Shown here: in pieces, positions 1 to 64,000 of the stretch
How positions within the stretch are numbered: position 1 is the first letter of the stretch
Layout of the letters: each line of letters begins with the position of its first letter
NCBI RefSeq assembly: GCF_026210795.1
Contig: NC_089434.1
Location: 2,914,001 to 2,978,000 of the forward strand
Source of the DNA: Rhizophagus irregularis
Lineage: Eukaryota; Glomeromycota; Glomeromycetes; Glomerales; Glomeraceae
Reading direction: 5' to 3'
Length of the DNA: 64,000 nucleotides
Made by a program: the position numbers and the translations under genes
Notes under the pieces: model-generated
Told to the model about the DNA's origin: nothing
Database searches by the model: none
What the model saw: the letters and a program-made list of their open reading frames with translations, nothing else

Positions 1-609
1 TAGTTAAAAAATAATACATTAATTAATATAATTTTTTGTATTTTTTTATATAAAAATATTGATGAATAACCAAAACTAAATCTGAAATCACTATTTTATT
101 AAAATTAGTTTTAGATAGCAAAATTCAGTGTCCTAGGATTCTATTTAATTTAATAATAATTTAAGTATTACAATTAAAGTTTAAGTTATGAATTCTAAAG
201 AAAAAAAATTAGAAAATTAATTGTAATAATAAAATTTTGGGATTATAAGAAAAATAATTCAGAAATGAAGTACAAATTAGATATATATATTAAAAATAAA
301 AAATCTAAAAATATCAAATAAAGGTTTTGTTGTTCAGAAAGTTAGCTTATTTAAAGTGTTTTGTTGTAAATTTGTGCTTCAAACTTTTAAACAAAATTGC
401 ATCATTAAAAAAAAAGGAAGAATAATGAAAATTGTAAATTTGGAAATAATATTCAAAAGAATGAGAAAGAAAAATTTAAAAGCAATAGAAGAAGTATATA
501 TAAAGAAAAGAAATGAATTCAAAATCAATGGTTTCAACTTAAAAGAAAGATATGTATTAAAGAAGTATACTTTCTATGTTTATTCGCGTAAGTATCGTGA
601 TCTATTGAT
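1..609. other. AT-rich intergenic stretch
   Basis: No gene is supported here. Very AT-rich DNA with poly-A/T runs. The only open frame (356-619, +) translates to a Lys/Ile-rich low-complexity peptide with no recognisable domain, and I do not treat it as a gene. Confidence 0.6.
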
Positions 610-1047
610 GCACGTCTGAAATGTGTGCCAGGTTGATGGCGCAGTGTGACGCAGTAATTTCAAAAAAAAATTAAGTTAAAGATTTTCTTTTTAATGTAAA
701 GCTTTCAACTTTATGCATTAGATGTATTTTCATCTGTTTTACAAAATTCACTTATAAATGGAAGGAGGTTTTGGAAGTAGATTTTGACTTTAGTATATAA
801 CAACCAATTTTATCGTCTTTGCCGATCATTTCCAAAATTGGATTTGTTGAAAAAACAGTTTTTGTTAAATAACTCGAAAATGGCCTTCTAAACCACCTGT
901 ATATTCTCTAAGTAAATTTGCAGAGCGGACGAAAATACATCTAGTGCAGGAATTTAAAGGGTTTATTTTAAATAAAAAAAAATTGTAATTTAATTTTTTT
1001 GGAAAAATCGCTGCGCCACACTGCGCCATCAACCTGGCACACATTCC
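610..1047. mobile_element. MITE-like element with 35-bp TIRs
   Basis: Positions 620-654 and 1011-1045 are inverted copies of one another over 35 bp with a single mismatch; the arm begins aatgtgtgccaggttgatgg. The 9-bp word tctattgat occurs just outside both arms (601-609 and 1048-1056) and looks like a target-site duplication, which would fit a Mutator-type origin. The interior is AT-rich and non-coding. It ends about 95 bp before the condensin start codon, so it may contribute to that promoter (inference). Confidence 0.75.
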
Positions 1048-1143
1048 TCTATTGATTTATGATGACGTCATTCGCGATAGTTATTTTTTTTTTTTAGAAC
1101 GTGATTTTTCTTCACTCGCAATTTATTTTCATTTACGAGTTTC

Positions 1144-4100
1144 ATGGCTGACTTCTTTGATTTAAGCGAGGAAATCGTAAAATTACAAGATACCATTTAT
1201 CCGATTTCAAATGAATTGCCAATTTCTAATTTGGCTGCCACTGAAATCGAAAGGTTGTTGAACGGTAAAGTAAAATATCTTTTTTTCAATTTTTGCATAA
1301 GACCATACTGCATCTTGGAGCTATAACTTTCTTTTATTTTTATTGTTATTCAGATATTGTTGACAAAATAAGCGTGTATTCTTATGCGATAGCAAATGTG
1401 GAGCTTTTTAGTGTTTTATGTAGTTTCATAAAGTAATGACCTTATCTCTTCCTGTTTCAAATAGTTTATTAGACATTTAATAAGTGAATTTATTATTTTT
1501 CTAGAAACTTTGATTCATTGAAACCTGCTACGTTAAATCGTGTACTTGATATAATCTTATCAGGTGTGAAATAATTTCAATACATTTTTAAGTTAAAAAA
1601 TAAGTTAATTAATTGTACATGTATTATAGGCTTAAAAAGCGAATGTGCAAATACGTCAGATAGTTTAGATGCTGATGATGAAAGCACTTACAGCAAACAT
1701 CGTGTTGCCTTGGAAATTTATGGATTTTTTTTGTATTGGTTTATTATTAATGCAGAAGATAAAGCAGTATCTAAAAATGATGCAAATGGAGGAAGTGGCG
1801 TGAGGACAAAGGTTTTTATAACAAGTTGTTTGCTAGATCTATTGGTAATATGTATTATTACGAATTCATAGTTATTCTTTATTTATTAGAGAGCAAGACA
1901 GCCTAAATCAAAAACCACATCAAATAATCACGAAGATTGGGATTGGTCTACTCAAAGAGAGGAAGTTCTAGCTTTAATGACGAAGGTGTTGGAACTTAGA
2001 ATTAAAAAAATCTGGACTTCAACTCATGAAATAGAGACTTTTGTCAGGTACATATTGTTTCATTTATGTTGTTCAAAAGTTTATTTGGATAAATAATTGA
2101 CTTTTATGATCTTTTTTTCGGGGTCAATTTCGGGTTCAATGTTAGTTTATTTACAAAATCAGCATATCGAATGTTGGAAAATGTTACGATGACTAAACCA
2201 TCTTCCATAAAATCCATAAAATCGCTCGTTTATACAATACTTTCAATATGTGTCAAAGAGCATAATCATGCATTTGGTAAATAATAATAAATTTCACAAA
2301 ATGATATCAGAAATAACAAAACATTAATTGGTTAAATTTCTTTTTTAGGGGCACAAACTACAATTATTCAAAATTTACAATATTATGAACATCTATCTGA
2401 ACCGATGGCAGAATTTCTTCAAGTTCTTATTCAGCAATATGGTCATACACAATTAGCGGAAAATACATTAGGGTATGAAAATATATTAAGCATACCCGAA
2501 TCTAATCTATGTTAACCGTGGAAATTTTTACTTTTTAGAGAAATAAGTGATAAGGAATTTAATAGCCAAGATACAACCGGACCGAAGTCTTTTTCGAAAT
2601 TTCTTATTAAATTGTCTGCACTAGCACCAAAAGTAGTGATTAAACAAATCGGTCTTCTTAGAAAACATTTAGATAGTGATGTAAGTAATAAAGAATATAA
2701 ATTGGTATCTCGCATTTTAAAAGGAAGTTCTGTCATTTTACTAATGCTTTTATAGTCGTATACTATGCGCTGTGGATTGATTGAAGTAATTGGAAATCTC
2801 ATCAATGATCTGGCACAACAGGAAGATAATGCACCAAATAATATGCATCAAGTTGGCGGGTTTTTTGATATTCTTGATGAACGCTTTCTTGATGTGAATT
2901 CTTATTGTCGTTCTAAAGTATTACAAGTATATTTTAAAATTTGGGAGTAAGTAATAATCCACAATTTTTTTTATTTATTTAAAAAGGATATTTAATTATT
3001 AACTTTATGACTTTTGAATTTATACGAACTTAGCTTAAGAGTAAAATTTCCAAAACGTCGGCAAAAAGTCGCAAATCTGGCCATTCGTTGTTTGGAGGAT
3101 AAGGCTAGTTTAGTCCGTAAAAATGCTATTAAGTTGTTGACTAAATTAATATCAACACATCCTTATGGTATTATGCACGGAGGTGAATTGTCTATTAAAG
3201 AATGGGAAAAGCGGTTAAATAAAGCTGAAGAGGACTTGAAGGTATGAATTAGCCGCTTTCGAAAATAAGTAAGTCGAATAATATTAATCGGAATATTTTA
3301 AATTATTAAGGCAATTCAACCACCTCAAGAACTTGTGGAATTTGGTGCTGAAGCTCTCACGGAAAATGACAATGAAGATACGAATAGTGAAGTAGAGACT
3401 CTTGGTGAAGATATCGAAATGATGGAAGCAACAGCAACTCCTCAATTATCATCATCCGATGAAATTATGAAATTGCATCTGATAAAACGTTTTAATGCGG
3501 ACGCTGTTCGATTCATTCATCAAATTCATACAGCAATACCAACACTTTGCCAACTTCTTGCTTCTACCACAAAGTCGGAAGTGATTGAGGGGATTGAATT
3601 CTTTGAAACGGCTCAATTATATAAGATTGAAAAAGCTGGTGAAGGAATTAAAAAGATGTTACATTTAATCTGGACAAAAGACAATAATGATGAGGGCAAA
3701 AGTATTAGAAAACGTCTGATTGAAAGTTATCGAAAATTATATATCGATCCAGACACTTCGATATCAGAGAAAGAGAACGTAAATATAGTTACTAAAAATC
3801 TGATAAGGTACATGATATAAAAAAAAAACTTTAAAATATGTTGAGTATTGAACAAATAATTAATATGTTGTAAATGTTGAGTATAGTTTAACATATAACG
3901 CTACACTTGCTGAATTGACGTCTCTTGAACAACTCCTAAGTACAATTATGGAAGAAGAAGAAGCTGTTATAAGCGACAATGTTATCAACAGATTATGGTC
4001 CATTTATTGCAAGTGTTCACAATTTTTAACTTAATTTAAATCATTTTAGTCATTCTGTTTAATTTTAATTAATTAATATTTTAGCTACGGGGGAAATATC

Positions 4101-6436
4101 TAAAGAGCAAAGACGCGGTGCGATCATAGTACTTAATATGCTTGCAAAAGCTAAAATGGAGATCGTACAGGAAAAAATCGATTTACTTCTAAAGGTTGGA
4201 CTTGGACAATTTGGCAAAGTAATAAAATAACTCTCCAGATTTTAATATTTGTTTTTAGTAATTATATCCGTATAATTAATTTGCGCGAATTCTAATTATA
4301 GACAGACTTGGTTTTAGCAAAATATACTTGCATTGCTTTACAACGTCTTTCCGGCAATAAGACTAAAGTTAAAGGTAAGATTCGCAAACAGAGGTGTACA
4401 AAAAATTTGACATCTTACGTGTTTCTTTGTTTTTAAAATAGGAGCTTTATCCGATAATTCAATACGTTTACCAATGTCTCATCAGATTTTTCAAAGGCTA
4501 AAACAAATTATTGAATTCCAGACAACATCACAAGAATGGTAATTATATAATATAATTGTAAATCTATTCTATAATGACATTGTTTACCTTTATTTTATAG
4601 GTTTAGAGTTACTGAACAAGCTATAAATGCAATATATTTGCTTGGAGAGCATCCAGATATTTTATGTGGTGACATTATTAAACGAAAAGCTACTTTAGTC
4701 TTTGATCTTAAGATACCTGATAATGAAAATTACATGGAAATTGATGAAGAAAGCCTTCTTACGAGCCAAGAGCCATTCCTGGCAAATCCACTCCATTTAA
4801 GTCAACTTATATTTATAGTTGGACATGTAGCCATTAAGCAAATTGTTCATTTGGAAGTAATTGAAGCAGAGTGGAAAAGACGTAAAGCTGAAGCCGAATC
4901 TAAAGGTATATTAATATTACATATTAAAAAAAGAAAAGGACTTTATGACGAATATTATGGGTTTTTTTATAATAAACGGATAGATAAAGAAAAATCAGCA
5001 AAGAATCCTGGGGATGATGAATTAGAGCAGGTAGTTGGAACTACTGAAGATGAGTATGGGGAAGCAATAGCACAAATTCGCGAACAAGAATTGTTATTCG
5101 ATCCAAATTCGTTGTTAGCAGTATTTGGTCCTTTAATTATAAGCATATGCGCCAACAATAAAACTTATAATGTAAGTCCTCCATTATTTCCGTTTTTATA
5201 TTATATATTTTTTCCTAATATTTATTTAATTATTAGCATCATAATTTGCAAATTGCTGCAACGCTTGCTTTAGCAAAATTAATGTGTGTGAGTTCAGGGT
5301 TTTGTGAAGACAATTTGCAATTACTTTTCACAATTCTTGAAAGGTCAAATGAACCTACAATCCGTAGTAATATTATTATAGCTCTAGGCGACATGACTGT
5401 GTGCTTTAATAATATAATTAATGAAAACATTAATTATATTTATAATCGTCTTTCGGATCCAGACAATTTAGTTAAGAAAAACACATTAATGGTGCTCACT
5501 CATTTAATTCTTAACGGAATGATTAAGGTTAAGGGCCAATTAGGAGAAATGGCTAAATGCTTAGAAGATAGTGAGCAAAGGATCAGTGATCTTGCAAAAC
5601 TATTTTTCACTGAACTCGCATCAAAAGACAATGCGGTATATAATAATTTACCGGATATAATCAGTAATCTTTCTAGTGGTGAAAATACGGTCAACGAAGA
5701 ATCATTTAAGAAAATTATGAAATTTTTATTTGATTTTATTGAAAAGGTAAAGCTTTTATAAATTGTCAACTCCTAAATCTTTTTAATATTATCTTTATAT
5801 CGACTTTAAATAGGAAAAACAAACAGAAAATGTGGTGGAGAAGTTATGTCAAAGATTTAAAAATCTTGATGATAGAAGACAGTGGCGTGACATTGCTTAT
5901 TGTCTTTCATTACTTCCTTACAAGACCGAAAAAAGTTTCAAAAAGTTAACCGAAGGGTTAGCACATTACCAGGATAAATTAAATGAAAATGATGTGTACA
6001 AATACTTTACAGAAATCATAGGAAAGGTTGGTACTTCTGAGGCACACATTACTTAATATATTATCAACTAATTATAAAAATATGAATTTCAGGCAAAAGC
6101 AGTTAAAGGGCAAAGACCGGAAATGAAACAAATTATCGAAGAATTTGAAGTAAAAATTGAAGATCATAGGAAGCGAAGTCAAGAACAAGAAGAGACAATG
6201 CAAAAAGCGGCCGAAGCGGCACAAAAGACTAAAAAGTCAAGTAAATCAAGTAAGTTAAGATTGATAGGTTTGAACGTATGAAAGTTTCTTTAAAACTTGC
6301 CTTTTAATTCATTGTAATCTAACCAATAGCAAGATCCTCAAGATCCTCAGGATCCTCAAGATCTACAAGATCTACAGGATCTACAAAATCTACAAGATCT
6401 TCCAGAGGTTCAAGTACCTCTACGCTTGACCATTAG
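1144..6436 (+). CDS. CND1: Condensin complex subunit 1 (CAP-D2 / Cnd1)
   Basis: HEAT-repeat non-SMC subunit of condensin I, which compacts mitotic chromosomes. Assembled from 21 exons: 1144-1264, 1354-1432, 1505-1563, 1630-1811, 1890-2047, 2146-2276, 2349-2472, 2539-2680, 2756-2946, 3034-3241, 3311-3807, 3887-4012, 4085-4218, 4302-4374, 4442-4538, 4601-4905, 4984-5171, 5237-5746, 5814-6026, 6093-6249, 6330-6436. The product is about 1,267 aa, usual for the family. Family-like blocks include the acidic linker DELEQVVGTTEDEYGEAIAQ, and in the 5237-5746 exon the Cnd1 core (SGFCEDNLQLLFTILERSNE, then NIIIALGDMTVCFNNIIN and LSDPDNLVKKNTLMVLTHLI). The start is the first ATG of the exon reading MADFFDLSEE. 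The C-terminus is basic and ends in a Ser/Arg/Thr repeat tail. Exact splice ends were read by eye; a few could shift by some bases. Confidence 0.93.
6331..6412 (+). repeat. Coding 9-bp minisatellite in the condensin tail
   Basis: About nine imperfect copies of a 9-bp unit (agatcctca / agatctaca / ggatctaca) in the last condensin exon. They are translated as (R/G/K)-S-(S/T) triplets just before the stop at 6434-6436. The unit length is a multiple of three, so copy number can vary without a frameshift. Confidence 0.85.
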
Positions 6437-7192
6437 GTTCAACCTTTTTGCAAAAATAAAAATATATTGTGTTTGTTATCTCAGTATTCTAGACTTGTAA
6501 TTATCGGAATTATAGATCACTAATTATTTTCATTAACCAAAGGTTACTCGTTACTAAGATTAATAAAGTTAAAGTCCGCAGAAAAATGTAATGCTCACGT
6601 GATTGTGACGTCGATCATTTCTAAAATAAATTTCATATTCATCTCTTTACCAAAGTTTAAAGTTTAATAAAAACCTGGATTCAAGTAATCTAGTAAAATC
6701 ATGTTCTGGATGTTAAAAAACGTACTTCTCTTGACTTTTTGATGGAAAAAAAACATGTAAAGCGAGCAACGTACTAATTTGTGGAATTAAAACAGAGTAG
6801 AAAAGTTAGCTTCAAACTCTAAATGGATTTGTGGACGCCCATTTTAATGGTAATATCCTAGATACGAATTCTTTCCACCTTAGTTAAGCGTAATCATACC
6901 TTTTTTTGATAATTCCAAATGAAAATGAACATTTAGTAACAACGGAACATTTGGCACGGCATGCAATCAATAATAAAGATGATGTGGAGATAGATAAAGA
7001 ACCTTCTTTTGATGAATTTATTCAAATAATAATGAATCTACATCAAAAATCCTTAAGGTGCAAAAGGATGCAGAGAATATCGAATGGTTAAAAAAAGTAA
7101 AATTTTAAGCCTTTAAAAAATGATAAAAGACATTGAAAGTTATAGTAAGCGACATACAATACCTCGGAAAGATTAGAATAGCAATACATATA

Positions 7193-7228
<36 letters not shown>

Positions 7229-8146
7229 TGAAGTTATATTGTATTAATAAAAAAAGATTTGAAAGTTAATAACTTAAAAAATAATTTTATTGATTATTAA
7301 CTTAAATAAAAATACTAAAGTCTTATTTTGTCTATGGAACTGACATTTTTAAAAATGATCATCACAAATACAATGGATTAAAGTGTAATTTGCGCCCGTT
7401 TCATTTGAAACAGAGAAAAATTGTTATTCCCACTTTAGGTTTTCAAATGCGGTTGAACAAGTCACATAAGACCGCAACCTGTGAAAATCAGTGTAAGGCT
7501 CAATATTTATGAGACTTACACGCCAAAGACATGTAGTTTGTATAAAAACATTCGGAGTATTTGGAGATCAGAAACGTAAAATGCAAGAATTGCGTCATAA
7601 AAATAGATAGAAACGTCAATGATCCCGGATATTCCTTCGGGTTTTCTCGATAGAGCTATGATCTTGTCATAAGATATCTATAGTAACTTTACTTATATTG
7701 ACTATTATTGATGTGTTACAAGAAATGTCTGATCAAAGTTCCTAAGATAAATAGCTTCCTAATTCTGCTGTTCCGCCTAGTAATACATCTTCTGCTATAT
7801 TACTAATAATATTGGAGTCAAAGCCGAAGGTACCAAGTACCAAGCTTGATGATGTAATTTACTATGATAATGTAAATTCTGCTATCATTCTTGTACTATA
7901 TACTAAGAATAAACTGGTTTTTTTTAAGATTGCACCAATCACTGGTGGTAGCCTCCGCTAATTATCATCCCGGAGAACAGATAAGAGAAATAAATCGAAA
8001 ATATTGTTTCCAGGAAAGACCAAAAGTATCTTGTAAATCATTAAATTATAACAAATACAAATAAGCGGAACTAAAGAAAGAATCTTTATGCTAAATACAA
8101 AGACAGTTATTAGAAATTTGACTCTTCAAAATAGTATAACAAAATG
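6437..8146. other. Intergenic region between convergent genes
   Basis: Lies between the 3' ends of condensin (+) and RPC19 (-). It holds a TA microsatellite (7197-7227) and no supported gene. A 61-codon frame at 6906-7091 has a protein-like acidic stretch (DKEPSFDEFIQIIMNLHQ) but no partner exons or recognised domain; it could be a decayed gene fragment. Confidence 0.55.
7197..7227. repeat. (TA)n microsatellite
   Basis: About 15 uninterrupted AT dinucleotides. Confidence 0.95.
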
Positions 8147-8762
8147 TTAAGAAATATTATTTTTCTCATCAAAATCTCTATTAGCCTTATAAAATGTTTC
8201 AGATATTTTGGCACATAATGATTTTAAATCTTCAAGTCCTTTACGCATTGCATCTATTGCCGTTGTGTTCTCTAATAAATAACACAGACAGTAAAAGATG
8301 AGAGATGATTACAAATTATAGAACATGGTTAACAATTATACCTACCTGTTGTTTGAATCCTTATATTAAGTTTATCCTCCGATGGGTGTGGGATTGAATA
8401 ACCACAGTATTCTACTTCAGGACTTTTAATAAATGATAGGTTATTTTTATGTTAGACAAATTATGAAATAACATAAACACTTACTTTTGGATAATGATGT
8501 ATCGTAAAGCATTTCCCAAAGTATGTTCTTCGCCAGAAATGCTGAAAGTCATACTTTGTGGGTCAGTTACAGACCCCTTTTCGGTGTACTTAATATAATA
8601 ACAAAAACAAAAGAGTGTAAAATATGATTAAATTCAATACAATAGCATTATAAAATATAAACTTATACTTACAAAGTTCAAAATGTCACTAATTTCAAAA
8701 TCAGAATTTTCTTCTGGGTTTCCGTTATTGCTATTATTGTCTGTATTATCTGAGCAGTCCAT
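8147..8762 (-). CDS. RPC19: RNA polymerases I and III subunit RPC19 (AC19)
   Basis: Small Rpb11/alpha-like subunit that pairs with RPC40 in the assembly platform of Pol I and Pol III. Four exons on the minus strand: 8762-8673, 8588-8485, 8422-8346, 8271-8147. The spliced protein is 131 aa, matching the family. The signature [20 protein letters not shown] is followed by [20 protein letters not shown], the diagnostic RPC19 core. The last exon gives the helical tail [21 protein letters not shown] chose the ATG at 8762 ([10 protein letters not shown]) because the acidic, Asn-rich start is typical. An in-frame ATG at 8846 would add 28 residues with no family similarity. It ends about 1.7 kb from the convergent condensin gene. 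Confidence 0.94.
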
Positions 8763-9358
8763 TTCAGTCCAGTCAAAATGTAAAGAAAAAAAAAAGACAG
8801 TAGCTGGTTTTACTACTAGTTTCACCCATAGTTCCCGGGATGCCAATCAACCGGCTTGAAATCCAGAGATGTCGATCATTTGGACGGCGCTGAATTTTCC
8901 ACGAAATTATTGGCTCTTGGGTCGGTTTGTTAGTACCGGAAAATATTAATAAATACGATTGGTTGTCATGTAAGTGAACAAAAGAATCCGATCCGCACGA
9001 CTATTGTTGGACAATGATCGAAATTTTTTTTTATTTAAAAATCGAATGATTTTCGAATTATCAAATCATATCACAAAATTTATGTATAAATATGTTAATG
9101 TTAATTAAACAAACCATAAACCGATTTCTTCTTGAACATTAAAAAAAATTAAAAAAAAAAATTTGAAATAATAATAATAATAAAAATAATAATAATAACA
9201 ACAATAATAATAACAATAATAATTTCAAACTGGATAATTAATAATTGTCTTTTTAAATCGCAATATCTTCTATTGGTCAAAAGACAATAATAAAATAAGT
9301 GAATGAAATATTAAATGTCCTTTCCATTTTCTCCTTTACTTCCTAGAATTCTAATTTT
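8763..9358. other. Intergenic region with AAT-rich simple repeat
   Basis: Carries the presumed RPC19 promoter and the 3' flank of mitoferrin. An imperfect (AAT)n/(AAC)n tract runs from about 9,166 to 9,232. No other gene is seen. Confidence 0.6.
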
Positions 9359-10555
9359 TCAAGTGGATATTATAGGTATTTTATTTCGATCATGCGAATT
9401 AATAAACCACTTAAAGTATTCATACACCGACCAACAGATAGCAGTTGAAGGCATGTGAGACAATACTCTTGGTCTTAAACCCCTAATGAAACCCCTTATA
9501 CCATTTTGTTCGTAAATGATTCGAAAGGCCTCCAAGAGACCTCTACAGTTTCGAACATGAACATCTGTAGCGTTCCCCCGTGTCTGTAATAAGGTTTTAG
9601 CAACATCCAAAGGAGTTGTTGCAGCAGCGGCTATTGCACCCGCAAGACCACCAGCTATAACATGAGTTTTTGGATCGTATTGCCCCTTCGGGTTTAATAC
9701 CTTGCGAAAATATTCATAAGAACTGAATTGAAACATTTGAAAGGGAATGGTCATTGTAAGTGTCGTAGGATAAGATACATAAAAAGCTATCAATCCTTCA
9801 TTTGCATATACTGTACGGGCACATTCAACTACACTACGGTACGTTGACCCGTGGACTTGCATTCGTTGTTTAACAACTGTAAAAAAACAATATTTTAAAT
9901 AAATGAATTATTGACTAAAAAAAACATAAAGAACTTATGATACTTGCCATCAAATGGATTCATTAATGCGTCACTCGCTATTGTTGCACATGCTCCTGCT
10001 GTTCCTAGAAATTGTTGATTTCGTCAATTTTGAACTCTTTAAGGGTGATAGTTAATAAAGATCTCGAAAGAAAAATACCTGTCGCAAATGGATGATGTCC
10101 TTGCGTTGCATTTGCCCCAAATAGATCTTTACAAAATTCATATGTTCCGAAATATAAGGCATGTGCAGGACCAGCACCCAGAACCACTGAATTAACTCCA
10201 CGCCATAAGGTGCGAACGCCTTCTGTTGAAGCAATACGGGAAAATGCATTTCCAACACCCGTATATACTGCCTGCGGTGTTGGATTCAAGATTTGCATTC
10301 TAGTCTGTCATATGTACAAAATAAATACTATAAATAAATTATAAGAATACATACAAATACTCTGAAATGACTAAAAATGATTTAATAAATTTGAGATCAA
10401 AATGAAAGTACCTTTACACTATCTACAGGATACATGATCGCATGCTCACCTATACCAGCTAAAGCACCAGCGATCAGATTTGCAGTCAAAGGAGAGTTTT
10501 CGGGTAAAGTTTCATAATCATGTTCTATTTCTGGCATTTCTAATAATTTATTCAT
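9359..10555 (-). CDS. MRS3/MRS4: Mitoferrin, mitochondrial iron carrier (Mrs3/Mrs4 type)
   Basis: Inner-membrane SLC25 carrier that imports Fe2+ for Fe-S cluster and heme synthesis. Four exons: 10555-10412, 10304-10079, 10004-9948, 9876-9359, giving 314 aa, the usual length. All three SLC25 signatures are present: [12 protein letters not shown] in repeat 1, MNPFDVVKQRMQ in repeat 2, [14 protein letters not shown] in repeat 3. The blocks [12 protein letters not shown] and [13 protein letters not shown] are typical of mitoferrins rather than other carriers. Intron 3 (9947-9877) uses a GC donor (G|GCAAGT); no GT choice nearby keeps the frame. The ATG at 10555 follows an in-frame stop; a second in-frame ATG at 10537 (MPEIEHDYE) could also be used. 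Divergent from EMC2 across about 310 bp. Confidence 0.95.
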
Positions 10556-10866
10556 AAGCTCAGAAAATTAAATAAAATTATTTTTTCTCAGTAAAAAAAT
10601 GTGATTGTATACAAGGTAAAATTCCATCTGATAATATAAAACTGATAACCTAAATAACGTGTAAAGATTCATCAATTATCAGTTTTCCCTGCATGTATTA
10701 GTTTCACGACAAATATCAATCTATTATTAATAATTATTTATTGATTGACCGAATTTAGCTTATTCATCATCCCGCCATTTGCCTTTTTAGCTTAATTGTA
10801 CAAATTGTACAATTATCTACTTAACGATACTTTACCTATCAAATCAATACTTATCTCTTAAATTTA
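10556..10866. promoter_or_regulatory. Shared divergent promoter region, mitoferrin / EMC2
   Basis: 311 bp between the two start codons, AT-rich. A near-palindrome ttgtacaaattgtacaat lies around 10,796-10,814. I see no confident TATA box. Promoter function is inferred from the divergent layout. Confidence 0.5.
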
Positions 10867-12123
10867 ATGATGGTGTCTTTTGACTATAAAACAGCAGTTA
10901 CAACCCTCCATGAACTACGCAAAAGTGGAGAGAGGAAATCTGATCTTGTTGTTACTTTAGGTGAAAACTTGATTCACCAAGGCTATGCTGGCAAACTCGG
11001 TGATGAAGGTTCGTTTAGATTTTCGTAGAGTTATATATTTCACTTATTATTATAGTTAATCGAATGATTTGTTAATTAGTTTGGGCGGTATATGAACAGA
11101 TATTCATCGCTGCACTTGACTTAGGAAATGACACATTGGCCACTGTACGTGATCGAGAAATATTTAAATCAAATTTGATTTTAGTACGAACGAAAATTAA
11201 ATAGTTGTTTATGAAAAATCAAAAGAAATGTCTTGAAAATTTAGATAAACGATTTCCAGAATCGCCTCGCGTAAAGATCTTGAAGGGAATGAAATTGGAA
11301 GCTGAAGACAACCTGGATGCTGCTTTGTCTATGTACGAAAATATTTTACAAGACGATGATGCAAATGTAGTAAGTAACAAAAACCGAAGTATAAAATTTG
11401 TTAATTATCATTAATATTTTCCTTTTTTATTCAGGCGGCGATAAAGCGCCGAATTGCAGTATATAAAGCCAAGGGACAGGATCAGCAAGCAATTGAAGCT
11501 TTAACGAAATACCTTGACGCATTTTATAGTGATGCTGAATCATGGCTAGAATTATCAGCTTTATACTTAAGTTTTCATTTGTAAGTAAATTATCAGAAAA
11601 TAATTATACGAATATTTTAATTTAATATTATTATTTTTCTTTTCTTTCTTTTAAGGTACCAACAGGCAGGATTTTGTCTTGAAGAACTTATTTTACTTCA
11701 ACCACAAAATCACTTTTATCATCTTAAATATGCTGAAATTTTATATACTAGCGATAATATCACCGTAGCATTAAAAGAATTTTGTCGTGTGGTAGAATTG
11801 TGCGAGGATAATGTTAGAGCATTATTAGGAATTAAATTGGTATTTATATAAATTTCTTCGTGTCAACTTTTATTATTGATATTTTATAAATTAATTTATT
11901 TGTTTTATAGTGTACGTCCCGTCTTTTAAATTTACCTACCAGTGCTATCACTTCATCAGCATCATCTTCAACGAATTCTTCATTTTCTCTTGATATGAAG
12001 ACGATTTCTGATTTGAATGGCCTAGCTAAAGAACGTCTATCTATCATATATTCAAAGAATCAACGTGGTGGAAATAGTGCGAATGAAATAAAAATCGTCA
12101 TAAGTGACTGGCTTGTCAGATAA
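10867..12123 (+). CDS. EMC2: ER membrane protein complex subunit 2 (TPR protein)
   Basis: Cytosolic TPR subunit of the EMC insertase, which inserts tail-anchored and multipass proteins into the ER membrane. Six exons: 10867-11008, 11080-11144, 11205-11369, 11435-11580, 11656-11839, 11911-12123, giving 304 aa, typical for EMC2. Family blocks: RFPESPRVKILKGMKLEAED, AIKRRIAVYKAKGQDQQAIE (first part of a TPR helix pair), YSDAESWLELSALYLS, and FCLEELILLQPQNHFYHLKY-like text in exon 5. The short third exon follows an acceptor at 11203-11204; an earlier AG at 11183-11184 would bring in a stop codon. Converges on uS10 (-), with about 210 bp between stop codons. Confidence 0.93.
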
Positions 12124-12336
12124 TTCAATTAAAATGCGTTTCTTTAATTTTCAAATTACATGAAATTGATTCCTATTAATCATAAATGCATTTAATCAAC
12201 TCTTTACAGATTTATCAATAAATAAACAATATGCTATGTATAATCAATAAAAAAGCAAATAAGGTTGCTCTATTTTATTCAATTTTCAACTATATCATTC
12301 TTTGATATAATCAAGATTAATAATCATATTTATAGT

Positions 12337-12847
12337 TTAAGAAGCGATAGTAACTTCAACTTCAACACCAGGTTCAATTGAGATGGAGGTCTAAAAAAAT
12401 AACGGTTAAGAGCAATAAATTAGATATATGTAAATATAATAAAAAACAAAAAAAAGTTATATAAATTAACATACGATCTGCTTCACAATCTCGCTGGGAG
12501 AATGTAAATCAATCAAACGTTTATGAATTCTCATTTCATATCTATCCCAAGTTTTACTACCTTCACCACAAGGTGATTTGCGAGTAGTAATTCTCAAAAC
12601 TTTAGTAGGAAGACGTACAGGTCCTTTAACCCTCAATTGTTTTTCTTTTGCTCTTCCAATTAGATCCGAACAAACTTTTTCGAGAGCTTTAACATTACGA
12701 GAAGTTAAAGTAATACGGATGCGATGCACCTAGAATTTTAATTTGAATAAAATTAAAATTAATTTAGATTTGGCAACAAAATAATACGATTCTTACTTTA
12801 GGTGCTTCGTCAACAAATTCATCTTTACCCTTAGCGACGTAACTCAT
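12337..12847 (-). CDS. RPS20: 40S ribosomal protein uS10 (S20)
   Basis: Small-subunit head protein near the mRNA entry region. Three exons: 12847-12797, 12729-12475, 12390-12337, giving 119 aa, exactly the family length. The product begins [17 protein letters not shown], continues [20 protein letters not shown] with the conserved [20 protein letters not shown], and ends [16 protein letters not shown]. The short first exon followed by an intron is common for ribosomal protein genes. Its promoter region (12848-13077) is shared with the divergent F-box gene. Confidence 0.98.
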
Positions 12848-13077
12848 GGTTTCTTGTGATTTTTTTTGAAAAAAACCAATGGAAGACAGCGGTGACCAAG
12901 GGAGAAATTATTAAAAAAAAAACTACCGAAATCAGAATCAAAAAAAAAATTTATTCTTTTGGTCTGTTTAATGATTGGTTGGATACTTGTGTGAACCACG
13001 TGGGACTGTCAAGCTTTAAAAGTTAGACAGACACGTAAATTATGTAATTCTGTCGGTAGTTCTTTCATTTTTTTCAA

Positions 13078-15257
13078 ATGTCCTACCAAAAATCAAAACT
13101 AGATATAGCACAGCATGAGCCAATATATAAACGTTCTAAACAGAATCATGTTGCTCAGAAAAGAATTGACTGTGTTAAAGAAAATAAACGAGATTTTGTA
13201 AAAATATTCTCTGATGAACTTAACCTTCATGTTTTTAAGTATTTGTCAGCTGCTGATTTAAGTATTTGCGCACTAGTTTCTCGGCAATGGTGGAGATTGA
13301 CAAACGATCGTCAAGTAAGCCTAATAATTTAAATGCGGTAATTTTGAAAAAAAATACTAATTTGTAATATATTCGCATTTAAAAGTTATGGAAAGATCTT
13401 TTCCTATCACGTTTTAAAGCTCCAAAACGTCCCAATCTTACATATCGCCTTGAAAGTCTTCAAATGATCCCATCACAAATTAATGGCTTTCCTAAATCCC
13501 AGATGTTACCAGATGAGACATGCACTAATAAGGCAGATGAGGAAGATTGGAAAAATATATATCGAGTCAGCCACAATTGGCAAACGGGAAATTGTCGTGT
13601 GATTGATTTCAAACCTTACGTTAATTTGAACAAAGATCGAAAACAAGATGTTTTCTCATCATCATCTTCAGTTTCGCATGAAGAATCGCTAGAGACGCGG
13701 GATATCCCTTCACCTATTAATTTCTTTACACGATTTCATTCAAGTCCTCCCGTTAATACTAATTCTAATCCTCTTGTCCAGTTTACCAGGCATGTTATTT
13801 TAACCGCTTCTTTTTCTGGTATTAATGATATTAATAGTATACCTGAAGTACATCTTTGGCGTGTTGGGAAACAGAATGAACATATAGATACTCTGCGCAG
13901 TGAAGTTTTGCATAAAGAGATCAAAATACAGAAGTCTAAATTCCCAATTACCATTACTTGTTTGAAGTTAGATAGTAATGAAGGGAAAGATGACACAGAA
14001 ACACATAAATTAGTAGCTGGATATTCAAGTGGAGGTTTTACTATCTGGGAGATTGATTCATTAGAAAGGTCAAATAATGACATAGGAAAATGGAGGCACC
14101 GGGAAATCTATACTTTGCCAACGATGTCTTCGCATAGATTGCCTTATACACGAAGTCCACTTATTGCATGTGCATTACATTTCCCAGTTTTAGTTACATG
14201 TACTGAAGATTTTGAGTTGTCAATATACTTTATTGATTATAAGTCAGAAGTTAATACTCTATTAAGTTCCGATGAAAAATCGATTGGACGAGTCGAGTGT
14301 AGACTTGTTCATCAACTAAGAAGTTTTGTTTGCTGGACACCAGTAGAAATATCTGTAGAGTGCATTACAACAGATTCTACGCAATGTACTTCAATGAATT
14401 ATGAGCCTCAAGATTCTTGGAAAGCAATAGTTGCTTATTCGGCTCCATTATATGGTGGTGGTTGGACAGTGGGTATTCAGGAAATAAAATTTTCAGCTAC
14501 ACGGTTGATATCAACACGTCATTGTTCATCTTTACCATCCTTTATCCCTATTCTTTCAGAAAATAATTTCACTGATAATATAGAGCAATTTTCATTTGCT
14601 CCAATTACGACTATCACGTATAATAGTGGTCAATTAGTTACAGCACACTGCGATAACACTTTACAAGTTTATTACGTTCTAGAACAAGGAACAAAATTAG
14701 AATGTAAACATAAATGTACACTATATGGACATACAGGAAGTGTTATGAGTGTTGCTCTGGATGAACATGGTAAGTTAATAACCGGTTCTATGGATCATTC
14801 AATTAAGATATGGGATTTAGGATGGAATTTAGTGAAAAATAATGAACGTCGAAGAAGTAAAGATTATGATAATGATGCAAAAGATATAAATTATCACCAT
14901 AGTCTTTATCGAGATACTGAATTTTCAACAGTTGGAATAACAGCAAAAAGAAAGAAACATGGTGAATGTATTGTGACTTTAAATGATTCTTCAAATAATA
15001 TAAGAGAATTTGAAAAGTATAATTTAGGGATTAAATGGGTCGGATTTGACGAGGGAAGAATTGTTAGTGTTTGTGGCGGTACTAATTTAAAGAACAATTT
15101 ACAAAGCAATATTAAAAATAATGGTTCCAGAAAGGGGCCAATAGGTCCTCCACCAGGATGGGTAGGTTTATCATCAACTGAAACAAAAGTTGATTCTCAA
15201 TTAAATTGTATGGAAGATATAGGAATAGTTAAGGTCTGGTCATTTTGTGATGAATGA
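13078..15257 (+). CDS. F-box / WD40-repeat protein
   Basis: Predicted substrate receptor of an SCF ubiquitin ligase. Two exons, 13078-13314 and 13386-15257, giving 702 aa. The F-box spans roughly residues 36-90 (IFSDELNLHVFKYLSAADLS, then ALVSRQWWRLTNDRQLWKDL) and is interrupted by the only intron. The rest looks like a divergent beta-propeller. The clearest WD repeat is at about residues 523-560 (LYGHTGSVMSVALDEHGKLI, then GSMDHSIKIWDLGW). Weaker blades end GGFTIWEID and GIVKVWSF. Long Ser/Asn-rich loops separate the blades. I cannot place it in a named orthologue group; Pof/Fbw-type proteins are the nearest class. Confidence 0.87.
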
Positions 15258-15465
15258 AAATTTACTTTTTAGTGATAACTATTTAATATGTAACACTAGA
15301 TATTTTTAATGCCTAATTATCCTCATAAATTTTTCTAGAAGCAAATTTCCTAGATTATTTTATTAAGATAAATTTTACGATAGAATCAGTATAACCAATT
15401 AATTTTTAATGTATAAGTGATTATAATTAAACCAAACAGAATTATGTTTTCAAGTAATTTACTTA

Positions 15466-15928
15466 TTATTTTTTACTTTTATTTTTTTCCTGATTTGGTT
15501 TCTTAGTATCCTTATCACTATTTAATTTTATAATACTAAATTTCTGGCCACCATCGACAGCTTCAGCTCTAGATGCGATTACTTGTTCAATATTTTTATT
15601 TATAGCAGCTGTCAATTTCTAATAATTTTTTTAATTAAAAATTACTAATCTTTTTCAACGATTATTTAATTATAAATATATATTACGTACCTTATGCATT
15701 TTTTTTTGTTTTATTAATGATTGTTTTTTTGGTGCGATTGATCTTGCTATTAAATAAATAAATAAAAATTAAAACACGTAATTTTTTTTTTATAAACTGA
15801 ATAAATTTACCTCCTTTCTTTGGCCCAAGTCCGTGACTTGAACTATTATTACTATTTGATTTTGATTTATTTATAATTCTTTTATTGACTGAGCCTTTGA
15901 ACTTTTTCGCAAGAGGACCTTGTGCCAT
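15466..15928 (-). CDS. Small basic DUF2462 / UPF0390-type protein
   Basis: Three exons, 15928-15811, 15746-15691 and 15618-15466, giving 108 aa. The spliced product starts MAQGPLAKKFKG, has GLGPKKGARSIAPKKQSLIK in the middle, and then HKKLTAAINKNIEQVIASRA. This order (MAQG start, GPKKG-R-IAPKK block, K-LT--I---E tail) is that of the DUF2462 family that includes the Leydig cell tumour 10-kDa protein homologues. Function is poorly known; the basic composition suggests a nuclear or nucleolar location (inference). Too fragmented by introns to show as a single frame. Divergent from CCT8 with 136 bp between start codons. Confidence 0.87.
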
Positions 15929-16064
15929 TTTTTAAAAAAGAGGTTTTTTTTTTCAACAGAAAAATTTTAAACATTTTTTATTGGAGGATCTAATTACATA
16001 ATCATAGATCTTTCGCCTATATATAGGGAGTATCTTATTGGGATAGTTTTTATTCATAAAAAAG
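15929..16064. promoter_or_regulatory. Compact divergent promoter, DUF2462 gene / CCT8
   Basis: 136 bp separating the two ATGs. A TATA-like word (ctatatatagg, about 16,017-16,026) sits some 40 bp before the CCT8 start and reads similarly on both strands. Promoter role is inferred. Confidence 0.55.
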
Positions 16065-18403
16065 ATGGCTTTAAAAGTCCCGAAGAGTAGCTATCCTCAA
16101 TTATTTAAAGAAGGTTATAAGGTATGTATGTTTTATTGACACGAGTAAACTTTTATACTGGTAGTAGTAGTGATAGGATACCGATAAGTCGTAATAAATA
16201 TAGAACGCTCTACTGTTTGATGCCGCGTATTTTTATAATATTAAATACATATTTCGGTTTAAAATAGAACCTTCAAGGTGTTGAAGAAGCTGTATTGAAA
16301 AATATTCAAGCTGTCCATGAATTGTCAGAAATTGTTAGAACCTCTTTTGGACCAAATGGTATGGCCACGTTAAGACGTGTATATATGTATTTAGGCTTAT
16401 TTTAACATTATAAATCGTTAATTTTTAAATTTAATAGGGCGAAACAAAATGGTTATCAATCATCTTGAGAAACTTTTTGTTACCAATGATGCAGCTACTA
16501 TTATTCGTGAATTAGAAGTTGTACATCCTGCGGCAAAATTATTGGTAATGGCGAGTCAGCAACAAGAACAGGAGGTATGTTTTCTGGAACTAATTAATTG
16601 TATTGATGGTTCACCTTTTATATGCGTATATGCTTGGCATTAAACTTGAGCTTAATTAAAATTTTATTTTTTATTTTTTATCTCGATTTAAAGATCGGAG
16701 ATGGTACAAATTTTGTTTTGATCTTTGCAGGAGAACTCCTCCAAAAAGCCGCAAATCTTCTTAGAATGGGACTTCATCCAAGTGAAATTGTTCAAGGGTA
16801 TGAACTTGCAAGTAACAAAGCTTCTGAAATTTTAGATGGTAAGGAATTTTGGGATCTTATTGTATTGATTATTAAAGTCATTACTTGATACATTTTACGT
16901 TAATTATGTGCTTTATTTGTTCAAAACATATATAGGATTATCGGTTGATAGTGTGAACGATTGTAAATCAAGAAGTGAATTAGAGAAATCAATTAAAACA
17001 TCAATTGCATCAAAACAATCAGGATATGAAAATTTACTTACTAATTTAGTTATTGACGCGACATTAATGGTTTTACCAAAAAATCCTCAACATTTTAATG
17101 TAGATAGCGTACGTATAGTAAAAATTATGGGTAGTAATATTTATGAAAGTAAAGTAGTAAAAGGTATGGTATTTGGTAGAGAATCTGAAGGTACTGTAAA
17201 TAAATCATTGAAATCAAAAATAGCAATATTTACATGCCCATTAGACTTAGCTCAAACTGAAACAAAAGGTACAGTATTAATTCATAATGCAAAAGAAATG
17301 TTAAATTTTACTAAAGGTGAAGAGGAACAAATCGAAAAAATTTTTAAAGAATTTGAATCAGCTGGTATAAAAGTTGTAGTGACGGGGGGTTCTGTTGGTG
17401 AATTGGCCTTACATTATTTAAATAGATTTAACATTATGGTAGTGAAGGTTTTGTCAAAATTTGATTTAAGAAGATTATGTAGAGTTGTTGGTGCTACAGC
17501 TTTAGCTAGATTGGGTGTACCTACTGCTGAAGAAATGGGCCATTGTGATGTTGTTGAAACTGTTGAGATTGGTGGTGATAGAGTAACGGTCTTTAGACAA
17601 GGTGAGGTAACAAATACTGTGAGGCCTTTTTTTCTCAAACAATATGTTTAATTTTTTTTCTGTGCATACGAATAATTACGCGAATTTACAGAGGACGAAA
17701 AATCAAAAACTGCTACTATTGTTATTCGTGGTGCTACTCAAAATGTTCTTGACGATATTGAACGTGCTATTGACGATGGTGTCAATAATGTTAAAGCTGT
17801 TACAAGAGATCCTCGCCTCGTTCCTGGCGCTGGTGCTACTGAAATGGAATTAGTTAAACAATTAACTTCTTTCGGAGAGGTATATATAAATTAAAGCATT
17901 TGCGATAAAAAAAATAATTTATTGAAAATTGTCAATTCTTGATAGAAAACTCCCGGTATCAACCAACATTCAATTAAAGCATTCGCTGAAGCACTTGAAG
18001 CTTTTCCACGTACTTTAAGTGAAAATAGTGGTTTAGATGTTACAGAAATTTTACCGAAACTTTATTCGGCTCACCACAATGAATCCACTTCAGCCACTGA
18101 GGATGATAAATCCGGCGCTTGTGTTGGTATTGACATTGAAAATGATGATATTGTTGATGTTACTAAATTACCTAATCCCGTCTTAGATGTTTTAATAACT
18201 AAACACTGGGCTATTAAATTTGCTACTGAGGCTGCACTGACTGTTTTAAGAGTTGATCAGGTATTTCACATATCGATAATTGGTTTTTTGTCGCGATATC
18301 CTGCTAATATCATAATTACTGTTTTTGGAACTAGATTATCATGAGTAAACCTGCTGGTGGACCTAAACCTCCTCAACAGAACTCTAATTGGGATGAAGAT
18401 TAA
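16065..18403 (+). CDS. CCT8: Chaperonin CCT/TRiC subunit theta
   Basis: One of eight subunits of the cytosolic group II chaperonin that folds actin and tubulin. Eight exons: 16065-16121, 16268-16358, 16438-16574, 16694-16838, 16936-17606, 17694-17879, 17946-18260, 18335-18403, giving 556 aa, as expected. Residues 97-100 are the nucleotide-binding GDGT. Upstream lie TSFGPNGRNKMVINHLEKLF and the TNDAATIIREL block; downstream come LFRRLCRVV-like text (FDLRRLCRVVGATALARLG) and GAGATEMELVKQL. The C-terminal end (MSKPAGGPKPP, then NWDED) is specific to the theta subunit. The exon 6 acceptor is the second AG of cagag (17692-17693); the first AG would break the frame. Converges on PRMT4 with 299 bp between stop codons. 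Confidence 0.97.
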
Positions 18404-18702
18404 CTTGTATATAGCTTTATTTTAATTATAACACTGATTGATTAGTAATGCCTAAAGTGAAACTTATTTATAAGTAACTTTACAATATCACTTAGATAAA
18501 ACTTCCATGTATAATCAGACGACAATGAAAAAATTTTATTTCACAAATATTTTCGTTGAATATTTATTCTATATACTTTAATTCTTAAAGAATAAATATA
18601 TTTCTTCAAATAATAAAAATATTATTTCTAATTCTTCCTTAAAATAACAATTCTATATAGGTAACATCAAATTCAATTTTTTGCAAAAAAATTTTCGCAA
18701 AG

Positions 18703-20498
18703 TTAAAGAACAAATTGACCATTATTAGTAGCATCATCCAACAGATTATTTTCAACTACAACAGTAACATCTAAAGGTTGTTCGGGCTCATATAAACAAC
18801 TATATTCAGGTCTAAAAATACTATCGTTACCAGTTTGTGGATAATAACTATAATTGTAAGTTTGTTCATGTAATCTCCATTTATTTCTTCTTCTATTATA
18901 ATCTAAATTAAGTATAGGTGATGGAGACGATAATGGATCTGACAATTGACTAGTACCGTCATTCAATAATATTTCAGCTTCTATAGTATATGATCTCATT
19001 TCGTTTACAATACATCTCATCCACCCTTGTATAGTCTGCCCCGCATTAACCGCTAATGGCTCTTTTAACAAGAATCTAACTTGCTGCCAGTGTGTTCTTT
19101 CTGCTGTTGGATTTGTTGTCATAGTAATTGGGTTACCGTTCTGTATTGTGGCCGGTGGTGAAAATTGTAAATCAAACCATCCTGCTATACCGTGAATAAT
19201 TCCCGTGTATGATGCTTGCCAAATAAATGGTATTGTGAAATCTCGCAATTCTTCTAATGTTATTGTATAAAAATCAACAAGATATCCACCAGGATTAGCT
19301 GGCGCAATTAAGGTACGTGGATCAAATCCTCCAACAACCGGCATGCCTTTACCGATTCGTTTTGTTACAGAGAAAATTATTAATTAAATCATAAAGAGAA
19401 CGCTTTCAAAAAAATGTGCACTTACCAAACATCTCATCTTTGGCATCAGCATATACTGCAGTTAAATCTACACCATAAAAAGATTGTTGTTCCCAGAATC
19501 TGGCTTTACCCATAGTCTCACTCCATAAACCAGCATCTGTAAAAGGAGCAAGAAATATTGATCCAGTTGAAGGAAAAAGTGTTCCCCCAGGTTTTAAATA
19601 ATGATCTCGAGCATAAAGATAACTTTCAAGCTTCATTTTACATGCATAAGAATCAATGATTAGATTATATTTATATTAAAGAAATTATTACAAAAGGTTA
19701 GTAACTTGACTTTAAGAGAAAAAAATTTATTTGTTTACGGTATATTATATATGCATATAGTGTTAATCTACGCAAGAACTTAATATTAAGAAAGATTCTT
19801 GCGTATATTATCTTACCATTCTCTCATGGATCAACAAAACTCCAATAGGTTCAGAAATAATTGTGTCCACTTGAGGAATCGGAAGATTCGGTTGTTCAAT
19901 TTTGGCTAATGAAACCAGGAAAAAGAATTAGTTATTTATACTATACTTTGGTTATAGAACAGGAAGGGCCTACCTTGAACAACTTCAATCTTGTCTTTTA
20001 AGAAAGCATTCTTTCCCGGGACTTCATTTCCTGAAGCATTAGCGGCATCGACAATTTTTTGCATTTTCTCGGCCATATTTGAAGCTTCAACGGCATATAC
20101 TTTACGCGCTCCAGCTTGAACCGCAAAGTATGATAGAATACCCGAACCTAAATAATACCAAAAAAATGTAAGCTTAAAATGTATTAATTAAAGGCTCAAA
20201 TATATACATACCAGCACCAACGTCTAAGACCAGTTTATCATGGAAACATACAGGACCATTCAAAAGTATTGCCGAACGGTAAGTGGAAGTTCGTACTGTA
20301 TCTTGAAGCATATTTTGCTGTTGTTAAAACAAAACTCTCTGTTTAACAAGCCACCAGGAGTTTTCTTTGAGACGCGTTTGGAACTAAGTTCTTGAAAACC
20401 ACCTGATGCTGGAGCATGGCATAATACGAAAAATAGGCAGGATCGCGTCCTTCTGTTGAAGGAACTTTACCGTTTGCATTTAATGAAGCGTTCGACAT
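18703..20498 (-). CDS. PRMT4: Type I protein arginine methyltransferase, CARM1/PRMT4-like
   Basis: SAM-dependent enzyme making asymmetric dimethylarginine on histone H3 and splicing or transcription factors. Six exons: 20498-20403, 20317-20212, 20147-19974, 19905-19817, 19630-19426, 19346-18703, giving 437 aa. Helix X motif [17 protein letters not shown] is at about 22-38. SAM motif [21 protein letters not shown] is near 61-80. The double-E loop [13 protein letters not shown] is at about 143-155, with the Glu-Pro start typical of CARM1 rather than the SEWMG of PRMT1. The THW loop is at about 308-310. The beta-barrel exon is intact. The C-terminus after the barrel is a short Asn/Tyr-rich tail, and the N-terminal EVH1-like domain of animal CARM1 is absent, as in plant and protist forms. 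Confidence 0.93.
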
Positions 20499-21856
20499 AC
20501 TTTTTTTTCAACTAAAAAAAAAGTTGTTTTGTACCCAAAAGGAGAGAAGAACTAAAAAAAAGATCAAGTACCAAAAAAAAAGAGATCAAAAAAAAAAAGA
20601 AACAATGTAAAAAAAAAAGTTGAAGACGAGTTTTTTGAGTTTATTGTTGCGTGCGTGTGACACTCGTGTAAACAAATATGTTGTCATACAATGCGTCTCT
20701 ATGACTGAAATTTAGAGCAAAATATCGTTTTTGATTCGCAGCTAATTGATACAAGTCACTTTTTTATCAAATAAGAAAAGGAGAAAATACAACTATATTT
20801 GAGCAATATTTACATAACTTTTTATCTTTATAATTCAAAGAAAATACTCATTCTTATGTCAGCATGCCGGCTTTATAGTGTTTTAATGTTTTATTTATGT
20901 CATGCATTGGCGTGACAATCAGGCCTAGTTCAATTTTAAAATTAAAAATTAAACGTTCTGTTTTATAAAATATCGATAAATATATAAATGATAATAATAT
21001 TAGACATTGCTAAATAAATTCTTTAATATCTATGTTGCCACTTATCCATAATTTAAAATATGAAATGAAAAAAAAATAAATAAATAAACCAATTTAATTA
21101 ATTTTAGTTTAAACCCATATAAAATATTTCATATCTTATACTAAAATTATTATTTATTTGCTAGTAAATTGTTGCCTATTTGCTAAATGATATATTTTTA
21201 TATCATTATTTTGCATTTTAGAATACTTTGAATTTATTTTAGCTTTATTATTTTATTTTTTCTATAGTAATTATTTTTCTGGGTAAAAACTTTTTTCTAA
21301 AATATTTTAAGCTGATTTTTTCTTTATTATTTTTTTTTTTAAAAAGTTTTTAATAAAAACAATTATTATTTATATATTTTATTTTTATTATTATTTCTCT
21401 TTTTTTTAATAATTAAAGCAGTTTACTAATTTTATTAAAGCTAAATAACAAACTAACTCAATTAAAAAAGATTCTTTTAAATTTAAATTAATAGATTAAA
21501 AAGTAAAAAATATACACTTTACAATATAGTTTAACAATTGCCATTTAAAAGAAATTACAGTCAACTCTGAATATAATGAATTAAAATTTGAATATACTAA
21601 ACTAATATTGAGAAGTTTATTCAAAACTATTAATTTTGGATAGATTTTGAATAACCTTTAATATATTTAAAACATGTTTAAATTTTGGTTAAAACTTTAT
21701 TAAATACTGTACTAAATTATCTATTACAAATCCAATTTATTTATAACTAATTATGCTGGATCTAATAAACTATATAATAAAATTATTACATCTAAATTTA
21801 TTTTAATTAAACAATTATATTAATCTATATATTTGATATTTCTAATATTATAATTG
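20499..21856. other. AT-rich intergenic region
   Basis: The 5' flank of PRMT4 is A-rich (poly-A runs 20,515-20,620, on the side of the PRMT4 leader). The rest is very AT-rich with no open frame or repeat I can define. Confidence 0.55.
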
Positions 21857-22011
21857 GGCGCTTTGCAGTAAAAAGGAATGAAACTACTAAAAAAAATAAA
21901 AAATAAGTTAATATAAAGTCTGAACAAATTATAGCATTTAGAATATTTTTGGCATATAAAAAAAAATTTGAATTTTTTCAGTAGTTTCATTCTTTTTTAC
22001 TGCAAAGCGCC
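21857..22011. mobile_element. Short MITE with near-perfect TIRs
   Basis: 155 bp. The left arm ggcgctttgcagtaaaaa and the right arm are inverted copies over about 32 bp with one mismatch. The interior is A/T-only. No coding capacity. Confidence 0.8.
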
Positions 22012-22377
22012 TATATAATATAAATTAGTTATACTAATCATAATTTTTTTTATTAAAGTATAGAAAATTTTTTAAAAAATTCTAATATATTAATTTTTTT
22101 TGTTTATATATAAAAATATGAATTTTACAAAAAAATCCAACTCTTTTTAATATTAACATTATACAATAATACTATATTGGAAAATTAATAATAGCTAATA
22201 TTTTGAAAGAAAAAAGTATATAGAAGTATTAAAAAATTTTATAATAATATTATTAAAATCTACTATATAATAATTGTTTTTGTGTATAACTGTAATGTTT
22301 AGAATAACTAGTAACTATATATTAATATTTTATTAGTTAATTTATATATCAAATAGTTCAATATAAAAATATAAGTA

Positions 22378-22574
22378 CAGTCGACCCCCTATATAGTCAC
22401 CCCCTGTATAATCATATCATATAAAATTCCCTTTATAAGCACACCATATTTTGGCCCAATGTACTAATAAATATATTAGAAAAACCTCTTCTATAATCAC
22501 AACATATGACTTTTTTTATAATCACACCCTTTTTTTTTGGTCCCAAGGGGTGTGACTATAAAGGAGGCCAACTG
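22378..22574. mobile_element. TA-flanked MITE, cagtYgac family
   Basis: 197 bp bounded by TA on both sides (22376-22377, 22575-22576). The left end is cagtcgaccccctatatagt; the right end is its imperfect inverse, ending ggccaactg. The same terminal motif (cagtcaactc...tatagtcac) recurs at 23,366, 34,733 and 59,647. TIR style and TA duplication fit a Tc1/mariner-pogo type origin. Confidence 0.8.
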
Positions 22575-22716
22575 TACTAACTATAAAAATATTTAATTTA
22601 TTTATATAGTAAAAGAAATAATATATATTACTATTTAAATAATTTAGTACTATATAAATATTAAAATTTTATACAAAAAATCTGATTTAAATATTAAATA
22701 TAAATATGGATTTTAT

Positions 22717-23106
22717 AAAAAATCGCCATTGCGATGTGTCGCAAGTGTCACGTGACTTTACATATGTGAATAATTTGTCACCCCGCATCACATCCTTTAG
22801 TTTTCCATTTTTATTATTTATTCTGGGGACTTGAATTTTTTCAGTGCAAAAAATACTATTTGTCACTCCCTATATATCACATGCTTAATCTCGGCCAAAT
22901 TTTATAACGCTGGCCAAAATATCCTTTTTTGGAGCTTTAGGTAATGTTACACAATCCAAAAAAAAGCAATTTTATTTTTCAGCAAAATTCCAAGTTTTTG
23001 TTACACAAAACTTTCAAAAAAGGAAATTTCTTTGACGATCTTTTAATTCCGGCCGGAATTACAAAATCACGTGACACTGGTGATGCATTGCCATGGCGAT
23101 AAAAAA
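22717..23106. mobile_element. MITE with E-box-containing TIRs
   Basis: About 390 bp. The arms aaaaaatcgccattgcgatg (left) and ggcgataaaaaac (right, inverse) extend about 40 bp with a few mismatches. Each ends inward in the palindrome gtcacgtgac, a perfect E-box. The interior has duplicated gttacacaa words. Non-coding. Confidence 0.7.
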
Positions 23107-23170
23107 CAAAACCCTATAAATATTATATAAAAAAGGTATATATAAGTTTAATTAGAACAAATATTATATA

Positions 23171-23366
23171 AAGATTATCTCTCTACAATTAATATTGGCA
23201 GAGTTATGATACAATAAAGTTTTAAGTATAATTCTGGCTAAAATTATGTTAATTTTTGGCCAGAATTATGATATACTAATATAAGAAATTTTTTATATAG
23301 TCACATCTCATTATAATCACCAAATATAAACTGTTCCAAATGTGTGACTATAAAGAGAGTTGACTG
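23171..23366. mobile_element. Right half of the cagtYgac transposon (uninterrupted copy)
   Basis: Matches 47,106-47,266 followed directly by 59,609-59,647. It therefore shows the sequence before the retroelement stack inserted: ataatcaccaaatat at 23313-23327 runs straight into aaactgttccaaatgtgtg. Ends gagttgactg followed by TA. Confidence 0.85.
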
Positions 23367-23398
<32 letters not shown>

Positions 23399-23600
23399 TG
23401 ATTTATATATGCTTTATTGATATGTAGTTTATATACCATACAAACAAATTATCATAAGCTATATCCACCCAGTAGGATGCAATCATCAAAATATGGATAA
23501 GAATAAATATAGAATAAAAAATAATTAGTGTTGTATCTATTGATTATAAAAATAATTAATATTATATCTATTGATTATATTATAGAAATTGTTGTTATTA

Positions 23601-23607
23601 TTATAAA

Positions 23608-23638
<31 letters not shown>

Positions 23639-23640
23639 TT
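23601..23640. repeat. (ATT)n microsatellite
   Basis: About ten ATT units following a poly-T run at 23,378-23,397. Confidence 0.9.
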
Positions 23641-23695
23641 TTCCCTCCCTTTTTCCTTTCAAATTTGGTAAATTTATGTATAATTCCAAGTTTAA

Positions 23696-24567
23696 TTATA
23701 CTGTTGCTAAATCAATTATAACATTGTTAACAACATTTTTTGTCTTTTTATAAGCCCAACTAAACCACCAGTTATTATTAATTAATAAACACATTTGATC
23801 TTGAGCTTTTTTTCCCATTCTATAGCATTTTGATAATATGAGATTTTCATTTTTTAAGTTTTCAAGCTGTACTGAATCCAATTCCAATGATGTATCACCA
23901 AACTCTACCATTTGATCTTCCTGTGAATTTGTTATATTATGCTTCTTTGATTGTTGTTTATTCTGTTTTAATTGCTTGATTTATTGATGAGGGAATTTAA
24001 AATAATGATCCATATTTTCAGATTCATTTAATTTGTCTTTTTTTCCAATATTTTTAGCCTTTTCCCATGCATTAGTAGCATTACATCTAGGCAACCAAAT
24101 TAATTCCTTAAAGTGTATGATGAAGGAATCCAAAAGTGAAACCAAAAATAAAATGTTTTTTGACTCTGAGAATCCAAATATTTGTTTTGATATTTTGGAA
24201 AAATTAGTGTTAATCTTAGCTTCCAAGGCCAGTAAGCAAAAATCAAAAAATTTTTTATCATCATGTTGTGCTCCTAGTATCTGGTTTAATTTCTTATTTA
24301 TAATCTTAGGTGTATCCTCTGTTGTATTACTCCATTTTTGAATTATGGAAATCATATCATTTTGCATTCTGCTTTTGATTATAGGCCATAAGTCCTTATT
24401 GGCCTCACATTCAATGAAATGATGTTTGTTTTCTTTTTTGTTAGCATTGCACCTTGGACAGACAAACTCTTTGTATAGATTTAGTTTTCGCTGTAGAAGA
24501 ATAGTACCTATAGGAAGAAGTTTAGCAAATAGTTTAACAATAAATATTAAGTGCCAATGTTTTTTAA
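23696..24567 (-). pseudogene. Decayed LINE, C-terminal part
   Basis: Minus-strand remnant downstream of the RNase H domain. It has the Cys/His motif CPRCNANKKENKHHFIECEA (CxxC...HxxxC), which in EN-RT-RNase H LINEs follows RNase H. Further on, IWLPRCNATNAWEKAKNI aligns with IWLCRNVLFHAWEKSQGI of the younger LINEs at 41 kb. A separate frame at 23696-23911 may be its extreme C-terminus. Separated from the RNase H piece by the MITE at 24568-24859. Confidence 0.8.
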
Positions 24568-24859
24568 GGACCCCGGATATCTCCAAAACAGGTCATAAGT
24601 CACACTTTCGGCAGATTGGCCCATTTTTCAGGGCTCAAAAAATCATTTTTTGTAAATATCTCGGCATCCAGTAGTCCAATTTTGATGAACTTTTTTTTAA
24701 ATTGTAGAGCTAAATGAGGGCTACAAAATAAAAAAAGTTCATTAAAATTGAATTACTGGATGCTGAGATATTTACAAAAAACGATTTTTGAGTTTCAGCA
24801 AAAAGGGGTGTTTTTGGCCAAAAGTCCATTATGACCTTTATATTAAATATCCGGGGTCC
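24568..24859. mobile_element. MITE inserted in the LINE remnant (10-bp TSD)
   Basis: 292 bp with perfect 13-bp ends ggaccccggatat. Flanked by the 10-bp duplication tgttttttaa (24558-24567, 24860-24869). The interior is largely self-complementary, so the transcript would fold on itself. TSD length fits a Mutator-like origin. Removing it and one TSD copy makes the LINE protein reading continuous (SIKK to HWHLIF). Confidence 0.88.
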
Positions 24860-24869
24860 TGTTTTTTAA

Positions 24870-25852
24870 TTGAAATACAATTAAACCCTTTATATCTATA
24901 AATTAAGTTCCAAGTTATATTCCAATCAATTGGAGTTTCATGTCCATTTGATTTTAACATTGACCATTCTGCTGCCACTTTAGTATTTATTAGAGTTTTG
25001 ATAAATTTCCTTAAGTTGTATTCAATAGGGATCTGTTTAAAAATTGGAAAAAATCTGACTTTCTTATTGCTATAGTTAAATCTATTGTTAAAGTAACCGC
25101 TGTTGTTACTTGTGTTTTTAGCTAATTTATCTACCATTTCATTCATAACATCTTCACTGTGTCCCTTAACTTTCACTAACACTAGATCCATCTTTTTTTC
25201 CTGTAAAAGAATATCTATCTTAAGTAAAATTAAAGAATTAAACTGTTTCAGTAATTTTTTATCCGATTTATTATGTCTATTATTAATCATATAGATGGCA
25301 CTTTGACTGTCTGTATATATTTTAATTTTTGCATTCATAGGACCTGTGAGTAATGCCAGAAAAATAGCCACTAGTTCTGCATGTATAGAAGAGGACCATA
25401 ATGATAAATTTGCTTGGGCAGATAAGGCAGGTTCATTATTGACACAAAACGCTGCACCCATTTTTGTGTACACTAAATTGGGATCTTGTTTATCCCTTAA
25501 TGTAGGGATACTTGTCCTGAGCGAACCATCTGTGTAATATTCTACCGATGTTCTCTCTTCTAATATATTTCTAATATCCATAAGTTAAGTTTTGATTTCA
25601 AGTCATCATCATCTATCCATCTGTGAATCCATATGTCCTGAACCAGTGGTAGGTTAATTATAGGACTTGGCGTTGATGTTGGTGATCTATCTCTGGATAA
25701 TAAAATGTCAGGATGATGAGTTGAAGATAACCATTCACTAGGAAAACTCCAACCACGCGAATTAGAGACTCTATCTAAAATTGCTCTCTTACAGCAATGA
25801 GTCAGTATAACTCGTCCGGTATCCTGCCATCCAATTGTTCTATTATCATTGT
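24870..25852 (-). pseudogene. Decayed LINE, RNase H domain
   Basis: The longest frame (24838-25581) carries a well preserved RNase H fold. It has YYTDGSLR (first Asp), HAELVAIFLAL (Glu), IYTDSQSAI (second Asp) and VKVKGHSEDVMNEMVDKLAK (His and last Asp). The four catalytic carboxylates are present although the element is dead: the upstream frame (25560-25928) is shifted relative to it. Confidence 0.85.
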
Positions 25853-25860
25853 ATCCTGGA

Positions 25861-26046
25861 TAAAGTTGCTTGCCAAAAATAAAAAGGCTATTGTCGAAAT
25901 GGTAAAAATAATTTCGACATTTCGACATGACGAAATGACGAAATTATTTTATTATTAAAATTGACTAAAATGCAAATGACGAAATGGAAAAATAATTTTG
26001 ACAATTTCGATATGACGAAATTCACTAATTTCGACAAACAACTTTA
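25861..26046. mobile_element. hAT-like MITE, 186 bp, 8-bp TSD
   Basis: 12-bp TIRs taaagttgYttg; perfect 8-bp duplication atcctgga at 25853-25860 and 26047-26054. The interior holds several tttcgacat / gacgaaatg inverted words. Inserted in the LINE remnant; removal restores the codons around CPGYNDN. Confidence 0.85.
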
Positions 26047-26054
26047 ATCCTGGA

Positions 26055-28262
26055 CAATAGCTCACTGAAATCCCCTGTTCATGATGATGTATTTTGTTAA
26101 CTTTGCCAATTAACCATGCATCTGAATTAGCCAAAGGCTTTCTAACAAAAATGACTTGTTTGTGTCATGCATCTGGTATAATATCTAATAAAAAGGCCTA
26201 ATGGTTAACTTTTGTAATCTCCAAATCATTGCTTACTGTTAAATTATCTGTCCTTGATGTGCACAAATGGGCCACATCACGGTACCATCTAGCTGTCCTT
26301 CCTTGTACCAGGAGTAGTGCTAAACTACGATATTGTTTCCATGTCATAAGATATGTTCCCCTAATAAATAATTGATCAATATAAAATATTGGGTAATGTG
26401 AGCTTTGGTTAATCCTATATATATACTTTGTAAGCTGATATTGTTTAAAGAACTTTAATATCAGCTCTTTCCCTCCTGATATACTCCAAGTTGATCTATC
26501 AATCAGGTTTATCGCCATTGAAATGTCAAGAAATTTAGCTATTACTAATGCGTTGAATGAGACGTTTTTCTGGGCTTGAAGTTTTATCCAAGACGTTGCG
26601 TGAAGATCACAGTCAAAAATTGGATCAATGATAAGTGATTTAAGTTGCGCGTCTCTAAGCCTAATCTGTGTAGCTATCGCTACGTATGAATTACTATTCA
26701 ATTTAATCATTAAATCCGTTATAATATTGATACAATGGATTTTCCATGAGTGATCTATACCTAAACACCCCTCATGAAATAATAGAAACGATGGTGTATT
26801 CTTGGGTAATTTCATCCAGTTTTTAACCAATTTCATTATAGGAGTGAACAGTTGATTCCAGTCATGTTCTGACAGTGTCATGATTTGGGCTATATATATT
26901 AGTCTGAGAATCAATACTCTATTGATCAAGTAAATACATTGTCCAGCTGGAACAAATTTACTATGAACTGTATCGCAAAAGTTTTTGACCATCATAGACA
27001 AACATTGCATCTATCACCGTCTACTTGGTTTGTTAGAAAACTAGACCCCAAGGTATCTTATTTCATTATTAGTGTCTTGAACTATGGAGCGATCATAGCC
27101 TAATTCGATAATTTGATCATGCCTTTCTACTGACGGGTTGATAATTATTATTTCTGATTTCTTAACATTGATATCAATATCATTAATCAAATAGAAATCA
27201 TTTGCTATATTTACTATCTTTTGCATCCTGGATTTTGATGATTCTAAAAATACCATATCATCCATATATGCACATACCTAAACCTGAAGCCTGTAATGTG
27301 TCCATGTGGTAGGGTTATTAATATCATTTGGCCAAGTAACTTTCTTTTATATCCACTATCTTTAGTTTGTTGTATTTCTACTAGAAGTGGATCATAAAAA
27401 ATTCGCTATAGCAACAGAGATAGTGCATCGCCCTGATCTATTCCGTTATTTTCAATAAATCCATCACTTAACCCATATGCTGTGGCTATTCTAAGGAATC
27501 TGTGTTTGAAAAGGGCTATAATCCATTCAACCAGTGATGCCGGAATGTCAATACGAAGCAATGCTCAATTTAGTACTTCTAACCTAACTGAATCAAACGC
27601 CTTTTTCATATCCTATGTGAGGACCCATAGTTCTTTTTTATTTTCTCTGGCATCCTCAATAAAATTATTAACCAGGTGTATTGGTTCATTTGTACATTCT
27701 CTGGGTAAACCACAACAATTGTATTCCTGTAGTATGTTATATCGTTTCAAAACTGAACTCAACCTGTTCGTGATCATCTTTGTGAAGGTCTTCCAAAAAC
27801 AGTCCAGCAATGCAATAGGTTGAGTATTCAAAATATTATATTCAAAGTTGGTAGGCTTAGGAATAGGGAAAATGATCGATATTTTCCATGCCTTTGGTAC
27901 AAGTCCAGTTTGTAATGTCAGATTTCTGAACTTGACTAAGAGGATGACTAATTTCTCAGGTAATTATAGAATTATTTTGTAGTTAATACTGGACAACCCT
28001 GCAGTCAAATTTTTATTTAATTCTTTAACAGTACTATTGTTCCATTTTTCCATAGTAATCTTTTCTATTGTAGCTTCCATTATTTCTTTGAATTTACCTG
28101 CAGGTTCGTAAATTTGTTGCCAAAGTGGCGTTAAAGAATTCTGAAGTGTGTTCCTTTTTCTAAACATACTCGCGAAATCATTGTCCACTGCTTCCTTAAC
28201 TTCTCCCGATTCTGTAGCCAGTCTCTTAGTCGAACCTTCTGATTTTTCGTTTACTAACACCT
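26055..28262 (-). pseudogene. Decayed LINE, reverse transcriptase region
   Basis: Broken over several frames. From 5' to 3' on the minus strand: a pre-RT segment (27964-28262); fingers/palm IALLDCFWKTFTKMITNRLS and CCGLPRECTNEPIHLV (27613-27831); a GIDQGD block near 27,440; the catalytic YMDDMVFLES (27041-27270), followed by IRYLGVWF-type text; then the thumb/linker (26198-27010). At least four frameshifts or stops separate these. Related to, but clearly older than, the LINEs at 47-58 kb. Confidence 0.85.
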
Positions 28263-28789
28263 TATCTATAACTAAGGATGGTGCTGCAAATAGGCAATTG
28301 CGGAATAATTGCGATTTGCGGTATTGCAGAACATTGCGAATTTTGAAGTCTAAATATCCGCAAATCCGCAATTCGCAATTGTCTGCAATTCTGCAAATAT
28401 TCTGCAATTCCGCAAATGATCTAAAGTATTACAATTCAATTGCGGTTGAATTGCGGTACTTTACAGAATTGCGGAATATTTGCGAAATTGCGAATTGCCC
28501 GCAAAAAAAAGAATAATTATTTTTAATAAATGTAATTTTTTAATTAACTAATAAAGAAACCAATTTCTTCTTATTACTAAAAGTAAAAAAAATTCAGTTT
28601 TTCATTAATAAAATTTTTTAAAAAAATCAGTTTATTTTTTAGAAGAAACATATCGACCAGTTAATTCGACAGTTATTAATGATCTGGATTAGATTATCAG
28701 ACAGCATAGTACAAATCAACTAATTGCATTGCGCAATTTTAAATATTTTTTTTTTTATTTTAAAAAAAAATTCGTTCTTTTTTTTGTAA

Positions 28790-29073
28790 ATTCCAGCCTG
28801 AAACTTGGAAATGGAGACCGGTAAGTATTTTAAAAGGGGGAAAGCGGGGTTTTTTGTTTTTTATGTAAGAACGTTTATTAACGTTCTTTCTTCTTTTTTT
28901 TGTGGATTCTGGCCTGGAACTTGGAAATGGAGATCAGTAGGTGTTTCTAGAGGGGAAGCGGGGGGTTTTTTTTTTGGGGGGGTTTTTGAGTTTTTTTATG
29001 TAAGAACGTTTATTAACGTTTTTTTACTTCTTTTTTTTGTAGATTCTGGCCTGGAACTTGGAAATGGAGGCCT
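28790..29073 (+). repeat. Exon-like cassette array, left part (3 units)
   Basis: Units of about 116-137 bp. Each has a 31-nt core (28790-28820, 28906-28936, 29043-29073) beginning attcYRgcctg and ending agaccg or a variant, preceded by a T-rich tract and followed by gtaagt/gtgagt. The spacer carries the hairpin aagaacgtttattaacgtt. In one frame the core reads FWPGTWKWRP. See the right part at 31730-32350. Confidence 0.8.
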
Positions 29074-29129
29074 GTGAGTATTTTAAAGAGAGGGGAAGCA
29101 GGTTTTTTTGTTTTTTTATGTAAGAACGT

Positions 29130-29304
29130 ATACATGCTGCCCAAATTATTTTGGGATGCTATAATTATAATTTGGGATGCCATAATTCATTCGGTTTATA
29201 TATAATTTACTATGTAAAGTGCCAAAATAATTTGGGATGTCATAATTGAATTTGGGATTTTACTTATAATTACGGCAATCCAAAATAATTTGGGTGGCAT
29301 GTAT
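29130..29304. mobile_element. MITE, atacatgc family, copy 1
   Basis: 175 bp, TIR atacatgctgcccaaattat and its inverse ataatttgggtggcatgtat. A second copy in inverted orientation lies at 33488-33669. Confidence 0.82.
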
Positions 29305-29639
29305 ATAAGAACGTTTATCATCAGGAAGTCACGGGAAAAATGTTCATCAAATATACGTACATCGGTCACTTGATGTACATCATAAAGAAATGCTGAACAT
29401 CGGACCCTGCAATGTACTACCAATGTCACAACATTCGATGTTCATCACCAAATCAAGATGTTCATTGCCCGTACATTACAATATACATTATTTTATATCA
29501 TATCAATCTTTTATTATTTATGTTAATATGTTAATGTTAAATGTTATTGAATAACAAATTATTTTATTAAATTACATTATAACAATCTATACTAAAGCTA
29601 TATTAATCTAATTAATCCTATTAAAAACAACAACGTTTC

Positions 29640-31060
29640 TATAAAAAAGAAAAAAAATGGCAAAGTTTCACAAAGAAATTCACCATTTTCAAATTTTAAC
29701 ATTTCTAATTAAATCCCTTGAAACCTACAAAAAAAAAACAAAGAAAAAGAAAATTTAGTATTTCTGTTAAAGAAAATGAAAAAAAAGATGGTAAGCTTCG
29801 CAACGAAACTTACCACTTTTAAATTAATTTAACTGAATACTCCAGAGAACCCACAAAAAAAAGTTTCGAAGTTATTCTTCGAACTGATTTTATCCAGGAA
29901 GTACAACCTACAATAAAAAGATAAAAAAAAATATTAATAAAAAAAAATAATTTAAAAGAAAAAGTTTTGAAGAGAAACTTCGAAACTTGCCTGAGAAGCC
30001 GATCCAAATCTCAAAAATGATTCTTACAAAATAGACAAAAGAAGAAATGATTAGTTTCTTCAAAACATACCAAAAAAAAATTTAAAGAAAAAAGTTTCGA
30101 AAGTAAACTAAACTTTCGAAACTTACCAATCATATCGTCTAAGATCTGGAAGCTCAATCTACTGGTACCTGCAAAAAAAAAGAAAAAAAAATTAATAAAT
30201 TAAAAAGTTCAAAAGTAAACTTTACTTTTGAAACTTACAAATCATATCGTCTAAAATCCGGGAACTCAATCTACCGGTACCTGCAAAAAAAAATCAAAAA
30301 AAATAAATAAATTTTAAAAAAGTTCTGAAGCAAAGATTTGCTTCAAAACTTAACAATTCATTCCAAGACGCTAATCTACAGCAAGGTACCGTTCTACAAA
30401 AAAGAAACCACCAAAGCCAACCATTCAACGTCAAAAAATCCAACTGAAGAAGTTCAAGAAGCCATCATGTAAAGATATTCTTAGTTTATTGGTTTCATCT
30501 AATGAGTTAGATATCAAAGAAGGTATCAAAAAATTATATTATTTAATCGAAAAATAAATGAACCGATACCTACAAAAAAAATAATATAAAATTTAAAAAA
30601 AAATAAATTAGAAAAAAAAAGTTATGTTTCGAATTTCAAATCGAAACTTACCATATATTCAAGTTCCAGCCGAAAGAATCATACCTACAAAAAAAAACAA
30701 GAAAATTAAAAAAAAAAATAAATTAAAAAAAAATAAATTAAAAAAACAGAAGTTTCGAATCGAAACTTACCAGACCCAAGTCCCAAAGCCGAAGAAACCG
30801 GAACTCTACAAAAAAATATGAAAAGAAATGTTAGATCGTTTCTTAAATTAAAAATAACAAAATCCCAACCCTTTCCCATCACTACCTTAAAGTCTGGTTT
30901 CGTATTCAAGCCGGCGTCCTCCTAGTACGTGTCCTACAAAAAAATAAAATAAGAAATGTTAAGTGGTTTCTTAAATTAAAAAAAAAAATTAAAAAAAAAA
31001 ATTATGTAAGTTTAGAAACAAAACTTACATTACTTTCAAGAAAACTAAAGAGGCGGAAGA
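29640..31060 (-). repeat. Minus-strand series of micro-exon-like cassettes
   Basis: Read on the minus strand, short segments are bounded by a T-run + (g)tag/cag acceptor and a gtaagtttc donor: 30803-30771 (33 nt), 30684-30652 (33), 30393-30355 (39), 30280-30239 (42), 30168-30127 (42), 30022-29991 (32, GC donor). The two 42-nt units are diverged copies with the same phase and open reading (RLSxxILDDMI). Spacers each hold an inverted repeat containing the donor (gtaagtttcgattcgaaact type). No start or stop was fixed, so I do not call a CDS. It could be a gene with many tiny exons or a decayed array. Confidence 0.55.
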
Positions 31061-31440
31061 AAAGTATGAGAAAAAAGGTGTGAGAAAAACTGAAAAAGGG
31101 TGTGAGAAAAAGGGGAGAATGAAAGGGGAAGGGAAAGACGATAGGGAAGGAGTAAAGGAGGAAAAAGGAAGGGAAAGGAAAAAGTTTAAAAAAGATGATC
31201 CTTTTTTAAACTTTTGATACGCGTAATGTGTGACGACGTGATGTTTAATTAGTGCATTATTCGACCAACATCTAATTGTAGATCATGGTCGAATTTTTTA
31301 ATTTTAAGTACTAGTCAAATATAGGCCAAATTTTACTAAGGCCGAATATTCCTTTTTCAACTTGTAGTAAGAGAAGGGAAATGTGGGGAAGAGAAAGGGT
31401 GGGAAAGGGAAAAATAAAAGGATAAAGAAGAGGAAGTTTC
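31030..31440. repeat. Purine-rich tracts
   Basis: The plus strand is almost entirely A/G from about 31,040 to 31,195 and again 31,365-31,440 (gggaaagg-type words). They lie inside the 2.4-kb element. Confidence 0.8.
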
Positions 31441-31729
31441 GTTTATCATGTTGCTAAGATTATTTCACGTGACATAATAATAAATAGGGGCTGATATCAT
31501 AAAAATTTATTTTTGAAAACATCATATTTGATAAACATTGAATTTTCATTATTAAATGATGCATATCATGATAAAAATCTCATTGGTGATGTTTATTAAT
31601 ATTAAATATTACATGTACATTTAAAATAATAAAAATTATGATGTAAATGATTTGCAAAAATATACATGTGATGAATATTTTTCCCATGACTTCCTAATGA
31701 TTAATGTTTTTACTTTTTTTTTTTTGTAG

Positions 31730-32350
31730 ATTCTGGCCTGGAACTTGAAAATGGAGGACCGGTGAGTATTTTAAATGAGGGGAAGTGGGTTTTTTTTGTT
31801 TTTTTTTATGTAAGAACGTTTATTAACGTTCTTTTACTTCTTTTTTTTTGTAGATTCTGGCCTGAAACTTGGAAATGGAGACCGGTACTAAGTATTTTAA
31901 AAGGAGGGGAAGCAGGTTTTTTTGTTTTTTTTATGTAAGAACATTTATTAACATTCTTTTACTTCTTTTTTTTTGTAGATTCCGGCCTTAAACTTGGAAA
32001 TGGAGACCGGTGAGTATTTTAAAGGAAAGGAAGTGGGGTTTTTTTTGTTTTTTTTATGTAAAAACGTTTATTAACGTTCTTTTACTTCTTTTTTTTGTAG
32101 ATTCCAGCCTGAAACTTGGAAATGGAGACCGGTGAGTATTTTCAAGGGGGAAGCGGGTTTTTTATTTTTTTTATGTAAGAACATTTATTAACGTTCTTTT
32201 CTTCTTTTTTTTGCGATTCCAGCCTGAACTTGAAAATGAGACCGGTAGGTGTTTCTAGAGGATAAGCGTTTTTTTGTGTTTTTTCTTATGTAAAGAACGT
32301 TATTAACATTCTTTCACTACTTTTTTTTGTAGATTCTGGCTGGAACTTTA
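31730..32350 (+). repeat. Exon-like cassette array, right part (about 6 units)
   Basis: Continuation of the array at 28,790. 31-32-nt cores at 31730-31761, 31854-31884, 31979-32009, 32101-32131, with decayed ones near 32,216 and 32,333; period about 122-125 bp. Acceptor-like tttttttttgtag and donor-like gtgagt flank most cores, and every spacer holds the aacgtttattaacgtt-type hairpin. Confidence 0.8.
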
Positions 32351-32620
32351 ATTAGTAGTATTAAGTTCGTCATTGTTATCTGTGTTTGATTTAGTTTTTG
32401 GTGCAGTTGCGCCATTTCAGAAATTATGGTTTTATTGTTTCTAATAAATAATAAATAAATTTATTAAAAAATTTTTTTTGATTAAATTATCATTTAAAGA
32501 CATTAAAAAAAAATTTAATTATCAGCCAATCAGAATTGCGGAATTGCGGGTTACTAACCGCAATTCAACTCTAAAATCCGCAATATTGCAGATTTTGGAA
32601 ATTATTTGCAGACCCATCCT

Positions 32621-32735
32621 TATCTATAACTATATTGGCGTGAGTGTTTCTATCTAATATGCTAGACAGCCATGATGTTGTTTGGTCTTCTTGTGTAATT
32701 TCAAATAGTAATTATATTTTATTAAAAAAAAAATA
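32621..32735 (-). pseudogene. Decayed LINE, upstream (pre-RT) scrap
   Basis: Reads QEDQTTSWLSSILDRNTHAN and continues in frame, across the 4.3-kb insertion, into KVLVNEKSEGS at 28,262. The 5' part of this LINE is not recognisable beyond here. Confidence 0.65.
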
Positions 32736-32979
32736 GTTTTTTTTGCGAACATTTCGCAAATCCGCAAATATTTCACAAATCCGCAAATATCGCAAGTACT
32801 GCAATTCAATTGTAAAATATTTGCGATACTTTGCAATATTTGCGGATTTGCAGAATATTTGCGGTTTTGCAGATAATTGCGGATTTGCGAATTTGCAGAT
32901 TAAAATTCGCAATGTTTCGCAATACCGTAAATCGCAATTATTCCGCAATTACATATTTGCGGCACCATCCTTACTCTTT
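32735..32979. mobile_element. Second gcggaattgc-type repeat
   Basis: About 240 bp, the inverse of 28275-28510 (ending ttgcggcaccatcct). It has many gcaaatccgcaaat words that fold on themselves. Probably a truncated relative of the 4.3-kb element's end. Confidence 0.7.
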
Positions 32980-33005
32980 ACACAGATATTAAACCAAAGT
33001 TTCAG

Positions 33006-33266
33006 ATGTTTTCTCAAAGTTCAAATTTTGAAAAAGTAATTAATTTAGTAAAGATAAATACTAAAAAAGTGATAGCAATTGAATTTGATAATATTAAGAT
33101 AGAAAGTGTTAAATTGGATGGAATTCAAAGTAGTTGGCAGAAAGTAACTGATATTTCACAATTATTATTAGAAAAATCAGATAATGAAATTTTAAGTTTT
33201 GAAATTAATGATAGATATTATCCAAACCAAAAAAACAGTTCAGCAAGCTTTAGAATTAAAGATTAA
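33006..33266 (+). CDS. Short open frame of unknown identity (weak)
   Basis: 86 codons, MFSQSSNFEKVINLVKINTK and so on. Charged, soluble-looking composition and no low-complexity bias make it more protein-like than its surroundings, but I recognise no domain and see no partner exon. It may be the 3' exon of a displaced gene. Confidence 0.25.
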   Translation: MFSQSSNFEKVINLVKINTKKVIAIEFDNIKIESVKLDGIQSSWQKVTDISQLLLEKSDNEILSFEINDRYYPNQKNSSASFRIKD

Positions 33267-33487
33267 AAAAAAAAGTAGTAAATATTTAGATTTGTTAAAA
33301 AAATAACACAATGTAAAGTCAAGTTGTATGTTTATTGTTTTAAGAATAGGTTTATATCATCTAATTAGTAGAAAGATTTATGCTAATAAATAATTTGTAA
33401 ATATTAAATACAAAATTACAATCTATAAATAACAATTTTGAAAAATAGTTCAAAATTTGAATTTTATTTATTTATATTGTATAACTT

Positions 33488-33669
33488 ATACATACCATCC
33501 AAATTATTTTGGACTGCTGTATGCCGTAATTATAAGTAAAATTCCAAATTCAATTATAACATCCCAAATTATTTTAGCACTTTACATAGTAAATTATATA
33601 TAAACTGAATGAATTACAGCATTCCAAATTATAATTATGACATCTCAAAATAATTTGGGCAGCATGTAT
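33488..33669. mobile_element. MITE, atacatgc family, copy 2
   Basis: Inverted copy of 29130-29304; ends atacataccatccaaattat and aatttgggcagcatgtat. Confidence 0.8.
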
Positions 33670-34732
33670 AATGTAACTTATTTTTTAAAGTACTTTGTTA
33701 AAATTTTAATTATCATGTGAGTGGTAAAATTTTTTTTTGTCATATTACATGAAATTTTTATAGATTTCCATGGAATTTTTGTAAAATCCATAAAAATTAC
33801 ATGAAAACTAGTCCAAAATTTTATATTTTTATTATTGCTACTTAATAAAATTATCCAACTTTAACCCATAATATTAATTAAAATTCTTATTAAATTCTAT
33901 AAAATAATCTGATAAAAATATTCAGTACATGTTGCTTTATCATTTTATTGGTTTAGTTTTTTCTTTTTACTATTCAATTTACAATTTATAAAAATTTGAA
34001 GTTATATAATATTAGTGTAGTTTATAGGTGACAGCCACCATAGTAATTTATATATATTTTTCTAAATAATAAAAGTTTTAAATAGGATAACTATTGCAAT
34101 TTTTAGTTATACTAATAAATATTTAAAATTTTATATAATTATAATTACTATTTTTATAAAAAAGAAATATATTTTAATAAATAATGTTGCTAATCTTAAC
34201 CAAAGGGATAATTTTTCTTCCTTAAGAATTAAAAAAAAATAAACTTTTTTTATGAAATATATAAAATAAATATAATTGGATATTAATCACATAAAAATTT
34301 AGCAATTTTTGGTTTTAAAAAAAATTTTTATTATGAAAAATACAATTTAATTATAAAAATTAAAATTATGTAATTTTCTCAAAAACCATCTGAACAACTA
34401 CCTTTTTTAATTTAATAAAACCTTTTTCTCATAAATTTATATATAATTTTATTTTTAAATTACTATACAAGTCAATATTTTAATTAAAAATTGAAATAAA
34501 AGGAGAGAAAAAGAAATTTTTTCTGGTTAAGTTTAGTAATTTTCTTTAATAAATACAATTAATTTATATAATTATTTTTTTTTTTATATAATAATTATAT
34601 TATATTTATTTTTAACAATACAAAATTTAATTGAATAATAATAAATTTTATTATATAATTAAAATAAAAAATTATAATACTAGTTAATATATATTTAAAA
34701 TATTAATAAATCTGTAGTAATATTTAGATATA
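33670..34732. other. AT-rich stretch without features
   Basis: Over 80% A/T, poly-A/T runs; nothing recognisable. Confidence 0.5.
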
Positions 34733-35014
34733 CAGTCAACTCCCTCTATAGTTACTCCCGTTATAGTCACATTCTACTATATAGTCACACCAGTTGAATA
34801 TTCAAAACACTTTATTATTAAAATCTATCCTATATAGTCACAATCTATCTATAGTCACTATTACACCTATCCTTAAAAATCTTATATTAAAAAGAACCGT
34901 TTATAATCACAGTTATATAAAGAATATATTAAATAACTTGGCATCTAATAATCGTACAAAGATATATCATAGCTTGTTAGAATCGTCTCACTGAGACGAA
35001 TCGAATGGTGGTAG
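34733..35014. mobile_element. Host DNA transposon, left segment
   Basis: Starts after TA (34731-34732) with the TIR cagtcaactccctctatagt. It runs to the first subterminal repeat (cgtctcactgagacgaatcg), where retroelement stack 1 begins. The rest of the same element is at 46641-47266 and 59609-59647. Confidence 0.82.
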
Positions 35015-35027
35015 TTTTATCCTTTCC

Positions 35028-36020
35028 TTTGCTAGTGTTTACGGCCAGACACCCCATTGCCTCTTATGAGACTAATACGGAATGCCAATGTGCCCTATCA
35101 TCTTCAATAGCAACCATTAGTACCCCGAGCACTTAATTCCTCAGGTAACAGCACCACTATAGAAGACATCCCCCATCGGGCCATTATAGGCTGATCTGAA
35201 GCTAGGTACACGCTGCCTACTCATCCTATACTCATTGTATGATACTGATACTTAATTTATTTAACAACCTTTAGAGAGCATCTACTTTCATGGAGGACTT
35301 TCGACAGGTAACATCAACCATCTAAGCACTTTTCATACCACCATTTTAGGTACTAAGTCTCACTCAAAGGGCCACTACAGCCCGCGATTACTTAGCACCG
35401 ATAGTACAGTTGTTTACCCCAAGTGGTATACTTTGTAGTGACCACTCGGACGGGAAGGTAGCAGGCTTCTGTCCAGGATCACCCCTTATGGTGGGTATCA
35501 ACCACCAGGGATCACCAACCAGGACCCAAGAAGTGGGGAATCGAACCCCATAACCATACTACCTGTTCTGTGCACGAACACCTTGGTTGGTCTAAGACCT
35601 AACAGAAGGTCAAACTACCACTAAGACATTGCACTCTCAGCTTTACCATCTGATGGACGACCATACTAGCCATTACTGACCCCAAGATGGTATCGGGTAG
35701 TGACCACCTGAACAGAAAGTCCCCCCCAAAGGTATAGTAGTGACCTCAAAGACAGGACTGCGCACATACCAATGGCCTCATAGGGAACGTTAGAACACAT
35801 ACGACCCTTAGTTGAAATGTGCGGCCTAACCGTACACACTAATTCACCATGATGCAGTCCAACTACACTAATCCCTGTACCTTCACGCTATTGGTTGTAG
35901 CGTCTGCAGTAAAATTCTTTTTATTTCCGTAGTCATGGGAATCGAACCTGCGACCTCACCATACTCAGGCTTAATGAGGGTCTCAGTGACTAACCACCGA
36001 GATAGGGTGACCAACCCTAG
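35028..36020 (-). mobile_element. tRNA-like SINE-type element, stack 1 unit 1
   Basis: About 990 bp, non-coding, minus orientation. Two Pol III-like modules, each with a perfect B box ggttcgattcc or close variant (inverse at 35938-35948 and 35537-35547) and an A-box-like tctYRgtggt upstream. Flanked by ttttatcc(t)tttcc at 35015-35027 and 36021-36034. This copy is somewhat more diverged than the next ones. Confidence 0.8.
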
Positions 36021-36034
36021 TTTTATCCTTTTCC

Positions 36035-37019
36035 TTTGCAAGTGTTTACGGCCAGACCACCCATTGCCTCTTATGAGACTAATCTCGGGTCTGTGTCCTA
36101 TCATCTTCAATAGGCAACCATTATACCGAGTACTTAATTCCTCAGGTAACAGCACCACTATAGAAGACATCCCCCATCGGGCCATTTTAGGCTGATCTGA
36201 AGCTGAGACACGCCGCCTACTCATCCTATACCCATTGCATGATACTGATACTCAATTTATTTAACGACCTTTAGAGAGCATCTACTTTCATGGAGGACTT
36301 TCGACAGGTAACATCAACCATCTAAGATCCCTTCCATACCACCATTTTAGGTACTAAGTCTCACTCAAAGGCCACTACAGCCCGCGATTACCTAGCACCG
36401 ATAGTACAGTTGTTTACCCCAAGTGGTATACTTTGTAGCGACCACTCGGACAGGAAGTAGCAGGCATCTGTCCAGGATCACCCCTTATGGTGGGTATCAA
36501 CCACCAGGGATCACCAACATGGAGGGGCCAAGGAGTAGGAAATCGAACTCCATAGCCATGCTACCTGTTCTGTGCACGAACACCTTGGTTGGTCTAAGAC
36601 CTAACAGAAGGTCTAACTACCACTAAGACATTGCACCCTCAGCTTTACCATCTAGGACGACCATCTAGCCATTACTGACCCCAAGCAGTATCGTAGAGTG
36701 ACCACCTGGACAGGAAGTCCCCCTCAAGGTATAGTAGTGACCTCAAGGACAGGATTGCGCACATGCCAATAGCCTCATAGGGAACGTTAGAAGAACACCA
36801 TGACCCTTAGTTGAAATGTGCGGCCTAACCGTACACACTAATTCACCATGATGCAGTCCAACTACACTAATCCCTGTACCTTCACGCTATTGGTTGTAGC
36901 GTCCGCAGTAAAATTCTTTTTATTTCCGTGGTCATGGGAATCGAACCTGCGACCTCACCATACTCAGGCTTAATGAGGGTCTCAGTGACTAACCACCGAG
37001 ATAGGGTGACCAACCCTAG
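36035..37019 (-). mobile_element. tRNA-like SINE-type element, stack 1 unit 2
   Basis: 985 bp, near-identical to units 7 and 9. B-box inverses near 36,936 and 36,540. Flanked by ttttatccttttcc at both ends. Confidence 0.85.
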
Positions 37020-37033
37020 TTTTATCCTTTTCC

Positions 37034-37462
37034 TTTTGCAAACAGTCTTATAACATTATTTTTATTTATATTTTAACATCGAAAATTCAAACGAACAATA
37101 TTACAAAAATAAGAAAATAAACTAATAAAAATAAAAAGAGTAGCTTCACGACTCATACAAGCAAAGAAATCTAAACTAAAATAAAATTAAAGCAAAGAAA
37201 AACTAGACTATTACAGAATCGCATACCCCAACTTTACCCGAAGGCCAGTGTGAGTCAACTATCCAACATCCAAAAATCCAGTCCGTTACCAGAAAGAAAT
37301 CCTAAGAGGTTGAACTGTTAAGCAGCGCAGAAAATCCAAGTGCGAGATCCATGATCCACCCCGAATTATAGAAGAGGATATCCAAGAAATCCAGGAATCC
37401 TGAGAAACTGTCGCCAAAGAAGAGTTATTTGTATGTGGAGAAGAAACAATAGGAGAAGAAAG
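37034..37462 (-). mobile_element. 5'-truncated LINE 3' end, stack 1 unit 3
   Basis: Minus-oriented. Encodes only the last residues of ORF2 (SWISHLDFLRCLTVQPLRIS) and the 3' UTR ending gtcttataagactgtttgc-like sequence. 5' truncation is typical of target-primed reverse transcription. Confidence 0.85.
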
Positions 37463-37476
37463 TTTTATCCTTTTCC

Positions 37477-37634
37477 TTTGCAAGTGTTTACGGCCAGACC
37501 ACCCATTGCCTCTTATGAGACTAATCTCGGGTCTGTGTCCTATCATCTTCAATGGGCAACCATTAAACCGAGTACTTAATTCCTCAGGTAACAGCACCAC
37601 TATAGAAGACATCCTCCATCGGGCCATTTAGGCA
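37477..37634 (-). mobile_element. 5'-truncated SINE-type element, stack 1 unit 4
   Basis: 158 bp, only the 3' end (as read on the minus strand) of the roughly 1-kb element; same flanking 14-bp word. Confidence 0.8.
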
Positions 37635-37648
37635 TTTTATCCTTTTTC

Positions 37649-40600
37649 TGTGCAAACAGTCTTATGACGTTATTTTTATTTATATTTTAACATCGAAAAT
37701 TCAAACGAACAATATTACAAAAATAAGAAAATAAACTAATAAAAATAAAAAGAGTAGCTTCACGATTCATACAAGTAAAGAAATCTAAACTAGAATAAAA
37801 TTAAAGCAAAGAAAAACTAGACTATTACAGAATCGCATACCCCAACTTTACCCGAAGGCCAGTGTGAGTCAACTATCCAACATCCAAAAATCCAGTCCGT
37901 TACCAGAAAGAAATCCTAAGAGGTTGAACTGTTAAGCGGCGCAGAAAATCCAAGTGCGAGATCCATGATCCACCCCGAATTATAGAAGAGGATATCCAAG
38001 AAATCCAGGAATCCTGAGAAACTGTCGCCAAAGAAAAGTCATTTGTATGTGAAGAAGAAACAATAGGAGAAGAATTTATAGATGGGCCACGTAATTTGGA
38101 AGCAGCCGAGACACTAGCAAGCTAGTCGAATTAATCTTTAACCGAAGTTTTATGTGTAAATTCTGGCTGACATAAAATGTTGTAAAATTTTGTAATTCAA
38201 TAGAGTAAATTCATCAATCGCTAAAGCGCTGTATATAAATTTTCGATACAGAATGATAAAATTTGTATTCATAAAGAAAGAGGAAAGGAATAGGAAAGCT
38301 TAAAATAAGCATGAAAGAAATGAAGTGTAAAAGAAGAATAATAAAAGGAAGGTAATTAATTAATAAGAAACTAGCGCAATTAGCGCATTAAAAAAACAGG
38401 ATGAACAAAATCAGCGGGTAATTCCCACGATGTTCGGAAATCAGAAGGAGCAGGGTAAGGATGTGAATCAAACCAAGGTGCACAAACATCCAATAACATT
38501 AAGATATCACAAGGTTTAACACGACCTAGTTTGAAAGAAAACCGGGTATCACTATTCCAAAGATGTGAAAATGTCGAAGATGAAGCCGATTTGGTGATAA
38601 TAGATTGGATGGCATCTCGAAGATACTTCTTCGATACCGAGGAAGTGTTGTGCTTGGAAATTAATAACCAGAGGAAATTGTGAGAAGGTACATAAATGGA
38701 AGCACTATTCGAGAGTATCCTTCAGACCATATCAATAATGGAACGACTAAAGCCAAGAGTTTTGAAATCTTGATAATCAATAGCAAGGCAGTTCAGACCA
38801 ACAAAAGGACCAGAGGTGGGTTTGTCAGTGATAAAATGACTTGCAACTACAGAAGAGGGATTCAAAACCACTTTTTGGATAGAACCCGTAAACTTAGAAG
38901 ACACGAACGCAACAGAAGATTGATGTGAATGTTCTTTCAAACAGAAGGAAACGTCAGGACGTGAGGATACAAGATTACGTATATTCTGGACAATTGAGTA
39001 ATCAGTAGTAGACATAGTCAAATTATAGGAGGTAGGAGGAATGACTATAGCAGGATCCTTAGTGGCCATCCACATAGAAGAGTCAAGAAGATCGGAGTGA
39101 ACAACATGTCGTGAAAATTTGCTCCAGTCTGATAGAAGGTCTTTATGGCGTACTTGACGAGCAAGTTGTTTCTTCGTAGGGTGGGAGATAGATTTGTGAG
39201 CAGAATATGAGATAAGAGTTCGAGCAGAAAGTGAACCACTGTCGTCCTCAAGAACATGATGAAAAGCATAGGATTTGCGGTAGAAAAGTCCTAGGCATCG
39301 GGAAGTTACATCTTTATAAAAACCATCAGCGTGTCTTTTAGACACACGGTTACAAGGTAAAGCAAAAGGAGGAGAAGGAGGAGGGGGAGGTGTATGAACA
39401 AGTTTTTTGTCATGAATATGACAAGCATGACGAAATTGAGACATAACATAGGCAGCAGGAGTCTTGCAAAACGGGCAACCAAAATAAAGGCCAAGGTAAA
39501 AGCAAGATTGACGATATCGAAATTGAATAAAGGTACGAGTACGTCTATTATTACGATGAGAAGATGACCAACGAGCAAGAGAGGTAACACATTGTGTTAA
39601 TAAAAGCTGGCGTAACCTATTAAAATATTTACGTCGAGCACGGGAGGGAATACGGTTCTGGCGGTAAAAGAAAAAGGTTAAAAATTTTGATAAAATAAAT
39701 TTCAAATTAGGAGAGGGACGATCAGATGTAAATTGAAATGGCTCAGTAGTTGAAAGAAGAGGAGAATTGGTATGAATTGAATAACAATTATCCGAATCAG
39801 GAGTGGGGTCCAAAAGGAAATAACAGTTGCCTCGTCGAATAGAATATAAACGGTTAGAGCCAATATTTCGAGCAGGATGTATCCGTCCATCCAGGATGGT
39901 ACATATAGTGAAAGTGTAAGATGAACACTGTACATTATCATGAAGAAGATGGGCTGAAGTAGAAGTTGCCGGTAAAGGTTCCGCAGGTGTACAATTCAAA
40001 GAAAGGACTGGAGAAGGGACGTTAATGTCATAATCAGCAGTATCTTCTGAAACTGAAATTTGGGGAGTAATAAGAGAGGAGTCTAGGAATGTATTTTGAA
40101 AGGGACTTATAGGTTCGGAAGGACGTGATAAAGGTGGAACCAATAAACGTATTGTAGAAGGAGATAAAACCAGACGCGTAAAAGACAATTTAGTCTTAAT
40201 TTTCTGTGCACGTTTAAAAGATGCAGGGGAAATCATAGAGGATACGCGTTTACAAAGAAATTTATAAGTACGCCGTGAAGGGCGTAAACAATTGGTGCGT
40301 CGTGTAGAAGGGGTACATAAATCTAAGATGAGATTAGGATCAGCCTCGTGTTTAGAAGCCCAAATAGCTAATGGAAGAGGAGGTAGATTATCAATCAATG
40401 GATCATCATGTGATGGATGATCGTCAACAGGGGGGATAGCGAAATCCTTTTCTGAATCCGCAGTAGATGAAAGAGAGTCTAAACGCAAGTGTAAAAGGCG
40501 TTTTTATTCAGAAAGAGAGTCGTCTAGAAGGCGGAGGGGGCCAAAAGCGAGGTAAGCACGTGACTTGGCGGAAGAGTTATCAGGAAAAGAGTTGTAACGA

Positions 40601-40815
40601 GCAAAAAGAGTTTCTTGTTTAAGGGCGCACTTAGCGCAAAGGTCCTCAACTTCGCGAAGTTTGAAAAGAACTTCATCCCAACTCAAGGTTGAGAAGTCGT
40701 GAAAAGAGGCCATAGGCCAGAATAAGAATAGAAAAGATAAAAATAAAAGAAAAAGTAATAAAAAACTTTGGAAAAATTTTTTTTTATTTTTATGTAAATA
40801 ATGTCGTGAGGGCCG
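37649..40815 (-). mobile_element. Coding element with LINE-type tail, stack 1 unit 5
   Basis: 3.17 kb, minus orientation: a leader of about 100 bp, a roughly 780-codon reading frame (40713 to 38380), a spacer with the inverted repeat ctagcaagctag (about 38,115), then about 470 bp matching the 3' end of the LINE family, ending in the same 3' terminus. Flanked by the stack's target word. Confidence 0.82.
38380..40713 (-). pseudogene. Unrecognised ~780-aa protein, copy 1 (broken)
   Basis: I do not recognise this protein. Start MASFHDFSTLSWDEVLFKLR at 40713. Compared with copy 2 it carries a CAA-to-TAA change after LLDDSLSE (near 40,507) and a CGA-to-TGA change after SIIDMV (near 38,720); the final part then continues in frame to a TAA at 38380. 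Visible features: a charged N-terminus with a CAKC pair; a Pro/Ser-rich middle; a basic Tyr/Phe/Arg-rich core (FFYRQNRIPSRARRKYFNRL); a C2H2-like motif CPFCKTPAAYVMSQFRHACH followed by IH; and a conserved C-terminal half without known motifs. No RT, nuclease or transposase signature is seen. Nucleic-acid binding is plausible from the basic core and Cys/His motif. Confidence 0.7.
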
Positions 40816-40829
40816 TTTTATCCTTTTCC

Positions 40830-41385
40830 TGTGCAAACAGTCTTATGACTTTATTTTTATTTATATTTAACATCGAAAATTCAAACGAACAATATTACAA
40901 AAATAAGAAAATAAACTAATAAAAATAAAAAGAGTAGCTTCACGACTCATACAAGTAAAGAAATCTAAACTAAAATAAAATTAAAGCAAAGAAAAACTAG
41001 ACTATTACAGAATCGCATACCCCAACTTTACCCGAAGGCCAGTGTGAGTCAACTATCCAACATCCAAAAATCCAGTCCGTTACCAGAAAGAAATCCTAAG
41101 AGGTTGAACTGTTAAGCGGCGCAGAAAATCCAAGTGCGAGATCCATGATCCACCCCGAATTATAGAAGAGGATATCCAAGAAATCCAGGAATCCTGAGAA
41201 ACTGTCGCCAAAGAAGAGTTATTTGTATGTGGAGAAGAAACAATAGGAGAAGAATTTATAGATGGGCCACGTAATTTGGAAGCAGCCGAGATACCCTGCG
41301 ACTTTTCCCAAGCATGGAAAAGAACATTCCGACATAGCCAAATTTCACCATATAATTTGACTTGGAAGTCATTAAGAAGAGGAGG
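40830..41385 (-). mobile_element. 5'-truncated LINE 3' end, stack 1 unit 6
   Basis: Encodes the C-terminal ORF2 end (EIWLCRNVLFHAWEKSQGIS then SWISHLDFLRRLTVQPLRIS) plus the 3' UTR. Longer than unit 3 and shows the LINE sequence upstream of the breakpoint used in units 5 and 8. Confidence 0.85.
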
Positions 41386-41399
41386 TTTTATCCTTTTCC

Positions 41400-42380
41400 T
41401 TTGCAAGTGTTTACGGCCAGACCACCCATTGCCTCTTATGAGACTAATCTCGGGTCTGTATCCTATCATCTTCAATGGGCAACCATTATACCGAGTACTT
41501 AATTCCTCAGGTAACAGCACCACTATAGAAGACATCCCCCATCGGGCCATTTTAGGCTGATCTGAAGCTGAGACACGCCGCCTACTCATCCTATACCCAT
41601 TGCATGATACTGATACTCAATTTATTTAACGACCTTTAGAGAGCATCTACTTTCATGGAGGACTTTCGACAGGTAACATCAACCATCTAGTACCCTTCCA
41701 TACCACCATTTTAGGTACTAAGTCTCATTCAAAGGCCACTACAGCCCGCGATTACCTAGCACCGATAGTACAGTTGTTTACCCCAAGTGGTATACTTTGT
41801 AGTGACCACTCAGACAGGAAGTAGCAGGCATCTGTCCAGGATCACCCCTTATGGTGGGTATCAACCACCAGGGATCACCAACCAGGACCCAAGGAGTAGG
41901 GAATCGAACCCCTTAGCCATGCTACCTGTTCTGTGCACGAACACCTTGGTTAGTCTAAGACCTAACAGAAGGTCTAACTACCACTAAGACATTGCACCCT
42001 CAGCTTTACCATCTAGGATGACCATCTAGCCATTACTGACCCCAAGCGGTATCGTAGAGTGACCACCTGGACAGGAAGTCCCCCCAAGGTATAGTAGTGA
42101 CCTCGAAGGACAGGACTGCGCACATGCCAATGGCCTCATAGGGAACGTTAGAAGGACACCATGACCCTTAGTTGAAATGTGCGGCCTAACCGTACACACT
42201 AATTCACCATGATGCAGTCCAACTACACTAATCCCTGTACCTTCACGCTATTGGTTGTAGCGTCCGCAGTAAAATTCTTTTTATTTCCGTGGTCATGGGA
42301 ATCGAACCTGCGACCTCACCATACTCAGGCTTAATGAGGGTCTCAGTGACTAACCACCAAGATAGGGTGACCAACCCTGG
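41400..42380 (-). mobile_element. tRNA-like SINE-type element, stack 1 unit 7
   Basis: 981 bp, full length; B-box inverses near 42,298 and 41,900; flanked by ttttatccttttcc at 41386-41399 and 42381-42394. Confidence 0.85.
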
Positions 42381-42394
42381 TTTTATCCTTTTCC

Positions 42395-45300
42395 TGTGCA
42401 AACAGTCTTATGACTTTATTTTTATTTATATTTAACATCGAAAATTCAAACGAACAATATTACGAAAATAAGAAAATAAACTAATAAAAATAAAAAGAGT
42501 AGCTTCACGACTCATACAAGTAAAGAAATCTAAACTAAAATAAAATTAAAGCAAAGAAAAACTAGACTATTACAGAATCGCATACCCCAACTTTACCCGA
42601 AGGCCAGTGTGAGTCAACTATCCAACATCCAAAAATCCAGTCCGTTACCAGAAAGAAATCCTAAGAGGTTGAACTGTTAAGCAGCGCAGAAAATCCAAGT
42701 GCGAGATCCAAGATCCACCCCGAATTATAGAAGAGGATATCCAAGAAATCCAGGAATTCTGAGAGACTGACGCCAAAGAAGAGTTGTGTTGAGGTGGAGA
42801 AGTAGTATTAGGAGAAGAATTTGTAGATGGGCCACGTAATTTGGAAGCAGCCGAGATACCCTGCGACTCTTCCCAAGCATGGAAAAGAACATCACTAGCA
42901 AGCTAGTCGAATTAATCTTTAACCGAAGTTTTATGTGTAAATTCTGGCTGACATAAAATGTTGTAAAAATTTGTAATTCAATAAAGTAAATTCATCAATC
43001 GCTAAAGCGCTGTATATAAATTTCTGATACAGAATGATAAAATTTGTATTCATAAAGAGAAGGGAAATAGGAAAGCTTAAAATAAGCATAAAAGAAGTGA
43101 AAAAGGGAAGATGATTAAAAGAAAGTAAAAGAAAGTAATTAATTAAAAGGGAACTAGCGCAATTAGCGCATTAAGAAAGTAGGATGAACAAAATCAGCGG
43201 GTAAAACCCACTGTGATCGAAAATCAGAAGGAGCAGGGTAAGGATGTGAATCAAACCAAGGTGCACAAACATCCAATAATGATAAGATATCACAAGGTTT
43301 AACACGACCTAGTTTGAAAGAAAACCGTGTATCACTGTTCCAAAATTGTGAAAATGTTGAAGAGGAGGCCGATTTGGTGATAACAGATTGGATGGCATCG
43401 CGAAGATACTTCTTTGATACCGAAGAAGTATTGTGCTTGGAAATTAATAACCAGAGGAAATTGTGAGAAGGTACATAAATGGAAGCACTATTCGAGAGAG
43501 TATCCTTCGGACCATATCAATAATGGAACGACTAAAGCCAAGAGTTTTGAAATCTTGATAATCAATAACAGGGCAGTTTGGACAAACAAAAGGACCAGAG
43601 GTGGGTTTGTTAGTAATAAAATGACTTGCAACTACAGAAGAGGGATTCAAAATCACTTTTTGGATAGAACCCGTAAACTTAGAAGAAACGAACGCAACTG
43701 AAGATTGATGTGAACGTTCTTTCAAACAGAAGGAAACATCAGGACGCGAGGATACAAGATTACGTATATTCTGAACAATTGAGTAATCAGTAGTAGACAT
43801 AGTCAAATTATAGGAGGTAGGAGGAATGACTATAGCAGGATCCTTAGTAGCCATCCACATAGAAGAGTCAAGAAGATCGGGGTGAACAACATGTCGTGAA
43901 AATTTACTCCGGTCTGATAAAAGGTCTTTATGGCGTACTTGACGGGCAAGTTGTTTCTTCGTAGGGTGGGAGATGGATTGGTGAGCAGAATATGAGATAA
44001 GAGTTCGTGCAGAAAGTGAACCATTGTCGTCCTCAAGAACATGGTGAAAAGCATAAGATTTGCGGTAGGAAATTCCTAGGCGTCGGGAAGTTACGTCTTT
44101 ATAAAAACCATCAGCATGTCTTTTAGACACACGGTTACAAGGTAAACTGAAAGGAGGGGAAGAAGGAGGGGGAGGAGTGTGAACAAGTTTTTTGTCATGA
44201 ATATGACAAGCATGACGAAACTGAGACATAACATAGGCAGCAGGAGTCTTGCAAAACGGACAACCAAAATAAAGGCCAAGGTAAAAGCAAGATTGATGAT
44301 ATCGAAATTGAATAAAAGTACGAGTACGTCTATTATTACGATGAGAAGATGACCAACGAGCAAGAGAGGTAACACGTTGTGTTAATAAAAGCTGGCGTAA
44401 TCTATTAAAATATTTACGTCGAGCATGAGAGGGAATACGGTTTTGTCGGTAAAAGAAAAAGGTTAAAAATTTTGATAAAATAAATTTTAAGTTAGGAGAA
44501 GGACGATCAGATGTAAATTGAAAGGGATCAGTAGTTGAAAGAAGAGGAGAATTGGTATGAATCGAATAACAATTATTCGAATCAGGAGTGGGGTCCAAAA
44601 GGAAGTAACAGTTGCCTCGTCGAATAGAATATAAACGGTTAGAGCCAACATTTCGAGCAGGACGTATCCGTCCATCCAGGATGGTACGTATTGTGAAAGT
44701 GTAAGATGAACACTGTGTGTGATCATAAGGGAAGGCTGAAACAGAAGTCGCAGGAAAAATTTCCGCAGGAATACTATTTAAAGAAAGGACCGGAGAAGCT
44801 AGAGGAGGAACGATATTGTCATAATCAGCGGTATCTACTAAGGCTGAAATTTGGGGAGTAATAAGAGAGGAATCCAGAAAATTATTTTGAAAAGAATTCT
44901 TAGGCTCGGAAGGACGTGGTAAAGGTGGAACCAATAAACGTATTGTAGAAGGGGATAAAACCAAACGCGCAAAAGACAATTTAGTTTTAATTTTCTGTGC
45001 GCGCTTAAAGGATGCAGGGGAAATCATAGAGGATACGCGTTTACAAAGAAATTTAGGAGTACGCCGTGAAGGGCGTAAACGATTGGTGCATCGTGTAGAA
45101 GGGGTACATAAATCTAAGATGATATTAGGATCAGCCTCGTGTTTAGAAGCCCAAATAGCTAATGGAAGAGGAGGTAGATCATCATTCATTGGATCATCAT
45201 GTGATGGATGATCGTCAACAGGGGGGATAGCGAAATCCTTTTTTGAATCCGCAGTAGACGAAAGAGAGTCCAAGCGCAAGTGTAAAAGGCGTTTTTGTTC

Positions 45301-45613
45301 AGAAAGAGAGTCGTCTAGTAGGCGGAGGGGGCCAAAAGCGAGGTAAGCACGTGACTTGGCGGAAGAGTTGTCAGGAAGAGAGTTGTAACGAGCAAAAAAG
45401 AGTTTCTTGTTTAAGGGCGCACTTAGCGCAAAGGTCCTCAACTTCGCGAAGTTTGAAAGAACTTCATCCCAACTCAAAGTTGAGAAGTCATGAGAAGAGG
45501 CCATAGGCCAGAGGAAGGATAAAAATAAAAGAAAAATTAATAAAAAACTTTGAAAAAAATTATTTTATTTTTATGTAAAAATTGTCGTGAGGGCGAACGG
45601 GAGAGAGATTTAG
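42395..45613 (-). mobile_element. Coding element with LINE-type tail, stack 1 unit 8
   Basis: 3.22 kb second copy of unit 5. The LINE-derived tail is about 40 bp longer at its 5' side than in unit 5 before reaching cactagcaagctag, so the tail/ORF junction is not identical. On its 5' side the target word is doubled (45614-45626 and 45629-45642). Confidence 0.82.
43163..45504 (-). pseudogene. Unrecognised ~780-aa protein, copy 2 (nearly intact)
   Basis: Longest continuous frame 45504-43444 (686 codons), start MASSHDFSTLSWDEVL. Relative to copy 1 it has a one-base loss and a one-base gain around residues 17-40, so this stretch is read out of frame locally. A 2-bp insertion near 43,493 causes a premature end; the original frame runs on to 43163. 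Same Cys/His motif and basic core as copy 1. That both copies keep several hundred codons open argues the protein was functional until recently (inference). Confidence 0.75.
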
Positions 45614-45642
45614 TTTTATCCTTTTTGGTTTTATCCTTTTCC

Positions 45643-46626
45643 TTTGCAAGTGTTTACGGCCAGACCACCCATTGCCTCTTATGAGACTAATCTCGGGTCT
45701 GTGTCCTATCATCTTCAATGGGCAACCATTATACCGAGTACTTAATTCCTCAGGTAACAGCACCACTATAGAAGACATCCCCCATCGGGCCATTTTAGGC
45801 TGATCTGAAGCTAGGTACACGCCGCCTACTCATCCTATACCCATTGCATGATACTGATACTCAATTTATTTAACGACCTTTAGAGAGCATCTACTTTCAT
45901 GGAGGACTTTCGACAGGTAACATCAACCATCTAGTACCCTTCCATACCACCATTTTAGGTACTAAGTCTCACTCAAAGGCCACTACAGCCTGCGATTACC
46001 TAGCACCGATAGTACAGTTGTTTACCCCAAGTGGTATACTTTATAGTGACCACTCAGACAGGAAGTAGCAGGCATCTGTCCAGGATCACCCCTTATGGTG
46101 GGTATCAACCACCAGGGATCACCAACCAGGACCCAAGGAGTAGGGAATCGAACCCCATAGCCATGCTACCTGTTCTGTGCACGAACACCTTGGTTGGTCT
46201 AAGACCTAACAGAAGGTCTAACTACCACTAAGACATTGCACTCTCAGCTTTACCATCTAGGACGACCATCTAGCCATTACTGACCCCAAGCGGTATCGTA
46301 GAGTGACCACCCGGACAGAAAGTCCCCCCAAGGTATAGTAGTGACCTCAAGGACAGGACTGCGCACATGCCAATGGCCTCATAGGAAACGTTAGAAGGAC
46401 ACCATGACCCTTAGTTGAAATGTGCGGCCTAACCGTACACACTAATTCACCATGATGCAGTCCAACTACACTAATCCCTGTACCTTCACGCTATTGGTTG
46501 TAGCGTCCGCAGTAAAATTCTTTTTATTTCCGTGGTCATGGGAATTGAACCTGTGACCTCACCATACTCAGGCTTAATGAGGGTCTCAGTGACTAACCAC
46601 CAAGATAGGGTGACCAACCCTTGAGG
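45643..46626 (-). mobile_element. tRNA-like SINE-type element, stack 1 unit 9
   Basis: 984 bp full-length copy, the outermost unit on the right of stack 1; followed by ttttatccttttcc (46627-46640) and then host transposon DNA. Confidence 0.85.
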
Positions 46627-46640
46627 TTTTATCCTTTTCC

Positions 46641-47266
46641 GATCACTGGCTGACGAGTTATTCAACAAAATGTTAAACATCAGCATTATAATATTTCTTG
46701 ATTTACGTTTACTGCGCCATTTAACATTTTGCTAGATTTCTCGGTACCTAGTGATTGTAAAAAGACGATTTATAGCTCGTTGGAATCGCCACATCGAGAC
46801 GAATCGAATGGTGGTAAGCTCACCTCTCTGTGATCAATATTGACGGAGTTATTACTTAAAAACCATTTAATATTTTTTAATTTCGGAAATTGATCTAGTG
46901 ATTGGATTTCGATGTATCTTATACCATTAGATTCGTCTCATCAAGATGAATCGAATGGTAGTAAGATCGTTTTTCTAGGATCAATATTGGTAGAGTTATT
47001 ACACAAAAACCATTAATATTTTTTTAATTTCGGAAATTAATCTAGTGATTGGATTTCGACGTATTTTATACCATTAGAACCGTCTCATCAAGACGAATCG
47101 AATGGCGGTAAGATCATCTCTCTACGATTAATATTGGCGAAGTTACGATACAATAAAGTTTTAAGTATAATTCTGGCTAAAATTATGTTAATTTTTGGCC
47201 GGAATTATGATATACAAATATAAGAAATTTTTTATATAGTCACATCTCTTTATAATCACCAAATAT
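46641..47266. mobile_element. Host DNA transposon, internal segment
   Basis: Contains three diverged copies of a roughly 150-bp subterminal repeat (from about 46,770, 46,920 and 47,065). Each has the hairpin cgtctcatcaagacgaatcg, then gatcaatattgg, then gagttatta. A fourth copy is the one split by stack 1. Right part matches 23171-23312. Non-coding. Confidence 0.8.
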
Positions 47267-47348
47267 GGAGGATCATCGCAACTCTTTCCTGAATTTTTGA
47301 AAATACTAATAAAATTTATTTTTGAAATTTTCGTTCGAAAATTTCTAA

Positions 47349-49529
47349 GTGCTCGTTCAAAATACTAATATTTCCACAGTTGCTTTCCTCTTTACTGAGC
47401 TTTATACTATGACTTCACCTCCAGCTCCTTCTGTTATTAACCCGGATATTCCGCCACCACCGCGTCCTGTTACTTCTACTCCCTCTGGAGACCGACCTTT
47501 GTCTCCTACCAATACCGCTGACGCTCCTAATAAACGTACACGTACTGTCTCTGATGACGCGATGAATGTTGATATAACTTCGCCCTCAGCTCCTGCTTCC
47601 ACCTTTACTTCTACTGTTCCTTCTGGTCTTCCTGTCAACAAAGTCCACGTGATTACTTCTCCTCAAAATATTACCACTCCTGTTGAAACTGTTGACGCTT
47701 CTATCCATGCTCCCTCTAACACCAGTGGTAAAGGCAAAGCTGTTGTCTTTGATGTCCCAGAACGACGACCATCTCCCGATGGTAATGCTGCTGCTATCAA
47801 ATCTGCACCCTCTCGTTATCATGCTGCGGCCTATCTACGTGACGCGCCTGACGCGTTCAAAGCTAAATTCACCACCAATCGCTCTATATGTGACGAGGTG
47901 GATTGTTCACTCTCCCGTTATTCCTCTTATGGCGCTCGCGCACGATGTGATGGATTAGGCGATAACAAGAAAATCCTTGTCCTCTTTAATAATCATGATG
48001 ATTATACTGATTGTATCACCTCTCCACATGCCGATCTCCTCGATTTGGCCTTCAGTCATTACTCCCCTGCAGACGCCAAGCTCAGTGACGAGATGAAGTC
48101 CTTATTCGTCACTGATATCCCACTTTTTCTAACTGAGACTCAAGTCCGTCAGGCATTTTCCCGATATGGTACTGTAATCAAGTGCAAACTTACTCCTAGG
48201 AAACATTACTATAATGGACATATCCAGTTTTCCTCCGCGGATGCAGTTACCCAATTTAATGATATTTGGGCGATCATTTGCCTTGGTAATTCTTTACGTG
48301 TCTGCTCGGCATCTTTCTCAAAAACCCAACGCGACAGCCGTAGAGAACATGTCGCCATCCTTGCTGGCATCCCAAAGAATATTAAAGAAGCTGATCTGTT
48401 GGAAATTGCTACTCAAGTTAACGCTAAAGCCCTTAACGTTCCTCTATCTATCAGCTCCTACAAGCCTAAACCCTATGTATATTTGAACTTCTCCTCGTTT
48501 GAATCTCTTGAAGCTGCCAAAGAAATGACCGTGGCTTTCCGCGGCAAAGGTTTAACTTGGCACCCTCCTAATGAAGCTCACACTTTATGTCATATCTGTG
48601 AATGTTCGGGTTGCTCTCCTTCTGTATGTAGCCCTCGCCCTACACGAAAAGTGGACGATCGCCTTAACAAACTTTACTCTCGCTTCAATGCTGGCCCTAG
48701 ACGAGGCCGTCAGGATTCATGACAATCACGTGACAATTCTAATTCCCGTTCAAGATCGCGTTCCAATTCTCGATCTCGCAATAATAATTCCTCTTCATCT
48801 CGCTCTAACAACAGCAATAATAAGTCTAACACTTCTCGTCCCAATACTCCTCGAAGTAGTAACCGGACTAACAATAATAATAATAATCCCAGGAACAATG
48901 GAAATTCTTCCGGACCTACTCAACCTCCGCACAGACCTCATCCTATTATTTCTACGACACCTACTTCTTCCTCTGACAATCCTGCCCCTACGCTTCCTCA
49001 ACATATTATTGATGAACTAAAGGCGCAGATTAAAGAGATCGCTAACACCCTCCATACTCTCGAGGAAACTGTCTCTTGGATGAATGATACTATCACGTCC
49101 CATGAATATAGGCTATCTGAGCTTGAATCAATGATGAATTATGATAACCCTGGTGACTCTGATTTGTATCCGCCTCGTGATGATCATGAAAATCAAAATT
49201 ATTCTTATGATAATGGATGGGATGATGCTCCAACCCATGACACGAATTCTGGTTTCAATCTTCCTCCCCATACTTCCTCTTCTCTTATGGACGTTTCTCC
49301 TGATGCTTCTTTCTCAGCTTTGGATCCTAGCTCCGTCCTATCAAAACGACATGTCCCCTTACCTGTTTCCCGACCTACTAATATCACCCCCGACGCTAAC
49401 ACTTCCCGTTTGCAATCAGAAATTTTTAATGTTACTACTACACAAAAGAATCTTTCTGCCCAACTTGGTTCGATTATGGAAAAATTGGACTCCTTCTCTC
49501 CTTCAAAACCCTCCCCTTCTAATGATTGA
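47349..49529 (+). CDS. LINE ORF1 protein with RRMs (in-frame TGA at 48,720)
   Basis: RNA-binding ORF1p. The uninterrupted part is 457 aa (47349-48722). A Pro/Ser/Thr-rich N-terminus is followed by RRM-like domain 1 (SLFVTDIPLFLTETQVRQAF with YYNGHIQF), RRM-like domain 2 (EHVAILAGIPKNIKEADLLE), and a Cys cluster CHICECSGCSPSVC. After a TGA at 48720-48722 the same frame stays open for 268 codons: an SR-type stretch (SRSRSRSNSRSR), an Asn/Pro-rich linker, a coiled-coil-like IIDELKAQIKEIANTLHTLE, and an acidic end, stopping at 49527-49529. The TGA is either a CGA-to-TGA mutation or a readthrough stop. ATG at 47409 (MTSPPAPS) is an alternative start. Confidence 0.85.
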
Positions 49530-52500
49530 ACACCAACTTGTATCGGGTGTCTCACAGGGATTTCACCCCCCTGATAGTGCGATACCTAATTTTAATAGTC
49601 CTTATAATCCCCCTTCTCCTTCTTTTTCTTCCCCTCTTATTAACTTTGGACAAATCAATGTTAATGGATTATGTTCCCCTGTACGACAACTGCATTTGTT
49701 AAATTATTTCCTTCATTCTTCTTTTGGCGTTTTATCTTTAAATGATACTCGTCTTACTTCTTCTAGTGCTAAATTTATTTATCAAAATGAACATTTCCAA
49801 TATAATTTTAAATCTTATTGGGCTCCTTCCCCCTCTAATTCGCGACCACATGATGGTGTTGGTCTTTTACTTCGCCATCCTTTACACAAACATGTTCAGA
49901 AGATTGATCCCTGGAAAGGTCGTCTTTTAAAATTAGATCTTTTTTTTCATCAGACAAAAATTTCTATTATCTCTGTTTATATTCCTCCTTATCATTCTAT
50001 TCATTATAAAGAACGTGATGTTATTCTTGTTCAACTTAATTTATGGCTTGATCAAGCCCGTTCCAATAACTATCACGTAGTTATCCTTGGTGATTTTAAT
50101 GCAGATAAAATTTCACATTCACATCTTTCTCAACATCATTTGAAAATTTTACGATCACTCTCTTCTCGATATTTTACGGATCACCAATCCCATATTTCCT
50201 CAATTTCAGGTCCTAGTCCTACCTTTTATCATCAAAATGGTTCTTCAAGACTTGATTATATCTGGTCATCCCCTGGATTTCCTGCTCCCGGTCTTTTCTC
50301 TCAAGTTGCAACTTGTCCTAAGCTGAATGATAATCAATTTACTGATCATTGTGTACTTATAACGGCCTTTGATTTTAGCTCATGTTTCGCTATTTTATCC
50401 AAAGCTCGATTAAAGCAGAAAAGCGAACAACGCACCATCTTTCTTTACAAAAATTTGAAAGATGACACTTGGGACAAATTTTCCAATGAAGTAAACTCAC
50501 GTCTTGAGTTATACTTGATCACACACCACCCTTCAGTATCTTCACTTTCAGCTCTTTCATTGGACAAACTTTGGCACGTTCTTAAACGTTCTATTCTTGG
50601 TGGTGGCATTGATTCTCTACCATTCCAACATGTATCCAATACTCATCACCATAAATATCCTCCTGAACTTACCATGCTTATTGCTGTCAACAAATTCTTG
50701 GATAGATTATTGTTTAAATTGACCACATCTAGGCCTAGTCGTCCTGCTCAAATTTCACAAATGATTAATTCTTTACCAATCCAATTAATCCTCCTTAAGT
50801 CTCTTTTAACAGATTATACTATACCTTCTTATAGTACAACACCGCTTTCTACTTTTGTCAAATTTTTACGTTCACAAAAAGCTTTGGTCTCAGCTTATCT
50901 TTCCACACAATTTCATCAGCATCGTGTAGATTCCATTGAATATTATACTGCTCTTAGAGATGAACATTTCTCTACATCCTCGGGCTCTTTTATTTCTTCA
51001 GCCCTATCAGTGGAACATCGTTCTATCGTCCTTGATAGAGTTTTGGTTGTTATTGACTCCAAACCCACATTATTTACTGATCCTTCAGATATTAAACAAG
51101 CTGCTATTAAACACTTCCAATCAGTTGTCACTCCTCCTTTGGTCCAGTATTCTTCTACGGATTCATTTCCTTCACGATGGCAACGAGCTTATACTCCTCT
51201 TCCAGATATTGATTCGTCCTTATATAACTCGGTTATGTCTCCTATTCTGGCCGATGAATGGAAAAACACTCTCAATTCTATGCCTAATAATAAAGCCTCT
51301 GGTCCTTCCAAGATCTCTTATGAGATGCTCAAACATTTAACTGGAGAAACTTTCAATTTGTCCCTTGTATTAGCCAATGCTTGTCTCATTCATGGAGATA
51401 TTCCTGCCGATTGGCGTGAAGCGCTTGTTTATCCCATTCCAAAGCCTCATGAATTTGACGCCCAATTGAAGAATACGTGACCTATCACTCTATTGGAAAC
51501 AGTACGAAAATGTGTGGTTAAGGTCGTTACAACTCGACTATCAAAAATCCTAGCCGACAATCAAGTGCTCCAAGGTGGTAATTTTGCCGGATTACCAGGC
51601 GGCTCCACCGACATTCCTATTAAGATGCTTGATGCTATTATTCATCAACGACGCTTTGATAAAAGCGATGACCAAGAACTATGGGTTGTTTCTCAGGACA
51701 TTTCTAAGGCCTTTGACTCAATTGATTTGAACATGCTTAGACTGGCTTTAATCCGTCTGCATATTCCGTCTTTATTGATCAAATTTATCATTAACCTTTT
51801 TACAAGGCGTAATAATAAAATTATTACACATCATGGTGATACTTCTGGATATAGAGTTAGAATTGGTATTGACCAAGGTGAAATCATCTCTCCACTGTTA
51901 TGGGTTATATACTTGGATCCGTTACTTACCACACTTAATCGAGAAGCTTGTGATCCCTTTATTTTGAAATCTTCTGCATTATTGGATTATTCTCCAATTG
52001 AATATGAACAACATAATTTTCCCGTTTCACATATTACATTCATGGATGACTCTACTTTGATTGCTTCATCTAAACAAGGAATTGAAGATCGCCTTTATAT
52101 CACTGCTGAATTTTACACTTTAAATAATACTCAAGCAAATTCAGCAAAATATATCCTTCTTTCTTCTGAACAATTTTCTCAAATTATTGTATTTGATCTA
52201 TTCCCATCTTCTTTAAATACGATTCATACCCTTACTTTAAAGGCGGTAGCCTTATCTACATCTTTTCGGTTTTTAGGTGTTTGGTTTAACCTTTTGGCTT
52301 CTTCTCGTTTCGTTCATAACCAAACTGTTTCCATGGTCAAAGACATGGCCGCTCTACTCAGTCCTAAAAAACTTTTAGCACAACATATAGCTTATCTTTA
52401 TAACGTTGTCCTACTTCCGAGGCTAGAATTTCGCCTACAAACCACATTATTTGCAGAATCCACCATTAATCGCATGGTTTCTCCAATGCTTTCTCTTATT

Positions 52501-55002
52501 CGTCAGAAGGCTGGTTTGGCCTCAGTCACTCCTCTTTCCACACTCTTCACACTGTTGCCTTTCTCTATTCAACAAGCATTTGGTCGATTTCTATCATCTC
52601 ATGTGGCTTCATGGCAGAAAATTTTTTCTCACCCTTCATATAAGCTCTTTGCTAATTATATGATTACTTATCTCCAAGGTTTTTTGGACTGTGATGTCTG
52701 CCCTTCTACTATTGACCTGGAACCATGGTCCCACACCTTTTCTTTGCGAACACATTCTTTATTTAATTCTTTATTGTTCTCTTCTCGTTTAAATATCACG
52801 TGGTCTTTACTGTTCCGACCTCCGAGGAAAGATTTACGTCCGGCGATTCCACTCCAGTCTATTTTACCAAATGATTTATTTACTTCCATGAAAAATGTTC
52901 GGAAAAATTTCTGCACTCATTTTCTTGCTCAATTGATTACACCGTGTGGCTCTCGACTTCTCTCATGGAAAGATTTACGTTTTCTTAAACGAGTATCGAA
53001 CAAAGGATCTGTGCCTGCTTGGTTTAATTATTTGTTCAATCTTATTGTTATTCCTAATTCACTTTCTTTTTTTATTTTACAACAATTTAGAATTCCTAGT
53101 TCTCATACCGTAGCTTCTATTTCTTTTATAGATATTAGTCGAAATTATTGGTTTAACCCTCAATGGGCTATTTCTTTTAATCGCGATACTAACTCTTTCC
53201 TCGTTGGCCGTGTGATTACTACCTATCCTGCTCCACGTAATGAAGCTCTTATTTCACATTGGATTGCGTCATCGGTTGATGATTTACTTTCTGAATTTAC
53301 TGCATGCCAAGGTTGTGCCTCTGCTATTCCGCGATCCTCTACCTCTAAGACTTTGATTAAACGATGTCCCTCTGAAGGATGTTTCTCTTATGTTCCGTTA
53401 TCAAGTTTGATCCGTTATCCTACGAAACCTCGTACTTATATACATGCGGATACTCATTCGGTTTCACTTTCTGCCTCGTTAGGCTATGCCAAATCTCTTT
53501 TACTATTTCATCTTTTTGCTCCGGTTCGCTTACTTCCTACGAATGAACTAGTGCTTAGGATTTCTGATATCCAACTTCCTTCTTCGGTGTTTACCCTTTA
53601 TATTGATGGTTCCTTCCTTTCTCCTCCTAGTCATCCGGCATCCTCGATGGCTTATGCATGGACTGCTATAGATCCTGATGGATTTATTTTGGAATCCCAT
53701 TATAATATCATCTCTTCCATTTTTCCTTCTGCTTTACGTTCAGAAGTTTTTGCTTTATTGCACGGATTGGACTCCCTTTCTCGGAATTCAAAGATTACTG
53801 TCGCCACTGATTGTGCTCAATTACTTTCTTTATGGTCTTTGTATGTGGATGCTCCTTTTATTCCCAGAATGCTTAAAGAATCCAATTACCTTTTGTGGTC
53901 CACCATACGCACTATTATGTTGCAAAAGAATCTGGATGTTACCTTGATCAAGGTTCCTGCTCATGCTGACGACCCTTTGAATAATCATGTGGATGCATTA
54001 GCTAAAGCCGCTCATACTGACTCACATCTTTCTTCTTGTCCACCATCGGAATTGATGGCTCCTTGCATTTTACAATTTAATTCCTTACCTGTGGATATGA
54101 ATATCCGGAAATTTATTAGAGATATTTTTGACGCCAAAAGTCTTTTAACTCTTGCTGTATTACCAAGATTTAATTCCTATTCTTCAACTTCTGATATTGA
54201 TTGGGCTTGCACCAAATTTTGTCTCAATAACATTAAGCATTTTGTCTCTCATCAGAATGGCCGTTCCGAGTTTTGTGGTTTCCGTATCAAGCTACTTTTA
54301 GATATGCTTCCAACGCTTACAACTCTTCAGAGACGAAAGCCTCATCTTTATAATCCAAGTTGGCTTTGTCCTCAATGTAATTCCTTTCCTGAGACTTTAG
54401 ACCACTTGTGGACTTGTCCTTATATTTTACCGGAATTTAGCCCTTTACAAACTTTTAAAACATTACTATTGGCTCTTCAGACTACTTATCTTGATAATTT
54501 CCTTTCCGCGTCATCTTTAATCCCTTTACCAGACTCTTTTGCTGCTGAATTTATGGCTCTTAATTGTTGGGATTGTGACCCTCCTTCAATTTCCTGCCTG
54601 CGACTCACAAGAGGACTTATACCGATATCTTTGACAGAATTTCTTGGAATTTATTTTTCTTCACCTACCATATGGTCTATCTTAGATACACCTTTGCACG
54701 ACTTTCATTTTGACCTTTATGTTCAAATCTGGTTGTGCCGATCCATTTTCTTTCATCATTGGGAATTAGCTCAAGGCATTACAAAAAAAATGAAATCGTC
54801 AGCTCTTGGGCCTTCTTCTATTCTTCGACCTTCCTCTAACATTCCTCTTGACTCTTCGACACCTTCCTTGGTGACAGCTTCCTTGGATTCCTGGGATTCT
54901 TGGGTTTCCTCTTCTATAATCTATGGGGGATCTTGGATTTCGCATTTGGATTTTTGGCGCCGCTTAACAGTTCAGCCTCTACTTAGGATTTCTTTTTGGT
55001 AA
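49522..55002 (+). CDS. LINE ORF2 polyprotein (one in-frame TGA at 51,478)
   Basis: About 1,826 codons. The start ATG at 49522 overlaps the ORF1 stop (ATGATTGA). The endonuclease domain (about residues 35-270) shows FGQINVNGL, ILGDFNADK, SRLDYIWSS and TDHCVLI. RT: PNNKASGPSKISYEMLKHLT, then PITLLETVRK, ISKAFDSIDLNMLRLALIRL, GIDQGEIISPLLW and the catalytic FMDDSTLIAS at 52039. RNase H: TLYIDGSF, RSEVFALLHGL, VATDCAQL, HVDALAKAA. The C-terminal zinc-type motif CPQCNSFPETLDHLWTCP lies near 54,370. A TGA at 51478-51480 sits where CGA (Arg before PITLL) is expected, so this copy is probably inactive. The conserved endonuclease Glu is not obvious (LSLNDTRL). Confidence 0.88.
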
Positions 55003-55282
55003 CGGATTGGATCTTAGGACATGCTGGATAGTTGACTCACACTGGCCTTCGGGTAAAGATGGGGTATGCGTTTCTGTAATAGTTTAGTTTTTCTTTACTT
55101 AATTTTATTTTGTTTAGATTTCTTTACTTGTATGAATCGTGAAGCTTGTTCTTTTTATTTTTTATGTTTATTTTCTATATTTGATATTTGTAATATTGTT
55201 CGATTTGTTTATTGTACTTTTCGTTTAAATTTAATAATAAAAGATAAAGTCATAAGACTGTTTGCTCATAATCACCAAATAT

Positions 55283-56082
55283 CAACTAAGGGTCATGATG
55301 TCCTTCTAACGTTCCCTATGAGGCCATTGGCATGTGCGCAGTCCTGTCTTTGAGGTCACTACTATACCTTAGGGGGGACTTCCTGTCCGGGTGGTCACTC
55401 TACGATACCACTTGGGGTCAGTAATGGCTAGATGGTCGTCCTAGATGGTAAAGCTGAGGGTGCAATGTCTTAGTGGTAGTTTGACCTTCTGTTAGGTCGT
55501 AGACCAACCAAGGTGTTCGTGCGCAGACAGATAGCTTGGTGATTGGGTTCGATTCCCATTCTCTGATGGGCCCTGGTTGGTGATTCCTGGTGGTTGATAC
55601 CCACCGAAGGGATGATCCTGGGTAACACCTACAAGCTTACTGTTCAGGTGGTCACTACAAAGTATACCACTTGGGGATTACAACTGTACTATCGGTGGTG
55701 GGTAATCGCGGGCTGTAGTGGCCTTTGAGTGAGACCTAGTACCTAATATGGTGGTATGGAAGGGGTCTAGATGTTTGAAAGTTATCTGATGAAAGTCCTC
55801 CGTGACAGTAGTAGTGGTGAGGGGTTATAATAGTAGCCATTACAGTATCATGCAACGGATTAAAGGACGAGTAGGGTGGTGTTCAGCAGATTCGAAGGCC
55901 TTCGGATCCCTGGGATAAGTCCTTGCGTTTCAGTTGTGGTGTTGAATTGTCCCTGTTAAAAAGGTGGCGGGGATGGTTACATCATACATAGGTGAGGATG
56001 ATGCAATGAACGACCTACCTCCATAGCCTTCAATAGAGGGTGCGGAAAGTAGTGGCCACTAAACTTACAAAACACTTGTAAA
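55283..56082 (+). mobile_element. 5'-truncated tRNA-like SINE-type element, stack 2 unit 2
   Basis: 800 bp, plus orientation; lacks the first tRNA-like module but keeps the second (B box 55546-55556). Between target words at 55268-55282 and 56083-56097. More diverged from the stack 1 copies, with a different 3' end (aaaacacttgta). Confidence 0.82.
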
Positions 56083-56097
56083 ATAATCACCAAATAT

Positions 56098-58564
56098 CAC
56101 GTGGTCGTTATTGTTCTGACCTCCGATAAAAGATCTACGTCTGGTGATTCCACTCCGGTCTATTTTACCTAAAGAACTATTTACTTCCATGAAAAATGTT
56201 CGAACTAACTTTGGTACTCGTTTTCTTGTCCAACTGGTTACTCCGTGTGGCTCCAGACTTCTTTCATGGAAAGATTTACGCTTTCTTAAACGTGTTTTGA
56301 ACAAAGGATCTGTGTCTGCTTGGTTTAATTATTTATTTAATTTTGTTATTATTTCTAATTCTTCTTCCTTTTTTGTTTTACCGCAATTTAGAATACCTAA
56401 TTCCCATACTGTAGCTTCTATCTTTTCTATAGATATTAGTCAAAATTATATGTTTAATCCACAATGGGCTATTTCTTTTAATCGCAGTACTAACTCTTTT
56501 CTTGTTGGCCGTGTGATCATTACCTATCCTGCTCCGCGAAATGAAGCTCTTATTTCACATTGGATTGCGTCATCTGTCAATGACTTATTATCCGATTTTA
56601 CTGCATGCCAAGGTTGTGCCTCTGCTATTCCGCGATCCTCTACTTTCAAGACATTGCTTAAACGGTGTCCTTCTGAAAAGTGCTTTTCTTATGTGCCTTT
56701 ATCAACTCTTATCCGTTACCCTACGAAGCCTCGTACTTATATACATGCGAAAACTCGTTCGGTCTCACTTTCTGCCTCGTTAGGCTATGCCAAATCTCTA
56801 TTATTATTTTATCTTTTTGCTCCAGTTCGATCACTTCCTATGAACAATTATGTGTCTAGGATCTCTGATATCCAACTTCCTTCTTCAGTGTCTACATTAT
56901 ATATCAATGGCTCTTTCCTTCCTTTTCCCAGTCATTCGGTACCTTCGATGGCTTATGTTTGGACTGCTATCGATTCTGATGGATTCCTTCTTGAATCTCA
57001 TTATAACACCATTCCTTCTCTTTTCCCCTTTGCATTGCGTTCTGAAATTTTTGCTTTATTGCATGGATTGGACTCTCTCCCTCAGAATTCCAAAATTACT
57101 GTCGCCACTGATTGTGCTCATTTAATTTCCCTATGGTCTATGTATGTGGATGCTCCTTTCATTCCTAGAATGCTTAAAGAATCCAACCACCTTTTATGGT
57201 CTTCGGCATGAGCTATTATTTCACAAAAAAATCTGGAAGTTACTTTAATCAAGGTTCCTGCTCATGCTGACGATTCTTTGAATAATCACGTTGATGATTT
57301 AGCGAAAGCTGCTTATACGGACTCGCGTCTTTCCCTTCAGTTGCCTGTACTTTTGGCTCCTTGCATTTTACAATTTAATTCTTTACCTGTGGATATGAAT
57401 ATCCAGAAATTCATTGGAGAAATTTTTGACGCCAAGAATCTTTTGACTCTTGCTTTACTACCAAGATTCACTTTTAATTCCTCTATTTCAGACATCGATT
57501 GGGCTTGTACCAAATTTTGTTTTAATAATAAACAATTACAAATTTTCCATCGCAATGGCCGTTCTGAATTTTATGCTTTCCGTATCAAGATTTTATTGGA
57601 TATGCTTCCGATACTCACAACTCTTCAGAAACGAAAGCCTCATATCTATGATCTGAGTTGGCTCTGTCCTCAGTGCAACTCCTCTCCTGAGACTTTAGAC
57701 CACTTATGGACTTGTCCTTATATTCTACCTGAATTTGGCCCTTTTAATACTTTTAAAACACTTCTGCTGGACCTTCGTACTGTTTATCTTGACAAACTTC
57801 TTTCCGCGACTCCTATGAACCCTTTACCGGACTCTTTTGTTGCAGAATTTATGGCTATTGATTGTTGGGAATGTGACCCTCCTTCAAATTCCTGTCTGCG
57901 ACTTACATGTGGCCTTATACCGATGTCTCTTATAAGTTTTCTTGGAACTTATTTTTCGCCATTCAATATTTGGTCTATCCTTGATACACCTCTACACAAC
58001 TTCCACTTTGACCTTTATGTTCAAATCTGGTTATGCCGTTCCATTTTTTTTCATCATTGGGAATTAGCTCAAGACATTACTAATAAAATTAAATCGTCTG
58101 CTATTGGTCCTTCTCCTATTTCTCATCCTTCCTCTCATATTTCTCCTGATTTTTCGACACCTTCCCTGGCGACAGTTTTCTTGGATTCCTGGATTTCTTG
58201 GGTTTTCTCTTATGTAATCCGTGGGGGATCTTGGATTTCGCACTCGGATTTTTGGCGCCGCTTAACAGTTCAGCCTCTACTTAGGATTTCTTTTTGGTAA
58301 CGGATTGGATCTTAGGACATGCTGGATAGTTGACTCACACTGGCCTTCGGGTAAAGTTGGGATATGCGTTTCTGTAATAGTTTAGTTTTTCTTTACTTAA
58401 TTTTATTTTGTTTAGATTTCTTTACTTGTATGAATCGTGAAGCTAGTTCTTTTTATTTTTTATGTTTATTTTCTATATTTGGTATTTGTAATATTGTTCG
58501 ATTTGATTATTGTACTTTTCGTTTAAAAATTAAATAAAAAATAAAGTCATAAGACTGTTTGCTC
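56098..58564 (+). mobile_element. 5'-truncated LINE, stack 2 unit 3
   Basis: 2.47 kb beginning at a point equivalent to 52,798 of the full-length LINE, ending in the same 3' terminus. Between target words at 56083-56097 and 58565-58579. Confidence 0.9.
56144..58300 (+). pseudogene. LINE ORF2 C-terminal half, truncated
   Basis: Two open stretches (56144-57211, 57278-58300) in one frame, separated by a TGA at 57209-57211 where the relative has a CGN arginine codon. RNase H is damaged at the first catalytic Asp (TLYINGSF instead of TLYIDGSF). The Cys/His motif CPQCNSSPETLDHLWTCP is kept. Not functional because RT and endonuclease are missing. Confidence 0.88.
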
Positions 58565-58579
58565 ATAATCACCAAATAT

Positions 58580-59593
58580 ATATGGGTTGGTCACCCTATC
58601 TTAGTGGTTAGTCACTGAGACCCTCATTAAGCCTGAGTATGGTGAGGTCGCAGGTTCGATTCCTATGACCACGGAAATAAAAAGAATTTTACTGCGGACG
58701 CTACAACCAATAGCGTGAAGGTACAGGGATTAGTGTAGTTGGACTGCATTATGGTGAATTAGTGTGTACAGTTAGGCTGCACATTTCAACTAAGAATCAT
58801 GGTGTCCTTCTAACATTCCCTAAGAGGTCATTGGTATGTTCGGAGTCCTGTCTTTGAGGTCACTGCATAGTATACCTTAGAGGTGGTGTCCTGTCCTGGT
58901 GGTCACTCTACAATACCACTGGGGGTACAGTTCGCTGTGCTAGATGGTCCTATAGATGGTAACATCATGGGTGCAATGTCTTAATGGTAGTTGACCTTCT
59001 AATAGATCTTAGACCAACCGTGATGTTCCTGAACAGAACAGATAGCTTGGTGATTGGGTTCGATTCCCTTCTCTGATGGCCTTGGATTGGTGATTCCTGG
59101 TAGTTGATACCCACCAAAAGGGATGATCCTGGGTAACACCTACAAGTTTACTGTCCAGGTGGTCACTACAAAAAGTATACCACTTGGGGATTACAACTGT
59201 ACTATCGGTGGTAGGTAATCGCAGGCTGTAGTGGCCTTTGAGTGAGACCTGATACCTAATATGGTGGTATGGAAGGGGTCTAGATGTTTGAAGGTTATCT
59301 GACGAAAGTCCTCCGTGACAGTAGTAGTGGTGAGGGGTTTATAATAGTAGCCATTACAGTATAATGCAACGGATTAAAGGATGAGTAGGGTGGTGTTCAG
59401 CAGATTTGAAGGCCTTCGGGTCCCTGGGATATGTCCTTGCGTTTCAGTTGTGGTGTTGAATTGTCCCTGTTAAAGGCGGCGGGATGGTTACATCATGGCC
59501 TAGTGAAGATGATGCAATGAACGACCTACCTCCATAACCTTCAGTAGAGGGTGCGGAAAGTAGTGGCCACTAAACGTACAATACACTTGTAAA
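58580..59593 (+). mobile_element. Full-length tRNA-like SINE-type element, stack 2 unit 4
   Basis: 1,014 bp, plus orientation. Module 1 starts right at the element's 5' end (ggttggtcaccctatcttag; B box 58653-58663), with terminal pairing tggtc/gacca as in a tRNA acceptor stem. Module 2 has its B box at 59057-59067. The interior repeats ggtggtcact...accacttgggg words, suggesting it grew by internal duplication. Confidence 0.85.
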
Positions 59594-59608
59594 ATAATCA
59601 CCAAATAT

Positions 59609-59647
59609 GGACTGTCCCAAATGTGTGACTATAAAGAGAGTTGACTG
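59609..59647. mobile_element. Host DNA transposon, right end
   Basis: ggactgtcccaaatgtgtga followed by the right TIR ending gagttgactg and TA (59648-59649). Inverse of the left end at 34733 and match to 23328-23366. Confidence 0.85.
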
Positions 59648-59649
59648 TA

Positions 59650-59940
59650 CCGGTTATTTTTATATTAAAAAATCTGTCAAATTTACTAGTTAGTTTAGTT
59701 AGTTTAAAATTACATTAATATTTTATTTATTATAATAATATTAATGTATTATTTAATTTAAATTTACTAATATTATAAAAAAATAAAATATAAAGTATAT
59801 TGTAAGTTAAATTTATATATATTTTATTACAAAAAAATTTAATAAGTATTTCTATTGATTTTTTATTAAAAAAAAATAATTAGTACAACTAATTCTTTAA
59901 AAAAAATAGCTAATTGATAAGTTATAATAAGATCCAAATT
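59650..59940. other. 3' flank of RPN2
   Basis: AT-rich; no features seen. Confidence 0.5.
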
Positions 59941-62900
59941 TTATTCATTAAATGGATATTCAAATGGTTCTGGTGGGGATGCTTCTTCTTCTTCAGTAAC
60001 TTCAGTTGCTATAATAAAACATGATATTTAATATTTTATTTGATCAATTATATTTGATATTAATTATATTAATTGAAATTCAACTTACCAACAGGTGCAC
60101 TTGGTAAAATTAATTCTTCAGGTTCATTAGGTGACCCATCTACCATCATTAAAATTCCACCAATTACACCCTAAAAATTACAAAATTACAAAATTACATT
60201 AAGTAAATGATAATTACTAATCAATATGTTTATTCTATAATAAAAATAATAACATACACTTTTTACAGGAATATAACGTGAATTTTCTTTAAATGTGATA
60301 TATTGCAACTGCGTTGGCAAAACACGTGCCATGTTTTCAAGAGTTTCATATGATTCTTCTTTTTTCTTTTTTCCTTTTTTATCCTCCTAAAAAAAAAATG
60401 TAAATAAATAATAATAGAATAAAAAAAGATAACACAACCAAACCTTTTCTTCCTCTTTTTTGACATGTTCTGTAGTTTCTTTTTTTTCGTCCTATAATAA
60501 TATTAATTTCATTTAGATAATACATAGGGGACAATTTAATTTATATAAATTTATAATTTATATATACCATATCCATTGCATCTGTATTTTCTGTTCCTTT
60601 TTCCTTTTCGGATTTTTTGGCTCTTGCCTTTGTTTTTGCAGTTGTAGAAAGTACAGCAGTTGCTACCTATAAAATAAAATAAATTCAAATGAAATCAATG
60701 TGCTTTAGTACATAAAAATAATAAAGAGAAACAATACCTTCTCTACAACGTTAGTTGTTGGAGGTTTAGTAGTAGCAGGATACGCAAAAAGTGATGGTTT
60801 TGCATTAGAAATAAATTCAAACTTTGGAATCTTTTACAATTAAAATAAATCAGTAAATTTGATGTCAAATAAATCTAATAAATTTTAAGCCAAAAAATAC
60901 TGATTTTCACCTTCAGATCCTTATTTAAACCAATAATAGCAGTAGGAGTAAAAGCCAAACTTAAGAAATGTGTCAATGGGAACCAATACCAAAATTGTGT
61001 GAATACAGCCATTCCTACAATAGCTGGCATATTTAAATGACCTGATCTTGATTGTAATGAGATCGTTACATTACGACCACCTATTTCAAATAAAAGATAA
61101 ATGCCATATTAAAAAAGATCCCACTTAAATATAGCAATATTATTATATAATTAAAATTAAGAAATACCGGCATCAATAATTCCTTGGCCAAGAACAGCTC
61201 CAAATTTTGCCATTGCATCTTCATGTTTATCATTTATGATTTTCTCATATAATTTACGAGTTGGTGATACCTTTTAGATATTATATGTTAATAAACTTGT
61301 CAATAATAATAGAATATGTTCATATAATTCAAACCTTAGGATTAATAGCATCATTTTGTTGTATTAGAATCATAGCTAAAGAAATGAAAGCGCCCTGTCG
61401 AACATAATCAACAGGATCTTTTGTCATTGGCTCCAAAAGTTCAATGGCTTCCTAATTAAATAGAAATTAAAAACAATGATAAATATGTGAAATATTGAAA
61501 AAGTTTCAAATTTTTTAAGGGATAATAACACAAACCATTAAGCCAGTTCCAGCACATGAAATACCCAAAGCTAATGTGGCGCCATACCGTACATTGGGAT
61601 TATAACTCTCTGATAATAATTGAACTATTCGAGGAACTTGTTTTGGTGTTCTGAATAAGATAAATCCAAGTGCTGTAACAGCAGCACGACGTACATCATC
61701 ATTGACATCACTTACAGCCACGTGTAATAATCGTCGGATAGCTTTATTATTTCCAGTACCACAATAGGCCAATGCAACTGTATATATTCCACCGTACCGT
61801 AAAATTGGGTCCTAAGAAATTTTTTTTCAAATTGAATGATAAAAAAATTTTTTTTTTTTTTACAATACAATTAAAAGTTTCTACATACTTTATCCAGGGT
61901 AAGCTGTTCAACTAGAGCATCTGCAGCCTCTTCTTTACCATACATGATAAGTGAAATCCCAATTGCCAAACCTCTAATAATTTTTTCATGCTGAGTTTCA
62001 TGGGCATATTGCAGCATTTCCCTGATAGCTTTTTTGGAAGCCGTTCCAAGCATAACAAGTCCCATTGTCAAACCAGCAGCTTCTCCCGCAACAGCGCTAT
62101 CGCTGAAAAGAACATCCTTGAGTTCCTCATATATTTCTTATGATTTATGACATAATGGTATCAGAACTAGTTTTTTATATTTGTATATTTTAAGAAATTA
62201 ATAAAGCAACCAAATACCATCATTGCCCGTTGCCATTCCTGCAGTTGCAAGCCCCAAACATGCACCATGCTGAAGGACTTCGGTTTGAGTATTTTTTAAA
62301 GCATTTCTCAAATAATCAAGTACACCAGCACCGTGATTTGCATGAATAAGTCCCAAAGCAAATAAAGAACCGCCTTCTGAATAAGAACTTCCACTCACTC
62401 CATCTTGAGGCAAATAAGGTTGTAGCAAGGAAAGACCTTGAGAAAGATGCCCCTATAATAATTATGTAAAATATTTTATAATGGCTTCCTAAGTTATTCA
62501 TAATAGTCCAAAACTCACTTTGTGTATTACACCCAAAGCTGCTGTTGCACTAAATTTAGACCAATTAGTAGCACGTGAGAGCCATTCCAAATTCTGACGA
62601 AGAAATTCGTCACTTGTTGTTCCAGCATGCATAAACGCATTTGCAAATGTAACGGCCGAATGGTATACTGAGTTCCGGGACTCTAATGCATTCTATTACA
62701 TAAAATTATCAATTATTTTTCAATGGTAATTTACAAGAAAAATAAATACAAAATAATGAATAAATACTTTTGTATTTTTAAGTATAAGTAAATCTGTATG
62801 ATTATTTCGATATAAAAATTCCAAGTGTAATTTGATTGACTCTTCCCCTGAAAGTATACGTTGAATTTTCGCATATTTTTCATCAGTCGGACTCGTGGAC

Positions 62901-63977
62901 TAATAAATAAGACTTAAATTTAGTATGCAATATATATTGATAAAGTATAGGTCACTGTAACATAATTACATATTCCTGGTCATCAGTCTCCATCGCTTCA
63001 CTATCCGATTTTTCATGAGTACTAGTTATTGTACTAGTTACTGGTAACTCCGAACCAACCTTTTGGAGAAATTCTTGGGTAGCGTTATCTTCGAGGTCGA
63101 AAGCAATCTGATATGCCATTAACAAATAAAACTATACAATATAACAAAAATGTTAAGTAAGTTGAATTAACTATTATATTAAATAAATTTAATGATATCA
63201 TACCTCATCTCCTTTTGAAACGAGATCTTTTAACAATCTAGCTGCTTCAATAGGTTTATTTAAGTGAACATAACATTGGCTGATAGAAACATAATCGGGC
63301 TCCGCGAGATTTTGATATAATTTTGCCAGCAGAAGTAAAACCTTAACCAAAAAATTTTTTGCTTATAGTTAACAATTATGAAATGGAAATCTGAGAGATT
63401 TTACTATTAATAAACGATACCTCATTTCTAAAATCTAAATTTAATACTAATGTCATGCTAACTTCTAATACGTAAGCCAAGAGATCCGAAGCCTGACCTT
63501 TAGATATTGCTTGTTCAATAATATCCAAACGACGAGCTTCCAGAGCAATTCCAATTGCCTATAATAGATTATAACACGGATCAAAAAAGTTAAAACTAAG
63601 GCGAAATAATTAAAATAATTAGTAAAAAAACATTTTAAAATAAATACTTGTTTAAATTCACCGTCGTCATAACACCTCTGAAACATACGCTCAACTACGT
63701 CTTGTAAGCGCGGATCAATTTGAATATTACTAGCAGGATCATCTTCATATTGTTTTACACGCAAGGAAATATATTTATCTATACATTTTGCTAAAGTAAA
63801 TAAATTTAATTAATTTTTTTTATTGCAATTTATTTCATAAAATGTCAAGAATCTAAAAATATTAGAATTACATATAATGGTTTCAACGTATTCTGATTTA
63901 GACGACGCGTCAAACATGTCCTCTGCTCCCAATGCAAATGTCAATGAATCATCAAACTCCCCAAGGTGATAATAAAC
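59941..63977 (-). CDS. RPN2: 26S proteasome regulatory subunit Rpn2 (PSMD1), N-terminus outside window
   Basis: Large PC-repeat scaffold of the 19S base, binding Rpn1/Rpn13 and the ATPase ring. Nineteen exons in the window: 63977-63872, 63790-63648, 63558-63421, 63341-63204, 63131-62970, 62899-62768, 62692-62519, 62452-62218, 62136-61889, 61811-61536, 61451-61335, 61270-61167, 61080-60911, 60830-60738, 60666-60568, 60491-60444, 60386-60267, 60170-60089, 60008-59941, about 883 aa. The first visible text is [20 protein letters not shown], so about 80-100 residues are missing. PC repeats: [81 protein letters not shown] Lys/Glu-rich linker precedes the C-terminal [11 protein letters not shown], the Rpn13-binding type tail. 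The exon ending at 60267 uses the GT within cctgtaaaa; the later GT breaks the frame. Confidence 0.97.
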
Positions 63978-64000
63978 CTATTAGCGAACAATAATATATA

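Follow-up and report, generated by a model that had tools for sequence, protein, structure and literature searches.

In Rhizophagus irregularis, a LINE (LINE1) and two element families, A and B, which are probable borrowers of its machinery, very probably insert serially at one position of a MITE, with LINE2 and an A-like element using a second site and a third LINE subfamily lying in diverged repeats. The resulting stacks run head to tail because each insertion copies its target spot. The window, i.e., the whole 64-kb stretch analyzed here (C6:2914001-2978000 of the searched 146.7-Mb assembly of 32 contigs), holds two such stacks inside a single host copy, whose left TIR ends at 59,649 and whose right TIR begins at 34,731; as 13 retroelements sit in one MITE of ~965 bp, the locus now measures 25 kb. 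Its features are, by position:

34731-35012, minus strand: right terminus of the host MITE, flanking site 1 on its 3' side in the element sense, with TIR TACAGTCAACTC, 96.0-98.3% identical to 21 empty MITEs
35014-35028, minus strand: the 3'-most target word, a variant with a deletion of 1 nt (GGAAAGGATAAAAC), next to MITE sequence TACCACCATTCG
35029-36019, minus strand: insert 9, full-length element A, more diverged than the other three full-length A copies in the stack
36020-36034, minus strand: target word
36035-37018, minus strand: insert 8, full-length element A
37034-37461, minus strand: insert 7, B or LINE tail, 5'-truncated
37477-37633, minus strand: insert 6, element A, 5'-truncated
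37649-40814, minus strand: insert 5, nearly full-length B with a shorter ORF (38722-40488, 588 aa)
40830-41384, minus strand: insert 4, B element, 5'-truncated
41400-42379, minus strand: insert 3, full-length element A
42395-45612, minus strand: insert 2, B element, consisting of the LINE1 5' 104 nt (88%) and 3' 500 nt (95%) around a 686-aa ORF (43444-45504)
45613-45642, minus strand: two words where insert 2 has its 5' junction, one the target word and the other an incomplete copy of it, CAAAAAGGATAAAAC
45643-46625, minus strand: insert 1, full-length element A, on the MITE 5' side
46626-46640, minus strand: the original 5' target word, with native MITE sequence ..GCCAGTGATC ahead of it
46641-47252, minus strand: central part of the host MITE, from site 1 to site 2, with ~147-bp repeat units, 94.3-98.6% identical to empty MITEs
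47252-47266, plus strand: site-2 word ATAATCACCAAATAT, first copy of stack 2
47267-55266, plus strand: full-length LINE2 (8 kb) with an RRM in ORF1, an APE endonuclease ORF and an ORF for RT and RNase H
55283-56083, plus strand: A-like element, 5'-truncated, with the site-2 type of 3' domain
56098-58563, plus strand: LINE2, 5'-truncated
58580-59595, plus strand: A-like element, full-length, site-2 type
59596-59649, plus strand: final copy of the site-2 word and left terminus of the host MITE, which closes with ..GAGTTGACTGTA

The junction word of stack 1 is GTTTTATCCTTTTCC, or GGAAAAGGATAAAAC when read in the element sense, i.e., on the minus strand. A word scan of the window found the 14-mer ttttatccttttcc exactly at 36021, 37020, 37463, 40816, 41386, 42381, 45629 and 46627, all eight copies lying within stack 1 and on a single strand, and variants with one or two mismatches at 35015, 37635 and 45614; with up to three mismatches, the window contains 45 copies, compared with a mean of 23.3 and a maximum of 33 in shuffled sequences. 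These are the positions given in the initial annotation, and its picture of nine inserts in a single orientation (here, the minus strand), each bounded by the 14-bp word and several of them 5'-truncated, was reproduced by the word scan, by reading and by repeat analysis. The three element types that it distinguished, however, reduce to two families with two 3' ends among the nine inserts: A (35.0-36.0, 36.0-37.0, 37.48-37.63, 41.4-42.4 and 45.6-46.6 kb) and the LINE-derived B (37.03-37.46, 37.65-40.81, 40.83-41.38 and 42.4-45.6 kb).

The host of the stacks is recognizable from its uninterrupted copies. Exact copies of the joined site GATCGGAAAAGGATAAAACTACCACC number 54 in the genome, rising to 370 when up to three mismatches are allowed (reversed control, 0), and the exact word has 503 genomic copies (control, 0). 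At least one copy of the TIR (TACAGTCAACTC/GAGTTGACTGTA) lies beside each of 30 exact empty sites fetched, and in 21 of them a pair brackets the site; 14 of these 21 bracketed copies measure 964-966 bp and the others 937-1398 bp, with a mean pairwise identity of 96.9% (87.0-99.6%). Being short, flanked by TIRs and present in many near-identical copies, the host of ~965 bp is, on its sequence, what we call a MITE-like transposon; its TIRs end in TA, and it may have a Tc1/mariner-like origin. Inside it are ~147-bp units, one of which, by reading, carries the site-1 word at the matching place. When the flanks of stack 1 were joined (400 nt), they matched all 21 bracketed empty MITEs at 94.8-98.0% identity; the alignment crosses the junction in 20 of them over at least 391 nt of MITE with one to three gap openings, and covers 214 columns in the 21st. 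The middle MITE piece of the window aligned over its whole length in 16 of the 21 empty copies, and the left piece is 96-100% identical to them. Different loci also share their outer flanks, with ..GCCAGTGATC ahead of the first word and TACCACCATTCGATTCG.. behind the last (compared at loci with an A copy on the minus strand of the locus, while the scan for words before A took both strands).

That the word is a duplicated target, as originally proposed, is supported by the existence of empty sites, by the alignment of the joined flanks to empty MITEs and by word variants shared between neighbors. Each insertion therefore renews its target, and the idea of a self-perpetuating landing site holds, the word being found again on both sides of an insert. 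Conversely, the word could be the 3' tail of the elements, carried in their RNA and, hence, element sequence. It does lie behind most A tails in the genome, solo copies included, but uninserted MITEs contain it as well, the first word of a stack stands ahead of every element and directly behind native MITE sequence, and LINE2, whose 3' end is 84% similar, is followed by a different word. Furthermore, an RNA-borne word should have variants that follow the element, whereas a word copied from the site should have variants shared by stack neighbors. The variants follow the locus: among 200 listed junctions of 320, the 14-nt word was identical in 42 of 58 neighboring pairs (shuffle mean 24.2; none of 5000 shuffles reached 42), and of 25 pairs with a variant word nine had the same variant (shuffle mean 1.1). 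We therefore give hardly any credence to an origin of the word in the elements. The initial annotation had proposed testing whether tandem neighbors always share their duplication; these 42 pairs have identical words, and the remaining 16 do not. It had also anticipated that solo copies flanked by the same word elsewhere would make the word element sequence; such copies do exist (L011, L017, L091), but the consequence does not follow, because uninserted MITEs carry the word.

Across the genome, the same word flanks elements at many loci, so that it is not peculiar to the stack 1 locus as had been assumed; the reason is that the elements are site-specific for one MITE position. Exact A tails were found 234 times (reversed control, 2), and 208 of them are followed by the site-1 core within 7 nt; the 26 tails without a site match by these patterns could stand before decayed words or other sites. 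Exact LINE/B tails number 236; the site-1 core comes after 112 of them and the exact site-2 word after another 97, with decayed words or other sites again possible for the 27 that match neither pattern. On the other side of the element, an A query that itself contained the word fetched 30 loci, three of them from the window stack, and in every one the matched A has the word or a variant ahead of it. The elements show features of site-specific APE-type non-LTR retrotransposons: an APE endonuclease and a reverse transcriptase, a fixed site that also exists empty and a target duplication of fixed length, which here is 15 nt, the 5' junction varying by a few nucleotides. A requirement of the endonuclease for GG at the start of the word, which the earliest filled loci had seemed to show, was dropped, as GC, GT and AG occur in empty sites; in filled sites, words starting with GT and AG occur before and after A and LINE/B, and GC occurs after LINE/B.

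An independent view of the two sites came from protein matches to the LINE C-terminus, a test that does not depend on the word. From the best 150 of 906 candidates scored, 147 were used, the other three stopping short of the C-terminal end (a similar one, C2:4023309, was kept), and they were compared with 100 listed of the 112 site-1 places and with all 97 site-2 places. Among the matches listed, 40 of 147 belong to site 1, with match lengths of 624-702 nt, and 42 of 147 to site 2, with 717-726 nt and no overlap between the groups, the junctions lying 231-386 nt downstream of the match; 65 of 147 had neither junction among the matches listed, a junction requiring an exact 14-mer. The length groups split without exception, and we conclude that two sister LINEs divide the two sites between them.

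Site 2 is located ~41 nt in from the left MITE terminus, where its word ATAATCACCAAATAT is occupied by stack 2 on the plus strand; the stack 2 word AATCACCAAATAT has five exact copies between 47.25 and 59.61 kb. The observation that this word differs from that of stack 1 was correct, yet it does not make the latter peculiar to its locus, since the two words are different target sites of the same MITE, the second being used by the sister LINE.

With regard to the elements themselves, LINE1 measures 7.85 kb and was seen as a full-length solo copy at site 1 with the word on either side. LINE2 gave Pfam matches above cut-off for Exo_endo_phos, RVT_1 and RNase_H, and its copy in the window has a stop between the endonuclease ORF and the RT ORF; the broken LINE1 copy L091 gave Exo_endo_phos above cut-off and pieces of RVT_1 and RNase_H below it (24.1, 18.1 and 21.2 bits). 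ORF1 of both LINEs contains an RRM above cut-off. Between L091 and the LINE2 of the window, protein segments are 43-84%, ORF1 37% and the 3' ends 84% (DNA) identical. Open frames of up to 1,952 aa cover the C-terminal match at other genomic loci (best 150 of 906 candidates), and distant matches were obtained, chiefly to R2 and LINE-1 proteins. Element B, which ends in ..AAGACTGTTTGCACA or a near variant, consists of the 5' 104 nt and 3' 500 nt of LINE1 enclosing an unrelated 686-aa ORF; this ORF has no Pfam match, and 27 of its 28 relatives in a protein search (7992 candidates scored) bear the name Rhizophagus.

Element A is ~985 nt long and ends in ..GTAAACACTTGCAAA or a near variant, and the ORF list shows no ORF of at least 120 aa wholly inside its stack 1 copies. 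Its stack 2 relative shares 730 nt with it at 86%, while the last ~250 nt match only in stretches of 33 and 16 nt. Unlike a SINE that has its 3' end in common with a partner LINE, A gave no match to the 3' sequence of LINE1 at E 1, with a few terminal nucleotides alike, so that it is only the shared site that points to a mobilization of A by LINE1. A motif in A, GGTTCGATTCC, is one that we take to be Box-B-like; an Rfam search gave no match up to E 1 and ARAGORN found no tRNA gene in the window, so that a tRNA origin of the element has no support from either. A search of a plasmid collection likewise gave no match.

Further LINEs, resembling P0035, were found on C18, C12 and C27 among the best 150 of 906 candidates; they are 68-72% identical to the query, contain stops and have nearly the same 3' end as the other LINEs. 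Behind two of these LINEs comes GTAGAAAGACGATCTAACCACC or GTAAAAAGACGATCTAACCACC, and after it a flank 79-80% identical to the right flank of the MITE (82 columns), i.e., they occupy the homologous position of a diverged repeat, whereas the third (L092) lies in related repeats in another register.

Based on these data, the stacks very probably arise as follows. The LINE1 endonuclease would nick one MITE strand at GATC|GGAAAAGG, and reverse transcription of LINE1, A or B RNA would be primed at the nick. Cleavage of the other strand ~15 nt away would duplicate GGAAAAGGATAAAAC and leave a few variable nucleotides at the 5' junction, as seen in the junctions themselves. The site is thereby restored on both sides of the insert, where it is indeed found, and later elements land in it the same way round, giving inserts separated by the local version of the word. 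Growth may proceed mainly at the 5' word, beside the native GATC. LINE2 and its own A-like partner very probably follow the same process at site 2 on the opposite strand, giving stack 2.

How often stacks form was assessed on C1-C18, chosen since both tail lists are complete there. These contigs contain 163 elements in 106 stacks of size 1 (73), 2 (19), 3 (9), 4 (3), 5 (1) and 8 (1), the last being the window stack with one tail missed. A Polya model, which counts each word as a target, describes these sizes better than a Poisson model when 150 or 235 empty sites are assumed, and about as well when 95 are assumed. As its outcome hinges on that assumption, the comparison is weak, and a greater age or accessibility of some MITEs could produce the same excess of stacking. 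The direction of growth was addressed in a tree of 36 distinct full-length A copies from the window and the fetched loci (L001-L030, picked by similarity to a window stretch including the word, and L061-L090, picked by the exact word). Private branch lengths of the window copies increase along the MITE from 5' to 3' (0.005, 0.005, 0.017 and 0.054), and 13 of 15 within-stack pairs from five stacks agree with 5' growth (exact P 0.011). This order of terminal branch lengths is suggestive of new copies entering the 5' word, a route also deduced for R1. An age gradient was not significant in pooled copies, where 5'-end and 3'-end copies did not differ (13 vs 9, P 0.35).

Other ways of building a stack were weighed against serial insertion. 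Tandem duplication or unequal crossing over of elements together with their word would also yield neighbors with shared words, and the all-A stack at C1:1408-1412 kb does show near-equal spacing; its four full-length A copies, however, do not group in the tree. In the window, A inserts 3 and 8 pair (support 0.85), and a B tail precedes each of them in the element sense, which might point to a copied block. Identity between inserts 3 and 8 is 97.75%, against 95.5% between the B tails next to them (inserts 2 and 7), and tail 7 is nearer to tail 4 (98.6%); a copied A+B block is accordingly not supported, the tails being less alike than the A inserts. The irregular alternation of A and B in the window, the differing 5' truncation points and the combination of A with LINE/B tails in 18 of 33 stacks of two or more (C1-C18) argue for separate insertions, and we regard duplication as very unlikely to account for the stack or a part of it. 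The head-to-tail arrangement in a single orientation would also be expected of a concatemer formed in one event by template jumping of the reverse transcriptase between RNAs. Such jumping would, however, leave no target word between copies, and the private branch lengths of the window A copies are very unequal (0.005 to 0.054), which leaves this route with practically no probability. The window and the C1:1408 kb locus have the same 1-nt word deletion beside the same A subtype; transposition of an already loaded MITE between them is not supported, as the A copies are 93.3% identical and not sisters.

On a wider scale, and tentatively, as we hold it to be somewhat less probable than its opposite, a LINE lineage might have specialized on the ~147-bp units that form much of the MITE, with subfamilies diverging by a shift of unit or site (LINE1 at site 1, LINE2 at site 2, LINE3 at a diverged homologous unit) and the partners, A and its stack 2 relative, following with changed 3' domains, so that the MITE would serve as a mobile landing pad that feeds and shelters retrotransposons. 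If true, target, LINE and partner would radiate together. With two sister LINEs at two sites of one 965-bp host, and with hundreds of host copies, both empty and filled, in one genome, the system itself offers a natural experiment, open to counting, on target changes in LINE endonucleases. Moreover, the stacks illustrate how a MITE can turn into a 25-kb retroelement block, and an annotation based on similarity only would miss that the word spacing the elements is target sequence.

Several known systems resemble parts of this arrangement, and the reports cited here are drawn on in excerpt. The endonuclease of R1 is of the APE type. In the 28S rDNA of Drosophila, R1 forms arrays in which copies at the normal target are separated by a 14-bp TSD, from which it was inferred that a new R1 enters the TSD at the 5' end of an existing one (PMC2718515). 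In the fungal stacks, copies are likewise separated by the TSD at the normal site, and the 14-15-bp duplication and the variable 5' junction are further points of likeness. As arrays with insertion at the 5' TSD are in print for R1, the mechanism is known. In contrast to R1, the fungal host site is a genome-scattered MITE instead of rDNA, a LINE-derived element is stacked together with another non-autonomous element that has almost no sequence in common with it, and sister LINEs use separate sites of one host transposon.

Tx1L is a non-LTR retrotransposon with a specific site in the Xenopus DNA transposon Tx1D, and a specific site inside an abundant DNA transposon is what the fungal system has in common with it; to our knowledge, neither stacks nor the sharing of two sites occur in Tx1L/Tx1D. 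Zepp inserts into earlier Zepp copies, which resembles the fungal case in the local build-up of one LINE family. Its clusters in green algae are, however, centromeric, and the excerpted report describes neither a MITE nor a fixed 15-bp target for it (PMC11005252). That some non-LTR retrotransposons target other TEs is stated in a report that cites the Tx1L endonuclease paper (PMC8869645). Utopia, which inserts into U2 snRNA genes, is also target-specific and, in one family, occasionally tandem; it differs in its restriction-like endonuclease, its U2 gene target and, as far as the excerpt goes, in arthropod families without TSD (PMC4640811). For R. irregularis, repeat curation has named LINE/L1-Tx1, L1-R1, LINE/I and SINE families, and the terms "target site," "tandem" and "nested" are absent from the main text of that report as excerpted (PMC11075540). 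Among the titles and abstract beginnings listed from the open-licence PMC literature, no report of this MITE-specific system was found, and one may exist elsewhere. What is new to us in comparison with these systems is, therefore, the fungal MITE as host, the division of its two sites between sister LINEs, the stacks of mixed composition and the altered 3' domain found in the partners.

The tails of LINE2, the sister LINE that inserts at site 2 of the MITE host transposon, recur at intervals of ~8.0 kb on two other contigs of the same assembly, C17 (3667167, 3675183 and 3683171) and C19 (2538337 and 2546343), and these series probably represent tandem arrays of full-length LINE2 copies at site 2. 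Within the window, the following features were assigned:

13464-15257, plus strand: ORF of 597 aa that matches a WD40 beta-propeller, F-box pof12-like
23171-23380: further MITE left end, 95% similar to 47110-47266
42395-45612, minus strand: B element, LINE1 ends flanking a 686-aa ORF (43444-45504)

The further MITE left end carries the TIR together with an uninterrupted site 2 (23315-23327). Among the window ORFs scanned, the WD40 ORF is the clearest ordinary gene. Separately, two blocks ~3 kb apart (28775-29129 and 31700-32348) share 125-137-bp tandem repeats.

At one 5' junction (45613-45642), the duplicated target word occurs twice, as GGAAAAGGATAAAAC followed by CAAAAAGGATAAAAC, which may reflect slippage or a nearly zero-length insertion. 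The 686-aa ORF of the B element, the LINE1-derived insert, had no match in Pfam, and a protein search returned 28 relatives, 27 of them named Rhizophagus. Perhaps this ORF is a captured gene, or the replaced ORF of a non-autonomous LINE.
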